A stretch of DNA of 64,000 nt, taken from contig LDWW01000002.1 of assembly GCA_001045525.1 (NCBI GenBank), positions 248,001-312,000 of the forward strand, read 5' to 3'. This DNA is from Chitinispirillum alkaliphilum. Its GTDB lineage: Bacteria; Fibrobacterota; Chitinivibrionia; Chitinivibrionales; Chitinispirillaceae. Positions 1-64,000 of this stretch are shown in pieces. The notes under the pieces were generated by a model that made no database searches, was not told the origin of the DNA, and saw only the letters and a program-made list of their open reading frames with translations. The position numbers and the translations under genes were made by a program. Numbering within the stretch: the stretch's first letter is position 1; the number at the start of each line of letters is the position of its first letter.

Positions 1-857
1 TTCCATGCAGCCCCGTAGGCCGCAGAGGCGACATCACCGAATGAGTTAACGTAGGAAATCACGGTAGCCATACCCAGTGATACTGCGGACTGCTGAAGCA
101 TGGAGGGAAACCCAATGGTGAAAATGGTTCTTATCAGTGGAATATCCAGAGTCAGCTTAGAGAAGCGGAAAGCAAGAACACTGCCTTTTTTCCTCAGGTA
201 CACAAGCCCCAAAGAGAGTGCGATGAAAGAAGAGATCAGTGAAGCCAGGGCAGCTCCGTTGAGGCCCATTTCAGGAAAAGGTCCGATGCCAATAATAAGC
301 AGCGGATCCAGAACAGCATTTACAGCAACTCCGCATGCAATGAACAGAAGCGGTGTTCTGGTATCACCGATTCCCCTCAATATGGATGTTACAAGATGAC
401 TCATATAAAGCACGGTAAAACCCATAAATGAGATCTTCAGGTAGGATGAAGCAAGTGGGAAGATAGTTTCCGGTGTACCGAGCAGATGAAGGATCCAATC
501 GGCAAATAAAACTCCGGAAATGGATAGAACCATGCCAAGACTCATCGCCAGGGCAAAGGATGTATTTACGGTTCGTTCCAAAAGTTTGAACTTCTTTGCC
601 CCATAATATTGTGAAACAAGTATAGTGGTTGCGATTGTTGCCCCTGTGGCGGCGGAGATAAATATAAAAATAACTGGGAAACTCACCGCAATAGCGCCAA
701 TAGCCTCTTTGCCCACAATTCTACCGACCCACATGGCATCGATGATGCTGTAGCTGGTGTTTAGGAGATTGCCGATAAGCATGGGCAGGGCAAGTTCGAA
801 AAGATGACGGGGTATGCTCCCGCTGGTGAGGTCATTCCCGGAAATCTTGTGTTTCAT
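1..857 (-). CDS. MATE-family multidrug/sodium antiporter, 3' part cut off by window edge
   Basis: Reading the minus strand from an ATG at 857 gives an uninterrupted hydrophobic protein of at least 285 residues that runs off the left edge. It starts MKHKISGNDLTSGSIPRHLF and continues with the MATE-like ELALPMLIGN stretch and DAMWVGRIVG, typical of the first membrane helices of MATE exporters. The family expels cationic drugs or metabolites in exchange for Na+ or H+ at the inner membrane. An AGGAG box lies just upstream of the ATG, which fixes the start. About 450 residues are usual, so roughly the last third is missing. The next gene is on the opposite strand, so this gene probably has its own promoter in 858-1221. 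Confidence 0.88.
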   Translation of the reverse strand, partial: MKHKISGNDLTSGSIPRHLFELALPMLIGNLLNTSYSIIDAMWVGRIVGKEAIGAIAVSFPVIFIFISAATGATIATTILVSQYYGAKKFKLLERTVNTSFALAMSLGMVLSISGVLFADWILHLLGTPETIFPLASSYLKISFMGFTVLYMSHLVTSILRGIGDTRTPLLFIACGVAVNAVLDPLLIIGIGPFPEMGLNGAALASLISSFIALSLGLVYLRKKGSVLAFRFSKLTLDIPLIRTIFTIGFPSMLQQSAVSLGMATVISYVNSFGDVASAAYGAAW

Positions 858-1221
858 AGTTCTCCTGGTATATCTGCTTTAGGGAGTATAGCAGGGGTGC
901 AGAAATTATGCCATATAATTTTTGGGTATCGGTAGCGATTACGATTTAAAAGACAAAACAGATGACCGTAAATTCACTTACAAAACTAATTTTTCCGAAG
1001 CGTCTGATCAGAACACCTTAATTTAACTCATTGAGCTAAGCAGATCAATTATGATTACCCGGTCTCCGAAGAAATTCACGTTTAGTGCTTATGATTCCAA
1101 GCAGTGTGGGAAGCAGAGCAATTTTCCCCAAACCTGAAGGTGAATACAAAAAGGGTAGAGCAGAAAAGAGAAATCTTTTATATTGGATAACAACACAAAA
1201 TTAAGCCCAAAAGAGGTCAAA
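858..1221. other. Divergent intergenic region, no gene seen
   Basis: This gap of about 360 bases separates the divergent MATE and ZIP genes and must carry both promoters. I see no convincing ORF, hairpin or repeat. An in-frame TTG at 1183 would extend the ZIP protein by 13 residues, but it has no ribosome-binding site. Confidence 0.5.
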
Positions 1222-2034
1222 ATGGATACTGGAACAGTTCTTCTTGCGTTTGGTCTTACTTTTCTGGCAGGTCTTTCAACTGTGGTCGGGTGTGTTTTTG
1301 CTTTTTTTGCCAAAACAACCAATACAAAGTTCCTCTCTGCCTCTCTTGGGTTCTCAGCGGGAGTGATGCTTTATATATCGTTTGTGGAGCTTTTGGCAGA
1401 AGCCAATGAGCATCTTAGCCAGCATGTGGGCGAAGCACGGGGCGAGCTTTACACTGTTTTGTCCTTCTTCGCTGGTGTAGCTATTATAGCAGTAATAGAC
1501 AAACTTATTCCCTCATTTGAGAACCCCCATGAACTGCACAAGGTCGAGGAGATAAGTAAAGTTGAGAAGATAAAAACTCAAAATGGCCTTCACAGGATGG
1601 GAGTATTTACCGCCTTGGCCATTGCGATACATAATTTTCCTGAAGGGCTTGTGACATTTACTGCAACTTTAGCAGATCCAGCACTTGGTATAAGCATAGC
1701 CATAGCCATTGCTATCCACAACATACCTGAAGGGATAGCCGTAGCGGTTCCGATTTACTATGCAACCGGAAGCAGGAAAAAGGCATTTTTATTCTCTTTT
1801 TTGGCCGGAATTGCAGAACCAATCGGAGCGTTGCTTGGATTTTTCCTTTTTCTCCATATTTTCAACGACATGATCCTTGGAATCATGTTTGCGTCTGTTG
1901 CGGGGATAATGGTATTTATTTCACTTGATGAACTGCTTCCTGCTGCAGAGCGTTACGGAGAGCATCATCTCTGCATCTACGGCCTGATTCTCGGAATGGT
2001 GGTTATGGCCGCAAGTCTTCTTCTGCTGGGTTAG
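1222..2034 (+). CDS. ZIP-family divalent metal transporter (ZupT-like)
   Basis: A 270-residue integral membrane protein with about eight hydrophobic segments. The two ZIP signature motifs are present: HNFPEG at about residues 137-142 and HNIPEG at about 166-171. Their His and Glu residues form the metal site in this family, which imports Zn2+, Fe2+ or Mn2+ into the cytoplasm. Length matches bacterial ZupT (about 260). A His- and charge-containing loop (about 100-125) separates the two halves, as in the family. I chose ATG 1222 because AAGAGGTC sits just upstream; the longer reading from TTG 1183 adds a polar tail with no Shine-Dalgarno. Substrate cannot be told from sequence. It stands alone, with the next gene 200 bases away. 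Confidence 0.9.
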   Translation: MDTGTVLLAFGLTFLAGLSTVVGCVFAFFAKTTNTKFLSASLGFSAGVMLYISFVELLAEANEHLSQHVGEARGELYTVLSFFAGVAIIAVIDKLIPSFENPHELHKVEEISKVEKIKTQNGLHRMGVFTALAIAIHNFPEGLVTFTATLADPALGISIAIAIAIHNIPEGIAVAVPIYYATGSRKKAFLFSFLAGIAEPIGALLGFFLFLHIFNDMILGIMFASVAGIMVFISLDELLPAAERYGEHHLCIYGLILGMVVMAASLLLLG

Positions 2035-2238
2035 GGGCTGGAGCTTTTTTTTAGGAGCAGTTTCTTTTAAGATAGCAGACACGCCATTCCCGCCCTGTTT
2101 GTTTTCCTGTATTGTTAAGTGATTCTTGTATGACTCAAAGCGCCACCTATTTGAGGCATTATAATTGCATGCTCTTTTTCCATATGGAAATGAATTCAGA
2201 ATTATGCAGTATGAACTTATAATGGGAGTTTCGGAATC

Positions 2239-3252
2239 ATGAATACCAGAACCACCTATATGGGAATAGAGCTTAAGAATCCTCTGATCGTTGGGGCCAG
2301 CTCTCTTACAGCCAGTGAGGATCATCTAAAACAGATTGAAGACAGCGGAGCATCTGCGGTGGTACTGAAGTCACTTTTTCAGGAGCAGCTCGAGCTTGAA
2401 AACTATGAATTCGAAGAGGCACGTGATAAGTATTCCGAAGGTGTGGGCCAGGAGATCCATGCATTCTACCCACATATACTTCAGTATCATGGCATCGATT
2501 CACACCTGCTTTTTGCCCGTAAAACTAAGGAATCTCTCTCCATTCCGGTTATTGCAAGTATAAGTGCAAAACAGGGAGAAACGATGCTTGAATATGCCCG
2601 TCAGCTTGAGCAGACCGGAGTGGATGGGTTGGAGTTAAATATTTATCACTCACCGGATTACAGCTCAGAATCCGGGCAATCCATAGAGGAGCAACAACTT
2701 ACCGGAGTCAGAGAAGTTATTGAGACAACCAACATTCCAATTTCAGTGAAAATTACCCCCTACTACACTAATATCCTCCATACACTGCAGCAATTTGATA
2801 AAACCGGAATACAGGGAATAGTGTTATTTAACAGACCTTTTCAGGCAGGCATCGATATCAACTCTCAATCTCTTGATCTATCTCCTTTTTTAAGCACCCC
2901 TCAGGACAGTCGTCTCCCAATCCATTTTACCGGTCAGCTCTATTCAACCTTAAATTGCAAAATTTGCGCAAGCACCGGAATTTTTGACCACTATCAGGGG
3001 ATATCTGCGATTCTGGCTGGAGCGGATTGTTTTCAAGTCTGCAGCACTCTGTACAAAAACGGCACAGGCCACATTCAAACTATTCTGAGAAATTTGCGCA
3101 ACTGGATGGAAGAGAAGGGGTATAGCTCAATTGATGATTTCAGAGGTAAACTAAGCCGTGCAGAAGTCAAAGGTGACGACCCCTGGGCCTATAAACGCAC
3201 CCAATATGTTGACATCCTCTGGCGTGCAAATCAAATGATTGATCAGTTATAG
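2239..3252 (+). CDS. Dihydroorotate dehydrogenase-like FMN-dependent protein
   Basis: 337 residues with a TIM-barrel flavoprotein pattern close to class 1 dihydroorotate dehydrogenases: N-terminal MGIELKNPLIVGASSLT, GVDGLELNI at about 128-135, SVKITPYYTN, and a late GADCFQVCSTLYKNG phosphate/FMN-binding stretch. True class 1 enzymes have an N-x-S-C-P-N active-site segment; here the matching place reads NIYHSP (about 134-139), so the catalytic Cys is absent. That substitution is typical of the DHOD-like group often annotated next to the real PyrD, whose substrate is unknown. No other pyrimidine gene is nearby. A strong terminator follows at 3310, so it is probably monocistronic. Role in pyrimidine synthesis is doubtful. 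Confidence 0.8.
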   Translation: MNTRTTYMGIELKNPLIVGASSLTASEDHLKQIEDSGASAVVLKSLFQEQLELENYEFEEARDKYSEGVGQEIHAFYPHILQYHGIDSHLLFARKTKESLSIPVIASISAKQGETMLEYARQLEQTGVDGLELNIYHSPDYSSESGQSIEEQQLTGVREVIETTNIPISVKITPYYTNILHTLQQFDKTGIQGIVLFNRPFQAGIDINSQSLDLSPFLSTPQDSRLPIHFTGQLYSTLNCKICASTGIFDHYQGISAILAGADCFQVCSTLYKNGTGHIQTILRNLRNWMEEKGYSSIDDFRGKLSRAEVKGDDPWAYKRTQYVDILWRANQMIDQL

Positions 3253-3309
3253 CATGCAATCAAACGATTTGTTTTGATTTATGATATGCCTCTGGTTATC
3301 ACCATCATT

Positions 3310-3347
3310 AAAGGGTCCGGAACAAAACTTTTCCGGACCCTTCTTTT
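3310..3347 (+). terminator. Rho-independent terminator after the DHOD-like gene
   Basis: A stem AAAGGGTCCGG / CCGGACCCTT with a loop of about 11 bases is followed by TCTTTT. It lies 57 bases after the stop codon. Its stem sequence recurs in the terminators at 35024 and 37531. Confidence 0.8.
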
Positions 3348-3350
3348 AGC

Positions 3351-3550
3351 TATTACTCCGGCAATTATATATGCATAAGAGAGTATTTGAGTTTCATTAC
3401 TTTTTTTAAGAGTCCAGCGCTAAGAAACGCTGTTTCAAAAACAATTGGGGCGGATTTGTACCCGATAGTTTTTTTTAGGAGCTTACTGCCGTTCGCCCTG
3501 TGAAATAGATGGAGAAAATTTTTATGCAAGTTTTATTGCCTGGGTAATAA
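3351..3550 (+). repeat. R1 interspersed element, copy 1 (internally shortened)
   Basis: Begins TATTACTCCGGCAATTA and ends with an imperfect inverted copy (ATTGCCTGGGTAATAA). It matches the elements at 35151-35463 and, inverted, 51404-51790, but lacks about 110-190 interior bases, including the segment complementary to itself around CTTTCTTT/AAAGAAAG. It lies between the convergent DHOD-like and barrel genes. Non-coding in all frames. Confidence 0.8.
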
Positions 3551-3558
3551 CTGACCAA

Positions 3559-4737
3559 CTAAAAAAACCACCTCAGACGCAACGATACAAGGTTTGGAAG
3601 CATCCCGAACAACTCCCCGCCATCTCCGGAGTAAAGCTGAGCAATTGCCAAAAGATCGAGATTGTCAGACAGTGACCAGTCAACCGAGGGCATAGTCAGA
3701 AATGACAGATCCGAAGGGTTCAACATGACAGAAAGACTACCCCTTATTATTGGAGAAAACGGATATGAAACAGATCCATATAATAAGTAGCGGGCAGGGG
3801 TAAGGTCTTTTGCTGTGATATCGTGGGTTAAAAGAGGTATTGTGTCAATAAATTCATCTTCTCCAAATCCATTATAAAGAACTTCACTCAGGAGATAAAG
3901 GCCGTTTGGGAAGGTGTAATCCCCCGAAATGGATGCCACGACAGTTATTCCGTTATCGTTGTTGTCTTCATCACCGAGAACCGGATAATAGGAACTTATC
4001 TCTCCCCTGAACCCCCCGCCCCGAATATCTCCGGAATAGCTGAGCCCTGCAGCCGCATCGTTTCCAAATAAACCGCCCTGGAACTGAAGATCATACCCCC
4101 AGCGATTAAAACGGTACATGAGTGCATATGTCCATTCCTCAGAACTGGCAGCAGCTCCTACGACAGCCTCGACAACCGACAGAACCCCTGTAAAGTATTG
4201 TATTCTCACAGCATCAGAACCGGGACGTTCATCATAGTCAAAGTCGAGGTAATCGAAGGCATTGAACCAATCATTTGGGTTCCAGACTAAATTTGTTCCC
4301 CAGTTGATTCGCTGTCTTCCGACCCTGAGATGAAAACTTCTTTGGGAATAGGAAACAAAAGCTCTGTCTATATTTCCAAACAGAATCGCAGACCAGGCTC
4401 TTGAGAGATCAAAATACCCTCTGTCTTCCTCCAGAAGTTCAATGATGGGATTTTCAGGCTGTCCAAGAGCAATAAGATCCCCCGTCAACAACTGTAACCT
4501 TACAGCCAGCTCAAAATTCAAAGAAGGAGTGGGAAAGTATCGGAAATTGCCTCTGGCATTAATGATATTGCTGAAAGACAAATCATCAATTTTTTCAAAG
4601 GTAACTAAAGGGAGCTCACTTACATATCCGCTTAAATCGGTATTGAAACGATCCGGGAACCACCCTGCAAACGCTCTGCTGAATATTAGGAAAAGCAAAG
4701 CAAACAAACAAACCATACTTTTTCTTTCCAGCATCAT
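3559..4737 (-). CDS. Porin-like outer-membrane beta-barrel protein of the lipoprotein-transport operon
   Basis: 392 residues with an N-terminal signal peptide (hydrophobic run to about residue 24, cleavage near AFA|GWF). The rest alternates short polar and hydrophobic strands and ends in WFF, the aromatic C-terminus typical of outer-membrane barrels. It contains VGRQRINWGTNLVWNPNDWFN (about residues 137-157), reminiscent of DUF1302/alginate-export-type barrels. It is the last gene of the minus-strand operon that begins at 8681, 24 bases after the ABC ATPase gene. From that position I infer it is the outer-membrane end of the transport route. A substrate cannot be assigned. Confidence 0.72.
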   Translation of the reverse strand: MMLERKSMVCLFALLFLIFSRAFAGWFPDRFNTDLSGYVSELPLVTFEKIDDLSFSNIINARGNFRYFPTPSLNFELAVRLQLLTGDLIALGQPENPIIELLEEDRGYFDLSRAWSAILFGNIDRAFVSYSQRSFHLRVGRQRINWGTNLVWNPNDWFNAFDYLDFDYDERPGSDAVRIQYFTGVLSVVEAVVGAAASSEEWTYALMYRFNRWGYDLQFQGGLFGNDAAAGLSYSGDIRGGGFRGEISSYYPVLGDEDNNDNGITVVASISGDYTFPNGLYLLSEVLYNGFGEDEFIDTIPLLTHDITAKDLTPARYLLYGSVSYPFSPIIRGSLSVMLNPSDLSFLTMPSVDWSLSDNLDLLAIAQLYSGDGGELFGMLPNLVSLRLRWFF

Positions 4738-4761
4738 TTTCCTTTGTTTTCGATTCTCAAT

Positions 4762-5454
4762 TCAGGAATTCTTTAGTGAGCTGTCTTGGATTATCTGTCC
4801 ATCAAGCAGCTTTACCACCCTCCTTGCACGTCTGATCACCCTGTCATCATGAGTAGAGAAAAGAAACATTGTGCCTAATTTTGTATTGAGATCAGACATA
4901 ATATCCAGAAGGTTTTCAGCTGAGTGGCTATCGAGATTGGCTGTAGGTTCATCTGCAAGAACAAATTTTGGTTTTGATGCAAGAGCCCTGGCCACAGCTA
5001 CACGCTGCTGTTCCCCTCCTGAGAGCTGGGATGGACGATGGTCGGCTCTGTTACCTAAACCTACTGCATCGAGCAGTTCCTGCGCCCGGGTTCGTCTCTC
5101 CTCTTTGCTTCTCTTTTGAAGAAGCATTATAAATTCCACATTTTCCCTTGCTGTGAGTACTGGGATAAGATTGTAGGACTGGAATACAAAGCCAATGTTA
5201 AAGAGGCGAAACTCTATCAACCTACTTGGAGAGAGTTTATTTAGTTCTGTGTCACTTATCTTAACGGTTCCTGAACTTGGATGATCCAGCCCTCCAATCA
5301 GATGCAGCAGGGTGCTTTTTCCAGATCCCGATGGTCCTACAATAGCAGTAAACTCCCCCTCGCTGATATTCAGACTAATGTTCTGCAGAGCCTTAACAGG
5401 AATTTCCGATTCATGATATTCCTTACAGAGATTTACAGTCGTGATGATATTCAT
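4762..5454 (-). CDS. ABC transporter ATP-binding protein, LolD/MacB type
   Basis: 230 residues from ATG 5454. Walker A GPSGSGKST at about 40-48, Q-loop in VFQSYNLIP (about 90-98), signature LSGGEQQR at about 144-151, Walker B VLADEP at 165-170 and H-loop STHD are all present, so it should be an active ATPase. The LolD/MacB/FtsE class powers FtsX-like permeases that push lipoproteins or other envelope cargo rather than import solutes. GGCGGAG lies just upstream of ATG 5454, and that start leaves a 16-base gap after the permease gene; an upstream ATG at 5490 would overlap it and has no such site. It presumably energises the two permeases encoded just upstream. Confidence 0.9.
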   Translation of the reverse strand: MNIITTVNLCKEYHESEIPVKALQNISLNISEGEFTAIVGPSGSGKSTLLHLIGGLDHPSSGTVKISDTELNKLSPSRLIEFRLFNIGFVFQSYNLIPVLTARENVEFIMLLQKRSKEERRTRAQELLDAVGLGNRADHRPSQLSGGEQQRVAVARALASKPKFVLADEPTANLDSHSAENLLDIMSDLNTKLGTMFLFSTHDDRVIRRARRVVKLLDGQIIQDSSLKNS

Positions 5455-5470
5455 TTTGACGCTCCGCCTT

Positions 5471-6691
5471 TCAGCTACTTCTAAGTGCATCTGCAGGTTT
5501 AAGTTTCAGAGCTTTTAGTGCAGGATAAACAGCAGCCATCACTGCTACAACAATAACCATCAGAGATAAAGCGGGATACATGCCCAGGGGCAGTTCCGGG
5601 TAGAGCACTTCTTCGACCCCAAACTCTCGTAACCCTTCGGCAAAAACCGACAAATCTACCCCGGTCTGACCAAGCAAAGAAATAGTAATAAAAGAAAGAA
5701 GGATTCCAGCCAAAGCCCCGGTAAGGGAAAGAGCCACGGTTTCAAGCACAATCAGCTTGAACAGAATATTGCGTTTCATTCCCACAGCCATGAGCATACC
5801 AAACTCTTTTGTTCTCTCCAACACAACCATAAGCATGGTGTTTATAATCCCAAAAGCAAGGGCGGCCAGAATAACCAGCATAAAAATATAGAGAAAAACC
5901 GAGAGTGTTTCAGATATATAGTCGAGCTCCGGAGCCAGCTCTCTCCACGTTTCCACTCTCAGCCCCTCAGCCATATCCCTGATTAAAGAAACACTCTCAT
6001 CGGCAGCCTCCGCAGAGATAAACAGTGCAGACACTTCATGGAACCATGGTTGTTCGGTATCCAAATGCTGGGCCAGATCCTCTGCCATGACATAGACTGT
6101 GGAACGATCAAACTCAGTCGAAGGAGTACGAAACAATCCGCTGACCCTGAAAGCTCCGCCGGTTATAATCCCCTCCACATCCTGAAAAGTCATTACCATT
6201 CTCGAGCCCACCCTGATATCGAGCCTCTGTGCCAGGGCTTCACCAATTACGACCGGATTTCTCACCTCTTCATCGAAATAGACCCCATCGACGATTACTT
6301 GATCGATAATCACCAGATCCCGTTCATATTGGGGAAGAACACCTACCAGCTGAACCCCCTGTGCAGAGCGTGGAGAGGAAGCCATTGCATCGACCAGTAT
6401 TCGCGGAGCTGCAGCCTGAACCTGAGGCAGAGCTCTGAGCTGTTGGGAGAGAAGAGCTGCATCGGGAATATACATGTTAACATCCTGCTCAAGCCTGAAA
6501 TCCGGATGGGTAATTTGGATATGGGAGATGCGGGTGCGGACTGTTGTTCTGATAATCTGCTCCCCCATTCCGATTGTAAGGGCTGAAGCCAAAAGACCGG
6601 CAAGGAGCCCAAGTGCAATGGCAGTTATGATTATCATACTGCGCACTTTGTTTCTCCAGATATTTTTCCAGGCCATTCCTAAAAGCACCAA
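5471..6691 (-). CDS. FtsX/MacB-like ABC permease (second of a pair)
   Basis: 406 residues. One transmembrane helix near the N-terminus (after MAWKNIWRNKVRS) is followed by a periplasmic domain of about 220 residues and then three helices in the last third, the MacB/LolCE layout. The motif ERTKEFGMLMAVGMKRN, which precedes the last two helices, is typical of FtsX-domain permeases and contacts the ATPase. It has the same length as the preceding permease gene (6709-7929), which suggests a heterodimer as in LolC/LolE. The 17-base gap between them supports co-transcription. Likely role: extraction of lipid or lipoprotein from the inner membrane towards the LolA-like carrier. Confidence 0.87.
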   Translation of the reverse strand: MVLLGMAWKNIWRNKVRSMIIITAIALGLLAGLLASALTIGMGEQIIRTTVRTRISHIQITHPDFRLEQDVNMYIPDAALLSQQLRALPQVQAAAPRILVDAMASSPRSAQGVQLVGVLPQYERDLVIIDQVIVDGVYFDEEVRNPVVIGEALAQRLDIRVGSRMVMTFQDVEGIITGGAFRVSGLFRTPSTEFDRSTVYVMAEDLAQHLDTEQPWFHEVSALFISAEAADESVSLIRDMAEGLRVETWRELAPELDYISETLSVFLYIFMLVILAALAFGIINTMLMVVLERTKEFGMLMAVGMKRNILFKLIVLETVALSLTGALAGILLSFITISLLGQTGVDLSVFAEGLREFGVEEVLYPELPLGMYPALSLMVIVVAVMAAVYPALKALKLKPADALRSS

Positions 6692-6708
6692 AACCCCCCG
6701 CTTACAAA

Positions 6709-7929
6709 CTACCCCCTCAACTCATCAGAGAGGCGGATTTTGTTTATTGAATAGATGGGATAGAGGCATGCCACGACGGAGATCGCCATTACAACCATTC
6801 CCTGATTTAGAAACATCGGAAATTCCACAGCAAAGGGGAGAAGCGGATCCCAACCAAACTCGCGCATCGCTTCAGCTGCTGTTCCAGTCAATTCTATTGG
6901 GTTGCCCTTCATATAGAACAGCAGAGGGACAGATGCAACTATTCCGGTAATGGTGCCTAAAATGCCTATCACCAGTGTCTCAAGCAGAACCATCACACTT
7001 ACCCGCAAATGATTCATTCCGATTGAAATCATTACTGCAAATTCCCTTCTTCTCTCAGCCATCATCATCATCACCGTCCCAAACACCCCAAACGCTATAA
7101 CCATATACAGAATTCCAAGCATAATAATCCCCTGAGCATTGTCAAGCTCAATAATCTGTACCAGTTCCGGCAGTATTTCAGGCCAGGTTATAACTTCGTA
7201 TCCATCGGTAAACATACCTCTAAGGTTTTGAGCGATACCATCCATTCTGTCAGGGTCATCGATCATAAGAGCAACAGATGTCACCCTCCCTGGCATGGAA
7301 TAGAACCACTGAGCATTGTCGAGGGTTGTGTACACCATACTGTTTTGAAGATCAGGTAGGGGCAGATCAACAATCCCATTGATCACAAATGCCCCCGCAG
7401 CACTCATCCCGTAAAAGCCCTGCCCAAGAAAAATCAGTGTATCCCCTACTTGTGCCCTGAGGTATTCTGCAACTCCCTGAGCTATCAGTACGGCTTGTGA
7501 GTTAGTATCCAAATAGCTACCCTCAACCAATCTGCGACTCAGATTATTCATCTTGTTCTCTGCATCAGGGTCTATTCCTGTGAGCATTACACCTCGTGTT
7601 CTGTCTTGAGATGAAGCAAGAGCGAAGGATTCTATCCTTGGCACCACATCTGTGACCCCCCGTACCGAAGCGACCTCCCGGAGCATCCCCTCCTCAAAAG
7701 CCATACTCTCATCGAGGCTTCTTGTTTCCTGAAAATCCTCGCCCTGAATCTGAATGAATCCGGTGTGAATCTGCAGAGTTGTGGTGATCATGTGATCATA
7801 CGCACCGATCTGCATAGAACGTATGAAGAGTACCAGAATAACAGCAAAAAAAACAGATGCAGTTGTGATGAGAGTTCTGTGGCGATTACGCCACAGATTG
7901 CGCCAGGCTAAGAGTATAAAGGTACCCAT
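6709..7929 (-). CDS. FtsX/MacB-like ABC permease (first of a pair)
   Basis: 406 residues with the same layout as its neighbour: N-terminal helix after FILLAWRNLWRNRHRT, large periplasmic domain, three C-terminal helices, and the FtsX-type motif AERRREFAVMISIGMNHLR. The two paralogs are clearly divergent, so they are likely distinct subunits rather than a recent duplication. Its ATG overlaps the stop of the LolA-like gene by one base (TAATG), a sign of translational coupling. Together with the ATPase it forms a four-domain exporter in the inner membrane. Confidence 0.87.
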   Translation of the reverse strand: MGTFILLAWRNLWRNRHRTLITTASVFFAVILVLFIRSMQIGAYDHMITTTLQIHTGFIQIQGEDFQETRSLDESMAFEEGMLREVASVRGVTDVVPRIESFALASSQDRTRGVMLTGIDPDAENKMNNLSRRLVEGSYLDTNSQAVLIAQGVAEYLRAQVGDTLIFLGQGFYGMSAAGAFVINGIVDLPLPDLQNSMVYTTLDNAQWFYSMPGRVTSVALMIDDPDRMDGIAQNLRGMFTDGYEVITWPEILPELVQIIELDNAQGIIMLGILYMVIAFGVFGTVMMMMAERRREFAVMISIGMNHLRVSVMVLLETLVIGILGTITGIVASVPLLFYMKGNPIELTGTAAEAMREFGWDPLLPFAVEFPMFLNQGMVVMAISVVACLYPIYSINKIRLSDELRG

Positions 7930-8681
7930 TATCTTATCTGCCGCATATTTTGCTGGGAGAAAAACCCCTGATCAAGAGGGATATCAAATTCGACATCATC
8001 ATACACCATAACAGTTCTGTGTCCCTCCTCTTCAAGCGGGACCATCTCCCAGCGCGTGGGAATCAACCTCCCTCCCATCTCCCGTACATCCTCAAGGTAC
8101 AGGAGATTAACAAGCACCCCATCCTCATCGTAAAATTCAGAGCGTCTTTGAATGAAGTTTTCTTTTATGACCCACACCACGACTCTTTCCCATACAACGG
8201 GAGCCTGAGGTTTTGGAACCATCTCTATTCGCCACGCCTCTTCCCCGTCAACGACAGTATCAGGCAAAAAGGAGTGGGTGTAATCATCAACAACGGAAGC
8301 ATCCCGTACAAGATCATCGTTTGTGAAGTCAGATCCCATCCAGGACTGGTTCATCATTGAGGGGGGTATTCTCACCACTCGCTGAATATCCGGCACCCAT
8401 TGCCACACCTCATCTCTTCGTTTTAGAAATGATGTTCCTCTGTCTCTTGCAGGAGATAACACATAAATGAGAGAGAAATCCCTTCCTTTGGTATATGCGC
8501 GCAAAGACATTTCTCTTGTCCACCTTGGACGTTCTATGCGCATAGTAAGTTCGGTACGGCTTGTCTCCCCTCTTATCTGCTGGTCAGCTCTTCTTATCAC
8601 CTCCTGAGCATCCATGGCAGAAGCAGGGTTTAGGAAAACCGCTAAAACGATTAAAATCAGATATAGCTTGCAATTTTGCAT
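7929..8681 (-). CDS. LolA-like outer-membrane lipoprotein-sorting protein
   Basis: 250 residues. The N-terminus is a clear signal peptide (VFLNPASA|MDAQ). The mature part starts AQEVIRRADQQIRG and continues with TELTMRIERPRWTREMSLRAY, SLIYVLSPARDRGTSFLKR and WQWVPDIQRVVRIPPSMM. This is the pattern of the COG2834/PF17131 LolA-like family, a periplasmic half-barrel that carries lipids or lipoproteins. GGAGGG upstream supports ATG 8681. It is the first gene of a five-gene operon with two FtsX permeases, an ATPase and an outer-membrane barrel, so it is the likely soluble shuttle between them. It is not canonical LolA, which is shorter and not linked to such an operon. Confidence 0.87.
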   Translation of the reverse strand: MQNCKLYLILIVLAVFLNPASAMDAQEVIRRADQQIRGETSRTELTMRIERPRWTREMSLRAYTKGRDFSLIYVLSPARDRGTSFLKRRDEVWQWVPDIQRVVRIPPSMMNQSWMGSDFTNDDLVRDASVVDDYTHSFLPDTVVDGEEAWRIEMVPKPQAPVVWERVVVWVIKENFIQRRSEFYDEDGVLVNLLYLEDVREMGGRLIPTRWEMVPLEEEGHRTVMVYDDVEFDIPLDQGFFSQQNMRQIR

Positions 8682-8837
8682 GAACTTCCCTCCGGGTTTA
8701 TTAAAGAGTCAATCACACGCAATTATCGGGTTTGTTTGTAGTAAGGTTTTTGGATTTATTGCAAAAGCTTGATTTTTATAAGTGACATATTCCTTTTTTT
8801 AATAACCTGATCAAACAAACTAAAAGTGATTACAACA

Positions 8838-9650
8838 ATGTACACCAAAAAAATTATACTGCTACCGATTTTTCTACTTTCGCTTTTTCTGTCTGAACCC
8901 TGTGCATCAATAAACTGGGATACTCTTTCAAATGGACTTGAGCTTGGTCGCGCCCTTTCTCCTCTTTATGAACCTTCCGACAGTGCCTATATTCATATTC
9001 TGAGAATAGATCCTGCGGTCTACAGTCTTCACCTCATGAACGCTTCTCATCCTGAACAGGGACAAAGACTTACAGCCAGAGAGTGGGCAAGACAAGAGGG
9101 TTTTACAGCTGTAATAAATGCCGCCATGTTTCAGAGAGATTTTCTCAGAAGCGTCTCATTTATGAAAAGCAATGAACATACCAACAATTCCTTTGTATCC
9201 AGAGATAAATCATTCCTTGCATTTGATCCCCTTGCAGAAAAATTACCGGAAATTAAAATTATCGACAGAGAGTGTGATGATTTTGATCATCTGCGGAACA
9301 AATATGGCAGCATGGTGCAGTCGATAAGGATGCTATCCTGCACAGGTAGAAATGTGTGGCAGAAGAGTGAAAGGCGCTGGAGCATAGCATCTGTTGGTTT
9401 GGACTCAACTGGAAACCTTCTGTTCTTCCATGCAACGGCCCCCCATTCCGTAAATGAGTTTATCGATGTTATCAAAGATCTACCCATATCCCTAAAACGA
9501 GCTATGTATATGGAGGGCGGCTCGCAGGCACAGCTCTTTATTCAAACCGAGACCCGTTCACTTGAATTTATCGGAAACTACAGCTCAGGTGGAAGAGCTT
9601 TTACTGTTTCTGCCCTGCCTAATGTCTTAGGTATTATGAAAAAGAATTAG
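8838..9650 (+). CDS. Exported phosphodiester glycosidase (NAGPA-domain) protein
   Basis: 270 residues from ATG 8838, with a signal peptide (IILLPIFLLSLFLSEPCAS). The body contains AVINAAMF at about 100-107 and AMYMEGGSQAQLFI near residue 230, which match the N-AAMF and DGGGSS-type blocks of the NAGPA/phosphodiester glycosidase family (PF09992). These enzymes remove sugars linked through a phosphodiester, including on cell-wall polymers. The usual D-G-G-G is E-G-G-S here, so activity is uncertain. GTG 8826 is an alternative start; neither has a clear Shine-Dalgarno. It is divergent from the LolA-like operon. Confidence 0.72.
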   Translation: MYTKKIILLPIFLLSLFLSEPCASINWDTLSNGLELGRALSPLYEPSDSAYIHILRIDPAVYSLHLMNASHPEQGQRLTAREWARQEGFTAVINAAMFQRDFLRSVSFMKSNEHTNNSFVSRDKSFLAFDPLAEKLPEIKIIDRECDDFDHLRNKYGSMVQSIRMLSCTGRNVWQKSERRWSIASVGLDSTGNLLFFHATAPHSVNEFIDVIKDLPISLKRAMYMEGGSQAQLFIQTETRSLEFIGNYSSGGRAFTVSALPNVLGIMKKN

Positions 9651-9974
9651 CAGCCCTGACCGGTGCTGTCCTCGGAAGGGAATCCCAAAATCCCCAAGAG
9701 CGGACTTGAAGAACTTACCCAAATATATGATTCTCTCCAATATTTCGTAATAAGTACTCCAGCAATGCACTTATTTGTTGCCATTACCTATTGTATCGGA
9801 CTATGCACTTTTTCTGAAAGTCCCACACCGATAATGCTATTTGGCAGTAAAATGCCTAACATTATCTGAAATCCCTTTACAGACTTATCGTTTGGCTGGA
9901 ATACAGAGGGAATAAGGAGGCACTTAAAACCAATTACAAAGGATTTTCTCTTTAGTTGAAGCAAACGCGCATCC

Positions 9975-10081
9975 TGCTCGGGTGAGCCGGAAGTAGACCG
10001 GTGCCGTCCTCGTTAGCCGCCCGGAATATTCTTACTCTTATAGTTCAAGAACACTTTTAGACAGCTCCCGACAACGGGAGC
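9975..10081 (+). repeat. R2 repeat, partial copy, with adjoining perfect hairpin
   Basis: This part of the 586-base gap 9651-10236 resembles the 3' end of the R2 element: an ACCGGTGCCGTCCTCG block, then GCCGCCCGGAATATTCTTAC. It is followed at 10064-10081 by GCTCCCG-ACAA-CGGGAGC, a perfect 7-bp stem also found in varied form near 43650. A shorter scrap with ACCGGTGCTGTCCTCGG lies at about 9659-9675. I see no gene in the gap. Confidence 0.55.
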
Positions 10082-10129
10082 GTTTAGTGCGGACGGAAGC
10101 GAAAAAAACAACTGTAAATAAATTTTCTT

Positions 10130-10157
10130 AACTCCCCCATCGGAGCCTTGGGGAGTT
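10130..10157 (-). terminator. Possible terminator of the 17.9-10.2 kb minus-strand operon
   Basis: AACTCCCC and GGGGAGTT pair perfectly around a 12-base loop, 80 bases beyond the stop of the last gene. No clean U-run follows on the minus strand, so termination is only a suggestion. Confidence 0.4.
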
Positions 10158-10236
10158 CTTTGAACGGTGACGCAGTAAGCTGTCCAAAATTATTGTTATT
10201 CTTTTAGTTTTGAGCCAGCCCCATATTTACCCCCAA

Positions 10237-11136
10237 CTAATCCCAATTGGAATAGGGACGTGCCTGGGTAACACGCTTGAAATCGAGATATTCTTTTGTT
10301 ATTATCAAAGAGTTATCTGAAGTAAGTTTTTGAGTAACTATATTGATATACTGATCTGTCAAACCCCTACCTACAAAGTAATTGCTTCTTACTGAAAAGC
10401 TCTTCGAAATCTGTGTCACTTCCCCACCCTTTTGGTCTTCCCAGTGTAAATGATAATATGATTTCAGTTCGACTCCATTTCTGTACGGCTGATCGTTTAC
10501 CCTATAAGGGGTCAACTCAGTTGCGATGGTCTTTGTTGGAGTTGTAAAACCGCTGAAGGCAATATTAGGTGATATCTCTGATATAATAAAAGGAAGTAAC
10601 GGAAATGAGTTCCATTTATTATCAGATGTAGCAAGAGTATCATAGTATCCTACATCATAGTATCTTGGTACCACTCTTTGATAGATTTTGTCTATCTTTA
10701 CATCTCTGTCCGAGTTAAAATATGAAAGTTGATATACACCGCTGTCGGTGACGCTTAATAGATTTGTGAATTCATGTTCCTCAATTACATCATCAATTTT
10801 AACTTTTGTCAGGAATTGTTTTGGGAAAAGTGTAAACCTCTCACCATCAAAATATACGGATGTATCAGGATGTGTAACACTCCTGAAATGGGTTGTACCG
10901 GAAATGACTGTATCAAGATACCCGTTTGTTATTACAGTACACCTGTACACGCCTTGCAGAATTGCAGTGTCACCGGGCACAATAACGAAGTAGCGATCAT
11001 TGACACGTGTGTTAAACTCTTCGCTTTCTCCTGGATTAAACTCGGATTCTGAGACACTCAGCATTTCAGGATAATTGCAAAAGAGTAAAAATCCAACAGA
11101 TATCAATACCATTAACATAATTTTTTTAATTATCAT
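10237..11136 (-). CDS. Unknown exported protein, possible lipoprotein
   Basis: 299 residues, not recognised. It begins MIIKKIMLMVLISVGFLLFC, a hydrophobic leader ending in Cys 20; the lipobox (LLFC) is imperfect, so a lipoprotein is possible but not sure. The rest is rich in beta-forming residues, with many T, V, Y and D and no enzyme motif. It is the last gene of the NicO-headed run and lies 43 bases after a second lipoprotein-like gene. It probably acts in the periplasm or at the outer membrane together with the barrels encoded upstream. Confidence 0.6.
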   Translation of the reverse strand: MIIKKIMLMVLISVGFLLFCNYPEMLSVSESEFNPGESEEFNTRVNDRYFVIVPGDTAILQGVYRCTVITNGYLDTVISGTTHFRSVTHPDTSVYFDGERFTLFPKQFLTKVKIDDVIEEHEFTNLLSVTDSGVYQLSYFNSDRDVKIDKIYQRVVPRYYDVGYYDTLATSDNKWNSFPLLPFIISEISPNIAFSGFTTPTKTIATELTPYRVNDQPYRNGVELKSYYHLHWEDQKGGEVTQISKSFSVRSNYFVGRGLTDQYINIVTQKLTSDNSLIITKEYLDFKRVTQARPYSNWD

Positions 11137-11179
11137 AACTCTGTAAACCTCTGATTATTAAGGCAAACAATTAACAGAT

Positions 11180-12517
11180 CTAATTTACCGCTTCCGTCTC
11201 AATAGTCTCCTCATACACTGCAACCGTACCATCCGGATAGGTTTTCTGAATCACGGTAGCGCTGTTGAAGCGTTCCATTATACCCATTTGAGAAACCAGG
11301 GGAGAAATTCTGAAAGTGTATGTCTGTTCAATTTTTCCTTTGAACTCAACTATTTCCCCGTTTTCAAAAGTAGATCCCTGGATTGGATAATACATAGTGA
11401 GATCATAAACAAGAGAATTTTTTCTTGAACTTAGCTCCCTGTTTTTGAATGTAACAGCCTGGGTTGCCACTGTGTAATTGCAGAGTTCGATGTTTGGCAG
11501 AAAGTAATTTTCAGAAAAAAGCATAGGTGTGACACTCCATGCTTTTCCTTCAAAGAAAACTTTGTCAGCAAGCTTTGTCTCTTTTGTGAACCTTAGTCCG
11601 GTATTGTTTCTGTACGCAAACTGCATCTGAGTAAAAGAGTTAATGCCTAAGTACCTTGTCGCCTTTTTGGGAGGAATAAGGTCATTTTGGGTATATTGTT
11701 CAAACTCAACACTATATATCTGGTACACGGCCAAATTGTCGCTGAAAACTTTGCGTAAAGGTGTACCTGGGGTTCTTCGCATGCCATAGTCGACGAATTC
11801 CCTGAACAGATCTAAATTAAACCACTGTAATTTGGCTTTCTCAAATGGATTTAGTCCCTGCGAAACAGTTCCGCTTGTGTCTGAAAAAATACCCTGTACT
11901 ACAAGATCTTCAACTCTTTCTCTGTACGCAAGAGACAAGTCAAACAGCTCGCCGTACAGGCTGTAAAAGTTAAGATCAAGTATTGCCCGGTTAATTACTT
12001 CCACAACAGTTTCTTTTTGTTCTGATGTAATTTCCCGGTATTCCGAAATTTCTTCAATGATAGCATTATATTCCGCTGTATCAAGCTGATCTTCTATTAT
12101 TTTCCTCATTACACCATTTTCATGACCCATAAAAGTAACGAAAGTACTCCAGTCAGAAGTATCAGCTATTAATAGGTAAGGCTCTCCGATAACAGATCCA
12201 TCTCTGGTGAGTATAGTATCCCTCTTTGCCCCGATCTTAAAGAATACAGAATCCTCCTTAAGACCATCAGTAATAGTATCCTCACCATCAATAAACGATG
12301 TTTTCACTTTAGTGATACCAGCAAAATTGATATCATTTTCGAAATTAAAAATGGTTCGAACTTCTGAACCGAGGTTATTTGGGGTTCGTGAATAATTGAA
12401 ATTCCCTGAATAACTCACCCCATCATCAATCCAGTTACAATTGACTCCTCCAATAACCAGAAGAGCGAGAAATCCTATACTGAATAAAGCACCAGAATTC
12501 TTTTTAATTTTTTTCAT
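11180..12517 (-). CDS. Unknown exported protein, probable lipoprotein
   Basis: 445 residues, not recognised. The leader is MKKIKKNSGALFSIGFLALLVIGGVNC, positively charged then hydrophobic, ending in Cys 27; the residue before Cys is Asn, so the lipobox is unusual. The mature part mixes predicted beta strands with a helical stretch around residues 150-230 (EEISEYREITSEQKETVVEV). Its ATG overlaps the stop of the preceding repeat-barrel gene by four bases (ATGA), so the two are translationally coupled and may act together. No enzymatic motif is visible. Confidence 0.65.
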   Translation of the reverse strand: MKKIKKNSGALFSIGFLALLVIGGVNCNWIDDGVSYSGNFNYSRTPNNLGSEVRTIFNFENDINFAGITKVKTSFIDGEDTITDGLKEDSVFFKIGAKRDTILTRDGSVIGEPYLLIADTSDWSTFVTFMGHENGVMRKIIEDQLDTAEYNAIIEEISEYREITSEQKETVVEVINRAILDLNFYSLYGELFDLSLAYRERVEDLVVQGIFSDTSGTVSQGLNPFEKAKLQWFNLDLFREFVDYGMRRTPGTPLRKVFSDNLAVYQIYSVEFEQYTQNDLIPPKKATRYLGINSFTQMQFAYRNNTGLRFTKETKLADKVFFEGKAWSVTPMLFSENYFLPNIELCNYTVATQAVTFKNRELSSRKNSLVYDLTMYYPIQGSTFENGEIVEFKGKIEQTYTFRISPLVSQMGIMERFNSATVIQKTYPDGTVAVYEETIETEAVN

Positions 12518-14040
12518 AGATAGAACCTTATTCCTGAAGTCACAGGGAAGTAGCGAATTTTGCTTTCTGTACGCATCGGTCTGCTGTATCTGTTTTCGGT
12601 GGTAAAATAGGCATACCTTACTCCCGCATCAAAGTACATGAATCCATATCCGAATTCAAACTGAATCCCTGCACTTCCACCAAGAAACACCTGTGTACGT
12701 CTTCTGTAATTTGTAATATCCCTGTTTTCTATTGTTTTTTGATTCAGATAAGCACCGTCATCAAATGAGACAAATGTTTCTCTAATCCTTTTCTGTCCGG
12801 CAGACAAAAGATAAACAGGCTCTGCAGAACCGTATATATAGGTGGAAACTACTCTCCCAAGCGGAATTTTCAGCCCTAAATCAAAAGGTACAGCAAAATA
12901 GGAGAGCATCTCTTCACTTTGAGTTGTAACCTCCATATTGATGATATCAGGAGAGCTGAATTCAGTCAGATAATGAAAACGCATATACTTGACAGACAGC
13001 CTGGTGAAGAGGTATTCACGAAACGGTACTTTAAGCCCTACTGAAAACTGTGCATCACCCCTGCTCTTTGATCCTATATGATCTGGTACTAAATCATAAA
13101 TTTGTGCAAATGATGCCCCTGCAGATATATCCAAAAGAAGATCAAAGGACCAGTGGTCATCTTCTATAAGCGATACCTGAGGTTGTGCTGCACCGGTAAT
13201 AAAAGGATTGAACACCTCTTCGGTTTGCTCATCTTCAGCCTCCTCATCATCACCGGAGGGCTGATACCCGGTTTGAAAAACCGACACATCAGTCTCTGTT
13301 TCGCTCCCCTGCTGAGCTGCAAAGGGATTAATATGACTGTCCTGTCCTGTAAGCGTTCCTTTTTGAGCTGCTTCAACTTCCTGCCCTGATACGTACTCCT
13401 CATCACCGACCTGAGCATCTGCCTCTGTATAGGTATCGACAAGTTCAGAGTCCGGTTCCTTTTCCTGAACATCTGCTTCTGTATAGGTATCGACAATTTC
13501 AGAGTCCGGTTCCTTTTCCTGAGCATCTGCCTCTGTATAGGTGTCGACAATTTCAGAGTCCGGTTCCTCTTCCTGAACATCTGCCTCTGTATAGGTATCG
13601 ACAAGTTCAGAGTCCGGTTCCTCTTCCTGAGCATCTGCCTCTGTATAGGTATCGACAAGTTCAGAGTCCGGTTCCTCTTCCTGAGCATCTGCCTCTGTAT
13701 AGGTATCGACTATTTCAGAGTCCGGTTCCTCTTCCTGAGCATCTGCCTCTGTATAGGTATCGACAAGTTCAGAGTTCGGTTCCTCTTCCTGAGCATCTGC
13801 CTCTGTATAGGTATCGACAATTTCAGAGTCCGGTTCCTTTTCCTGAGCATCTGCCTCTGTATATAAAGACGCAGTTAACTCTTCGTTTTCCTGTTCAGTT
13901 TCAGACGGAATCGTTTTTTCCGAAGTATTTTCAATTTCAGCCTCTCTCTTGGCCGAATCCATTTCACTGTTCTGAACCTCACCAAATGAGACAACCGCAC
14001 ATGCAGTTACCATAATTATGCATTTTTTTAAGATAGTCAT
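12514..14040 (-). CDS. Outer-membrane-type protein with acidic tandem repeat and C-terminal beta-barrel
   Basis: 508 residues in three parts. A signal peptide (about 1-20, ACAVVSFG) is followed by an acidic linker with eight copies of an 18-residue unit of the form DTYTEADAQEEEPDSELV (about residues 60-210). A C-terminal half follows from about 290, with alternating strands ending in SGIRFYL, which looks like an 8- to 10-stranded barrel. The linker is Glu/Asp-rich with no Cys and is probably extended. No family is recognised for the repeat. The gene overlaps the next lipoprotein gene by four bases. An overlapping reading frame across the repeat is a by-product of its periodicity. Confidence 0.7.
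   Translation of the reverse strand: MTILKKCIIMVTACAVVSFGEVQNSEMDSAKREAEIENTSEKTIPSETEQENEELTASLYTEADAQEKEPDSEIVDTYTEADAQEEEPNSELVDTYTEADAQEEEPDSEIVDTYTEADAQEEEPDSELVDTYTEADAQEEEPDSELVDTYTEADVQEEEPDSEIVDTYTEADAQEKEPDSEIVDTYTEADVQEKEPDSELVDTYTEADAQVGDEEYVSGQEVEAAQKGTLTGQDSHINPFAAQQGSETETDVSVFQTGYQPSGDDEEAEDEQTEEVFNPFITGAAQPQVSLIEDDHWSFDLLLDISAGASFAQIYDLVPDHIGSKSRGDAQFSVGLKVPFREYLFTRLSVKYMRFHYLTEFSSPDIINMEVTTQSEEMLSYFAVPFDLGLKIPLGRVVSTYIYGSAEPVYLLSAGQKRIRETFVSFDDGAYLNQKTIENRDITNYRRRTQVFLGGSAGIQFEFGYGFMYFDAGVRYAYFTTENRYSRPMRTESKIRYFPVTSGIRFYL
13411..13860 (-). repeat. 54-bp in-frame tandem repeat, eight full units
   Basis: Unit starts recur every 54 bases from 13411 to 13843 (CTGAGCATCTGCCTCTGTAT as written on the plus strand). 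Units differ by a few bases, mainly swapping Glu/Lys, Ile/Leu, Asp/Asn and Ala/Val codons. All are multiples of three, so copy-number change would alter the length of the acidic linker without a frameshift. Confidence 0.95.
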
Positions 14041-14087
14041 ATTTTGCCCACATTGATTAACGATAAATGGAAATCATGTTTTTTATA

Positions 14088-14495
14088 TTAATGCAACCTG
14101 TGCAGATTCAAAATCGGCTCAACCATCTCGTGGTCAACTCCACAAGGAGGAAGCGCAGTAGAATCACAAGGTGTATCACATTTCTGGGTGCTTCTGCTCC
14201 TTGTGCGTCTTTCATTTCCGGTGAGGGTCAGATGACGAAACAAGGGGTTGAATTTTTTCACATCAAGCATCTCATTTGTAACGCCTTTTTCCAGATCCAG
14301 AAAAAATTGCCCATCAAGAGAACTCCCTATCTCATCTCCGGTTCCAGAAGGCACATACGGATCCGAAGAAGGAACAAATGGTATAACACCTCCACCGCAG
14401 GCAAAAGAGTTGCTTACAAATAAGGAAAAGGAAACGACAGCAGAGGCGATCATGATTTTGGTAACCCGATTTTTTATTTTAGAATTGCTAAACAT
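14088..14495 (-). CDS. Small exported Cys-containing protein, unknown
   Basis: 135 residues, not recognised. I start it at ATG 14495 because AGGAGG lies nine bases upstream; the earlier ATG at 14504 touches that site directly. The signal peptide runs to about SNSFA|CGGG. The mature protein has a Gly/Pro/Ser-rich start, a short helical middle, and a C-terminal region with four Cys (CDTPCDSTALPPCG plus the N-terminal one), which could form disulfides in the periplasm. It lies in the minus-strand run between two barrel genes with gaps of 16 and 47 bases. Confidence 0.6.
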   Translation of the reverse strand: MFSNSKIKNRVTKIMIASAVVSFSLFVSNSFACGGGVIPFVPSSDPYVPSGTGDEIGSSLDGQFFLDLEKGVTNEMLDVKKFNPLFRHLTLTGNERRTRSRSTQKCDTPCDSTALPPCGVDHEMVEPILNLHRLH

Positions 14496-14511
14496 TGAAA
14501 ACATCCTCCTG

Positions 14512-15720
14512 TCAATAAATCACATGCAGGTTAAGCCAATATCTTGATTTACTCATTGTGCGATCCTGCGGAAACTCTCTGTAGATAAAATCATATTGTG
14601 GTCTTATGCTTACATTTCTGTTAAGATTAAAAATCATGGTCATATCTCCCCTGATCTCTGTAGCACCCAGGGTTTCAGGTTCATTAGTCTCGGGTGAAAA
14701 CCCGATGACTTCATGAGAAGAGAGGTGTCTTGTGTAATCAAACAGAAGTCTGTACCCGAATCGTTCTGTGAAGTACTGATTTTCCCATCTGGTACTGAAC
14801 CTGAGCTTATGATAAGAGTTATGACCGAATACGTCATCAAAGTTTTTCTCATATTCGAAAACACCATCCCCGTATCCCCATCTGAAACTGTGTGTTCTCA
14901 TCCCAACTGCAGCCCCAAATCCCCTCTCCCTGAGAGGTGGGTTATCGGTTTTAAAGGACCCGTCAGCTGATCTTGCAGGAAGCTCATCATAGGTATTGTA
15001 GAAAACGTATGGAGAGATGAAAAGCTGTGTGAAAAAGGGAAGCAGATAAACTGTTTCCAGATCATATCTGTATATTGAATAATCGTTTCTGATCATCTCG
15101 ATTTCAGGATACAGTGTCATCTTCGGGCTTCCGAAATCATCATAAACGGTGGACCCATCAGGATTAGTCATAGGTACTTCACTGAAACCAACATTCATTG
15201 CATTGGGTTTCGAATAGATACTTCTGCCATAGGTAAATTTACTGTTAAAGAACAGATTGGGAGTCAGGAAAACGTACATGAACGGTCGAGCCCTGACCCT
15301 GAAATTTGAAGCTCTCTCAATATTTCCATTACTGTTAAAATAGGGCAAAAAGTCATAATTTGTATTTATCTCAACTCCCGGAGTCACAAGGGGATGTGCG
15401 AACCAGAAACTCTTGAGTACAGGATTAAGCGAAAGTGGATAGAAATCATTGGCTGCGGTTATTGAATGGTAGCGCTCCACAGACCCAAACAGACTGATTG
15501 TGTTTGCGAAATTACCAAAGGAAGGTAAATCTTTATCGAGAATTAACCTTACTGATGAAAATGTGGAATAATCATCGGGCTGCTCTCCAGGAATAAGATT
15601 AGTATACCCCACAGGGTTAAAATAGATCTCTATGGGATAAAAGGTAACAAACTGTGCATCAGCACCCGTTATCCACAGCAAAAAGAGCATCAGCTTAATA
15701 ATTAACGTTTTGCAAATCAT
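14512..15720 (-). CDS. Predicted outer-membrane beta-barrel protein, unknown
   Basis: 402 residues with a signal peptide (LFLLWITGADA|QFVTFYP). The mature part shows regular alternation of aromatic and polar residues with short turns rich in Asn, Asp, Gly and Pro (for example YSKPNAMNVGF, RWENQYFTERFGYRLLFDY), and ends LNLHVIY. This is the look of a barrel of roughly 14-18 strands. No named family is recognised. It is 36 bases after the FGE-like lipoprotein gene and 16 bases before the small Cys protein, so all three are probably co-transcribed. Confidence 0.68.
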   Translation of the reverse strand: MICKTLIIKLMLFLLWITGADAQFVTFYPIEIYFNPVGYTNLIPGEQPDDYSTFSSVRLILDKDLPSFGNFANTISLFGSVERYHSITAANDFYPLSLNPVLKSFWFAHPLVTPGVEINTNYDFLPYFNSNGNIERASNFRVRARPFMYVFLTPNLFFNSKFTYGRSIYSKPNAMNVGFSEVPMTNPDGSTVYDDFGSPKMTLYPEIEMIRNDYSIYRYDLETVYLLPFFTQLFISPYVFYNTYDELPARSADGSFKTDNPPLRERGFGAAVGMRTHSFRWGYGDGVFEYEKNFDDVFGHNSYHKLRFSTRWENQYFTERFGYRLLFDYTRHLSSHEVIGFSPETNEPETLGATEIRGDMTMIFNLNRNVSIRPQYDFIYREFPQDRTMSKSRYWLNLHVIY

Positions 15721-15756
15721 ATCTGTTCAGTCACCTGCAGTTAAATTGTTCTACCC

Positions 15757-16929
15757 TTAATCGATCACTCTGACAGTCCTGAAACCCACAAGGTCATTTT
15801 TGTTGGAAGGGGACATGGAAACCCTAAAGTCACTTGTAATGCTTTCCAGTTCATGATTAAAGGCTCCCCCTCTCAATACTCTCTGATTTCCTTGGATCGT
15901 ACCAGTGTAATCGATCCTTTTACCGGGTCTGTTGTAATCAATAATATCCCAGACAAACTCATTTACATTTCCAAGAATATCGTAGAGTCCCCATGGATTG
16001 GGGAGCTTTTGAGCAACAGGCTGGCGATCCCATACTTCATCAAGAATCCACCAAACATAATCACTTACCATAAGCGTGTCTTCTTGGCTCCACTCAACGA
16101 TCTCAAATCTGTCCGGTAAATCTTTACCCCAGAAAAAATCGGTGGTACTGCCCGCCCGGCATGCATACTCCCACTCATCTTCCGTAGGGAGTCTGAACCC
16201 GTTTGAATGAAGATCAAAGCGCAGATTTTGAAGATGGACAACGACACTATCGCCCGCCCCATAGAATACAGTATCATATATATAGCTTGTATCAAGACCC
16301 ATACTCTTACTCTTTACATTACAAAAAAGTACAGCTTCAAACCATGACACCTCAACTTTGGGAAGAAGCGATTGCGATTGACCATCACCCATGACCTGAT
16401 CCCAAAGCGCTTCGGTGACAGGAACAGAATCGATATAGAAATCATAGGTTATGGTAGCGATTTCGCCCTTTTTGGTCATAAAACTACCGGCCGGTACACG
16501 TACCATTTTGCCGAGAGTTTCACCGGTAATATCACCAGCTGTGACACTGTCGGTTTCAAAGGAGATAACACCACTTGATTTGCTTTCTGAGTAGCTGGAT
16601 GTAACAAGCTTTATATAATAGGTCTGTTGTGGTTCCAGACCTGTAATTTTTAAAGTTGTGTCATTTTTAAAATAGGTAACTTTGTAAGGCTGTACCTCAG
16701 AAGTAATTTCCGGCAAGGTATCAAAATAGAGACGGTAATCTCTGAAAAAATTGGAGGGTTCCTTATTCCAGACAAACTCAACGGCAGTGGGGTAAACGGT
16801 TCTGAGCTGAAGGTCCACCTCCTGAACAGGGAATTCCTTTTCGGCAGGTGACACATCAAGCAAGTCAACACAACCCCATATAAGCAAAACGGTTATAACA
16901 CACCAGATAACAAGATTTGTTTTTTTCAC
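15757..16929 (-). CDS. Lipoprotein with FnIII-like domain and FGE/SUMF1-like domain
   Basis: 390 residues. The lipobox LIWGC puts the lipidated Cys at residue 20. Residues about 35-130 look like a fibronectin-III-type domain (TAVEFVWNK, LKITGLEPQQTYYIKLVT). Residues about 140-390 are a formylglycine-generating-enzyme-type fold: MVRVPAGSFM, PVTEALWDQVMG, VSWFEAVLFCN, GFRLPTEDEWEYACRAG, GNVNEFVWD, RVLRGGAFN and GFRTVR. Real sulfatase-activating enzymes use a Cys pair near the C-terminus; here that stretch (SDFRVSMSPSNKNDLVGF) has none, so it is probably a structural or binding version. It follows the NicO gene after 28 bases. Confidence 0.85.
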   Translation of the reverse strand: MKKTNLVIWCVITVLLIWGCVDLLDVSPAEKEFPVQEVDLQLRTVYPTAVEFVWNKEPSNFFRDYRLYFDTLPEITSEVQPYKVTYFKNDTTLKITGLEPQQTYYIKLVTSSYSESKSSGVISFETDSVTAGDITGETLGKMVRVPAGSFMTKKGEIATITYDFYIDSVPVTEALWDQVMGDGQSQSLLPKVEVSWFEAVLFCNVKSKSMGLDTSYIYDTVFYGAGDSVVVHLQNLRFDLHSNGFRLPTEDEWEYACRAGSTTDFFWGKDLPDRFEIVEWSQEDTLMVSDYVWWILDEVWDRQPVAQKLPNPWGLYDILGNVNEFVWDIIDYNRPGKRIDYTGTIQGNQRVLRGGAFNHELESITSDFRVSMSPSNKNDLVGFRTVRVID

Positions 16930-16957
16930 CTGTTTTATATCTCCGGAAACTTAAAAT

Positions 16958-17878
16958 TCAGACTGCAGTCATTAAAATTCCTAAAATAAGTAAAATCACA
17001 CCACCACTGAACCTTGCCAGATAGGCCAATCTTGTAGCCACAGACTTCGAGAATACCTTAAAAGCCTTCTCCCGGGCAGTAATTACAAAGTACCCAACCG
17101 TAGTCACTGTTATCGCAGCCCCGATTGCCATACCAACAATAGCTATCAACCCCATAAAATAAACGCCATAAGAGATCGAAAACACCAGAACAATCCAGGC
17201 GATGGGACAGGGCACTATACCCGAGAGCACAGCCAGAGTATAAAAGGAGAGATTTTGAAATTTCTCCCTGAATTTTTCACTCGTAAATAAAGAGATACGC
17301 CCGCGCAGGAAATGAGCGATTACGAGTGCAAGACCGGTAACTATAACCAATACACCACCAATACGCCTTGAAACCTCAGCCATCTCCCGCTGTGACCCAA
17401 CACTAAGGTTATTTGTAACCAGATAGAGAAACAAGCTTAAAACAAAGGCCATCCCTATATGAGTTACCGAAACAATAATTCCTGCCAAAGCGGCATCCCT
17501 GGTTTTGCGATTCTCCTCAGAGGTTAGAAAATAGGTTCCCAATATCAGTTTTCCATGTCCAGGCCCGGCAGTGTGAAGCAGCGAATACCCCAGTGCGATA
17601 AGGAATATCAATAACGCTTGGCGCATTGAGAAATTCTCACTTAAGTCCTCTAAAGCAGTAGAGAGTTTGTTGTTAACCGCTCTCTGCCATATTACAATAG
17701 GATACCAGAAGGGAGGTTCCTGTATTTCAGAGGGTTTTCTTGAAATTTCGGAGGGTTCGCCCGATTCTGAATGAGAGGGTTGGGAGGGGGCAAGAAACGG
17801 GTTTTCCTGTTCCTGACCCTGGGCATAAAGGGAAAAACATAAGATCAGCATGTTCATTAAAAGCAGCACAGTTTTCAT
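16958..17878 (-). CDS. NicO-family nickel/cobalt (metal) permease
   Basis: 306 residues from ATG 17878. A signal-like first helix (LLLMNMLILCFSLYAQ) is followed by a periplasmic stretch of about 60 residues rich in Pro, Ser and Glu, then six or so membrane helices. The family motif HTAGPGHGK lies at about 102-110 and a second conserved block VPCPIAW at about 220-226; their His and Cys/Pro residues are characteristic of NicO/RcnA-type proteins (PF03824), which move Ni2+ or Co2+. Direction cannot be told. AGGGTG upstream supports this start; an ATG at 17923 has no site. It heads a seven-gene minus-strand run of envelope proteins. Confidence 0.82.
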   Translation of the reverse strand: MKTVLLLMNMLILCFSLYAQGQEQENPFLAPSQPSHSESGEPSEISRKPSEIQEPPFWYPIVIWQRAVNNKLSTALEDLSENFSMRQALLIFLIALGYSLLHTAGPGHGKLILGTYFLTSEENRKTRDAALAGIIVSVTHIGMAFVLSLFLYLVTNNLSVGSQREMAEVSRRIGGVLVIVTGLALVIAHFLRGRISLFTSEKFREKFQNLSFYTLAVLSGIVPCPIAWIVLVFSISYGVYFMGLIAIVGMAIGAAITVTTVGYFVITAREKAFKVFSKSVATRLAYLARFSGGVILLILGILMTAV

Positions 17879-18069
17879 ATTCACCCTATTTAATCGTTTT
17901 GAGAACATGTTATATCTCTTCATCCATAATAGTTATTATAATAAATTAATGCTATAAATTCAGAAAAAAGTTACCAAAGACCCCTAAAGTGCTAATTGCT
18001 TAGCGATTCCCAACTAATCCACACTCACTGTTTTCAAAAATTAACATCATTGCTTCCTACCAAAACAAA

Positions 18070-19704
18070 CTATAGCGCAGTTTTGTGTATAAACTCTGCC
18101 ACTCTCAGGGAATTGGCCATAATGGTAAATGTAGATGGCACAGGGATACCCGACGGCAGAAAACTTCCATCTGTACAGTAGAGGTTTTTCAAATCATGTG
18201 ATCTGCACTGGGGGTCAAGAACTGAATCTGCACTGTCCTCCCCTATACTGCAGGTCCCATGCTGCAATTCCCCTGAGGTGAAAGGTGATTCAGAGTAGGT
18301 CACAAACTCAGCCCCCATGACATTAAACAGCTTACTTAACCGTGCAGCCAAAACTCTTGATGCTCTCAGATTCTCCACATGTGGATTTATCTCAATCCTG
18401 GCAGAGGGAATCCCCCAGTAATCCCGTTGTTTTGCTGAAATCGTTACATGCGTTCTGTCGTTTGATAAAAATGGGATAAAAGTGTCAGTCTGAATATGGT
18501 TGTAGGAAAAATATTTCTTCAAAACCCTCTTCAGTGACTCGCCAACAACTCTGTTTCCCCTGTGATCATAAGAGAGCCTTATAGCACGGCTGATTGGATT
18601 TGGATGAGGCAGAATAAAAATCACACTTCCTCCCCTGGGATAAGCAATTGAGCTATCGGAAAGATCGCAGAGGGATTGAGTTGTTCTGCCGACAAAAAGT
18701 GATTCACAGTTTGCAGGAGAAGGAAAAAGGCCTTTGTCGAAGAATGCAGTTACTTCACAGGGAATATGGAGGTGGAGGTTTTTTCCTACCTGGCCGGATG
18801 AATTGGCCAGACCAATTGGCCAATCCTTTGATTTTGAATTGAGCAAGAGCCGGGCAGTTTCAATGCTGCTGCATGCAAGAATAAAGAGTTTTGCTTTTAG
18901 TTTACCGGGTAATCCATCGGGGCCAAAGAAATGTGCTGCTCTGATAGCCACTCTGTCTGCTTCCAGTTTATAGACAAAGTGCTGTGGTAAAAAGGTAAGG
19001 TTGTTATTTTTTCTCCCCTCAAAGAGATATGTTTCATATACATCACCCTTGGCACCAGTCAAACAGGCATAGCTGCCACACATTCCCGAATAGCTGCATT
19101 CACCCCTGTGTCCCTGTTTCCGGGAGAGGATCGCCTGCGGTGTGGTGAATGTGGTGTAACCCAGCTTGTTGCACCCCTTATCAATAATCGAGGCTGAAGG
19201 ATGGGTTTTCAGAGGTGCAAATTCATAGTTTTTCTTTCGTCCCGGCTCTGTTAAGGCATCCCCGCTTATCCCAATATCCCGTTCCACCCTGTCATAGAAT
19301 GGTTCAAGTTCCTCCAGACTCAGAGGCCAGTCTTTTACATCTGTGCCCCGTGGTGGTGGAAACAACACAGACGGTGTGAAGTCCTCTTTTCTCATACGCA
19401 GGAAAAAACCTGACATCACCCTTGTTCCTCCCCCACCGCAAACCGCACTCCAGAGGTGATTTGCACTCATTGGAGGCGAAGAGCCGTACACAAGCTCTCT
19501 GTTTCCTCTGAGCCTGTCGGGTCTGAACCCCGGCCTGTGGCAGGTGTCAAGCTCGTCTTTTTTAACTTGTTCCGGGGCAATTTCATCCCCTTTCTCCAAA
19601 ACAGCAACCGAATATCCCTTTTGGGCGAGGTATGCTGCCAGTGGAGCTCCTCCTGCACCGCTGCCGATTACACAAACATCATAATTCCCTGCAGTTCTAA
19701 ACAT
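18070..19704 (-). CDS. GMC-type FAD-dependent oxidoreductase, large catalytic subunit
   Basis: 544 residues. The N-terminal FAD-binding motif GSGAGG is at about 14-19 followed by VAVLEKGD. It has GNRELVYGSSPPMSANHLWSAVCGGGG, the GMC substrate/FAD region, and the C-terminal signature HGTCSIGEDSADSVLDPQCR...NLYCTDGSFLP...PSTFTIMANSLRVAEFI with the catalytic-region His. A cluster of three closely spaced Cys (CSYSGMCGSYACLTGAK, roughly residues 204-220) resembles the iron-sulfur-binding segment of three-subunit FAD glucose/gluconate dehydrogenases. No signal peptide is seen; in such enzymes the small subunit carries the Tat signal for the complex. It overlaps the small-subunit gene by eight bases. 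Substrate unknown, probably a sugar or alcohol. Confidence 0.86.
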   Translation of the reverse strand: MFRTAGNYDVCVIGSGAGGAPLAAYLAQKGYSVAVLEKGDEIAPEQVKKDELDTCHRPGFRPDRLRGNRELVYGSSPPMSANHLWSAVCGGGGTRVMSGFFLRMRKEDFTPSVLFPPPRGTDVKDWPLSLEELEPFYDRVERDIGISGDALTEPGRKKNYEFAPLKTHPSASIIDKGCNKLGYTTFTTPQAILSRKQGHRGECSYSGMCGSYACLTGAKGDVYETYLFEGRKNNNLTFLPQHFVYKLEADRVAIRAAHFFGPDGLPGKLKAKLFILACSSIETARLLLNSKSKDWPIGLANSSGQVGKNLHLHIPCEVTAFFDKGLFPSPANCESLFVGRTTQSLCDLSDSSIAYPRGGSVIFILPHPNPISRAIRLSYDHRGNRVVGESLKRVLKKYFSYNHIQTDTFIPFLSNDRTHVTISAKQRDYWGIPSARIEINPHVENLRASRVLAARLSKLFNVMGAEFVTYSESPFTSGELQHGTCSIGEDSADSVLDPQCRSHDLKNLYCTDGSFLPSGIPVPSTFTIMANSLRVAEFIHKTAL

Positions 19705-20227
19705 GGAACCACTCTTTTCTGATAAAACCCTCCATCACTTGCCAGGAAGAGTACTCACTGTTACCTCCGTGCATCGGGTCACAAAAGCACCCCTCAAGAG
19801 TGAAATCGATGAACTTGTTTAAATCTGTTCTGGAAACAGGCAAGTCTCCGTTAAAAAGGTCTGACAAGAGTGCCTGACGCTCATTTTTCCCGATACGGCA
19901 GAATGGTTTCATGAAGGCTGTACGTGAAGATTTTTCCAAAACGGAGCAAATCTGCCTTATGGATTGATAATAATGAAGATTGTGATCATCCCTTAGCTGT
20001 CTCTTAAAAAATTCTCTTATACCCAGTTCTTTGGCTCCGGGGGTGCTACCGGAGGGATACACATACCGGGCTGCAAATGCTGCGATATCCAGTTCATTAT
20101 CGGAGATAAAGCCACTCAGGCGCAGCCGGTTAAACCACCCGGATATTCTATGAGCAGGCGCGAATATGCAAAAACCGGCAAAAGAGAGTGACATTGCAAC
20201 AAAACTGCGTCTTTTCATTTTATGCAT
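19697..20227 (-). CDS. Gluconate 2-dehydrogenase subunit 3-like small subunit with Tat signal
   Basis: 176 residues. The start MHKMKRRSFVAMSLSFAGF contains a twin-arginine pattern (KRRSFVA) before a hydrophobic stretch. The C-terminal TLEGCFCDPMHGGN matches the conserved block of gluconate 2-dehydrogenase subunit 3 (PF13618), where the usual text is close to EGFFGDPxYGGN. In this family the small subunit carries the Tat signal and takes the folded flavoprotein to the periplasm. It overlaps the GMC gene by eight bases and the preceding membrane-protein gene by eight. ATG 20227 or 20218 could be the start; AAGGA lies at workable distance for the first. Confidence 0.82.
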   Translation of the reverse strand: MHKMKRRSFVAMSLSFAGFCIFAPAHRISGWFNRLRLSGFISDNELDIAAFAARYVYPSGSTPGAKELGIREFFKRQLRDDHNLHYYQSIRQICSVLEKSSRTAFMKPFCRIGKNERQALLSDLFNGDLPVSRTDLNKFIDFTLEGCFCDPMHGGNSEYSSWQVMEGFIRKEWFHV

Positions 20228-21041
20228 CTATGCGGTCCTTTGAGCTCTCCATTTGCACAGTTTGTCTTTTAGTGAGGTATAATAAAAAAAGCTGCAGTAT
20301 AAGAACTGCGAAGGTGACAATTACAGCACCTCTGCTTAAACGTAAAAGAATGGCTAACGTCTCCCGGGTTTGCTGATCTGAGAGAAAAAAAGTCAATCCG
20401 ACTCGCTTTAAAACTGTCAGGTATGCAACAGACCCGAAAAACAGTACAGCCGTAAACAGCCCATATCCTGCAACCAGATTTTTGTGCTCAAAACTCATAT
20501 CAAACATTCTGCTTTTTACCATTTTGTACAGAATGACAGACAGTGCAGCCGGAAACAGAAAAAACTGCATCGCATACACTCTTACGATTAAAAGCTGATC
20601 TGAAGCAAATAATACACTCTGTTGGGGTGATTCTCCAAAAAGGGAAAAAATCAATGAAACAGAAAAGGGTGTAAGAGAAAACAAACTGAAAAGACAGAGA
20701 TCTAAAACAATTGAAACTGTAAGTAATAAAAGAAGGTGAAAAGCCCACACCGAGACCGAAACCGGCTTTTTTTTCAGAACACGCAAACCGAAGAGAATCA
20801 GTTTTGATAACAATGCCAAAAAGAGAATCAGCATTGAAAAAATGTATACGGATAACACAAGAGGTCCGGCGTAAACAGAGGTGAGAAAATGGTTCAGTGA
20901 CAACCGGAACAGATTATTTGCGGGCACCACATGGAGAGCCGTTATAAATCCGCTTATAATCATTGTCAGCGCGCTGTAACAAATCAAATAGTCCGGCAGG
21001 TTTTCTTTTCTGATTGAACTGAACATGTTGCTATTTGCCAT
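20220..21041 (-). CDS. Multi-span membrane protein of the Rieske/GMC operon, unknown family
   Basis: 273 residues with about seven hydrophobic helices and short charged loops; not recognised. It lies 14 bases after the Rieske gene and overlaps the small-subunit gene, so it must be expressed with them. His residues occur in or near helices (ITALHVVPANN, LSLNHFLTS, WAFHLLLLL), which would allow heme or quinone binding, but no canonical cytochrome b pattern is visible. From position I infer a membrane anchor that passes electrons from the exported dehydrogenase and Rieske protein to the quinone pool. A role in the metal importer is the alternative. Confidence 0.65.
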   Translation of the reverse strand: MANSNMFSSIRKENLPDYLICYSALTMIISGFITALHVVPANNLFRLSLNHFLTSVYAGPLVLSVYIFSMLILFLALLSKLILFGLRVLKKKPVSVSVWAFHLLLLLTVSIVLDLCLFSLFSLTPFSVSLIFSLFGESPQQSVLFASDQLLIVRVYAMQFFLFPAALSVILYKMVKSRMFDMSFEHKNLVAGYGLFTAVLFFGSVAYLTVLKRVGLTFFLSDQQTRETLAILLRLSRGAVIVTFAVLILQLFLLYLTKRQTVQMESSKDRIDA

Positions 21042-21055
21042 TTGTCAAACCTGAA

Positions 21056-21490
21056 TCATCCTTTATACCTGAAAGTTTTCTCAACCGGCTTTGACAGATC
21101 TGCTATAAGGGCCCCTCTGCCAAAAGTTGCTATATGGTAATGCCTGAGATTTTCCTGTGCAGGCCCTCTGATTACCTCTCCGCAGAGAGTGAACTGAGCC
21201 CCATGACAGGGGCAGCTAAAGCTTTTATCATCAACCAAAAGTACACAATTACGATGTGTGCATAAGGCACTTATGGCATAAAGCCCCTCTTTGTCATTTA
21301 TGACATAGAAGTCATGACTTCTGAAATAGGTGATCTCCCTTTTCTTCAACTCCTCAATGCTGCCGATTGGGACTTTGTGGGATTGCGGTCTGAAGGAAAA
21401 GATATTTTTGAGATGCCAGGCAGCATACCCAAACCATACGACACCAAGCAATGACAGTACGTCGTGAATAAAGCTTCTTCTTGAAATCAT
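21056..21490 (-). CDS. Rieske [2Fe-2S] protein with Tat-type signal anchor
   Basis: 144 residues from ATG 21490. The start MISRRSFIHDVLSLLGVVW is a twin-arginine signal followed by a hydrophobic anchor. The cluster-binding motifs CTHRNC (about 89-94) and CPCHGAQF (about 105-112) give the two Cys and two His ligands. The protein is exported and has the length of small Rieske subunits. Its ATG overlaps the stop of the metal permease gene (ATGA), a translational coupling that decides the start; a longer reading from 21538 would overlap the permease by 50 bases. It is probably the electron carrier between the GMC dehydrogenase and the membrane protein. No cytochrome b or c1 gene accompanies it. 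Confidence 0.9.
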   Translation of the reverse strand: MISRRSFIHDVLSLLGVVWFGYAAWHLKNIFSFRPQSHKVPIGSIEELKKREITYFRSHDFYVINDKEGLYAISALCTHRNCVLLVDDKSFSCPCHGAQFTLCGEVIRGPAQENLRHYHIATFGRGALIADLSKPVEKTFRYKG

Positions 21491-22329
21491 GATCTGTTTT
21501 TTGTCAAAATTCTTTTCCATACAGACCACAACGCGCACACTGTTAACAAGGAGATTATTATTATTGGAGCAGGAGGAAGATCAACGACAATTGACATACC
21601 AAACCCGGCAAAAACACTAAGCACAGAAACCGCTACGGCAACCATCAGAAAGGAATCCAGTCCGCGGCTCCTTTTTTCAATCAAAAAAGGTGGCAGTATC
21701 AGCATTGATGCTGTAAGCAGAGGACCAACCAGGATTATCGAACCGGTTATCACAAGTACAGTAATTACTCTGTATACATTCAGTATGAGTTTATAATAGT
21801 GCTGCTTGACAGCCAATTGCTGCTGGTCGAGGCAAAGAGCGTAAACCGCACCTCTGAAAGAGAAAAACAGCAGTGAAAAAAAAGTGCAGCACACAAGGGT
21901 GAAAATAAGCTCTGAAGATGTAACCGCAAGCATCTCTCCCTGCAGCAGGTAATGGAAACGTGACTCAGCATGTCCGGACATTGCCATAAAAAAGATGGTA
22001 AAAGCATTGGCACCACAAAACAGTGCAGCAAGAGTCTGTTCCCTGCGTCTTATTGAAGAAATCTGAGCCTGTTTATCAGGCATGAAATAGAGCATCAAAA
22101 GCAGGCCACCCGCAGTAATCAGATAAAGGGAAACAGTTGAATCGGGCGAGACCCCCAGAAAAATCGCTATGGCCATAACCGCAGTTCCAAGCGGGGGCAG
22201 GGCAATGCCAAGAAGGATTTCATTTCTGAGTGAAAGTGTCGTACCGATTGCCGGAAGCATCAGTGCAAACGTCAAAACCGTAAGAAGCGGAATAACAGAA
22301 AAGGAGAGAGTAAAGAGAAAATCACTCAT
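21487..22329 (-). CDS. ABC-3 family metal permease (ZnuB-like)
   Basis: 280 residues with eight or nine hydrophobic helices. The family pattern is seen in the middle (FHYLLQGEMLAVTSSEL) and in the late VLVITGSIILVGPLLTASMLILPPFLIEK, close to the conserved VGxLLVxALLIxPAA of ZnuB/MntB-type permeases. It should form the membrane channel of a zinc- or manganese-type importer with the ATPase encoded four bases into its 5' end and the binding protein upstream. Its stop overlaps the Rieske start, which links metal import to the redox genes in one transcript. Confidence 0.82.
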   Translation of the reverse strand: MSDFLFTLSFSVIPLLTVLTFALMLPAIGTTLSLRNEILLGIALPPLGTAVMAIAIFLGVSPDSTVSLYLITAGGLLLMLYFMPDKQAQISSIRRREQTLAALFCGANAFTIFFMAMSGHAESRFHYLLQGEMLAVTSSELIFTLVCCTFFSLLFFSFRGAVYALCLDQQQLAVKQHYYKLILNVYRVITVLVITGSIILVGPLLTASMLILPPFLIEKRSRGLDSFLMVAVAVSVLSVFAGFGMSIVVDLPPAPIIIISLLTVCALWSVWKRILTKNRS

Positions 22330-22949
22330 ACGAGCACCCCGCCCGCTACATCATATACTTTGGCAAATCGTTCCCAGCTCTGGGTGTGGGTGACAGCGAT
22401 AATTCCAATCTTTTTATTTTTTAACAGATCCAAAAGAATAGTTTCAACCATATCTGCAGCCAAGCGATCAGCATAAACGGTAGGTTCGTCCAGTAGTAAA
22501 ACTTCCGGTGAACCCATAAGAGCTCTTGCAATCAAAACTCTTCTTCTCTGTCCTCCTGAGAGATTGCTGTATTTACAATCAGCCTTATCAGAAAGCCCCA
22601 GCAGTTTTAATGTGTTGGCAGCTTCTTTTTTGGATTTTTTCCATGCAAACGGAGAAGCAGTTCTGACGATATCAATGGCTGTGGCAGGAGTGTCGTGATC
22701 GAGATGAGATTCCTGGGGGACATAGCCTATTTTTTCCCGCTTAATACTGAGCTGCACCCTGCCTTCAATCAGTTCTGCTATACCAAGGATACCTTTTATA
22801 ATGGTGCTTTTACCACATCCGTTTTGCCCCGACAGCACCACACACTCTCCCCCTGAAAGCGTTACATTCACCCCCTGCACCACTCTCTTTAACTTACCCG
22901 ATGAAGAGTATCCAAAAGATGCATCTCTGACATTAATTAAATGACTCAC
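22326..22949 (-). CDS. Metal ABC transporter ATP-binding protein (ZnuC-like)
   Basis: 207 residues. Walker A GQNGCGKST at 41-49, Q-loop VPQESH at about 77-82, signature LSGGQRRR at 130-137, Walker B VLLLDEP at 150-156 and the H-loop VTHT are all present. It is slightly shorter than typical ZnuC (about 250). It overlaps the permease gene by four bases (ATGA) and the binding-protein gene by four, so the three importer genes are translationally coupled. Confidence 0.87.
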   Translation of the reverse strand: MSHLINVRDASFGYSSSGKLKRVVQGVNVTLSGGECVVLSGQNGCGKSTIIKGILGIAELIEGRVQLSIKREKIGYVPQESHLDHDTPATAIDIVRTASPFAWKKSKKEAANTLKLLGLSDKADCKYSNLSGGQRRRVLIARALMGSPEVLLLDEPTVYADRLAADMVETILLDLLKNKKIGIIAVTHTQSWERFAKVYDVAGGVLV

Positions 22950-23848
22950 TGACCTTCAGCTCTCCTTAATGCTTTGAGAATAATGTCGAGATTATAATGC
23001 TGCAGTTCAATAAATGTTTGAACTTCCTCTCTTGATTTGACCATATTGGCAAAACGGACTGCAGGCACACCCAATCTTTGTGCGATATTCTCCGGAAGCC
23101 GCGGGTTTTGTGCCTGATGGAAGAGCACCAATTGCGCATTCTCATCTATACCTCTCTGAGTGATATAGGCAAGATGGCGGGAATTAGGTGCTACCCCGGG
23201 GATTATCTCAATCGTGCCAATCAGCTCCATTCCATAATAATCAAAAAAATAGGACATATCGGCATGATAGGTAATCACAGCAACACCCTCGAGTTCACGG
23301 CCCTTCTCGAGCAGTTCGGTTTCCATCTGCACGAGAAGGGCAATATACCTTTTATAATTAGCTGTGTAGTAATCGGTATTTTGTGGGTCAACTCTGCAGA
23401 GTGCATCATATATGTTCCGGGCCATTATTCTGCCGCTCTGAGGACCACTGTTTACGTGGGGGTTTCCATGTATGTGATTTCCGGCGTGAGTCAGCTGATC
23501 GGGATCGGGCTTTTCCAATATATCCATCCCTTCATGTGCCTCGACCCACCCTGGTGCTCCTCTTTTCACCCCGTTATTGCGGGAAGCATTTACAATATTG
23601 ACAAACCAGCGATCCTCAGCCCCAAGTCCAAGCGAAATCACCAGGTGCGCCCTGTTAATGGCGGGGATAAAGGAGGAACGGGCTCTGACCACATGAACAT
23701 CTTCGGTTCCACGTGCAAGAGACTGCACCGAAACCGCCTCACCTCCAATATTGCGGGTTATGTCGGCCAGGTCAGGTATTGAAGTTACTACATTGACCTG
23801 CGCAAAAAGGATGTTTGCCAGACAAAGTATAAAGAGCATATTTCTCAT
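22946..23848 (-). CDS. Periplasmic metal-binding protein of the ABC importer (ZnuA-like)
   Basis: 300 residues with a signal peptide (LFILCLANILFA|QVNVVTSIPD). It matches the cluster A-I binding proteins (PF01297): VVTSIPDLADITRNIGGE, then DVHVVRARSS where the first metal-ligand His is expected, a His-rich loop HAGNHIHGNPHVN (about 123-135), and YHADMSYFFDYYGM. The His loop suggests zinc. It is the first gene of the seven-gene operon that ends with the GMC flavoprotein. I see no clear Zur- or MntR-type palindrome in the 300 bases upstream, so regulation is unresolved. Confidence 0.87.
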   Translation of the reverse strand: MRNMLFILCLANILFAQVNVVTSIPDLADITRNIGGEAVSVQSLARGTEDVHVVRARSSFIPAINRAHLVISLGLGAEDRWFVNIVNASRNNGVKRGAPGWVEAHEGMDILEKPDPDQLTHAGNHIHGNPHVNSGPQSGRIMARNIYDALCRVDPQNTDYYTANYKRYIALLVQMETELLEKGRELEGVAVITYHADMSYFFDYYGMELIGTIEIIPGVAPNSRHLAYITQRGIDENAQLVLFHQAQNPRLPENIAQRLGVPAVRFANMVKSREEVQTFIELQHYNLDIILKALRRAEGQ

Positions 23849-24003
23849 AGCACACAGAACTCTTCATGTTTTGGGTGATTAGAATTTTTCTCATCTGCAC
23901 TTTATCCAATATAGTTTTAGAAATATCCGATATCCATAAACCGGGGGATTTTTAGTCTTTATAATGACCAAAAAGAAAAATTGTAAAACCAAATAATCAC
24001 CCG

Positions 24004-24032
24004 TTGATTTTCTTTCAATTATTGTATATTAT
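24004..24032 (+). promoter_or_regulatory. Candidate sigma-70 promoter for the 24163 gene
   Basis: TTGATT, a 17-base spacer and TATTAT lie about 130 bases before the start codon in an AT-rich stretch. It sits in the 314-base gap 23849-24162, which otherwise holds only a short inverted repeat (CTGAAA/TTTCAG near 24065). Confidence 0.35.
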
Positions 24033-24162
24033 TATACATACATAGCGGGATAATCCGGAGTTGCTGAAATTTTCAGATGCCATAATACGTAATCAGATTG
24101 GATTTAAAACCGGTAGTTTCAAAATGTCGCGGTACCCCATATCATTCAAACAGGAGGCTTAA

Positions 24163-24669
24163 ATGGTTAAAATATCATTTGTGTTGATAATAATGAGCAT
24201 GGTGATATCATTACATGCCCAGTCTCAGAGCGCATTTGGAACAGATGAAAGTTCCGGTACCGGTCTGCTCGACCCATCAAGGCTCACAATCAACCACAGC
24301 GTAAGCTTTGGAATGGGCGGCTCCGAAATCTCAAATCTTCAGTCACAAAGCCTCTACTCCACCATGTTGAGATACCAGTTCAACGCACCAATATCACTTA
24401 GCCTCAATTTCGGATTACCGATTCATTCCACATTCAATTCAACCCATAATATCACAGAAGATAATATACAGAGTCTGGAGTATTTCAGAAACATTCCGAT
24501 CAATGCATCTGTTGCATGGCAGCCAAACGAAAATTTCAGCCTGAGATTCATAATTAACAGAACTCCCGACTATAACTATTATAACAGTATGCTTCCGGGT
24601 ACAAATCAGTTTAATCAAACTTTCAATGCCAGATACAGACCATACACACCAAAGCCATGGATGTATTGA
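24163..24669 (+). CDS. Small exported protein, unknown
   Basis: 168 residues with a signal peptide (FVLIIMSMVISLHA|QSQSAFG) and a good CAGGAGG site before ATG 24163. The mature part is beta-strand-like, rich in Ser, Asn, Tyr and Phe, with repeated aromatic-polar alternation (ASVAWQPNENFSLRFIINRTPDYNYY), which could be a small barrel or a surface protein. No family recognised. It ends in PKPWMY. It is followed by 308 bases without a gene before the vWA operon. Confidence 0.65.
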   Translation: MVKISFVLIIMSMVISLHAQSQSAFGTDESSGTGLLDPSRLTINHSVSFGMGGSEISNLQSQSLYSTMLRYQFNAPISLSLNFGLPIHSTFNSTHNITEDNIQSLEYFRNIPINASVAWQPNENFSLRFIINRTPDYNYYNSMLPGTNQFNQTFNARYRPYTPKPWMY

Positions 24670-24977
24670 GAGAAAACAAAGCCTGAAATTATCAGTGTGA
24701 GAGTTTTTCAGGTATTTCTGCCTTGTATATGGAGGGTAATAAACACAATTACCCCTTCAATCTGAAAAAAAAGTGATTTTCCCCATTTTTTCCATTACAT
24801 TTGTAAGGTATACAGTTCTATCACATACAGAACAGTAGATTTTTTTGCTCCACGAAACCAACTTGCTCGAAATTGCAAACCATTTATATGTCATAGTGTT
24901 GTTTTTGTGATTATAGAGATGTTATAATGAACACAAATAGCAGAAAAATCGGTTTGTTTATGATAACGGAGGTAATT
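24670..24977. other. Intergenic leader of the vWA operon
   Basis: About 300 AT-rich bases with no supported ORF of their own. An in-frame ATG at 24927 would add 17 residues to the vWA protein, but the strong GGAGG at 24968 points to 24978. I see no clear terminator after 24669 and no convincing promoter. Confidence 0.45.
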
Positions 24978-27641
24978 ATGTGCTCCCTTTCAGGGCGACA
25001 TTTTCACAAACTTTTGATATTTGTTGCAGTAATCCTGAGCTTAAACGCTTATTCCTCATCACACCTCTGTGAGCTTGTGTTTGAGAGCTGCCCGGAACAC
25101 TTTGACGGTGACACCATAGACGTGCCAAGTGATGTGGTTGCCCTTTCTGCCAGAATCCGAGCTTGTAATATGCTGGAAGTCGAGGAGGGACTCACCGATT
25201 CAATCACACCCGCATCGATTTTTTTCGTTATCGACGAATCGGGCAGTATGTGGATGTGGCATGATACAGACCTGGAGGAACCGCCAAGAGATTCCCTCGG
25301 CTCCCGTTTTCTTGTTACAAGTGCCCTGCTTGACACACTCCTGGAAACAAACCCTAAAACCCATGTGGGTCTTGCACTTTTTGGATCATTCCTGATGTTT
25401 GATCCAAATGATGATTCTGTGTTCGTGGAACCGCAGGGATACGACACCTACAATCGTAACAGCGTGAACAGGGGTGCATATATTCCCCTGCTTCAGCTGG
25501 ATTCCGTATATACTGAATATAGTAACAGGACCGGTTATGAAATTCTTCAGCAGTATCTTCAAACCAAATGGCAGTATGATAACTTCCCCATAGACGATCA
25601 ACCGGAAGGGTACCGCACACGAAACCTTTACTATCAGGCCAGCACACGTGCGCTTCGCACAACAGCTACCAATATTACCACCGGATTCGATGCAGCTAAA
25701 GACGCAATGGCGAATTCTCCACATGACAGGGAAAACCAGTTTGTGATTTTTCTCTCTGATGGTGAAGCCAACACCCCCGAATCAGATCCCGAAATCCGTG
25801 ACCGGTTTATTGCCGGTGAAGATGTCCCCACCACTTTTACCATTTTTTTCAGCCCTTACGACAGAGCTCCGGACCAGATCTATGAAATGACCGACAATAT
25901 AAAGGCCAACGATTATTCAACCAGAAATCCCTCAAGCGATATCTGGACAATTCAAACCAGTTTTGATGACTTGATGAAACTGCTTTTCGAACAGGTGATC
26001 AGCCCCTTTATAAATGTGATCTCAGGAAATCCCTACAGGCTTGAATTTAACAGTATTGTCTCTTCCCCTCTTGGTGACAGGGAGTTTCTGTTTGCAGAAA
26101 GATTTCCCCTTGATCCTGATATAACAGAGCTCAACATTGACATTTCCTATATCGTAACCGACACCCGCACAGGAGAGTCTGAACCAAAAGAAACAAACTC
26201 CACACTCTATCTCCGTCGCAGCGGTGATATAAACACTCCCGATGGATTTGCAGTTTCCTGCTGGGAACGAACCAGTCTCAGCGTTGAGCATAAGGGAATA
26301 CCGGTTACAGTGGTCCGCGAAACCATGGACCTTCTTGAACTGGTTTTCAATCAGGGGACAGAGGAATTCTCTGCAATCCAGGTTGAGGTGACCAATTCCG
26401 AGGGTGAAATACTTGATTACGAGCAGATTAATCTTACAAATCAACATGACGGCACCTGGAGGTCAAGTTTCAGAAGAGAGATAGCAGATCCCAGGCCCGG
26501 AGATGGTGTTCTTCAGCATAAACTGAGTGACAGCCTGATCGTTACCTGGCGCAACCCCAGTTTACCCCTCGATACAATCCGGATTGCTCTGCCCTTCAAT
26601 GTCAGTCGATCTGTTGAAGTCACCGGAGCAAGCTACCACGACAGAACGGCAGATGGTTTTATTGACAGTATATATTTGTCTCTGGATAATGCGATCTCTT
26701 ATTCTGACCTGCAGACTTTTGTTTCTCAGCTGATTTTGCCTGCCCACCGTAATTTCACAATCGATTCAGTTATGATTGCCACCGGTGGCGTGAGCCTCCA
26801 TGTAACAGAAACTGGCAGATCAACGCCCCGTACGTTTGTAACAGCGGATGATAAAATAATAGTGAGCAGTTTTATTCTTCCCGATGGAGGGTACGTGCCA
26901 GATGGCATAGTTGAGATTCAGGACAAGGTAGCCCCGGTTATACTGCGAGCCCGTGTAACCTCAAGCGGAACCTTGACAGATACTCTCAGGGTTACCTTCT
27001 CTGAGCCGCTTCTTCCAGTTCATCACAATCATCCCTTTATTTTCAGAACCTCAGAAGGAACTGAATATACAGCCCATCTTTTTTTCGAAGGAGCAACTGA
27101 AAACGAACTTAAGTTCAGTATTATAGAACTGCATGGAGCTGCAGGCATATTTCGCGGAGATTCGATCTGGATAAACCATCTTGCAGGTGTAGGCGACAAC
27201 AAAAACAATATTCAGTCCAATCCGCAAAACAGAAGAGTTAACCTGGACGTGCGTGAATTACCTTTCAGTATTGTAACGCGTGCCATAAACAATCCATTTA
27301 CTCCTGAGATATCGGTGATTCCAGACTTTATCCGAAATGCCGACCCGGAAAGCAGAAGTACAGGTATCGTAGTTATCGTCGAACCGGAGCAGATACTCAG
27401 ACCACATATCCATCTAAGCGGAAAAGCTTCCGTTTACGATGTGGTAAAAAATCCCATGATTGAAGATGTCGACATGATTTATGACCCCGAAAGTAAACGG
27501 CTGTTCTTTATCTGGGATGGCAGAAACAGAAGTGGCAGAGCAGTCGCTACAGGCAATTATACGGTAATTATGAATATCAGGGACAATCAGGGTGATAACA
27601 AATCAGAAAGAATTTACACAAGAATCGGAGTCAGGCGATGA
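24978..27641 (+). CDS. Exported von Willebrand factor A domain protein, FlgD-like C-terminus (paralog 1)
   Basis: 887 residues from ATG 24978 (GGAGG five bases upstream). A signal peptide (LLIFVAVILSLNA) is followed by CELVFESCPEHFDGD and then a vWA domain at about 80-330 whose MIDAS starts D-E-S-G-S at 86-90, with TGFD and FLSDGEAN for later metal contacts. Several beta-rich domains follow. The last about 110 residues (VVVIVEPEQILRPHIHLSG ... FFIWDGRNRSGRAVATGNYTVIM) resemble a FlgD-type Ig domain. A surface or periplasmic adhesion or binding role is likely; vWA domains bind proteins through a divalent metal. It overlaps the next paralog by four bases. Confidence 0.85.
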   Translation: MCSLSGRHFHKLLIFVAVILSLNAYSSSHLCELVFESCPEHFDGDTIDVPSDVVALSARIRACNMLEVEEGLTDSITPASIFFVIDESGSMWMWHDTDLEEPPRDSLGSRFLVTSALLDTLLETNPKTHVGLALFGSFLMFDPNDDSVFVEPQGYDTYNRNSVNRGAYIPLLQLDSVYTEYSNRTGYEILQQYLQTKWQYDNFPIDDQPEGYRTRNLYYQASTRALRTTATNITTGFDAAKDAMANSPHDRENQFVIFLSDGEANTPESDPEIRDRFIAGEDVPTTFTIFFSPYDRAPDQIYEMTDNIKANDYSTRNPSSDIWTIQTSFDDLMKLLFEQVISPFINVISGNPYRLEFNSIVSSPLGDREFLFAERFPLDPDITELNIDISYIVTDTRTGESEPKETNSTLYLRRSGDINTPDGFAVSCWERTSLSVEHKGIPVTVVRETMDLLELVFNQGTEEFSAIQVEVTNSEGEILDYEQINLTNQHDGTWRSSFRREIADPRPGDGVLQHKLSDSLIVTWRNPSLPLDTIRIALPFNVSRSVEVTGASYHDRTADGFIDSIYLSLDNAISYSDLQTFVSQLILPAHRNFTIDSVMIATGGVSLHVTETGRSTPRTFVTADDKIIVSSFILPDGGYVPDGIVEIQDKVAPVILRARVTSSGTLTDTLRVTFSEPLLPVHHNHPFIFRTSEGTEYTAHLFFEGATENELKFSIIELHGAAGIFRGDSIWINHLAGVGDNKNNIQSNPQNRRVNLDVRELPFSIVTRAINNPFTPEISVIPDFIRNADPESRSTGIVVIVEPEQILRPHIHLSGKASVYDVVKNPMIEDVDMIYDPESKRLFFIWDGRNRSGRAVATGNYTVIMNIRDNQGDNKSERIYTRIGVRR

Positions 27642-30600
27642 AGTGTTTTTCAGATCGAAATATTTTCATATCATTCTTTTTCCTTATGGGCATACTGAGC
27701 ACTTCCACATACAGTAACACCATTTGTAATGTAAGAGTAGACTGTCCCATGAACTGGAGCGGGGACACAGTAAGAGTACCGGAGAATACAGTCATTTTAC
27801 ACTCCGTATTTGACCACTGCGCCCCCGATTCCCTAAGAGAGGGTTTTATCGTTGAACCGGGTGCGGTGGATACAATTTCAGTATTTATCATTATAGACCA
27901 GTCAGGGAGCATGCGTATTTATGATTCCACCAATGTTCGTTACGATGTGGCGAGAAACATTATAGATTCCATCTACGCGCGCTCTCCCGCTTCAGAAGTG
28001 GGTCTTGCTGTGTTTGCAAATCAGCTCTTACACAGCTATGAAGACAACTCCTGGTTCAAACAGCTTTTCCCCGACAGTGGATGGCATGATTCCTATATTC
28101 CTCTCACCCCCCTCAACGATACTGTCGACGGAGTACCAGCCGTTGAAAAACTCAAATGGGCAATAGAACTTTCCGAAGAACTTGACTTTAACGGAATGAA
28201 CAAACTCACAAACGGTAACTACGGACCAACCGGCCGCCGCAACTATCAGACTCAAACCAATACAGGATTTGTTGGCACCACTGATATATCTCTTGGGTTC
28301 GAAGCCGCCAAAGATGCTTTCAAATCCGCATCAAACCTACCGGAAAATCAGGTTATTATATTTCTCTCTGACGGAGAAGCTCAGAATGTAGATATTGAAA
28401 GGCAACCACATTTAAATGATTATATTCTGGGAGAGGGCGTTCCTGCGACTTTCACCGCAGTTATTGGAGAATCGCTGATACCGGATGAGCTTGATGAAAT
28501 GAACAGAAATATCAGAAACAACGACTACTCCTCCTTCAACCATGCAACAAGTATCTGGTTGGATGATGTCAACCAGAAACAACGCCTTCTCAACAATATT
28601 ATTACAAAGCTTGAAAGTTCTCTGGAGTCCGACCTTGGATACTACGTAAGTACTCCGGTCTCTATGACAATTAACGGTATTGACGCACTATCGTTTACAG
28701 ATTCAACCGTTGTGTTTCCGGACTTATCTTTACCCCTGCAGGGGAAACATACCACTTTTGACATTAACTACACCTACAAATTTACAACCACCCCTGAGCC
28801 AGTGGAATTTACAAGAGACTTTCAGGTCCTTGTAGCACAAAGCAGTGAACCCCAATTTGAATCTTTTGAGTGCTGGGAACAGGATAGCATCGTTTTTTTT
28901 CATGAAGGAAACGAAATATTTGTAGTGGAAGAGAAAATGGGCAGACTTGAGATAAGATTTTTCCCTGAAACAACTACCCACAGCGATATTGATCTTCTTA
29001 TTAAGAGTTCTTCAAGTTCGGATTCACTCAACCTCACACTAACAAACAGAAGCGCTTACTGGAACGGAAGTTTTGACTGGGAGTACGGTTCATCCAAACC
29101 AGATAATGTCCTGCAGATCGAATCAGGCGACAGCATCGTTGTAATATATCGCAATCCGCTCATCCCTCTTGACACTATCAGAAAGGTTCTGCCTGTTGTT
29201 CCACAGCGGGATCTTGCAGTGAGAAATGCCTATTACGTTGACACCAATGCTGATGGCCACCCCAATGCGATCAGGGTAACACAGGGCATGGAAAGGCTAA
29301 CCGCTCAGGAGTGTTCACTTATAACTCAATCGCTGGCAGTCCTGACCAGCAGAAACATTTCTGTGAAAAGTGTATTACCAGATGAAAATGGGTTTATTAT
29401 AAGATTAGACAGCTCAGAAGGACAAACTCCCTTTACAGGTTTATTTCCTTTGGAGAGGCTCACTATACAGGCCACCGATTTACCATCGGGTGGATCTTTT
29501 CCGGCAACAGAGATCTCTATTGCAGACAGCATGGCTCCTGTAATTGTATCAGCAACATATTATGATTTTTCATCCGATGATGAAAATGATACGCTTGTAA
29601 TCTCATTTTCCGAACCGGTTAAAGCTATAGAAAACAATCAACCGTTTATTTTCAGATCAGCCGGAAGAGAATATCAGTTGCAAATGGAGGAAGTAAAAAG
29701 AAAGGGTTCGGATGCAGTGTTCAGCATTATCCCTTCACAGCAAAGCACTCCTTCACAGGGGGATTCGATCAGAATCAGTACAACAGCCGCCATTTCTGAT
29801 ACACTTTCCAATGTACAGCTTAATTTAGGGAACAGACTTTCTGATTTGGTTTATGTAAAAGTCTACAGAGGAACAGGTGCATATTATTATGATAAAAGCG
29901 GTGATGGTTTGATAGATCTGATCTCTGTAACCACCAGCCGAAAGCTTGACAGTCTCGCTTTTGAGCAGATCAAATCTTCCATAACTCTTCCTCCGCACAG
30001 AAATTTCACCTACGGGAGCAATGACTTCTCGCTTACAGATTCAGGGTTTACCATCGAGGTCAAACAGGTCGATGCAAAGCCTAACACAGCAGTTGACGGT
30101 AGAGATGTAGTGCAGATTGCAGGGATCGAAGATGAAGCTTTCATATTCCAGAGATCTTCCATCAGAGCTGAGGACAGAATTGCACCTGTAATAACAGAAG
30201 CTGTTTTTATCGACACCGAGAGTGAAGGTGATGAGATACCAGACACACTGATTGTTACATTCTCAGAGGAAGTTTCCACGCCTTTGGACAGTTATCCCTT
30301 TGTTTTCACCGATAAAAACGGGGATACCTATACAATGGAACTTAAGCTATATGAAACCAGAGGGAAAAATGAGTACGTTTTCATAGTAGAGGACATTCAG
30401 GGCAGAGATTTCCCCGGAAAAGGTGACTTGGTTTCAATTGACCCACATGCAAACTTGGGTGATAATCATGGTAATGTTCAGGATTCAGCAAACCGTGAAA
30501 CACCTGTAACAATTCGTCATTCAGAGCAGAAGTTCAGAATAATCACCTCACAGAACCCTTTCAACATCAACGAACCCGAGATCCCCGGATCCACAAGATC

Positions 30601-30895
30601 CAGATTCGGCATCAGGGAATCAAACGGACTTGTGCTGATTGTAGAGCCACTCTCAAGAGCATCAATAAGCTCCGGGTTCAAATCTGAATTTGTACTTTAT
30701 GACAAGGTAGGCAATATTGTAACCACCACCAAAGGCAAACGTGGCAGTGATAATGTTGTCTATTTCGTATGGGATGGCAAAAACAGAAACGGAAGACTTG
30801 TAGGAACGGGAACATACATGTTAATAGTAAGTATAGAGGATCCGTTTGGAAACAATAAATACCAGAACACATTAATTGGTTTTGTCAATAACTGA
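27638..30895 (+). CDS. Exported von Willebrand factor A domain protein, FlgD-like C-terminus (paralog 2)
   Basis: 1085 residues. The signal peptide is MKCFSDRNIFISFFFLMGILSTSTYS, then CNVRVDCPMNWSGDTV, matching the start of the upstream paralog. The vWA MIDAS is D-Q-S-G-S at 87-91, with TDISLGFEAAKDAF and FLSDGEAQ later. The middle holds two repeated modules that each begin with YYxDxxxDGxxxxIxV and contain VSFSEPV-type strands; the paralog has one. The C-terminus again carries the FlgD-like VVYFVWDGKNRNGRLVGTGTYMLIVSI. ATGA overlap with the previous gene and a 29-base gap to the next indicate one operon. Confidence 0.85.
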   Translation: MKCFSDRNIFISFFFLMGILSTSTYSNTICNVRVDCPMNWSGDTVRVPENTVILHSVFDHCAPDSLREGFIVEPGAVDTISVFIIIDQSGSMRIYDSTNVRYDVARNIIDSIYARSPASEVGLAVFANQLLHSYEDNSWFKQLFPDSGWHDSYIPLTPLNDTVDGVPAVEKLKWAIELSEELDFNGMNKLTNGNYGPTGRRNYQTQTNTGFVGTTDISLGFEAAKDAFKSASNLPENQVIIFLSDGEAQNVDIERQPHLNDYILGEGVPATFTAVIGESLIPDELDEMNRNIRNNDYSSFNHATSIWLDDVNQKQRLLNNIITKLESSLESDLGYYVSTPVSMTINGIDALSFTDSTVVFPDLSLPLQGKHTTFDINYTYKFTTTPEPVEFTRDFQVLVAQSSEPQFESFECWEQDSIVFFHEGNEIFVVEEKMGRLEIRFFPETTTHSDIDLLIKSSSSSDSLNLTLTNRSAYWNGSFDWEYGSSKPDNVLQIESGDSIVVIYRNPLIPLDTIRKVLPVVPQRDLAVRNAYYVDTNADGHPNAIRVTQGMERLTAQECSLITQSLAVLTSRNISVKSVLPDENGFIIRLDSSEGQTPFTGLFPLERLTIQATDLPSGGSFPATEISIADSMAPVIVSATYYDFSSDDENDTLVISFSEPVKAIENNQPFIFRSAGREYQLQMEEVKRKGSDAVFSIIPSQQSTPSQGDSIRISTTAAISDTLSNVQLNLGNRLSDLVYVKVYRGTGAYYYDKSGDGLIDLISVTTSRKLDSLAFEQIKSSITLPPHRNFTYGSNDFSLTDSGFTIEVKQVDAKPNTAVDGRDVVQIAGIEDEAFIFQRSSIRAEDRIAPVITEAVFIDTESEGDEIPDTLIVTFSEEVSTPLDSYPFVFTDKNGDTYTMELKLYETRGKNEYVFIVEDIQGRDFPGKGDLVSIDPHANLGDNHGNVQDSANRETPVTIRHSEQKFRIITSQNPFNINEPEIPGSTRSRFGIRESNGLVLIVEPLSRASISSGFKSEFVLYDKVGNIVTTTKGKRGSDNVVYFVWDGKNRNGRLVGTGTYMLIVSIEDPFGNNKYQNTLIGFVNN

Positions 30896-30924
30896 GAACA
30901 CACTTAGATCATTTGGTGTAAAAG

Positions 30925-33228
30925 ATGAAAATAAAGAAATCAAAAATTGTTGCCGCCCTTCTAAGCATTATAGTTTTATGCGGCGGAGTTTACTCAGACG
31001 GCTTGCCCGGGGAATATCTGCTAACAGAGCGCTGGAGAACATTTTTCTCAAACATCTCCCCTATTCACAATCCAGCCAACCTGGCAGAGCATTCACACCC
31101 CTCACTGCGTGGGGTAATAACACTCTCCTCCTATGATGCAGCGAGCCTGTTTGAAACAGGATTTACAATGCCGCTCGGCTTTTTTCACACTGCAGGTCTC
31201 ACCATAGCGGGCGAAGCGGGTAAACCAATTGAAAACTGGATACCACACAACGGTCAGCTGATTTCTTCCGATACCTCAAGAAGTCACTCCAATCTGCTCT
31301 TTACAGCCTCATATTCCGTGAATCCCTGGAGACGCCTGATAACAGGATTAAATGTAAATTACCATTACCACACCAATTTCGGCTTTGACCCCGATTATGG
31401 ATTGGGATTTGATGCTGGTCTTGCATACAGATTGGTAGTCCACCCATTCTGGGGATACCATAGAATTGGTTTGGCCTACAGAAACATCCCCTTCTTCCAG
31501 ATGGGCAGCATGAACCGTGTGGAGTATTCCCCCCTGCTCAGAGCGAACTATGATGTTTCACTGCTTAACGGGGCTTTGAATTTCAACCTTGCCTATAGTT
31601 TAAAAGACTTTACGGCCAGTGCTGATTTATTCTCCAGAGGTGAAAATGTCAATGAGTGGGAAATGATGGCAGGATGGGGTATCAGGCCTTTGAGATATCT
31701 TGGTTTAAAGGGCTATTTTGAGTTTCATGATGATATAAACAGCACCTCCAGCTTCTCTCTTAGATCCTGGGGTGTAGCAGGGTCCTTTGATATTCCTCAT
31801 CTGAACCGCGGAAGGGATTTCTCCGTAATCTATCAGTTTAATGATGAAATGAGTAACACTGTTCATAACAGCCATTCTGCTTATTTCAAATATGATTTTG
31901 GTTTGCACAGGGAAGAGATGTACGCAAGAAGAATGAGCAGACTTGCAAACATCTCACCATCAGAACTTTACAACAGAGCCATGAGACTCTACCACAGGCA
32001 AAGATACTGGGATGCATATTTTATTTTTGCACAGATTTTAACAGAACACCCAGACTTTCAGGTTAATGATTTAGTAACTTATCATGCGGGTTCATCACTG
32101 GAAAAAATGCAGATGTATGATGAAGCTGTTACTATGTACAGTGAGGCAAAATCCTCCTACCCTCTGAGCAACATTATTCCCTTTGTTGATTTAGGTTTAA
32201 TGAGAATTCATTACAGAAGAAATAACCTGAGCGGTGTCAGAAACCAATATGTAGAATTGAACAGACCTAAAGTTCCCGACTCGATACGCTCACATGGTGC
32301 ATATCTGATGGGACAGACTGCCATCGCCAACTCAGATTACAGAACCGCAGTAAGAGAATTTGCCCTTGTAAAAGAGGAACACCCCGATTATATCTTCGCT
32401 AACCACAGTCAGGCAATTGCACACCTGCTGGCTAATTCCGGTGAAGAGCACATAATGGCAAGTCTGAGAAGGAGTATCGATAACCGCCCCACTACAGATG
32501 CGCAAAGAGAAATGATCAACCGCTCTCTTCTCTTTGCAGGCTATCTGTTTTACGAAAGCAATCAGCTTTCCAAAGCTGTGGCAGCACTAAGAGATATCCC
32601 TTCGAGAAGCAAATACTACAGTGAAGCGCTTCTTGGTTTGGGGTGGACCGCAATCAGAGCCGGTCAGTTCCATGACTGTATTTCTGTGGGAAGGAGCCTG
32701 AGGTCATCGACCGATGATGTGATTTTACTGGCTGAAGCAGCCCTGATTGAAAGCTATGCCCATATCGCACAGAAAAGATACGACAGAGCAGCAGGTATTC
32801 TTCAGAACGCTTTTGACAATCTCAATGACTACAGACTTATAAGCGAAGATTCGGTTGCTACTTTAAAAAGAGAATACCAGTCAAAAAGAGGATCCCATTC
32901 TGAGCTTGTAGCTCAGATAGCCGAACTTGCCTCAAGAGGAGCTCTTGTGGATATGAATATTGCAGACCTGTACAGAAGAGAACATCTCTCTATTCTGGAA
33001 GAGTTCGATGAATACTACAGATTTATAGATAACCATAACAGAGCATCCTTCTTTGCCAGAAATATCAATCAGGTAATGTATGATGTCGAGTATGTTCTGG
33101 CAAGAGCAAAACGAATGAGCGGTGTAGTACCTGTCAGCAGGGAACTTCAGAGAACTATCGACCAGGAGAGAGAAATTCAACAGGAGCTGGAACGACTCAG
33201 AAGAGAAATGGATAATATTGAAGAATAA
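30925..33228 (+). CDS. Outer-membrane-type protein with barrel-like N-terminus, TPR region and coiled-coil tail
   Basis: 767 residues. After the signal peptide (IVAALLSIIVLCGGVYS|DG), residues about 30-330 show alternating strands with barrel character (HNPANLAEHSHPSL, YDFGLHREEM). From about 345 the protein turns helical, with TPR-like units (LYNRAMRLYHRQRYWDAYFIFAQILTEHPDF, YRTAVREFALVKEEHPDYIFANHSQAIAHLL). The last 30 residues (ELQRTIDQEREIQQELERLRREMDNIEE) form a coiled coil. The mix of a barrel with TPRs recalls scaffold proteins of secretion or surface complexes. It is the third gene of the vWA operon, so it may anchor or assemble the vWA proteins. Not assigned to a named family. Confidence 0.7.
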   Translation: MKIKKSKIVAALLSIIVLCGGVYSDGLPGEYLLTERWRTFFSNISPIHNPANLAEHSHPSLRGVITLSSYDAASLFETGFTMPLGFFHTAGLTIAGEAGKPIENWIPHNGQLISSDTSRSHSNLLFTASYSVNPWRRLITGLNVNYHYHTNFGFDPDYGLGFDAGLAYRLVVHPFWGYHRIGLAYRNIPFFQMGSMNRVEYSPLLRANYDVSLLNGALNFNLAYSLKDFTASADLFSRGENVNEWEMMAGWGIRPLRYLGLKGYFEFHDDINSTSSFSLRSWGVAGSFDIPHLNRGRDFSVIYQFNDEMSNTVHNSHSAYFKYDFGLHREEMYARRMSRLANISPSELYNRAMRLYHRQRYWDAYFIFAQILTEHPDFQVNDLVTYHAGSSLEKMQMYDEAVTMYSEAKSSYPLSNIIPFVDLGLMRIHYRRNNLSGVRNQYVELNRPKVPDSIRSHGAYLMGQTAIANSDYRTAVREFALVKEEHPDYIFANHSQAIAHLLANSGEEHIMASLRRSIDNRPTTDAQREMINRSLLFAGYLFYESNQLSKAVAALRDIPSRSKYYSEALLGLGWTAIRAGQFHDCISVGRSLRSSTDDVILLAEAALIESYAHIAQKRYDRAAGILQNAFDNLNDYRLISEDSVATLKREYQSKRGSHSELVAQIAELASRGALVDMNIADLYRREHLSILEEFDEYYRFIDNHNRASFFARNINQVMYDVEYVLARAKRMSGVVPVSRELQRTIDQEREIQQELERLRREMDNIEE

Positions 33229-33233
33229 ATTGA

Positions 33234-33257
33234 AAGGGGCATTAAAAACGCCCCTTA
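33234..33257 (+). terminator. Weak terminator-like hairpin after the vWA operon
   Basis: AAGGGGC and GCCCCTT pair around a nine-base loop directly after the stop codon at 33228. Only a short TTATAC follows, so efficiency is uncertain. Confidence 0.45.
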
Positions 33258-33384
33258 TACTCACTGTGATAACTGTTCCTATTCACACATTTTTTACAAC
33301 TAAGCCTGAGTACAAATATCAGTATTGTTACAAATTTTGTCAGATAAATATTGCGGTTTCCTTTACCGCTCGAAGGGGGTGTTT

Positions 33385-34986
<1,602 letters not shown>

Positions 34987-35023
34987 AAATACTAAGTGTT
35001 TTACATTTCAGAATTAACTCAAA

Positions 35024-35058
35024 GAAGGTCCGGTCGGTTTTCCCCCGGACCTTCTTTA
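35024..35058 (+). terminator. Terminator after Ser-Asp repeat twin 1
   Basis: GAAGGTCCGG pairs with CCGGACCTTC over ten bases with an 11-base loop, followed by TTTAT. It starts 37 bases after the stop codon and shares its GGTCCGG core with the terminators at 3310 and 37531. Confidence 0.8.
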
Positions 35059-35150
35059 TCCCTGCAAGTTCATTAACCCTCAGGAAGATCTAAGTGTGCA
35101 TCTGCCCCTCGTCTCTTTCAGCGATTTATCTTCTTATTGGGAGTATTCTT

Positions 35151-35463
35151 TTATTACTCCGGCAATTATATATGCATAAGAGAGTGTTTGAGTTTCATTG
35201 CTTTTAAGAGTCCAGCGCTAAGAAGCGCTGTTTCAAAAACAATAGAGGCCTTCAGCCCCAAACCCCGACCAACTTTCTTTCCAAGGCCAAAGAAAGTAGG
35301 CAAAGAACGCCTTGGCAGCCCCACACTGGCTCCAATATTCGCTCATTCGCCAGTGATTGGGGCGGATTTGTACCCGATAGTTTTTTTTTTAGGAGTACTG
35401 CCGTTCGCCCTGTGAAATAGATGGAGAACAATTTATGTGCAAGTTTAATTGCCGGACTAATAA
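35151..35463 (+). repeat. R1 interspersed element, copy 2
   Basis: 313 bases bounded by TTATTACTCCGGCAATTA and its near-perfect inverted copy TTAATTGCCGGACTAATAA. The interior includes a self-complementary CTTTCTTT / AAAGAAAG segment and a stretch in common with copies 1 and 3. It contains no supported gene; a 92-residue reading frame across it is not conserved in the other copies. The following 240 bases up to the promoter at 35702 are AT-rich with no gene. Confidence 0.85.
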
Positions 35464-35701
35464 ATGAATATCGAATAAGAACAGAGATAAATGCGTGTAA
35501 AACAAGAGAGAGGAGGCATAAAATTTAACAAACATTTTTTTCTTTCCCACCCCTAAACACACACTCTGCGCGCATAGTCAGGCTGCGCTTTAAGAGCCTT
35601 CAATAACGGTAAAAAAACAGTCAATACTACAATTTCTGTATCACCATTGTATAGTACATTGCCCGAAAAACAATAAATTTTTATACAATAGTCTCAATAT
35701 G

Positions 35702-35730
35702 TTGAAATTTTTATAAATGGGATTGATAAT
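35702..35730 (+). promoter_or_regulatory. Candidate sigma-70 promoter for Ser-Asp repeat twin 2
   Basis: TTGAAA, a 17-base spacer and GATAAT lie 137 bases before ATG 35867. Just upstream, ATTGTATA at 35646-35653 and TATACAAT at 35682-35689 form a perfect 8-bp inverted repeat that could be an operator. Confidence 0.4.
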
Positions 35731-35866
35731 TATATATGGGAGCCACGAAGGAGATCCACAAATACTGTAACATCAATGAGGAGATGAAACTAAGCAGCTT
35801 GTAGAAACGGTGAGAGTTCGGTGTGTGGCAGATGGGTTAACGCTAATGTTTAATGTGGGGGTTAAT

Positions 35867-37504
<1,638 letters not shown>

Positions 37505-37530
37505 ATGAGTTTCAACTTTGAGCTGCATTT

Positions 37531-37565
37531 AAAGGGTCCGGTCAGTTTAGACGGATCCTTTTTTA
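37531..37565 (+). terminator. Terminator after Ser-Asp repeat twin 2
   Basis: AAAGGGTCCG pairs with CGGATCCTTT (one G-U pair) around an 11-base loop, followed by TTTT. It begins 26 bases after the stop codon. Confidence 0.8.
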
Positions 37566-37630
37566 AATGTGTGCCTCAAATACCTACCCAGCTCTGATAA
37601 TGTTTGAACTGTTAAGGGCAGGGGAAAACG

Positions 37631-38070
37631 TAAGATCATCTGGATGGGAAAAGCATTTCCCTCGCTGCAGCTTCAGGTGCGGACACCAAAATCTTCCGCT
37701 ACCCATCCAATGCGGTCGTACACTTCGACAAGGAGCAAAGTGCAGGCATCACGGGGACACATTTTGGTAAGCGATATTGTAGCCCTTCAGATTGAAAGAG
37801 CATGTGTAAATCCATAGTTTATGTGAAGAGTGTAGTGTAGTATAAAACACATCTGAGTTGATTAGTACACATACCGCCCGGGTAAAACGCGGCAGGTAGG
37901 ACTGCAGGTGGACAATTCCTATTGTCCAGTCCCCTCAAAAAAGCGGAGTCCTCGGAGCGCTATAAACGAGGCACCGATCCCGCATTCTGCGGGAGAGCCT
38001 GTAGGAGAACCGGTAAGTTTACAGTGAGCCTGGCCGAACTGTCTTCGGCAGCCGCCCAAAACATTCTTAA
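37631..38070 (+). repeat. R2 interspersed structured repeat, long copy A
   Basis: About 440 bases with no gene, matching the copy at 54595-54985 almost throughout. A 5' module has TGGATGGG (37641) facing CCCATCCA (37702). The shared core starts near ACCGCCCGGGTAAAAC (37872) and holds the hairpin TGGACAAT-TCCT-ATTGTCCA (37909-37928). CCCGCATTCTGCGGG and a GCCGA/TCGGC hairpin follow towards the GCCGCCC end. Confidence 0.85.
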
Positions 38071-38184
38071 TCTCTTATTTAACCTCTTTTACTTTTAATT
38101 ACAATTTTAAAAAACACTTCAAATGATAATGATTATATTAAAACATCAACGCGCTGTCTTAAAAGAGAGTATAGGGAGGAGCAG

Positions 38185-38784
38185 ATGGAACGGTTAGAAA
38201 AGCAGATACGATTCCTTATTGAGATCGATAAGGTCAAAAATATTATCAGGAGAACAAGGTTAATAAGCAGTAAGAGGTATGAAAATGATGCAGAGCATGG
38301 GTGGCATATGGGTCTTATGGCGCTAATATTGTCTGAATACTCCAATGAGAAAATAGACATTTGCAAGGTGGTAAAGATGGCCCTCATACACGATATCGTG
38401 GAAATCGATGCTGGTGATACCTTTTTGTATGCAGAGGACCAAAGTGAAAAAGAGGAAAAAGAGCAGGCCTGTGCAAAGCGGGTTTTCGGCTTACTGCCCC
38501 AGGATCAATACGAGGAATTTATGTCTCTTTGGGAAGAGTTTGAAGCGAAAGAAACAGCTGAAGCAAAATTCGCCGGATCACTCGATCGACTTGGGCCGGT
38601 CATGCAGAACTATCATGATAACGGACATGCATGGAGAAAGCATAATATCACATCAGACCTGGTCTTGAATAAAAACAGTCAAATTAACAAAGGTTCAAAC
38701 AGGTTGTGGCAGTATGTAAAAGAACTTATCGACAATGCGGTTAAAAGAGGTTTTTTAAAAGATAAGAGAGAAAACAGCAACTAA
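38185..38784 (+). CDS. HD-domain hydrolase (YfbR/HDDC2-like)
   Basis: 199 residues with GGGAGGAGC before ATG 38185. The HD-domain ligands are visible: H in ENDAEHGWHMG (about 36-42), the HD pair in ALIHDIVEIDAGD (about 70-82), and the later D in GSLDRLGPV (about 131-139). The HDDC2/YfbR group are cytoplasmic metal-dependent 5'-nucleotidases that remove phosphate from deoxynucleoside monophosphates. Length fits. It is translationally coupled to the next gene (TAATG overlap), which is unexpected as that product is exported. Confidence 0.85.
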   Translation: MERLEKQIRFLIEIDKVKNIIRRTRLISSKRYENDAEHGWHMGLMALILSEYSNEKIDICKVVKMALIHDIVEIDAGDTFLYAEDQSEKEEKEQACAKRVFGLLPQDQYEEFMSLWEEFEAKETAEAKFAGSLDRLGPVMQNYHDNGHAWRKHNITSDLVLNKNSQINKGSNRLWQYVKELIDNAVKRGFLKDKRENSN

Positions 38785-39290
38785 TGAAACTGTTTGTATC
38801 CTTAATTACAGCCCTGTTTTTAGATCTGTATACCATAACCTCTCACTCAGTCGATGGAATTGAAATCAGCATGCCAATCAGTTGTTTCATAAGTGAAGTT
38901 GGTAGCAGAAGAGACATACTGCAGGATACAATCACCCTCGAAGGCAACGATTATACCATCTTCAAAGTTTATCAGAATGGAACAACACTTTATTCTGTTG
39001 AGCCTGAATGTCATGATACTGTATGTACGGTCTGGAGAATCCGTGTTCATGACAATCGGTTTAAAACCAGAAAAGGAATCTCAACAGGAAGTACTCTTGG
39101 TGATTTACTCGACACCTACACCTTCAGGATGTTATCAACCGAAAGCGACATTGGAATAGCAGTATTTGTAAATGAAATCGAAGTCACCTTTTTTCTTGAC
39201 AGCTCAGGTATACCGCAGGATTGGTGGTTCAATCCCGATATTGAAAACTTATGTCCCGAGCGTAAAATAAAAATGATTATGATCACCTGA
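38784..39290 (+). CDS. Small exported protein, unknown
   Basis: 168 residues. Its ATG overlaps the stop of the HD gene by one base. The leader MKLFVSLITALFLDLYTITS is a probable signal peptide. The mature part is a mixed alpha/beta domain with CFISEVGSRRDIL, KGISTGSTLGDLLDTY (about residues 96-111) and a final CPERKIKMIMIT. The GIxxGSTLGDLLxxY block resembles a small periplasmic domain found in many Gram-negative lipoproteins, but I cannot name a family. Three of its Cys lie at CHDTVC and in the last strand region. Confidence 0.6.
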   Translation: MKLFVSLITALFLDLYTITSHSVDGIEISMPISCFISEVGSRRDILQDTITLEGNDYTIFKVYQNGTTLYSVEPECHDTVCTVWRIRVHDNRFKTRKGISTGSTLGDLLDTYTFRMLSTESDIGIAVFVNEIEVTFFLDSSGIPQDWWFNPDIENLCPERKIKMIMIT

Positions 39291-39325
39291 AAAATATAAT
39301 GGCCCCGATGTGTAAATAAATGTTA

Positions 39326-39361
39326 GCTTCAGCTCCGGGTGTCCACATTTGGAGCTGAAGC
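39326..39361 (+). terminator. Perfect 11-bp hairpin after the HD/exported gene pair
   Basis: GCTTCAGCTCC and GGAGCTGAAGC pair perfectly around a 14-base loop, 35 bases after the stop at 39290. No U-run follows, so it may be a 3' stability hairpin rather than a terminator. Confidence 0.5.
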
Positions 39362-39569
39362 AAGGGAAGTTCTAAGCTTTTCCCACCCATGTAGTCTTAC
39401 ATTTCCTTCTTCCTTTCAAACATTTCTTCCTTTTTCTTTCCTCTCCCCTTGCCCCACTTAACACGCAGGAATTTATATTTAAAATCAAGTATAACATTTT
39501 ACTTTTTCCAATCCAATGCAGACAAATGAAACCTGAACATTGCAACCATATTTTTCAGGAGGTTTGAAT

Positions 39570-40445
39570 ATGTCAGAACAGAATGCCTTTAAACAGCTTG
39601 CCCCCCGTCTTCTGAAGATGAAATTTGACAAAGTAAGACGGCCCGATATGCCTGTCAAGGAAGCGGTGCATGAGGGATACTGCACCCTCACACTGCTTCA
39701 GAAAGATTGCGTTTCACTGACAGAGGTCGGTTATGATACAGACCTGACACTGAAAATAGAACAGGCCATAGGGGCTTTTGCAGTTGCGGAAGCAAAGCTT
39801 GTCACTCTCCTTGGCGAAAAGGAGGAAGCGGTTAAGAGGTGGCGGAAGAAGAGAACGGAAGGGTACCTGTTAAGAAAACATCTCATCGATACTCTTAAAT
39901 TTGCCTGCAGAAACGACAGGGAAGCACTCTCGAAACTTAAGGAGTTCCGAAGACGTCCGTCACAGGCTGTAATGATCCTTGACCTTCACACTCTGGCAAA
40001 ACTTGCCCTTGTCTATGAAAAGAAACTCAGAAAGATCAATTACGATATGGATCAGATTGATTACTGCATTGAACTGGCCGAAAGCTTGGGGCGGCTTTAT
40101 GCTGAGAGTTTCTGCGCCGATAAACCATGTCAGATGAGAGAGATCCGTAACCGTGCCTTTACTCTTCTTAAAAAACTGATAGCCGAAGCGAGGGCGTATG
40201 TTACTTATCTCTTTAAGGATGATACCGAAAAGATGAAACTTTACAGCAGCACCTACAGGAGGCGCAAATACAGAAAAGGAAGAAAAAGAGGGCTTAAACC
40301 GACTCAGCCAAAAGGGACAGCTAAGACCAGCGAGAATTTTCAGGAGAACGCAGTGCCTGTACCGGTACAGGAGCCAAATGAGAGTTTTGAGAATCCGCAC
40401 TCAGAAAATCCCGGCTCACAGCCGTACAGCTCAGACGGAAGCTAA
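39570..40445 (+). CDS. Unknown cytoplasmic helical protein with basic/Pro-Ser tail
   Basis: 291 residues from ATG 39570 (CAGGAGG upstream), not recognised. There is no signal peptide or membrane helix. Residues about 1-225 look mostly alpha-helical with many Lys, Arg and Glu (EEAVKRWRKKRTEGYLLRKHLIDTLKFACRN). A strongly basic patch follows (about 235-252, STYRRRKYRKGRKRGLKP), which could bind nucleic acid, then a disordered Pro/Ser/Glu/Asn tail. It is a single gene with gaps of 279 and over 1,000 bases on either side. It could be a regulator or an element-associated protein; neither can be shown. Confidence 0.7.
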   Translation: MSEQNAFKQLAPRLLKMKFDKVRRPDMPVKEAVHEGYCTLTLLQKDCVSLTEVGYDTDLTLKIEQAIGAFAVAEAKLVTLLGEKEEAVKRWRKKRTEGYLLRKHLIDTLKFACRNDREALSKLKEFRRRPSQAVMILDLHTLAKLALVYEKKLRKINYDMDQIDYCIELAESLGRLYAESFCADKPCQMREIRNRAFTLLKKLIAEARAYVTYLFKDDTEKMKLYSSTYRRRKYRKGRKRGLKPTQPKGTAKTSENFQENAVPVPVQEPNESFENPHSENPGSQPYSSDGS

Positions 40446-41670
40446 GACTGTACTTTTATGTAAAACAATTTCCCTTTACTGCCCTCAACGCATTTTCTAA
40501 CAGATGCGACATCCCCCCCTATGTCTTAAAATAGAAAAAATCACCCACTTATAACCAAATCCCCTGCATAATCCACAAAGTTGCCTGCATAACTGTTCAG
40601 TTTATCTGTTCCATACCCAGAAATGTCCTGATTCTGTTCGTACCCGTACCCCAAAGATACCAAACATGCCAAGATTATAATCTTTCAAAGTGTGCACACA
40701 ACTGCCTTGCACCATGTAAACATATGTATAACAATCTGTTAACAATAAATTGTCACCCTGCGAACAGCACATTGCCACTATGACAACAGACGAGTATAAC
40801 CCTGTTAACCCGGATTAAAATCTTTGAAAACGGTGGTAAAACGGGTATAAACAGTATCATTCAAAAACTGCACTGGTGATGTTCGCAGTATTCAGTCATA
40901 AGATTCACAACCACTCAGAACCCTGTTAGTCTAATGATGAAGTTACGTTTTCACACTGCAGCATATAACCGAATACTGGTTTTCTGATCTGTTCTCTTCC
41001 TTCTTACAGCAGTTTTCACTTGTATGATACAGTTATCCAGAATGTGGTTAACAGGCAATTAGAGATGCAGGTATAACTAAACATGCAAGCTGTCATACTT
41101 TCAGACATTCTTTTGGATTGAGCAGTATATCAGGACCCCATGCAATAATCGGGATATCATCATGATCACCAGTTCCAAAATCAGCTCTGCTAAAAGTGCT
41201 CTGAGTTGCATGGATTAAATCATGATAGCACACCACCTGCATTCTTACTGCTGTCCCGGTATTTTTATATATCACAGAATAGTTGGTTTCTTGTAATTTC
41301 TTTGGCTAACACCGTTGCCTGATCAAATAGCATATTATGGTAATTTGTGGATGAAACTTTGCGTGCGCGTAAGCCGGAAATCGGCTCAATCCCGGTAGTG
41401 CAATTCCGGAAGCATAAACTTACTGATACCGTATCTTTGCTTAATTTTTCTGTCTACACACCTGTCAATCAGTTCGAGCGGTAACGGTAGTGGCCTTTTG
41501 GGAAGGCCGTAAAAAACTCTGTTTAGCACATTAATTTGTTGGCCCGCCGCTCAACTGCGAGCCATTACAAAAGAGAAGGGGAAAATGAGGAAACTCCAAA
41601 ATTCAACCGACAACACAGGTTTTATAGCATTAAAACGGCACATAACACAATCGAAAGGACCGGAGATTCA
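40446..41670. other. Long gene-poor region
   Basis: About 1.2 kb with no supported gene. It is AT-rich with scattered TTAACC/GTTAAC motifs and two near-matches to a DnaA box (TAATCCACA near 40563, TTATCCAGA near 41032). A 60-residue minus-strand frame at 41093-41275 contains DIPIIAWGPDILLNPKE and could be a scrap of a decayed gene. From about 41370 the sequence becomes GC-richer with short inverted repeats (GCCGGAAATCGGC). The in-frame extension of RtcB back to 41536 falls in this low-quality sequence. Confidence 0.5.
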
Positions 41671-42819
41671 GTGAAAAAAATTATCGGTTCTGAAAAAATC
41701 CCAATAAAACTCTGGCTCGATGACATAGATGAAGGAACACTCAGGCAGGCAAAAAATCTTGCAAACCTCCCTTTTGCTTTTAAATGGATCGCCCTTATGC
41801 CTGACTCCCATCAGGGTTACGGCATGCCCATCGGTGGGGTGATGGCTGCGAAAAATGTGATCGTACCCAATGCAGTAGGTGTAGATATCGGATGTGGCAT
41901 GTGCGCTGTGAGAACATCCCTGAAAACAGTGAACTGTGATACGCTGAAAAAAATCATGAGCAGGATAAGAGAGACTATTCCCCTTGGCTTCAAACGCCAC
42001 AAGCAAAAGCAGATCTGGAAAGGATTTGATGCTGCACCGGATATCCAGGTAATTCAAAGGGAGTTGAAATCAGCACATTTTCAACTTGGCACCCTTGGAG
42101 GAGGAAACCACTTCATCGAAATACAAAAGGGCTCCGATGGTTACATCTGGATTATGATTCACTCCGGATCGAGGAATTTTGGACTGCAAATAGCCCGCGA
42201 GTATGGCCAGAGAGCTGTGAAGGCGTGTGAAAAATTAAAACTTCCCGATAAGGATCTCTCCTTTTTCCAAATGGGATCAAAAAACGCCACCGAGTATTTG
42301 TGTGCCATGAATTTCGCCCTCGATTTTGCAAGGGAAAACCGCTTTCGCATGGTGGAAGCTGTAAAGCGCTCATTTGTCGCCCAAATTGATAAAGTTGGTT
42401 TTCAGCACACAATTAATATTCATCATAATTACGCCGCGTGTGAAACACATTTTGGAGAAGAGGTGATTGTGCACAGAAAAGGTGCCACAAGGGCTCAAAA
42501 AGGTGAAACCGGTCTTATTCCAGGATCACAGGGAACTAAAAGCTATGTAGTTAAAGGCAAGGGCAACCCCCACTCTTTCATGTCCTGTTCCCATGGAGCA
42601 GGACGTAAACTTGGAAGAAAACAGGCACAGCGCGAGCTTAGCCTGAGGGAAGAGAAAAAACGTCTCGATGATCTCAATATCATCCACTCGATCAGAAATG
42701 TGTCTGATCTGGATGAAGCCGCTGGTGCATACAAAAATATTGAACAGGTAATGATAAATCAGAGTGATCTGGTTCAAATTGAAGTTGAACTGAATCCCCT
42801 TGCTGTAATTAAGGGGTGA
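41671..42819 (+). CDS. rtcB: RtcB-type tRNA-splicing/RNA-repair ligase
   Basis: 382 residues from GTG 41671, which follows GGAG at a five-base spacing; the 45 residues upstream in the same frame are not RtcB-like. Conserved blocks in order: DIGCGM (72-77, metal-binding Asp and Cys), GTLGGGNHFIE (140-150), HSGSRNFG, HHNYA (251-255), HRKGAT (268-273) and SCSHGAGR (305-312), whose His is guanylylated in the family. RtcB joins RNA 2',3'-cyclic-phosphate or 3'-phosphate ends to 5'-OH ends using GTP and Mn2+. No RtcA, RtcR or archease gene is adjacent, so regulation is unclear. Confidence 0.94.
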   Translation: MKKIIGSEKIPIKLWLDDIDEGTLRQAKNLANLPFAFKWIALMPDSHQGYGMPIGGVMAAKNVIVPNAVGVDIGCGMCAVRTSLKTVNCDTLKKIMSRIRETIPLGFKRHKQKQIWKGFDAAPDIQVIQRELKSAHFQLGTLGGGNHFIEIQKGSDGYIWIMIHSGSRNFGLQIAREYGQRAVKACEKLKLPDKDLSFFQMGSKNATEYLCAMNFALDFARENRFRMVEAVKRSFVAQIDKVGFQHTINIHHNYAACETHFGEEVIVHRKGATRAQKGETGLIPGSQGTKSYVVKGKGNPHSFMSCSHGAGRKLGRKQAQRELSLREEKKRLDDLNIIHSIRNVSDLDEAAGAYKNIEQVMINQSDLVQIEVELNPLAVIKG

Positions 42820-43213
42820 TCCAGCTACAGAGTTTTTCACCCTGCACCGCAAAAGTCAGGACTGTGTGACATAGATTTTGATCAGCCCATTTTCTGCTCC
42901 CCGCTTCCCGCATACACTTCATGTTTAGATCCAAAAAAGGCTATTCTGGTTTAAACAGTGGAAAGCAGTTAGAAAATTGTGTCTTTAATATCACCCGAAA
43001 CAACCCGTAAAGCAAAATAGCACTCATCTTCATTTCACAATATTGGAGACATAAAACAGGCGCTCGAGTAAATTTACAGGTAGGTAAAGCAGAGACTGTC
43101 TCAAAAATAAAAGAGTAGGAATAATTTGGATTGGGTGGAGAGGACGGCTTCCAGGCAATCTGCCGCGTTTTACCCAGGCAGCTTACGTAAACACGGCATT
43201 TACTCCTTTTGTG

Positions 43214-44198
43214 CTATATCTTTTTAAGATTGTGTATTACGGCAACAAAACTCCAGTTTGCTATCGCCCTGTCAATTTCAAAGCCAATGATTCTGCGTAA
43301 AGCCAAGCCTCCCTTTGTGTGCCCGAAGACTTTTTCTATGACTGATCCATGTATCTTCAATAATTCTTTTGCGCTACTGCTTTGTACTTTTTCCACATGA
43401 TTAATTATAAATACACGTTTCTCATGTACAGTAATCTTTTGCTGATTTACTTTCAGCATACAGGCTCTTATGGATACAGTTCGGAAATTTTGGGCATTTA
43501 TAAATTACATAACGGTCCTTCCTGCGTTCCCTGATTAAGGGTGAACCGTTCGGATAAATGTATCATCTTTCCTTTCATCTTCTCATTCTCTTTTACTTCC
43601 AATTATAAATTCCAAGAACACTTCGACTATCCCGATTCACAAAATCGGAATGCTCCCTTCGACTGGGAGCTCAGGACGGGCAGCGTGAGCGGAAAGTGAG
43701 AGAAAAACCGGAATCGAGATCCCAAAGTCCCCTTCAGGGGATTTAGGGGCCTCTCAAACGGCAATACAAATACCGCCCGGGTAAACCGCGCAAGGGGGGA
43801 CGGCTATGTGGCACTTTCTTAAGTGCCAGTGCCCTCAAAGGGCGGAGCGTCTTCGCGAAGCCCTACAAACGAGGCACCGATCCCGCATTCTGCGGGAGAG
43901 CCTGTAGGAGAACCGGTAAGTTTACAGTGAGCCTGGCCGAACTGTCCGCGGCAGCCGCCCAAATCATTCTCAAGTTCTCCCTATAAGTAAAATTGTTAAG
44001 ATGGTACGGGTGATTACTGTCTTTTTCTTTTCCTGAATTGTAGTGCTTTGGTATGTTCACATAGATATCTGGCTTATGTCCAAGTAATTCGCTCTTTTTC
44101 AGTTCATCTGCTGAAAAAACAGCTGGCATCAGCCACTGTATGTGCAGCATGTTTTCCAAGGTTTTTGCGTACCTCTTCGACCATGCAGACATGTCCAA
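43214..44198 (-). pseudogene. Decayed IS transposase (IS1182-like DDE type) split by an R2 element
   Basis: Two minus-strand pieces fit one transposase. The upstream piece (44198-43980) reads FSADELKKSELLGHKPDIYVNIPKHY ... NNFTYREN. The downstream piece (43590-43214) gives, with frameshifts, a PNGSPLIRERRKDRYVIYKCP stretch, a Cys-containing KFPNCIHKS, then LALRRIIGFEIDRAIANWSFVAVIHNLKKI, the typical C-terminus of IS1182-like DDE transposases. The N-terminal third is missing and at least two frameshifts occur. Between the pieces lies repeat R2 (43591-43974). Family assignment is from remembered motif style, not a search. Confidence 0.7.
43591..43974 (+). repeat. R2 interspersed structured repeat, copy B, inside the transposase remnant
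   Basis: About 384 bases. It begins with an AT-rich lead also seen after copy A, continues with GCTCCC/GGGAGC and CCCC/GGGG hairpins, and then the R2 core from ACCGCCCGGGTAAACC (43767). The core hairpin here is TGGCACTT-TCTT-AAGTGCCA (43809-43828), different in sequence from copies A and D but equally paired. TTCTC occurs at both borders (43586-43590 and 43975-43979), a possible 5-bp target duplication. Confidence 0.75.
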
Positions 44199-44412
44199 AC
44201 AGCCCCGTGCTGAGGGAAAACCTGTCCAATTCCGAAGTCGTACGGAGGACAGGTAAGTTACAGAGAGCCTGATCTGACCCTCCGCAGTCCCGATTTCACA
44301 TCGGGACTCAAAATATCTCTGTTTCTATTCCTATTCCTTAGCTTTGAGTGTTCTCAGGAATCTCGGGTGCCAACACTCTTTTTCTAACCTTCCGCATTTA
44401 GTCGGAATAGCC
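44195..44412 (+). repeat. R2-related diverged copy
   Basis: The stretch GGACAGGTAAGTTACAGAGAGCCTG aligns with the R2 end block (CCGGTAAGTTTACAGTGAGCCTG). It is followed by TCCCGATTTCACATCGGGA, a perfect hairpin, and then by ATTCCTTAGCTTTGAGTGTT...CAACACTC..., a tail shared with 52127-52210 but not with copy A or D. Confidence 0.5.
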
Positions 44413-44512
44413 CAAAAAAAATTTGATCTTTTAACTAAATCTTTCTGAATTATATTAGAGGATGGTAATAGTCCCCCTAAATTTATTTATACGCTTAACA
44501 AGAGGAGTGCGA

Positions 44513-46375
44513 ATGTTGAAAGTAATCTTTTTTCTACTGATTATCATGGGTTCGATAGTGTCAGCAAACGACACAGAACCACCAGCGGGTTTGACCCGTG
44601 CACAAACTCCGGTGTTTCTAAGCTTTGGTATCGATGACAACCGTTTCGTAGATGGTATGGAATGGATGCTTAATGAGCTTTTTAAGGACAGAGTTAACCC
44701 GGCTGGTATGGGTAATCCCGCGACCTACGATGGAACACCGGTGAGAGCGACTTTTTTTGTCATTGGAAATGCCGGTCACGGAGAAACGTGGCGTAAACTG
44801 TACGACGAGGGGTTTGAGATCGGGGGACATACCTGGACACACTCATTTGCCATGTATGATCTGGACTATACTCAATCTCTTGAGGAGATATTTCCCACAA
44901 ACAAATATCTGGTAAACACTGCAGGCATTCCCCAGTCACATATAATTGGGTTCCGAACACCATTCCTGGCACACTCTGTTGATGTAACTACTTTTAGTGC
45001 GCTGAAATTTCTTGGCTACAGATACGATTGTTCAATGGCAGCATCCGGGATCGGTGCAGGTACTTACCTTGAAGGTGACAGCCATTTTCCGCGTCCAATG
45101 GATAATGGCTTTTTATTCGCAAACAATATTATAGTGCCAGGATTCTGGCAGCTCCCCTTCTACGTGATGGCCACCAATAAACCCACAAATGCACCATTTT
45201 GGTTTGAATCCCTTGACTCCATGTGGAGCGGCGCGTCTGTAGGTGGTTTTGACAGCAATTTCTGGCCTACCAGAGATGTACCGCGCCCAAATACCTCTGC
45301 ATCAGATTTTCTTCAATACCTCAAATGGACCCTTGATGCATCGATCAGAGGTAACCGCGCACCTGTAGATATTGGCCTGCATAGTGATTACTACAGCCAT
45401 GACAACACAGGTACACGCAATTTTTCATCCACAGTTGAACAACGAAGACAAGCCCTTATAGATTTCCTCGACTATGCACAGTCAAAACCCGATGTAAGAA
45501 TTGTCCCTAAAGCCGACGTTTTGAGATGGATGTACAACCCCGTAGCACTCGATGACCTGAGCCAAAAAGAAAGATTGGAAAATTTCGCCACCAACCAAAG
45601 CGAGAACCTCGCAGCAACACCCAACATATCTATCACCACAGATTCAAGGGGTTCTATAGGATCCAGACTCAACACCAGCACAGCATCTCTTGCCTGGGAC
45701 TGGTCATTAGCTCAACCATCACCCGACTTATACACCAACCCCGATAACAGGGTCGACGCAAATATAGATTTCCTGGAATCTGCAACCGGTCTTGAAGGAA
45801 TAAAGATCGTCTACCGTTCAGACAGCCCGGTCCGGATACGTTTCAAACAGGACGGGCTCAGTGATAATCATGCATTCATAACTGAATTCCCATCCTCACC
45901 CAATAGTTTTACAACCCAAACGGTTCGACTCGATGTCATAACTGTCTCCCAGCTTCCCAATTCCGAAACCGCAACATTTGATCCATCCAAAGTAAACGGT
46001 ATTGCAATTACCCCTGTTTTGCTTGATGCTCCCGGCAATGGTATAACAGAAATAGAGGAGCTTGTTTTCTTTGGAACAGGTCCTTTGGTTGGCGGAGATG
46101 TTTCAACCACCGCAACCGCTTACCGTTTTAACAATAACCAATTAGCAGTAAAAGGACTTAAAAGAGGTGTCCTGAGCTTTAGTGTTCCTGAGAATGGAAC
46201 TTACACCATTTCTGTATACAACGTTAATGGCCGGCTGCTTACCCAAAGGAGTAATGTCAGCCTTAAGGCAGGAATTCAGAATTTAACTATTCCGGAAGCA
46301 ACGGGCAGTGGTGTGAGGATCGTTCGAATTGCAGGAAACGATCATGTTATAACAAGCCAGCTGATTTCGCGGTAA
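44513..46375 (+). CDS. Exported polysaccharide deacetylase (CE4-like) with beta C-terminal and sorting-type domain
   Basis: 620 residues from ATG 44513 (GAGGAG upstream). Signal peptide VIFFLLIIMGSIVSA. The NodB/CE4 domain fills about 30-350: metal Asp in SFGIDDN (41-42), zinc His pair in GGHTWTH (106 and 110), arginine in GFRTPF (148), and a late DIGLHSDYYSH. The family removes acetyl groups from chitin, xylan or peptidoglycan. Residues about 380-540 look like a carbohydrate-binding-type beta domain. The last about 80 (YTISVYNVNGRLLTQ ... GVRIVRIAG) match the style of type-A sorting domains of FCB-group secreted proteins. The first motif is F-G-I-D-D rather than T-F-D-D, as in some distant members. 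Confidence 0.83.
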   Translation: MLKVIFFLLIIMGSIVSANDTEPPAGLTRAQTPVFLSFGIDDNRFVDGMEWMLNELFKDRVNPAGMGNPATYDGTPVRATFFVIGNAGHGETWRKLYDEGFEIGGHTWTHSFAMYDLDYTQSLEEIFPTNKYLVNTAGIPQSHIIGFRTPFLAHSVDVTTFSALKFLGYRYDCSMAASGIGAGTYLEGDSHFPRPMDNGFLFANNIIVPGFWQLPFYVMATNKPTNAPFWFESLDSMWSGASVGGFDSNFWPTRDVPRPNTSASDFLQYLKWTLDASIRGNRAPVDIGLHSDYYSHDNTGTRNFSSTVEQRRQALIDFLDYAQSKPDVRIVPKADVLRWMYNPVALDDLSQKERLENFATNQSENLAATPNISITTDSRGSIGSRLNTSTASLAWDWSLAQPSPDLYTNPDNRVDANIDFLESATGLEGIKIVYRSDSPVRIRFKQDGLSDNHAFITEFPSSPNSFTTQTVRLDVITVSQLPNSETATFDPSKVNGIAITPVLLDAPGNGITEIEELVFFGTGPLVGGDVSTTATAYRFNNNQLAVKGLKRGVLSFSVPENGTYTISVYNVNGRLLTQRSNVSLKAGIQNLTIPEATGSGVRIVRIAGNDHVITSQLISR

Positions 46376-46420
46376 AGGCAGGTAAGAAGATATTGTAAAG
46401 AGCAGAAGTGATACAGAATA

Positions 46421-46455
46421 AAAGCAGAACCTGTATTTTAAGGTTCTGCTTTTAA
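46421..46455. terminator. Bidirectional terminator between convergent genes
   Basis: AAAGCAGAACCT pairs with AGGTTCTGCTTTT around an eight-base loop. T-runs (or A-runs on the other strand) flank both sides, so it can serve both the deacetylase gene and the convergent protease gene. Confidence 0.8.
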
Positions 46456-46507
46456 TTTTCAGATTGCACGTGTGGGATGGACATACCCTTGGTAAAACAG
46501 ATATTCT

Positions 46508-49015
46508 TTACTGCTTGTCCTCATCCTTTTCCCTGTTTTCTCCCGGCAGCCTGGGTCTTGGATCTCTGTTTCCGTTTTGAGAGATATGGTATTGAGGGGC
46601 TTCATGCCCGGGAGCATATACTCTCTGCTCTCTTAGCACACTCAACATCTCTATAAGCCGTCTGTCCACACGCCAGTGGAATGTGCCCTGTTCATCGATA
46701 TTACCTGCAGGGATTCTACCAAGCAGCTCCATTACTTCATTTATGGTTTTAACTGCATACACATGAAATTTCCCTTCCTTGATGGCATCCGCGACATCTG
46801 GACGAAGGATAAGATTTCTTACATTTGCTGCAGGTATACAGACTCCCTGATTTCCGGTCAGGCCCTTAACTTTACAGATATCGTAGAAGCCTTCAATTTT
46901 TTCATTTACCCCGCCTATAGCCTGGACATTTCCCCACTGGTTAACAGAGCCGGTGATGGCAATATCCTGGCGGATTTCGATATTGGCAAATGAGCTTAAC
47001 AGACAGACAAGTTCAGCAATAGAGGCGCTGTCGCCCTCAATCATGCCATAGCTTTGTTCCATAGTGATACTTGCAGAGAGGGCCAAAGGATGTTTCAGAG
47101 CATATTTATTGCGCAGATATCCCTCCAGTATAAGCATTGCCTTATCAAAGCTCTGTCCGCTCAGACGACTTTCTCTTTCGATATTTATTATACCCGCGGT
47201 ACCGATCCCCACACTGGCAGTAACCCTTGAAGGTCTTCCAAATGCGTAGTCTCCAAGCTGAATCACAGATAACCCGTTCACCTGCCCCACCGCAACACCA
47301 TCTATTGAGATGAGCAGAGTTTCGTTTTCAAACAGTTCCTCTATTTTTTCTGATATGAGATTAGACCTGAAAATTTTCTCTTCTTCAGCTTTACGGATAT
47401 GTTTTTTACGTACCACATCAGAATTATCCTGCCTTGCCCAGTAACTGGCCTCCATTATCATATCTGCCAGACGGCTAAGCTCTGCGGTGATCTTGTTTTT
47501 ATCCCCCGCCAGACGAGCCCCGATTCTTACCGTTTCACCTACAGCCTCAGCATCGAAGGGCAAAACGTGTGAATGTATATTCCCCTGCTTTTTAATAAAT
47601 TTGGCAAGCTGAAGATCTATATCCTCCTTACGTTCCATCTCGGAGGTAAAATCAGCCTTTACCTTAAAAATCTCCCTGAAATCCTCATCATAGAGCTGCA
47701 TTAAGTGATAGAGGAGCGGATTCCCCACAGCAACGATCTTTATATCCAGAGGTATCTGCTCAGGTTTGAGAGATGAGGTGGCAAACACCCCGAAAGGGTC
47801 ATACATATGATACTCAAGACTGCTGCTCTTTATGGTTCTTTTGAGTTCTTTCCAAACCAGGGGTTCCAGAAGAGTCTCCATGAGATTAATCACCAGATAC
47901 CCTCCGTTTGCCCGAAGAATACTTCCCGCTTTTATATTGTTGAAATTGGTCATCAGCTGCCCGGAACGGTCAAATGAGCCATGAATCGTGCCAAAGAGGT
48001 TCTTGTAATTGGGTGACTCCTCTATTACCACCGGTGATCCTTTGGTTTTCCCGTTATCCACCACCACGTTTACTTTGTATTCGGGGAATGAAGAATCACC
48101 CGTTTGAGGTGCTACACCCATAAGGGCGGCCATCTGCTGCTTTTGAGGATCCTGTTTGTCCTGGAATTTATTTATATTTTCTATTAAATCCTCTTTCAGA
48201 CGATCAAACCAGGAGTTTAGCTTCTCATTTTTAAATTGCTCTTTAAGATCTCTTATCCCTGGTTCGATAAATCCTTTCGCAAAACTCTTCTCGATATTTC
48301 TCAGCTCCTCATGGAGCATCCTCCCAAGCTCCTCTCTTTGGGAAAGTATCGTTGAGACTTTCTGACCCAGGAGCTGTTGGTTTTCGGTGATCTCCTTTTT
48401 ATGCTCTTCGTCGAGTTTATCGAAGTCCTCCTGACGCATCGGTTTTCCATCCACTTTAGGGATCATCGCAATCCTTCCATCGGGCATCTCCTGAAGCTGA
48501 AGGTTTTTCTCCTGAGCGAGCTTTTCAAGCTCCTGAATTGCCTCATTGGCCCTCTGTTCATAGGCCATGCTAAGGCGTTGCTTCTCTTTGCTGAAATCTT
48601 CCTGGCGAAAAGATTTGGGGATATCTTCTCTTAGCCTCTCAATAAACTCCTCCATCTGTTTTTTCAACACGTTCCCACTTCCAGCTTCAAGCGCTATGGC
48701 CAGCGGATGATCGGGTTGATCGAAATTGTTCACATAAATCCAATCACCAGGAACCGACTCCTCCTGCACTCTCTTATTAAGGACATCTTTTACCATGGCC
48801 ATTTTACCACTACCGTTTACCCCCGCGGCAAAGATATTATACCCGTTGTCCCTTATGCCAAGTCCAAGCTCTAAAGCCCTGTGTGCCCTGGGCTGACCGA
48901 TTATCTCCTCCAGAGAAGAGAGCTCATCGGTTGTCTCAAAAGAAAGATTTGCTCTGTTTATGTGCGGACCCAGATCTTCTGAGCTGAGCTCCAAAATCTT
49001 CTCTATTCCTGTCAT
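46508..49015 (-). CDS. Lon-type AAA+ protease (LonB/AAA_32 group)
   Basis: 835 residues from ATG 49015 (AAGGGGAAAG upstream). A Walker A-like GVNGSGK lies at about 65-71. The long middle (about 140-270) is a coiled-coil insertion rich in Glu, Lys and Gln. The C-terminal Lon protease domain has EGDSAS with the probable catalytic Ser at about 663, and GGVNEK with the Lys at about 706. This ATP-dependent group (AAA_32 plus Lon_C) is distinct from classic Lon in the position and length of its inserted domain, and degrades damaged or regulatory proteins in the cytoplasm. The final 30 residues are disordered and charged. Confidence 0.9.
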   Translation of the reverse strand: MTGIEKILELSSEDLGPHINRANLSFETTDELSSLEEIIGQPRAHRALELGLGIRDNGYNIFAAGVNGSGKMAMVKDVLNKRVQEESVPGDWIYVNNFDQPDHPLAIALEAGSGNVLKKQMEEFIERLREDIPKSFRQEDFSKEKQRLSMAYEQRANEAIQELEKLAQEKNLQLQEMPDGRIAMIPKVDGKPMRQEDFDKLDEEHKKEITENQQLLGQKVSTILSQREELGRMLHEELRNIEKSFAKGFIEPGIRDLKEQFKNEKLNSWFDRLKEDLIENINKFQDKQDPQKQQMAALMGVAPQTGDSSFPEYKVNVVVDNGKTKGSPVVIEESPNYKNLFGTIHGSFDRSGQLMTNFNNIKAGSILRANGGYLVINLMETLLEPLVWKELKRTIKSSSLEYHMYDPFGVFATSSLKPEQIPLDIKIVAVGNPLLYHLMQLYDEDFREIFKVKADFTSEMERKEDIDLQLAKFIKKQGNIHSHVLPFDAEAVGETVRIGARLAGDKNKITAELSRLADMIMEASYWARQDNSDVVRKKHIRKAEEEKIFRSNLISEKIEELFENETLLISIDGVAVGQVNGLSVIQLGDYAFGRPSRVTASVGIGTAGIINIERESRLSGQSFDKAMLILEGYLRNKYALKHPLALSASITMEQSYGMIEGDSASIAELVCLLSSFANIEIRQDIAITGSVNQWGNVQAIGGVNEKIEGFYDICKVKGLTGNQGVCIPAANVRNLILRPDVADAIKEGKFHVYAVKTINEVMELLGRIPAGNIDEQGTFHWRVDRRLIEMLSVLREQRVYAPGHEAPQYHISQNGNRDPRPRLPGENREKDEDKQ

Positions 49016-49370
49016 TGTGCTTTCCCCTTTTGATAGCGTTGGCAAAATCCCCACTCAAATAGAAGCCTTAATAATCTCACAGCCTTTTTTTTTGAGCCGC
49101 AAAAAGTATGCCCTGTAACAGAATGTTTTAAACTGAAAGGGTTAAAATAACAGTCCCGGGGAGGGGTAAAAAACGGAAACTGACCACCGGTTTATTTCTA
49201 CGAATACCATGCGTGCTGCTCACGGGGAGCCCTGCAAAAGGTGAGATTAATCCTGCTCAGTGAAACAGTCTGTGTGTGTTTCACATTGTACTGTATATAA
49301 GAAAAGGCTGTCTACTCAAAAAAAGTGTGTTTGGTTATTATCACATATCAGAGAAATGGGTACTGTATCA
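49016..49370. other. Intergenic region upstream of the Lon-type protease
   Basis: About 355 bases holding the promoter of the minus-strand protease gene. A CCGGGGAGGGG stretch (near 49157) and GTGTGTGTTTCACA-type short repeats are present; I find no gene, terminator or heat-shock operator (CIRCE) here. Confidence 0.45.
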
Positions 49371-49613
49371 TTATATTCTGCTCCACACAAGTTGGCCATT
49401 TCGGTAAACGCTTCTAATCCTGTGGAGCGGAACTGAGATAAGGCGTCCCAGCTCATCTTCAAGGGTAAAGCTACTACGATCAACAGAAACCACCCTCTCC
49501 AGAGGTATTTTCACTAATCCAACAATTCTGTCCTCATACACAATTTCAAATTCTGCATTCCCGAATGATTTGTCCCAGCGGATACGGCTCAGCAGTTTTT
49601 GTATCGGCACCAT
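49371..49613 (-). CDS. DUF504 / MJ1316 RNA cyclic-end recognition domain protein
   Basis: 80 residues that fit the single-domain DUF504 family (PF04457): VPIQKLLSRIRWDKSFGNAEFEIVYEDR ... RVVSVDRSSFTLEDELGRLISVPLHRIRSVYRNGQLVW. The family is predicted to recognise RNA 2',3'-cyclic-phosphate ends, the kind of end that RtcB ligates. An RtcB gene is encoded 7 kb away in this window. The protein is complete and cytoplasmic. It stands alone between the protease and the adenosine-deaminase-like gene, with 188 bases upstream that include a nine-C run near 49770. Confidence 0.82.
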   Translation of the reverse strand: MVPIQKLLSRIRWDKSFGNAEFEIVYEDRIVGLVKIPLERVVSVDRSSFTLEDELGRLISVPLHRIRSVYRNGQLVWSRI

Positions 49614-49801
49614 TATTTTTACTACAAAGGTTCAGGATAAAAAAATGTACCATTAATATATCACAGGCAATCATCATTCCTTTCCCAAGAAGAGGAGATG
49701 ATAACCGGGCGCATGCCTCGCGGTCACAACACCCGAAACAAGTAATTATGTAAGTCTGCTCATCAATCCCCCCCCCAGGCCCTACCCGCATTACCAGGAA
49801 A

Positions 49802-51292
49802 TCAAAGCATAATATTTGCAATCATTTTTTCAAATTCTGAAAACCTTTGGTCAAGATCTCTCAACATATAATCCTTCTCATGATCTTCAAGAAATGAGTA
49901 AATTATACTGTTATACACATAACTCTTAACCTCTTCGTATGAAGGTTTATATCTTGTGACCAGAAGCAGATACTCATCAGAGAGATTATTTCTCGATACT
50001 CCGGGGTCATCTGTTGAAATGACCATTGGCACATTAAACATTGAATATATCCTGTAGGGATGATCATTATCCTTAACGCCCAATATAAACTCATTACTTG
50101 TAAAATTGATCTCAATGGCTATGGAATCATTTCTGAGTTTTTCCACTAACTCAAAACTGCTAAATTCATAAGGAAGACTCACACCATGACCAATTCTTTG
50201 AGCACCGGCAATGTGAACAGCTTCATTCATATGGAAAACAAGTTGTTCAGGTTCAACCATACCGATTGTCAGCTCCCCCGCATGCAACGATTTTTTTACA
50301 TCAGGAAAATTTCTTTTCAGGTAATTGAAAAACATCATGTGCAGTGTATAATCCCTAAGGGCAATGAAATTATTCTCCGGACCAACGATATTCACCCCGA
50401 CAATAAGATCTGAGGTGTCCGCGGCCTTAAACCCTGAGAGCAGGTCGATATAAACCTGCAGGGGTGATGATGTCCTCGATGCATAGGTTTGATACCTGAT
50501 CCGTACCCGGTTTGTATCAATATTCACCTGACTACTATCGATCCGACCCACAAAATTTTCCAGAGTTTCTTTGAAATGAGGGGTGGTGAGACAAACAGAG
50601 TCAATTACGGCCAGAATACTATCAACCGTTTGCTGATCCGCTGCGCTGCTCAGAAGACTGTCATACATTTGATAATCTGGAATTGAATCTGCTGTAACCC
50701 CAACTTTCGAAAGCATGGTTTCAATATAGGATACGTTTTCTTTTTCAGCTCTTTTCTGCAAACTCTCAAGTCCAAGGTGCATATATTCAGCTGAAACGGG
50801 TGAAAAATAGCTGAAAGTATTAAAGAATTGCTGGTCTGGGGGCAGTCTGTCAAAGTAATTACCATAATCCTTATTGGACCATGATGCCAGGAGTTTCATG
50901 TAAAGCTGATTATTGCTGCGTAAACTATCGACTGTTATGCAGCTTACGCATGCAGAGTCCCGGATTTTAAGTTTCTGAGATTCAATATACCAGTTATTCT
51001 TTTTTACCCATTCAAGATAGGTCTCTGTATAGATAGCCCCTGAATAGTGGTGATGAAGATCCCCTCCTTTAGGCATTGCGGTGAGAAACTGTCTCAGGGC
51101 TGCACTGTTTACCGGATTTGAACTAACTAAACTCTCAAAGTACTGCTCCGTTAACTGGTAATACTTTTCATCTATATTTTGCGATAAACCACAAAAAACA
51201 GCCCCTATGGAAACAGAAGTAACAACTGCAATTCTACCTAAAAATGTAATTTTACTTTTTGTCACAAATTTTTTCAACAGCGAGAGTAGCAC
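49802..51292 (-). CDS. Exported adenosine deaminase-like amidohydrolase
   Basis: 496 residues from GTG 51292 (AAAGGA six bases upstream); a TTG at 51322 is the alternative. The N-terminal hydrophobic stretch (FLGRIAVVTSVSIGAVFCGLS) is a signal peptide or anchor. Adenosine deaminase motifs are in order: KGGDLHHHYSGA with metal His pair at about 80-82, SLHAGE, RIGHG and STDDPGV with the metal Asp. The layout and an extra N-terminal region resemble secreted ADGF/CECR1-type deaminases. It would convert extracytoplasmic adenosine to inosine, or act on another purine. No purine genes are nearby. Confidence 0.85.
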   Translation of the reverse strand: MLLSLLKKFVTKSKITFLGRIAVVTSVSIGAVFCGLSQNIDEKYYQLTEQYFESLVSSNPVNSAALRQFLTAMPKGGDLHHHYSGAIYTETYLEWVKKNNWYIESQKLKIRDSACVSCITVDSLRSNNQLYMKLLASWSNKDYGNYFDRLPPDQQFFNTFSYFSPVSAEYMHLGLESLQKRAEKENVSYIETMLSKVGVTADSIPDYQMYDSLLSSAADQQTVDSILAVIDSVCLTTPHFKETLENFVGRIDSSQVNIDTNRVRIRYQTYASRTSSPLQVYIDLLSGFKAADTSDLIVGVNIVGPENNFIALRDYTLHMMFFNYLKRNFPDVKKSLHAGELTIGMVEPEQLVFHMNEAVHIAGAQRIGHGVSLPYEFSSFELVEKLRNDSIAIEINFTSNEFILGVKDNDHPYRIYSMFNVPMVISTDDPGVSRNNLSDEYLLLVTRYKPSYEEVKSYVYNSIIYSFLEDHEKDYMLRDLDQRFSEFEKMIANIML

Positions 51293-51403
51293 GATTTTTC
51301 CTTTCGTAAATGTGAAAAACAAACAAGAGAATATCAGGCATTAGGATAAGTATATCTGTTCGGGTCATCGCTAAGGCGAACGTTCCCCTTACCATACATA
51401 CAT

Positions 51404-51790
51404 TTATTACTCCGGCAATTAAACTTGCATAAAAATTTTCTCCACCTATTTCACAGGGCGAACGGCAGTAAGCTCCTAAAAAAAACTATCGGGTACAAAT
51501 CCGCCCCAATCACTGGCGAATGAGCGCTTTCGCCGTTCCTTTCCAGAAGCCAATTGTTCGAGTCCTCGAGTTTTGGCCCTTCCCCGGCGAAAGCGCGAAT
51601 ATTGGAGCCTGTGTGGGGCTCCCAAGGCGTTCTTTGCCTACTTTCTTTGGCCCTGGAAAGAAAGTAGGTCGGGTTTTGGGGCTGAAGGCCCCAATTGTTT
51701 TTGAAACAGCGCTTCTTAGCGCTGGACTCTTAAAAAAAAATAATGAAACTCAAACACTCTCTTATGCGTATATAATTGCCGGAGTAATAA
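51404..51790 (-). repeat. R1 interspersed element, copy 3 (full length, inverted)
   Basis: 387 bases bounded by TTATTACTCCGGCAATTA and TAATTGCCGGAGTAATAA, a perfect 18-bp terminal inverted repeat. In reverse complement the interior matches copies 1 and 2, with about 75 extra bases (near 51520-51600). Between the repeat and the adenosine-deaminase gene the sequence is AT-rich and without a gene. Confidence 0.85.
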
Positions 51791-51984
51791 CCCTCTTTCA
51801 GGCTCCTTTTACAAATTAGAAACAGCAGCAGATACAATATAATGCAAATTCCCTTTTGTTACAAAAGATTTGTTAAGCATTTTTAAAAAACATTTTAAAG
51901 ATGAGAGTTGATTCAATATTTTGATTTTACGACAGGTTTGTGCTGCCGGGTAATGAAAACATGCAGGCTTTTCTGACCTTAATC

Positions 51985-52210
51985 CTCGCAGCGCTATAGA
52001 CATGGAACCGAGGAGGCATGACGAGCACAGAGGACGCCCCTAAAAATCCCTGGTGAAGGTGAACCGGAAAGTCTACAGTGAGCAGTCTGGTCGAACTGTC
52101 AGCGGCAGGCGCCCAGAGTATTTCTATTCCTTAGCTTTTGATTGTTACCATGGGCCTCGGATACCAAAACTCCCTTTTTCTAACTTTCCATACTCAAACC
52201 AGAATGGCCA
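51985..52210 (+). repeat. R2-related diverged copy
   Basis: CTCGCAGCGCTATAGAC and GGTGAACCGGAAAGTCTACAGTGAGCAGTCTGGTCGAACTGTC align with the R2 core of copy A, followed by GGCGCCCAGAGTATT and the ATTCCTTAGCTTTTGATTGTTACC tail also found at 44335. It is non-coding and ends about 100 bases before the stop of the EEP gene. Confidence 0.6.
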
Positions 52211-52308
52211 ATATGCACACACGATACTCAATTTGTAAAGTGTAATGATTTCCAGATAAATTCTAAAAAAAATAGCAATACACCTAATCAAGCAGTTAAT
52301 GATAGGTT

Positions 52309-53160
52309 TTATACTTCTGGTTTGAGGGTAAATTGCACCACGAGAGGAAAGTGGTCTGAAGAGCAGACTGTATTTAGACGAAGTGGTGAACCGGGCAGAA
52401 CTGTCAGGTACCGGCCGGTATAAAAGATATGATCAAGCTCTTTGTTCATTACGGGAAATCTTGCAAACCGCTTTCCATCAAAATACACCCGATGCATTTG
52501 GGCATCCCGTGCCATACTCAAAAGTGAATTGATTCGTCTTTTGCTCCAGGTGTTGAAATCTCCTGCGAGAATCACAGGGCCTTTGTGGGACCGGACATAC
52601 AGAAATGTTTCATGCAGTTGTTTGAGGTAATCCTCAATGCCGAGTTTATAGTTAATCGCATGGATGTTGACAATAAGAAGAGTCAATGCATGCAGATTCA
52701 GATTATAGGTTGAAAACAGCACTGATTTTGGCGTTTTCAGAATCGGCTCTGTTGCCTGAGTGATATACCCCCGCTCAGTTTCGGAGGGATATCTGGCAGC
52801 GGTAAGAACCCCACAATGTGCATTATGACGAGAGGCATAAATGTTTGGAGATGAGATCCAGCTCATAAGAAATTGCTCTTCTATAGCTCTTTTCAGTGAT
52901 TCTGTAAGCATTGCCTCCTGCAAAATGACAAAATCCGGGTTGTAGATTTCTATAAGATTGCGCATGTCACCCAGAAAAGAGCAGCATTTCTGTTTATTGA
53001 TATTCCAGTTCAAAATCGAAAAGCAATCACCTTTGCACAACTTTTTACGCTTGGGTATTACTCCACCACACACAACGGATGCTTTTAGTGCAGCTGAGTA
53101 GCTCAGAAACTGTTTCAGTATAAATGAAGTTGCGATGGCAAACACCTCCTTCAAAACCAC
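52309..53160 (-). CDS. Endonuclease/exonuclease/phosphatase-fold protein
   Basis: 283 residues. Fold motifs are present in order: ILNWNIN (about 48-54), PDFVILQEAM with the metal Glu (about 75-84), VLLTAARYPSE-like strand, IHAINYK, ILAGDFNTW (about 197-205) and a final SDHFPLVVQF with the catalytic Asp-His. These define the EEP superfamily of metal-dependent nucleases and phosphodiesterases. The first 35 residues are hydrophobic with no clear cleavage site, so it could be anchored. The reading starts at GTG 53160; AAGGAGG lies within that reading, so the true start may be a little downstream. Substrate unknown. Confidence 0.8.
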   Translation of the reverse strand: MVLKEVFAIATSFILKQFLSYSAALKASVVCGGVIPKRKKLCKGDCFSILNWNINKQKCCSFLGDMRNLIEIYNPDFVILQEAMLTESLKRAIEEQFLMSWISSPNIYASRHNAHCGVLTAARYPSETERGYITQATEPILKTPKSVLFSTYNLNLHALTLLIVNIHAINYKLGIEDYLKQLHETFLYVRSHKGPVILAGDFNTWSKRRINSLLSMARDAQMHRVYFDGKRFARFPVMNKELDHIFYTGRYLTVLPGSPLRLNTVCSSDHFPLVVQFTLKPEV

Positions 53161-53417
53161 TGTGGTCTGCTTTTGTATGTACCGTACACAGAGAACTGAT
53201 TAAGACTGCTGCATCAAGACAGGAACAGGGGGATTAATTGTAAAACAATAAAATATAAGTGAGGTAAGAACCAAATCAATTTTCTTGTTTTTCGGGGCTG
53301 AATTAAGCAGCAGGTTAGTCCACAGGTTCATTTCAATGGTCTTGAGGGTAGCAGTTTATTATTTTATACTGAATTATACTTTTGCTGCCACAGATCCGAC
53401 GTTAGAAAGGAATACTC

Positions 53418-53678
53418 ATGACATTTGAAGAAATGGTGCAGCTGGCCAGGGATAGAAAAGTCCAAATGCCCCAGGGAAGTTCTACAACTGAGCTGTTTAA
53501 GAAAGGTGCTCATGGGATCGGGAAAAAACTGGTTGAAGAAGCTGCTGAGTCCTGGATGGCAGCAGTTCACGAGAGCGAAGAAGACCTTGCGCTGGAGCTC
53601 TCGCAGCTTCTCTATTATGTAGCTGTAATGATGGGTGAAAAAGATATTCCAATTGAAGAGGTGTACAAAAGATTATGA
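53418..53678 (+). CDS. hisE: Phosphoribosyl-ATP pyrophosphohydrolase
   Basis: 86 residues, the size of stand-alone HisE, with AAAGGAA upstream of ATG 53418. The signature is KKLVEEAAESWMAAVHESEEDLALELSQLLYYVAVMM, where the EExxE and ExxxL(Y)Y acids bind Mg2+ and pyrophosphate. It hydrolyses phosphoribosyl-ATP to phosphoribosyl-AMP, the second step of histidine synthesis. Its stop overlaps the hisG start by four bases (ATGA), so steps one and two are coupled. The remaining his genes are not in this window. Confidence 0.93.
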   Translation: MTFEEMVQLARDRKVQMPQGSSTTELFKKGAHGIGKKLVEEAAESWMAAVHESEEDLALELSQLLYYVAVMMGEKDIPIEEVYKRL

Positions 53679-54517
53679 TTAAAATCGCACTGCCAAACAA
53701 GGGTATGCTCTTTGAACCGGCTTTAAGTCTGTTTAAAGCATGCGGATATAAAGTGTCCAAAACTCGTAAAACTCTCTCCAGCACAGACCCTGAAAACGGA
53801 GTCGAATTTTTCTTTCTCAGACCAGACGACATCCCGATGTATGTGGGAAAAGGGATAATTGACGCAGGCGTAACGGGGGTTGACTTTGAAGCTGAAGCTG
53901 GTTCACTTTGTGAGAAAGTTCTTGATCTGGGGTTTTGTAAGTCAAGACATTTTGCAGCAGTTCCGGACAAATCTGATATCAGCTCTCTGGAGCAGCTCCG
54001 TGACAAGCGCATAGCCACAAGTTATCCCGGCATAGTGGAGAATTATTTCGGTTCACCATGTCCGGAAATTATCCCCCTTACAGGTGCGGTCGAAATAAGC
54101 GTCAGTCTTGGTGTTGCAGATGCTGTAGTTGATGTTGTGGAGACAGGCACCACTTTAAAACAGGCGGGGCTTCGTATTCTTGGTGAGCCGCTCTTCAGCT
54201 CCCAGGCTGCACTCTTTGCACATCCCGGCAGAAGCTTACTTCCCGACTTACTTACTTTAAAAAAACGTCTTGAAGGTAAACTGGTTGCAACCGCCTGGAT
54301 GATGGTTGAATACGATGTCAATGCTGATACACTGGAAAAAGCGTGTGCTGTTACCCCCGGCCTCTCCTCCCCCACTGTTAGTCCACTCTATAACAAAGGG
54401 TGGTTTGCAGTCAAGGCGATGGTCAAAAAAAATGAATCCAATCTGGTCATGGACAAACTGTCAGATTTGGGGTGCAAAGGTATTCTGCTGACATCAATCG
54501 AAAGTGCCCGTATCTAA
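53675..54517 (+). CDS. hisG: ATP phosphoribosyltransferase, long form
   Basis: 280 residues, the long HisG form with a C-terminal regulatory domain. It has KIALPNKGMLFEPAL at the N-terminus, DAGVTGVDF at about 66-74, RIATSYPGIVENYF, and ADAVVDVVETGTTLKQAGLRI with the PRPP-binding E-T-G-T-T. The last about 75 residues (YDVNADTLEKACAVTPGLSSPTVSPL...KGILLTSIESARI) match the ACT-like domain that mediates histidine feedback inhibition. It catalyses the first committed step of histidine synthesis. Encoded four bases into hisE. Confidence 0.94.
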   Translation: MIKIALPNKGMLFEPALSLFKACGYKVSKTRKTLSSTDPENGVEFFFLRPDDIPMYVGKGIIDAGVTGVDFEAEAGSLCEKVLDLGFCKSRHFAAVPDKSDISSLEQLRDKRIATSYPGIVENYFGSPCPEIIPLTGAVEISVSLGVADAVVDVVETGTTLKQAGLRILGEPLFSSQAALFAHPGRSLLPDLLTLKKRLEGKLVATAWMMVEYDVNADTLEKACAVTPGLSSPTVSPLYNKGWFAVKAMVKKNESNLVMDKLSDLGCKGILLTSIESARI

Positions 54518-54594
54518 AACGGTGTAGGTGGCACTTTCCGTACCTGAGGCCACCCGCGCCATGCGCCCAGAATATTCTCAAAACAGAAATAAAT

Positions 54595-54985
54595 TAAGAA
54601 TTATCTGGATGGGAAAAGCCTTTCCCTCGCTGCAGCTTCAGGTGCGGACACCTGAATCTTCCGCTACCCATTCAATGCGGTCGTACATCACGGGGGCACG
54701 CTAAGGTAAGCGATATTGTAGCCCTTTAGATTGAAAATTCATGTATAAAACAATAGCTTGTGTGAATAGTGTAGTATAAAACACATCTGCGATGATTGAT
54801 ACAAATACTGCCCGGGTAAACCGCGCAAGGGGGGACGGAAGGTGGACAATTCCTATTGTCCAGTCCCCTCAAAGGGCGGAGCGTCTTCGCGAAGCCCTAC
54901 AAACGAGGGACCGATCCCGCATTCTGCGGGAGAGCCTGTAGGAGAACCGGTGCCGTCTTCGGCATGCGCCCAAATCACTCTTACT
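54595..54985 (+). repeat. R2 interspersed structured repeat, copy D
   Basis: About 390 bases matching copy A at 37631. The 5' module has TGGATGGG (54606) facing CCCATTCA (54667, one G-U pair), and TTCAGGTG-CGGA-CACCTGAA (54637-54656). The core holds the hairpin TGGACAAT-TCCT-ATTGTCCA (54843-54862) and CCCGCA-TTC-TGCGGG. A shorter R2-tail scrap precedes it at 54521-54575 directly after hisG. No gene lies in the 804-base gap. Confidence 0.85.
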
Positions 54986-55005
54986 CTTACTCTTACTCTT
55001 ACTCT
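54977..55005 (+). repeat. ACTCTT hexamer microsatellite at the end of R2 copy D
   Basis: About five units of ACTCTT. The R2 copy at 9975 ends with a single ATTCTTACTCTTA, so the array looks like a local expansion of the R2 end. Confidence 0.85.
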
Positions 55006-55321
55006 ATACAAAGCATAATATTTTTTCTCCTTGTGTTTGACCGGCCCTCTTTTATATATTGTAAAACACTATATGAAATCACTGTTGCTATACATTATAG
55101 TAATACTTATTAGCAGTGTTTTCTTTACCGGTTCGTTTTGGCCACGACAAAGATGCACGCCCGACCCAACAAGGCCAGACAAATCCCTTATTTGTAAATA
55201 ATTTTACATCACTCTGTGGCATTTACTCTGAGTGATAATTTGCTCTTAACTATGTATTGATGGTAAAAAATCCACAATTTGGTGTGATATTTACCATAAA
55301 AGACATTCATAAGGAGAATAG

Positions 55322-56173
55322 ATGAAAAGGATACATCTAAAACTGCTGATTATTTTGTCTGTTGCAGTTATCACACATGCTCAAACCTATCTCACCGGTG
55401 AAGTCAAGGGGACCCTGCAAAGGGGCGAATATATCGTCACAGGCACTCTTTATATATTATCCGGCCAATCCCTGACCATAGAGCCGGGAACAGTAATCTA
55501 TTTTGAGCAATTCTCCGGGATAAAAGTTCTCGGTACACTGATCTGTGAGGGAACACCGGACAATCCCATTGTTCTTACCAGTATACGGGAGAGACCAAGC
55601 CAGATACGTGCTACCCCCGAAGCTTTTGACTGGAACGGTATTGAGGTAACCAACGATGCCATCTACACCTCCGTCTCACAAACAAAAATACGGCACAGCA
55701 TTTTTGGAATGAACATAAGATCCCCAAACACCAGTGTGCGTATCGACAGAGTTGAATTCCTTAACAACGGTTATGGAAGTGTTGTGCGCGAGGGAAAAAT
55801 TATCGAGGTACAACAAAACTTCCCCTTCAGCATATCATGGAATATTAACGGAGACCATTTAGTGATTAAAAGAGGCGACTCTGATACCTCAGACTCTATA
55901 TCCGCTCCAAAGCATCCTGAACAGAGGGACTTTTCAACAGGAAAAATGATAACCCGCAGTCTCACAGCTGCAGTATTCGCTGGTACAGCTGCTCTTTTCA
56001 CTTACAACCAGATTCAATATTCAAGAAACCGGACAATGTACGATAGTAAGGAAAATCCGCAGGCTGCACAGCATTACCGTGAGAAATATACATCGAATAA
56101 CAGGTGGCGTATTATCGCCGGTTCTGCTGCTATGAGTGCAGTCGCAGGATTCAGTATCACTTTTCTATTCTAA
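55322..56173 (+). CDS. Exported beta-strand-rich anchored protein (module copy 1)
   Basis: 283 residues, with GGAGAATAG before ATG 55322. Signal peptide LLIILSVAVITHA|QTYLTG. Residues about 20-150 carry SGQSLTIEPGTVIYFEQFSGIKVLGTLICEGTPDNPIVLTS, a pattern common at the start of right-handed beta-helix or adhesin-type proteins. A low-complexity stretch (SDTSDSISAP) follows, then two hydrophobic helices near residues 210-230 and 262-283, so it is likely membrane-anchored at its C-terminus. It pairs with the large lipoprotein encoded next; the same arrangement repeats at 59591. No enzymatic motif. Confidence 0.7.
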   Translation: MKRIHLKLLIILSVAVITHAQTYLTGEVKGTLQRGEYIVTGTLYILSGQSLTIEPGTVIYFEQFSGIKVLGTLICEGTPDNPIVLTSIRERPSQIRATPEAFDWNGIEVTNDAIYTSVSQTKIRHSIFGMNIRSPNTSVRIDRVEFLNNGYGSVVREGKIIEVQQNFPFSISWNINGDHLVIKRGDSDTSDSISAPKHPEQRDFSTGKMITRSLTAAVFAGTAALFTYNQIQYSRNRTMYDSKENPQAAQHYREKYTSNNRWRIIAGSAAMSAVAGFSITFLF

Positions 56174-56183
56174 GGAGAAAAAT

Positions 56184-59100
56184 ATGAAAAAACTTATCCA
56201 CCTATCAGGGGCAGTGATCGCTGTTCTCTTTTTCATCTTCTGTGTGGAAAGCCCTCTAAATCCCTTTGACCCGGAATACAGAGGTGACTACAGGATCAAC
56301 CCCGGTGCCCTCTCCACGGAACTAAAAGCTTTTGTTCCTTACAAAGTGCATTACCGTCAGGGAAAAGACCTCTACAGCTCTATTGAAGTTTTTTCTGAAC
56401 CCAAAGGGTATATCGATTCCCCCTATTTTCTCCACAAACTCACTTCCGATACAATGACACTCTATTTTACCGGTGAATTTGAGGGAAAAGCTGGCATTGT
56501 GGGTATAAGACCCAACAAAATTGCTGATACTATATACTATGATGTAAATGTGAAATCTCCTTTTAAGATCAGTGGTGCAGATGATGTTTTGCTTAACGAC
56601 ACCACCAGTTTCTCCCTTGCAACAGTTCAGGGCGGAACAAAAGCAGCAGAAAATGTCAGGTCTGTTATCTGGTTTGTGGGAGATGAGCCTCAGGATACTC
56701 TGAATTACGATGTGCCTTTCAGACATGTATTCAGATCCGGTATCCATGGAAGAGTAAGCGCAGCGTGGACCGACTGGAGAGGTAATTCTTTCTCCACCGC
56801 TCAGCATGAGGTTGCAATCCACAGAGATCGCCCGGAAATTACCGAGCTTTCACCATCAAAAGAAATCTACTCCCCGGGAGACTCTATCTCCTTTGATCTG
56901 ACCCTTAGATCTCTTGAGGATGATACAGCCAGCCTTACACTGAAAACAGATCATGACACGTTGAATCAGGTGGTAATTTTCACCGAAAGAACAAAGCAAA
57001 TAACCATTGAAGGCTTTACACGCACGGTTAGCGACACAGGTACATTTGAAGCCACAGCCATACTGCAGAACCAATCAGGCATAAATTCGCGTCCCTTTAC
57101 TGCTGTTTATAAGGCAGCCACTTCCGGACCGGAGCTGTCCCTTACCCCCGGTTCCGATACTGTACTTGTACCGGTCGGGGTATCACATACTCTTTACGTA
57201 ACCGGGGAAGCGGAAAAATATGTATGGTCAGTTTCCGATGATAAATCTGACACTACGGAAGTAAATCAGCTGAGCAAAATCTTTTTTTCCGACAGCACAG
57301 ACGATGAAATTCTTTTGACAGTGTACGGTCTGGATCAGTTCGGCTACAGCGGCAACAGGGTGGAGATAACACTTATTCCGACAGTTTACCTATATACGAC
57401 TTCGTTTTCGGAAAAACCTTTCTCTGCAGGTATTTACGATTCTCTTCACTGGGAGATCGAACCAGCCAGCCCGGTCGGTGATATGGCCGAAACTGATGGT
57501 GAATATACCTGGGTGCTTAAAGATGATGAGGGTAACATAATCGTTGACACTTCAGGAAGTGATCTTCTGAGATTCTCATACATGTTTACCGACAGCACAA
57601 TCGCGCATATTCAGGTTACCTTTGTTGATGATAATGGGTTTGAAGCTGCACCACTTCAGCATTCCATACCGGTTCGCCTCTACAGACCGTTTATCACTAT
57701 CACCAACAATCCAAAAAGTGAGATTCTTGAGGGACTGGAGCTTAAGATCGCTTTCAGCGCTGTTGATTCCAACGGAACTGTTGAGACTGTACATCTGAAC
57801 TATCTGGACAGTAAAGAAATCGTAGTCCTGGATTCAACCCTGCAGCCGGATGAAACCCCGGTTGTTTTTGTTCCCCCGGTCGCAGGAGAGGGGACAATAC
57901 AGTTATGGGCTGTTGACGATCATGGTCTTTCATCAGATACCATAACCCATACACTTCTGGTGAAAAAATCATCACCGGTAATTACTTCCGTTGATCTCAA
58001 TAATGATGAAGTATATATCGGGCAGCCGGTAAGGTTCAGTGCATTTGCCAGATCGGCTCTGACCGGTGCACCTGTGAATGAGTACCACTGGGATTTCGGT
58101 GACGGAACTACAGAATCCACAGAGGATCACCGGATCACCCACACCTTCAATGAACCGAGCGAAACGGAGGTTACCGTGTACTGTGTTGATTCACTGGGTA
58201 TACGCAGTGAGCCGTATATTTTTACCGTTACAGTGGATGCCGGGATTCCGCGTGTTAAAAAAATTGAACTGGATGGGACAGAACTGTTCAGCGGAAAAGC
58301 CTTTACGGTTACCGTTTACGGAGAGGATAATCCTGGCGGTTCGGTAGATTCCTTTGAGGTAAGACTAACAAACTCAGAAGATTCCGATGATGTACTGACA
58401 TTCGCACACAATCAGTACAGAATATCTGTTACGGTTCCTGAAAGCGGCGGGTTCACACTTGAGGCGCGGGTGATGGATGATATGGAGCAGTGGTCAGAGT
58501 GGTTTGAATTTGAAGAAGTACTTGCGATTGAACCTGGCAATCCGAGGGTTGTTTCTGTTACCCAAATAGACAGTATAGCATGGATGCTTTACGATACACG
58601 GTTTGAAATCACCGCAAAAGCTCCCCGCGGAAAGATCGATAGCCTTATTGTAGATTGGGCTGATGGTACCGAAGACACCCTGAAGGCGACGGGTGCAGGC
58701 AGCTCCGCTGTTTTTTCCTTAAGGCACTCCTGGATGACTCCCCCCGAGGATGATCACTACATCATAACGGCATGGGCAATAGATGATGAAGGGGAGATAT
58801 CGGAACCATTTGAGTTTGAGGTAAACTTTGATGAAGGAAGACCGCAGATAAGAATAATAGAAACCGATTCAACCAGGGTATTCAGGGATTCAACTGGGCT
58901 TTATGGGGATACCTTGCTGGTACCTTATATCCCAAGATCAGGTAGTGGAGGGCATGTTGGGCAAACAGTTATAATTTCAACCGAAGCATACGATCCCAAT
59001 GGTGAAGTAGTCCGCTATTTTGTCGATTTTGAAGAACCGTTCGATACGACCGTCACACTCAACCAAAAATCAACGGACTCGGTTTTCGAAGTTACTATAA

Positions 59101-59588
59101 CCAAGTACTATACTAATGATGCACATGCCCCCTTCCCTCCAGGTAAGGCAATTAGAACAGCCGTCTTCTGTGTCGACAATGACGGGCTTATCGCAGCAGA
59201 CACCTTCTATCTCGAGGTGAAAGCGCGATTTCCCAGTCAATCTATTCAATATCCCGGACACAATGATACAATAGAAACGGAATCTTTCAATTTGGAATGG
59301 ACGAGAGGCGTAGACAGCAGATTAGGCCTTGACACCGAGTATAAAATCATTCTCCACTACAACTATAATTCATCGGATCGAACCTATTCTGAGACTGACT
59401 CACTTGTAACTTTCAAATTAAATGATGTATCAAAAACCACCGTAGGCCCTTTCTCAAAAGAGATCACCATGCCGGATAAATTTAAGGATGGAATTCACCG
59501 GGTTCAAATTGAATTTATCAATCGGTGTATACTTGGGTTTGAACACAGAACAATCAGAACATTTGACTACAAAGTCGGGGATGAGTGA
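56184..59588 (+). CDS. Large PKD-like repeat lipoprotein (module copy 1)
   Basis: 1134 residues from ATG 56184 (AAGGAGA upstream). The leader GAVIAVLFFIFC ends in a likely lipid-modified Cys at residue 20, followed by VESPLNPFDPEY. The body is a string of about ten Ig/PKD-like domains, the clearest being YHWDFGDGTTESTEDHRITHTF (about 634-655), with recurring Asp-Asn-Gly-Leu loops (VDDNGFEA, VDDHGLSS, VDSLGIRS, VDNDGLIA). These modules usually mediate protein or glycan contacts at the surface. It follows the anchored beta-protein gene after 10 bases. Confidence 0.8.
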   Translation: MKKLIHLSGAVIAVLFFIFCVESPLNPFDPEYRGDYRINPGALSTELKAFVPYKVHYRQGKDLYSSIEVFSEPKGYIDSPYFLHKLTSDTMTLYFTGEFEGKAGIVGIRPNKIADTIYYDVNVKSPFKISGADDVLLNDTTSFSLATVQGGTKAAENVRSVIWFVGDEPQDTLNYDVPFRHVFRSGIHGRVSAAWTDWRGNSFSTAQHEVAIHRDRPEITELSPSKEIYSPGDSISFDLTLRSLEDDTASLTLKTDHDTLNQVVIFTERTKQITIEGFTRTVSDTGTFEATAILQNQSGINSRPFTAVYKAATSGPELSLTPGSDTVLVPVGVSHTLYVTGEAEKYVWSVSDDKSDTTEVNQLSKIFFSDSTDDEILLTVYGLDQFGYSGNRVEITLIPTVYLYTTSFSEKPFSAGIYDSLHWEIEPASPVGDMAETDGEYTWVLKDDEGNIIVDTSGSDLLRFSYMFTDSTIAHIQVTFVDDNGFEAAPLQHSIPVRLYRPFITITNNPKSEILEGLELKIAFSAVDSNGTVETVHLNYLDSKEIVVLDSTLQPDETPVVFVPPVAGEGTIQLWAVDDHGLSSDTITHTLLVKKSSPVITSVDLNNDEVYIGQPVRFSAFARSALTGAPVNEYHWDFGDGTTESTEDHRITHTFNEPSETEVTVYCVDSLGIRSEPYIFTVTVDAGIPRVKKIELDGTELFSGKAFTVTVYGEDNPGGSVDSFEVRLTNSEDSDDVLTFAHNQYRISVTVPESGGFTLEARVMDDMEQWSEWFEFEEVLAIEPGNPRVVSVTQIDSIAWMLYDTRFEITAKAPRGKIDSLIVDWADGTEDTLKATGAGSSAVFSLRHSWMTPPEDDHYIITAWAIDDEGEISEPFEFEVNFDEGRPQIRIIETDSTRVFRDSTGLYGDTLLVPYIPRSGSGGHVGQTVIISTEAYDPNGEVVRYFVDFEEPFDTTVTLNQKSTDSVFEVTITKYYTNDAHAPFPPGKAIRTAVFCVDNDGLIAADTFYLEVKARFPSQSIQYPGHNDTIETESFNLEWTRGVDSRLGLDTEYKIILHYNYNSSDRTYSETDSLVTFKLNDVSKTTVGPFSKEITMPDKFKDGIHRVQIEFINRCILGFEHRTIRTFDYKVGDE

Positions 59589-59590
59589 TT

Positions 59591-60496
59591 ATGAGAAAAA
59601 AAACACAGACTCTGTTTGAAATGAAAACCGCTTTGATTACAATTCTCGTTCTATTTGCCATGCACACAACAGTGTCTGGCACTCAGGAGGATTCTCCAAG
59701 CGGATACACCTACCTTACAGGTGTAGTTTTCGGAGACCTCCAAAAGGATGTATATCTGGTGAAGGGTGAGATAAGCGTGCCTGAAGGAGAAGTTCTTACC
59801 ATTGAAGCCGGTTCGCTCATTGCATTTGCCCCCGGTGCATCACTAACCGTGGAAGGGCAGTTTCTTTGCAGAGGTAAACCCCGCTCCACGATCTCGCTTT
59901 CCTCTCCGGCAAATATTGGCTCTATGCCTGACCTCTCAGGTGAGGAGCGCTGGCGTGGTATAAGGGTTAAAAGTTCGGGAAAAATTGACCTGAGATATTG
60001 TGTGATCAGCGGTGGCACAAACGGTGTGATTATCGATTCAGAAAACGCCAGCGCTGTGCTCAATATGGTCTCATTCAGAAATATATCCAACAGCGCACTT
60101 ATTTACAATGCAGAAGAGGTGAAAGTAGCAGAGGGAGACTTTACTTCCCTCTTTATCACTCCATCTGATGGTCTGATACGTGTTGCTGACAGCAGAGATG
60201 AAATTCCAGATTCAACACTCCAGGCTTTGACATCAGATTTCGACTCCGGGGAGAACAGAAACTTAAGAACCACCAGACTGACTCTCAGTATCACCGGAGC
60301 AACAGGCGCCCTTACCGGCATTGCCGGTCTGGCTGCGGGCCACTATTTCTATAACAGATACAAAAACACAGACTCCTCACCATCCAGTTTAGCTCAATAT
60401 GAACGCAGGGCAAAAGCGGGACGCGCACTGGGTTTTGCCGGAGGAATTCTGGCAGGAGCTGCATTTTGCGGACTGGGGATCACATTTCTGTTTTGA
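59591..60496 (+). CDS. Exported beta-strand-rich anchored protein (module copy 2)
   Basis: 301 residues from ATG 59591; GTG 59585 would overlap the previous stop. Signal peptide ALITILVLFAMHTTVSG. It is a diverged paralog of the protein at 55322: YLTGVVFGDLQKDVYLVKGEISVPEGEVLTIEAGSLIAFAPGASLTVEGQFLCRGKP lines up with that protein's SGQSLTIEPG region, and the C-terminal helices (TGATGALTGIAGLAAGHYFYNRYKN; GFAGGILAGAAFCGLGITFLF) end in the same ITFLF. The gap to the upstream gene is 2 bases, which suggests the duplicated modules are transcribed together. Confidence 0.72.
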   Translation: MRKKTQTLFEMKTALITILVLFAMHTTVSGTQEDSPSGYTYLTGVVFGDLQKDVYLVKGEISVPEGEVLTIEAGSLIAFAPGASLTVEGQFLCRGKPRSTISLSSPANIGSMPDLSGEERWRGIRVKSSGKIDLRYCVISGGTNGVIIDSENASAVLNMVSFRNISNSALIYNAEEVKVAEGDFTSLFITPSDGLIRVADSRDEIPDSTLQALTSDFDSGENRNLRTTRLTLSITGATGALTGIAGLAAGHYFYNRYKNTDSSPSSLAQYERRAKAGRALGFAGGILAGAAFCGLGITFLF

Positions 60497-60543
60497 TACA
60501 TTTTCGCCTATACGAAAACTTTAGCATATATAAAGGAGTAATT

Positions 60544-63500
60544 ATGGCAAGGCTAATTAAGCGGTCAATCACGGCCCCTTTCATCCTATCTGTTCTGCTC
60601 ACACTAAGCTGTAACTGGAATTTCGACAACACGGTCTCTGACTCCTTCACAGGAGACTACTCATTCACAATCGAACCCTCATGGAGCAGCAGTGACACAC
60701 TTGCTGTTTTCTCACCCTACACCATACGATTTGTGGATATGGGGGAAGACACCTTCGCTTCATGGAAAGTACGTGCTGCAACAGAAGGGGTGCTCTACGG
60801 TGGAAAACAGGAGTTTGACAGCAGAACCGATTCCGCCTCACTACTCTTTCTCCGCGAGTACAGCGGATATGTGCACGTTTACGCAGTTCGCCCAAACAGA
60901 AGAGAAATGACCGACAGTGTATACGTGCAGGCAAAAAATTTCTTTTCTGTCTCAGGCCCTTCTGTTACGGGTCCCGATGGTGCCAAGTACAGCGTGATAT
61001 CCACAAGTGAAGATTTCTCCGGTGAGGATAATCTTACCATTGACTGGTACATCGGCGACAGCGCACTTGCAGTAGAGAAACCGTTTTCCTCTGCACTCAA
61101 TCTAAGTGACCTGTCTCCCGGAGAGCATGATCTCGAAGCGCGTATCAGCGGGTTTGGCTCACAGCTGATCGTTACAAAAAATATTCTTGTGGAGGCCTTG
61201 CAGGATGCTCCCGCCCTTAGTTCAACCAGACTTGAACTGCAGGGTACCGCTGGCAGCAGCATTGTCATAAGTGCTCCGTCTGTAGTAAGCGGAAAGCCAG
61301 CTGTGTGGAACTGGGATCTTGACCAAAGCGGCAGTGCAGACACAACAACAGAGCATAATAATATCACCCGTACCTTTGATGAAGCCGGGGAATACCCCAT
61401 AGTGGTCTGGTTTACCGACACATCCTCGGTGAGCTCAAACAGATGCACCATCACGGTCGTTGTTTCAGAACAGGGAACACCGGTTGTGACAAACGCAGTG
61501 CTCTCTTCAAGTGATGCAATCACGGGTGAAACTGTCTCCCTCACTGTTTCTGCATCTGTTGACGGAGATCAAACCATAGACACTTTGGTTATTGACACAA
61601 ACGGAACTGTATTTATAACTGTTTACCCAAATACCACCACTGTGGACACCACTTTTAACCTGCGGTTTTCAAACAGCGGATCATACACAACCGGTGTTGT
61701 GGCCAAAACCGAAATCCATGAAAGTACACGTCTGGAAGCGGGGGTGATTACGGTTACCTCAGGGCAGCCGGTTATTAACGAACTGACCCCACAGAGAATT
61801 CTGCGCGGAGTGGCCACCGATTTAAGTATCATCTTTGAGGCTCCCCGGACAGTAAAGGCTTTCAGCGTGTGGATGGAGCAGGACAGCACACCCTCCTACA
61901 GCTCAGAAAACCTTTTTACCTTTACCTTTGAAGATACCGGAAGTTATACTTTCAATGCACGGGTGCGGGATACCGCAGGTGTGAAGTCTGCCATTTTTAC
62001 ATCCCAGATAGAGGTGGTCAGTGAAGGTGAGCCTGTTGTGGAGTCCGTTACTGCAGACACCAGCGAAATCTATGCACACCACAACCGAAACATTACGGTC
62101 AGCGCACTGGACAGCGACGGTGAGATTGAGATGATTTTCCTGAAAACCAACACTGCGGGTACTATTGACAGCGCAGAAGTATCGGGTGCCTCTGCAGAGC
62201 ATACCTTCCCGGTACAGTTCTCACTTTCAGACACCGGAAGAGTGGAGATCTCTGCAAGTGCAAGGGACAATGACGGAAGATATTCCGCATGGAAGACACT
62301 TGTTATCGAGGTAAAGCCCGGTTATCCGGTTATGGATTCTCTTGTCACCGACAAATCAGTTCTTTATACCCGTGATTCTGTTATGGTAAAGTTTGGTGCC
62401 CACGATCCAAACGGTACGATTGAGAGCTACTATTTCAGCCATGGCCAGGGGTTTGAGCCTGTGGAGGGAAATGAGTTTGCATGGACACCGCCGGAGGCTG
62501 GAACATTTACCCTTAAGGTGTTTGCGGTTGATAATGACGGGTTACACAGTGACACGCTCAGCACCACTGCAGAGGTAAACGAGTACACCGCATCTCTTGA
62601 CAATATTACAACTGACACCGACAGGGATGAAATTTTCATCCTCTCCCCTGTCCGTTTTACCGTACACGGAAGTGTGACCGGAGGCGGTAACCTTGACAAC
62701 ATTACACTTGTGCACGGAAATGCCGCTCCGCAAACGGAATCTGCCGAAGGGGACAGTGCAGTGTTTGAGATAACCTTTACACAGGATCAGGCCGGCACAC
62801 AGGTGCTTAAGTTCAGTGGCACTGATGATCTGGGCAGGATAACCGATACTCTCTTTGATACCGTAAATGTGAGAACAGGAAGACCGGTTGTGGTATCCAT
62901 TGAAACGGATCCGGAACCTGATACAATATTTGTAAATACCGAGGTCACCTTTACCGTAACAGCTGAAGACACAAACGGAACAGTTGATTTCATAAAGGTG
63001 GATACGGGATCAGGCTCATTTGGCGAATGGCAGGAGATGAGCGGCGATACATACCAGTTTACCGCAGAGTATGACACTTCACAGTACGGAAGTAAAACGG
63101 TAAGGGTGCGTGTGATGGATAACCACGGGTTAGTCTCCGATACGGCACAGTTCGAATTCAATGTGCGGCTGGGAAGACCCGTTGTATGGGGAAACACTCC
63201 GGATGGGGATCAGGATACCATCTTTGTGGTGGTGGACAATGGTTTAACACGAACTGGTGTAAAGTACTACGCTAAGGTAAACGCATATGACAACGGTACC
63301 ATAGAGCGGTACTACTGGGCTAATACCAAATGGCCGGATACCAATATGGTTACCACTGTCGACAGCCTCGAGTGGAATGTTGATCAAGCGAGGATCAACA
63401 ATGGTGTACCTAAATACATTCACGTGCGTGACAACGATGGTTTAGTTGCAGGCAAGAAGTTTGTAATCGTAGCGGACAGCGCACCGCCTGTACCTTCTGT

Positions 63501-63858
63501 GACCTATAGTGACTCGAGAAACGAGCTTTCCTGGTCAGGTATGGATGTAATTGACAGTTTAGATACAGAGTACCGTATACTGATAAAAAAGGGTTCTCAG
63601 CTGACTGAAAGCGACACCACAGAGCAGTATATTGTGCAGGACTGGAGAAGAGGTGGTGATTTTGAGTTTGATGGGCAGAATTCGCGTCCCTTTTCATTTA
63701 CCTTTGAGCCGGAGGATTGTGAAAGCGGAACCTGTACCTATTACTACAGGGTGATGGCACGGGACAGGCATGGATCGGTGAGTAAAACTGCTTTGGCAAA
63801 TAATAATTTCGACTGGACACCGCCCAAGGATGATGATGAATCCTCGGAGGACCGGTGA
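60544..63858 (+). CDS. Large PKD-like repeat lipoprotein (module copy 2)
   Basis: 1104 residues from ATG 60544 (AAAGGAG upstream). Lipobox LTLSC near residue 22, then NWNFDNTVSDSFTGDYSF. A chain of Ig/PKD-like domains follows (WNWDLDQSGSADTTTEHNNITRTFDEAGEYPIVVWFTD; VDNDGLHSDTLSTTAEV; VMDNHGLVSDTAQFEFNVR), and the end is disordered and acidic (WTPPKDDDESSEDR). It is a paralog of the protein at 56184, sharing module architecture and the DNxGL-type loops. Both carry a Tyr/Asp-rich start just after the lipid anchor (GDYRINPG / GDYSFTIE). Confidence 0.8.
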   Translation: MARLIKRSITAPFILSVLLTLSCNWNFDNTVSDSFTGDYSFTIEPSWSSSDTLAVFSPYTIRFVDMGEDTFASWKVRAATEGVLYGGKQEFDSRTDSASLLFLREYSGYVHVYAVRPNRREMTDSVYVQAKNFFSVSGPSVTGPDGAKYSVISTSEDFSGEDNLTIDWYIGDSALAVEKPFSSALNLSDLSPGEHDLEARISGFGSQLIVTKNILVEALQDAPALSSTRLELQGTAGSSIVISAPSVVSGKPAVWNWDLDQSGSADTTTEHNNITRTFDEAGEYPIVVWFTDTSSVSSNRCTITVVVSEQGTPVVTNAVLSSSDAITGETVSLTVSASVDGDQTIDTLVIDTNGTVFITVYPNTTTVDTTFNLRFSNSGSYTTGVVAKTEIHESTRLEAGVITVTSGQPVINELTPQRILRGVATDLSIIFEAPRTVKAFSVWMEQDSTPSYSSENLFTFTFEDTGSYTFNARVRDTAGVKSAIFTSQIEVVSEGEPVVESVTADTSEIYAHHNRNITVSALDSDGEIEMIFLKTNTAGTIDSAEVSGASAEHTFPVQFSLSDTGRVEISASARDNDGRYSAWKTLVIEVKPGYPVMDSLVTDKSVLYTRDSVMVKFGAHDPNGTIESYYFSHGQGFEPVEGNEFAWTPPEAGTFTLKVFAVDNDGLHSDTLSTTAEVNEYTASLDNITTDTDRDEIFILSPVRFTVHGSVTGGGNLDNITLVHGNAAPQTESAEGDSAVFEITFTQDQAGTQVLKFSGTDDLGRITDTLFDTVNVRTGRPVVVSIETDPEPDTIFVNTEVTFTVTAEDTNGTVDFIKVDTGSGSFGEWQEMSGDTYQFTAEYDTSQYGSKTVRVRVMDNHGLVSDTAQFEFNVRLGRPVVWGNTPDGDQDTIFVVVDNGLTRTGVKYYAKVNAYDNGTIERYYWANTKWPDTNMVTTVDSLEWNVDQARINNGVPKYIHVRDNDGLVAGKKFVIVADSAPPVPSVTYSDSRNELSWSGMDVIDSLDTEYRILIKKGSQLTESDTTEQYIVQDWRRGGDFEFDGQNSRPFSFTFEPEDCESGTCTYYYRVMARDRHGSVSKTALANNNFDWTPPKDDDESSEDR

Positions 63859-63876
63859 ATTTCGGAGCCCCCTATT

Positions 63877-63896
63877 CCCCCGATAACAATCGGGGG
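63877..63896 (+). terminator. Hairpin after the second repeat lipoprotein gene
   Basis: CCCCCGAT and ATCGGGGG pair perfectly around AACA, 18 bases after the stop codon. Only ACTTTC follows, so termination is likely but not certain. Confidence 0.55.
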
Positions 63897-63952
63897 ACTT
63901 TCGGAAGGGGAGCATTGTCAGCTACAATAGGCTGTGGATGGAAAAAAGTGTA

Positions 63953-64000
63953 ATGCAAATACCGCTCGGGTAAAACGCGCAAGGGGGGACGGCTATGTGG
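63953..64000 (+). repeat. R2 interspersed structured repeat, copy E, cut by the window edge
   Basis: The last 48 bases match the start of the R2 core of copy B (43760-43810): TGCAAATACCGCTCGGGTAA..., then AAGGGGGGACGGCTATGTGG. The variable hairpin would begin just past the end of the window. Confidence 0.8.

Follow-up and report, generated by a model that had tools for sequence, protein, structure and literature searches.

We analysed a window of 64,000 nucleotides from Chitinispirillum alkaliphilum (contig LDWW01000002.1, positions 248,001–312,000), in which genes for a metal importer and for a set of redox proteins lie together on the minus strand (Table 1). An earlier sequence-only reading of this DNA had described seven genes, ordered from a ZnuA-like gene to a GMC flavoprotein gene between 18070 and 23848. 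Their order and near-contiguity were confirmed, with spacings from ZnuA to GMC of −4, −4, −52, +14, −8 and −8 bases, as were the RR-x-F motifs reported for the Rieske protein (SRRSF) and subunit 3 (KRRSF). The Rieske start is uncertain (GTG at 21538, ATG at 21520 or ATG at 21490), and the ZnuB/Rieske spacing is −4 rather than −52 if translation begins at the ATG at 21490. The full unit exceeds these seven genes: after a 146-base gap downstream of the GMC gene, seven more genes of the same conserved cluster follow on the same strand (10237–17923), extending the unit to 14 genes between 10237 and 23848. One of these, the FGE-sulfatase domain lipoprotein, also gave a weak fn3 match (18.3 bits, below the cut-off of 25). 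Cluster and window have similar GC contents (0.427 and 0.439), giving no sign of recent transfer. As to Zur-box control, a single AT-rich palindrome lies upstream (Table 1) and no shared upstream motif could be established among the operons compared; the promoter (39 versus 28.7 ± 5.2) and terminator (15 versus 12.8 ± 4.1) scans were only modestly above shuffles.

Table 1 Features of the importer–redox unit, in order of transcription, with the upstream operator candidate listed last.
Feature	Position	Strand	Evidence
ZnuA/AztC-type periplasmic metal-binding protein	22946-23848	-	PF01297 161 bits; AztC 94.9 bits (curated cut-off 350)
ZnuC/AztA-type ABC ATPase	22326-22949	-	PF00005 104 bits; AztA 118.9 bits vs cut-off 220
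ZnuB/AztB-type ABC permease	21487-22329	-	PF00950 61 bits
Membrane-anchored Rieske 2Fe-2S protein, RR motif	21056-21538	-	PF00355 52 bits
Divergent cytochrome b6-like membrane protein	20220-21041	-	Homologue profile; window copy alone no Pfam match
Gluconate 2-dehydrogenase subunit 3 family protein, twin-arginine motif	19697-20227	-	PF13618 49.7 bits
GMC flavoprotein	18070-19704	-	PF05199 55 bits, PF00732 41 bits
NicO-family metal transporter	16958-17923	-	PF03824 38.9 bits; 44% identity to G021 NicO
Probable lipoprotein, FGE-sulfatase (SUMF1-like) domain	15757-16929	-	PF03781 120 bits; 37% identity to G021 cluster protein
Probable outer-membrane beta-barrel (judged by eye), 402 aa	14512-15720	-	No Pfam match; homologues G021 43%, G063 34%
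Probably secreted protein, 138 aa, cluster-conserved	14088-14504	-	Homologues G021 44%, G063 37%
Protein of 508 aa with an acidic repeat region followed by a barrel-like domain	12514-14040	-	PF13505 20 bits, below cut-off 28.7; homologues G021, G063
Probable lipoprotein, 445 aa, cluster-conserved	11180-12517	-	Homologues G021 27%, G063 25%
Probable lipoprotein, 299 aa, cluster-conserved, last gene of unit	10237-11136	-	Homologues G021 27%, G063 28%
Candidate operator TGTATAATAATATACA, weak, AT-rich	24023-24038	-	Upstream of first gene; palindromic at 14/16 positions

Two further Fibrobacterota genomes have homologous clusters and a fourth genome has a fragment, the hosts being drafts of 68–99% completeness. 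The Rieske type, counted at scores of at least 252 bits, is present in 4/167 Fibrobacterota genomes (the next best score, among 150 genomes, was 53 bits, and rows at or below this value were left out), and three of these four have the matching importer within the cluster. In the remaining genome, G063, a draft of 82% completeness, the contig ends first and an importer permease was not found, which counts against a joint system. The close importer type, taken as a ZnuB of at least 45% identity, occurs in 3/150 genomes of the phylum including that of the window, with 47% and 49% identity to the window ZnuB for G065 and G021, respectively; the other 22 of the 25 ZnuB rows, with at most 33% identity, were not counted. 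All three genomes carry the Rieske gene. The sequence-only reading had named an importer half occurring mostly without the redox half in close relatives as evidence against a joint system; within these genomes no importer of the close type was found without the Rieske gene, and the view of importer and redox half as one conserved unit was borne out. At the G021 cluster locus, BLASTP matches were obtained for 12 of the 14 cluster proteins; of the other two, NicO has its match in the stretch next to the cluster, and the b6-like protein was paired by alignment and profile. Gene order varies across the genomes, with ZnuB and Rieske overlapping in the window, 39 bases apart in G065 and separated by six genes in G021; importer and Rieske still form one cluster in three genera. 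The recurrence of the whole or partial cluster in three other genomes rules out a chance neighbourhood, and the genetic link between importer and redox complex is strong.

Separate importer operons (ZnuB 30–33% identity) were observed in G000 (contig C67), G035, G079, G047 and G067. No redox half was seen beside these paralogous importers: no ORF of at least 90 aa in the fetched stretches, two of which were short contigs, matched the Rieske, b6-like, subunit 3 or GMC protein of the window; the redox link is thus, as far as seen, limited to one importer type. By eye, the neighbours of these operons are small His-rich and barrel-like proteins. The window b6-like protein used as lone query matched 4/150 genomes at E 0.01, missing G021 and including a stop-containing, chance-level match in G045. 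A contig scan with narrow peptide patterns, which gave thin coverage outside Fibrobacterota, returned three loci, including a Chitinophagaceae GMC of 22% identity. A GMC match was obtained for 464 plasmid records, and among the matches listed those of Sulfurospirillum, Mesorhizobium, Paenibacillus and Deinococcus were examined, the last being left out of the GMC alignment; a Rieske match was obtained for 146, and seven among the matches listed were examined, one of them without annotation. A second, unrelated Rieske–metal transporter cassette occurs on Rhodococcus and Chroococcidiopsis plasmids in the form multicopper oxidase–ZIP–Rieske. Here too the Rieske gene overlaps that of a metal transporter, but the transporter is a ZIP and not an ABC importer, its oxidoreductase is a multicopper oxidase and not a GMC protein, no cytochrome b was seen in the stretches examined, and the two are not homologous as cassettes. 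In the literature searched for Rieske proteins together with ZnuA, cytochrome b, ZIP, GMC or subunit 3, no description of such a cluster came up.

The importer comprises a substrate-binding protein, an ATPase and a permease of the cluster A-I type. Zinc sites of ZnuA and AztC are formed by three histidines, and manganese proteins have a glutamate. In the binding protein H52, H131, H195 and N268 are invariant in seven aligned homologues, with Asn rather than Asp or Glu as fourth metal-site residue in 7/7; this residue is Asp in the best PDB match, the manganese protein 5hx7. By its three histidines the site is predicted to be zinc-type. The importer thus resembles ZnuABC and AztABC in having all three subunits and the three-His site, but differs in the Asn, in not reaching the NCBIfam AztABC cut-offs and in being embedded in a redox cluster. 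ZevAB is composed of NicO and DUF1007 proteins, and a NicO–DUF1007 pair adjoins the G021 cluster, a likeness by composition only; the window has NicO only. A zinc role is reported for ZevAB of Haemophilus influenzae (PMC3872050, PMC10563805).

The GMC protein, whose nearest PDB chains are FAD-glucose dehydrogenase (6a2u/8hdd), keeps the FAD motif and three cysteines (C203, C209, C214; present in 4/4 clade members) that are predicted to ligate a 3Fe-4S cluster. By sequence families GMC and subunit 3 have the FAD-GDH architecture, resembling Burkholderia cepacia FADGDH and Gluconobacter FDH, where a three-Cys GMC protein is likewise paired with a PF13618 subunit 3 bearing a twin-arginine motif. 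Unlike these enzymes, the cluster encodes a Rieske and a b6-like protein and no cytochrome c subunit, with CxxCH absent from all cluster ORFs of at least 90 aa at the four loci (14, 14, 9 and 5 ORFs), and the Cys spacing is x5-x4 compared with x5-x3 in BcGDH. The catalytic pair also differs, being His476/Asn519 in BcGDH (PMC6719666) and Leu480/Pro523 in the window, with Leu/Pro in 4/4 sequences (window, G021, G063 and Sulfurospirillum). The aligned Mesorhizobium and Paenibacillus GMCs retain His/Asn, and fructose dehydrogenase has Ala at the Asn column, so Asn is not universal. Without this catalytic pair the protein is unlikely to be an ordinary sugar or alcohol dehydrogenase, and that option was rejected as the leading reading. 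The working GMC dehydrogenase assumed earlier therefore finds no support in the window copy or its three closest homologues found, and of the proposal that Rieske protein and membrane anchor replace the cytochrome c subunit, the substitution itself fits the cluster, but not the ordinary dehydrogenase it was meant to serve. The predicted GMC structure (pLDDT 29.8) was too low in confidence to use.

The Rieske protein is of the bc type (C-x-H-x2-C … C-x-C-H), its cluster ligands and disulphide cysteines being invariant in 4/4 copies, whereas the tuning Ser and Tyr are replaced by Ala and Phe in all four. In yeast, the potential drops by 130 mV when the Ser alone is mutated and by 65 mV when the Tyr is (PMC12954380), and the residues present here point to a cluster of probably lowered potential. 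Phe at the Tyr position is also found, with the Ser kept, in an ordinary bc-type Rieske protein (L088) and in three plasmid Rieske proteins, and Kustd1480, with Ser/Phe, yet has a potential of +335 mV, so that Rieske potentials are not readable from sequence.

The membrane protein left unnamed in the sequence-only reading can now be identified as a divergent cytochrome b6, as a profile of four homologues matches cytochrome b6 in the PDB (E 5.3e-12). With PF00033 (cut-off 27.2) the G065 copy scored 46.5 bits, those of G021 and G063 stayed under the cut-off and the window copy gave no match. As a cytochrome b6 homologue, it indicates that the module derives from a Rieske/cytochrome b complex. 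The haem-ligand columns of the window copy read Y, K, Q and M, all four histidines being gone. The bH pair is K/M in the window, N/V in G021, F/L in G063 and N/not reached in G065, and is hence lost in every copy at the columns reached; the bL pair is H/H in G021 and G063, H/not reached in G065 and Y/Q, thus also lost, in the window. No PEWY/PWYF-type Qo motif was present in the aligned b6-like proteins, the cluster proteins scanned included no other member of a cytochrome b or subunit IV family, and the predicted b6-like structure (pLDDT 48.5) was too low in confidence to use. The adjacent bc-type Rieske and b6-like proteins recall bc1 and b6f, but the missing haem ligands and PEWY/PWYF half, the replaced Rieske Ser/Tyr, the lack of a cytochrome c partner in the cluster and the added GMC flavoprotein set them apart. 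An ordinary Rieske/cytochrome b complex was rejected, its haem ligands and Qo half being absent. Of the four redox subunits, three have lost catalytic, haem-binding or potential-tuning residues. PF13631 cytochrome b was found in 0/8 genomes searched, the four hosts included, and cytochrome bd in none of the 4 hosts. No complex of the ordinary Rieske/cytochrome b kind was detected in these host drafts.

Our tentative reading, to which we give somewhat less than an even chance, is a conserved metal-acquisition cluster with a repurposed, periplasm-facing electron-transfer complex that conditions metal for the importer. The ZnuA-ZnuC-ZnuB importer, NicO and the outer-envelope proteins would be produced together with a complex of GMC protein, subunit 3, Rieske protein and cytochrome b6-like anchor, which would be neither a sugar dehydrogenase nor a quinol:cytochrome c enzyme any longer. 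Electrons may run along FAD, the GMC iron-sulphur cluster, the Rieske cluster and, where present, haem bL, and this periplasmic redox step could free or condition the metal, or its ligand, for uptake. We infer this chemistry from the sequences; electrons may be delivered or withdrawn, and we prefer a reductive role. Cluster conservation, the zinc-type site, the NicO–DUF1007 pair beside the G021 cluster, the lost residues, the negative searches for PF13631 cytochrome b and cytochrome bd, and the separate multicopper oxidase–ZIP–Rieske cassette speak for this reading. Zinc is not redox-active, so the redox step would need a ligand or another metal. Further points against the reading are the Asn at the metal site where the best PDB match, a manganese protein, has Asp, a Gate-domain (FeoB-like) gene at the G065 cluster, which would suit iron, and the failure to find an importer permease in G063. 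In our judgement a complex serving the importer fits better than an importer serving the complex. The more specific version, redox-driven uptake in which a Rieske/b6 pair stripped of one or both haems, linked by gene order to a GMC protein not oxidising alcohols, moves electrons in the periplasm and pulls metal off its ligand at a zinc-type importer, appears rather doubtful.

Importer and redox genes might instead be co-regulated but separate, answering one signal such as zinc starvation or envelope stress, with no joint biochemistry. This we consider unlikely: the differing gene order, the six genes between ZnuB and Rieske in G021, and the FGE-like lipoprotein and barrel proteins, which do not suggest one machine, would suit it, but the overlap or 39-base spacing of ZnuB and Rieske and their continued clustering in three genera despite reordering argue for a closer tie. 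Quite unlikely is a membrane-bound periplasmic sugar or alcohol dehydrogenase whose Rieske protein and anchor, taking the place of a cytochrome c, pass electrons to quinone, with the importer only supplying or sensing metal. The FAD-glucose/fructose dehydrogenase architecture, the lack of a CxxCH protein among the cluster ORFs, the bL ligands that G021 and G063 retain, and the succinate dehydrogenase/fumarate reductase-type genes downstream in G063 would suit it, but it is opposed by the Leu/Pro replacement, shared by the Sulfurospirillum homologue and the three copies from Fibrobacterota, and by the window b6-like protein, which has no haem ligands. MenD and MqnC exceeded their cut-offs in 0/8 genomes each, yet UbiA-family proteins did so in 8/8, so that quinones are neither shown nor excluded. 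A decayed scaffold or sensor, with zinc bound by the two Cys and two His of the Rieske site and the b6-like and GMC proteins only anchoring it, is very unlikely. The lost haem ligands and catalytic residues would suit it, as would a Zn-containing crystal form reported for the Rieske-type protein PetA (PMC10492824), but the aligned copies all keep the FAD motif, the three GMC cysteines and the six Rieske Cys/His, and cofactor binding thus seems to be under selection.

If the complex does condition metal for the importer, a Rieske/cytochrome b complex would have moved from energy conservation to metal nutrition, losing its haems on the way, and a GMC flavoprotein would have turned electron carrier, providing a concrete instance of redox chemistry in bacterial zinc-type uptake. 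The series from one haem site in the relatives to none here would then offer a natural view of Rieske complex function without a Q cycle.

The seven genes which the sequence-only reading had joined into a single system, a metal importer with a Rieske/GMC dehydrogenase, are all present in the window in the order and with the overlaps it described. The unit proved to be larger than first noted, as BLASTP searches with the cluster proteins carried it on to position 10237 on the same strand. Beyond a 146-base gap, genes for a NicO transporter, an FGE-domain lipoprotein and a 402-residue barrel-like protein follow on this strand, and four further probably exported proteins complete the unit. The genome of the window comprises 4.43 Mb in 160 contigs. 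Of the 14 proteins that the window's cluster encodes, 12 gave a BLASTP match in the cluster locus (contig C232) of another Fibrobacterota genome, G021. The NicO match of G021 lies in the stretch adjoining this locus, and the G021 counterpart of the cytochrome b6-like membrane protein was picked up by alignment and profile instead of the cluster BLASTP run. G063 (contigs C191 and C150) carries the redox genes along with the barrel-like gene and the four small genes of the unit, and G065 (contig C432) a Gate-domain gene, ZnuC, ZnuB, the Rieske gene and, where the contig ends, the first part of the b6-like gene. The homologues in G021 and G063 of one window protein did not show its acidic repeats. 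Further minus-strand genes of the window perhaps form an envelope export system.

Coordinates of the cluster, its surroundings and related loci
Feature	Location	Strand	Content
Cluster	window 10237-23848	minus	14 genes
Genes first noted	window 18070-23848	minus	7 genes
Repeat protein	window 12514-14040	minus	~8 near-identical acidic repeats (TEADAQEEEPDSE-like) in N-terminal half
Possible export genes	window 3559-8681	minus	ABC ATPase, 2 permease-like (by eye), LolA-like, sub-threshold DUF1302 protein
Genes after GMC in G063:C150	L010 (G063:C150 1159-3846)	same as GMC	2 Sdh_cyt subunits, FAD_binding_2 flavoprotein
Second zinc-type operon of the window's genome (G000:C67)	L072 139-4863		small His-rich protein, His-containing lipoprotein, barrel-like protein, ZnuA, ZnuC, ZnuB
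Sulfurospirillum plasmid pair	L080 (NZ_CP118374.1 148116-173756) 11531-13674		GMC and subunit 3, same Leu/Pro type
Plasmid cassettes	L084 2747-5438; L085 3678-6417		multicopper oxidase, ZIP-like transporter, Rieske; ZIP/Rieske genes overlapping

The cluster is rare and has so far been seen in four genomes of one phylum. The Rieske profile scored 253–267 bits in four genomes and at most 53 bits elsewhere among 150 genomes, and this Rieske type was found in 4 of the 167 genomes when all phylum genomes were searched. PF13618, the subunit 3 family, and GMC were each present in 3 of 150 genomes; neither was found in G065 (68% complete), for which the end of the contig is the probable reason. ZnuB of the closest type (45–49% identity) occurs in 3 of 150 genomes, those of the window, G021 and G065, and lies inside the cluster in every one of them. 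G063 contains the redox half and gave no ZnuB match at E 1e-5 (82% complete draft), which counts against a tight link. A second importer type, with ZnuB 30–33% identical, has an operon to itself in five genomes, the window's among them, and no redox gene of the cluster kind turned up in the stretches covered around these operons; operons like the one on G000:C67 occur in four relatives. The Rieske type, PF13618 and GMC all went unmatched in the whole genome of the genus-mate G045 (97% complete), so the cluster is patchy, probably through gain or loss inside the genus.

For the Rieske subunit, the cluster ligands and disulphide cysteines are invariant in all four proteins, and the potential-raising Ser and Tyr positions are occupied by Ala and Phe in all four. 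Among seven other Rieske proteins, Ser was present throughout, and the second position was Tyr in three (including the bc-type protein of G055) and Phe in four (including that of Aureibacter), so that Ala is the telling change and Phe is not. PMC12954380 reports potentials lowered by 130 mV (Ser) and 65 mV (Tyr) in yeast mutants, and +335 mV for Kustd1480, a Ser/Phe protein. From these residues, a lowered potential of the cluster Rieske is likely, if not certain.

The nearest solved chains to the GMC subunit were FAD-glucose dehydrogenase and fructose dehydrogenase. For the former, PMC6719666 assigns the 3Fe-4S cluster to Cys212/218/222 and gives His476/Asn519 as the probable catalytic residues. 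The three cysteines are kept in the GMC proteins of the window, G021, G063 and a Sulfurospirillum plasmid (38% identity), whereas the catalytic pair reads Leu/Pro in these four and His/Asn in the aligned Mesorhizobium and Paenibacillus proteins. As fructose dehydrogenase has Ala in the Asn column, more weight falls on the lost His. The Sulfurospirillum GMC/subunit-3 pair is divergent from, and a few genes off, msrP, a ferric-reductase-like gene and a two-component system.

Profile and alignment identify the membrane protein as a homologue of cytochrome b6. The window copy matched no Pfam family; a profile built from it and three homologues matched cytochrome b6 chains in the PDB (7r0w, E 5.3e-12) and, more weakly, cytochrome b chains. 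Only the G065 copy exceeded the PF00033 cut-off (46.5 vs 27.2 bits), which those of G063 (20 bits) and G021 (10.5 bits) missed. Haem columns were read from an alignment with two ordinary cytochromes b. The column pair that we take to be the haem bL site is His/His in G021 and G063; G065 has the first His, its fragment stopping short of the other column. At the bH site the pair reads N/V in G021, F/L in G063 and N in G065, where the second column is not reached. The window copy has Y, K, Q and M in the haem-ligand columns, and none of its four His (37, 51, 102 and 186) lies in a part of the protein that aligns with helix B or D. The aligned b6-like proteins lack the second half, which would carry the PWYF/PEWY motif.

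In three of the four redox subunits, residues defining or tuning the textbook reaction have been lost, while those that bind the cofactors remain in the flavoprotein and the Rieske protein. Together with genes travelling with a metal importer, this argues for a complex in which electron transfer is retained and the chemistry has changed. The simplest proposal would be the reduction or oxidation of a metal ligand in the periplasm. The earlier interpretation, a dehydrogenase with Rieske protein and anchor in place of cytochrome c, is partly supported, holding for the association of redox genes with the importer and faltering on the lost catalytic pair of GMC; the underlying observation is confirmed and extended, as a system built from known parts in a new combination.

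We searched the respiratory context in eight genomes including the four hosts, which are drafts (68–99% complete). PF13631 (cytochrome b) had no match in any of the eight, cytochrome bd was present in one and absent from the four draft hosts, and MqnC and MenD reached their cut-offs in none. UbiA-family prenyltransferases were present in all eight, and Sdh_cyt genes lie behind GMC in G063.

Regarding the metal, the site of the ZnuA-type binding protein consists of three His and Asn. Zinc proteins typically have three His, and manganese proteins Glu in third position; yet the best-scoring solved chain was the manganese protein 5hx7. The NicO and DUF1007 genes adjoining the G021 cluster bring to mind ZevAB, a zinc system according to PMC3872050 and PMC10563805. 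The Gate-domain gene of G065, with an FeoB_C match below cut-off, would point to iron.

A loose parallel is offered by the cassettes of multicopper oxidase, ZIP and Rieske with overlapping genes in Rhodococcus and Chroococcidiopsis. Of the 15 best plasmid Rieske matches, 13 cover annotated features that include a metal transporter, and these 13 come from the two genera named. The annotated neighbours of the Aulosira gene include no metal transporter, the Aureibacter plasmid Rieske lies in a bc-type operon and that of Phycisphaera beside DUF2231. The two cassettes compared, from one Cyanobacteriota and one Actinomycetota plasmid, are 45% identical in the multicopper oxidase and 42% in ZIP.
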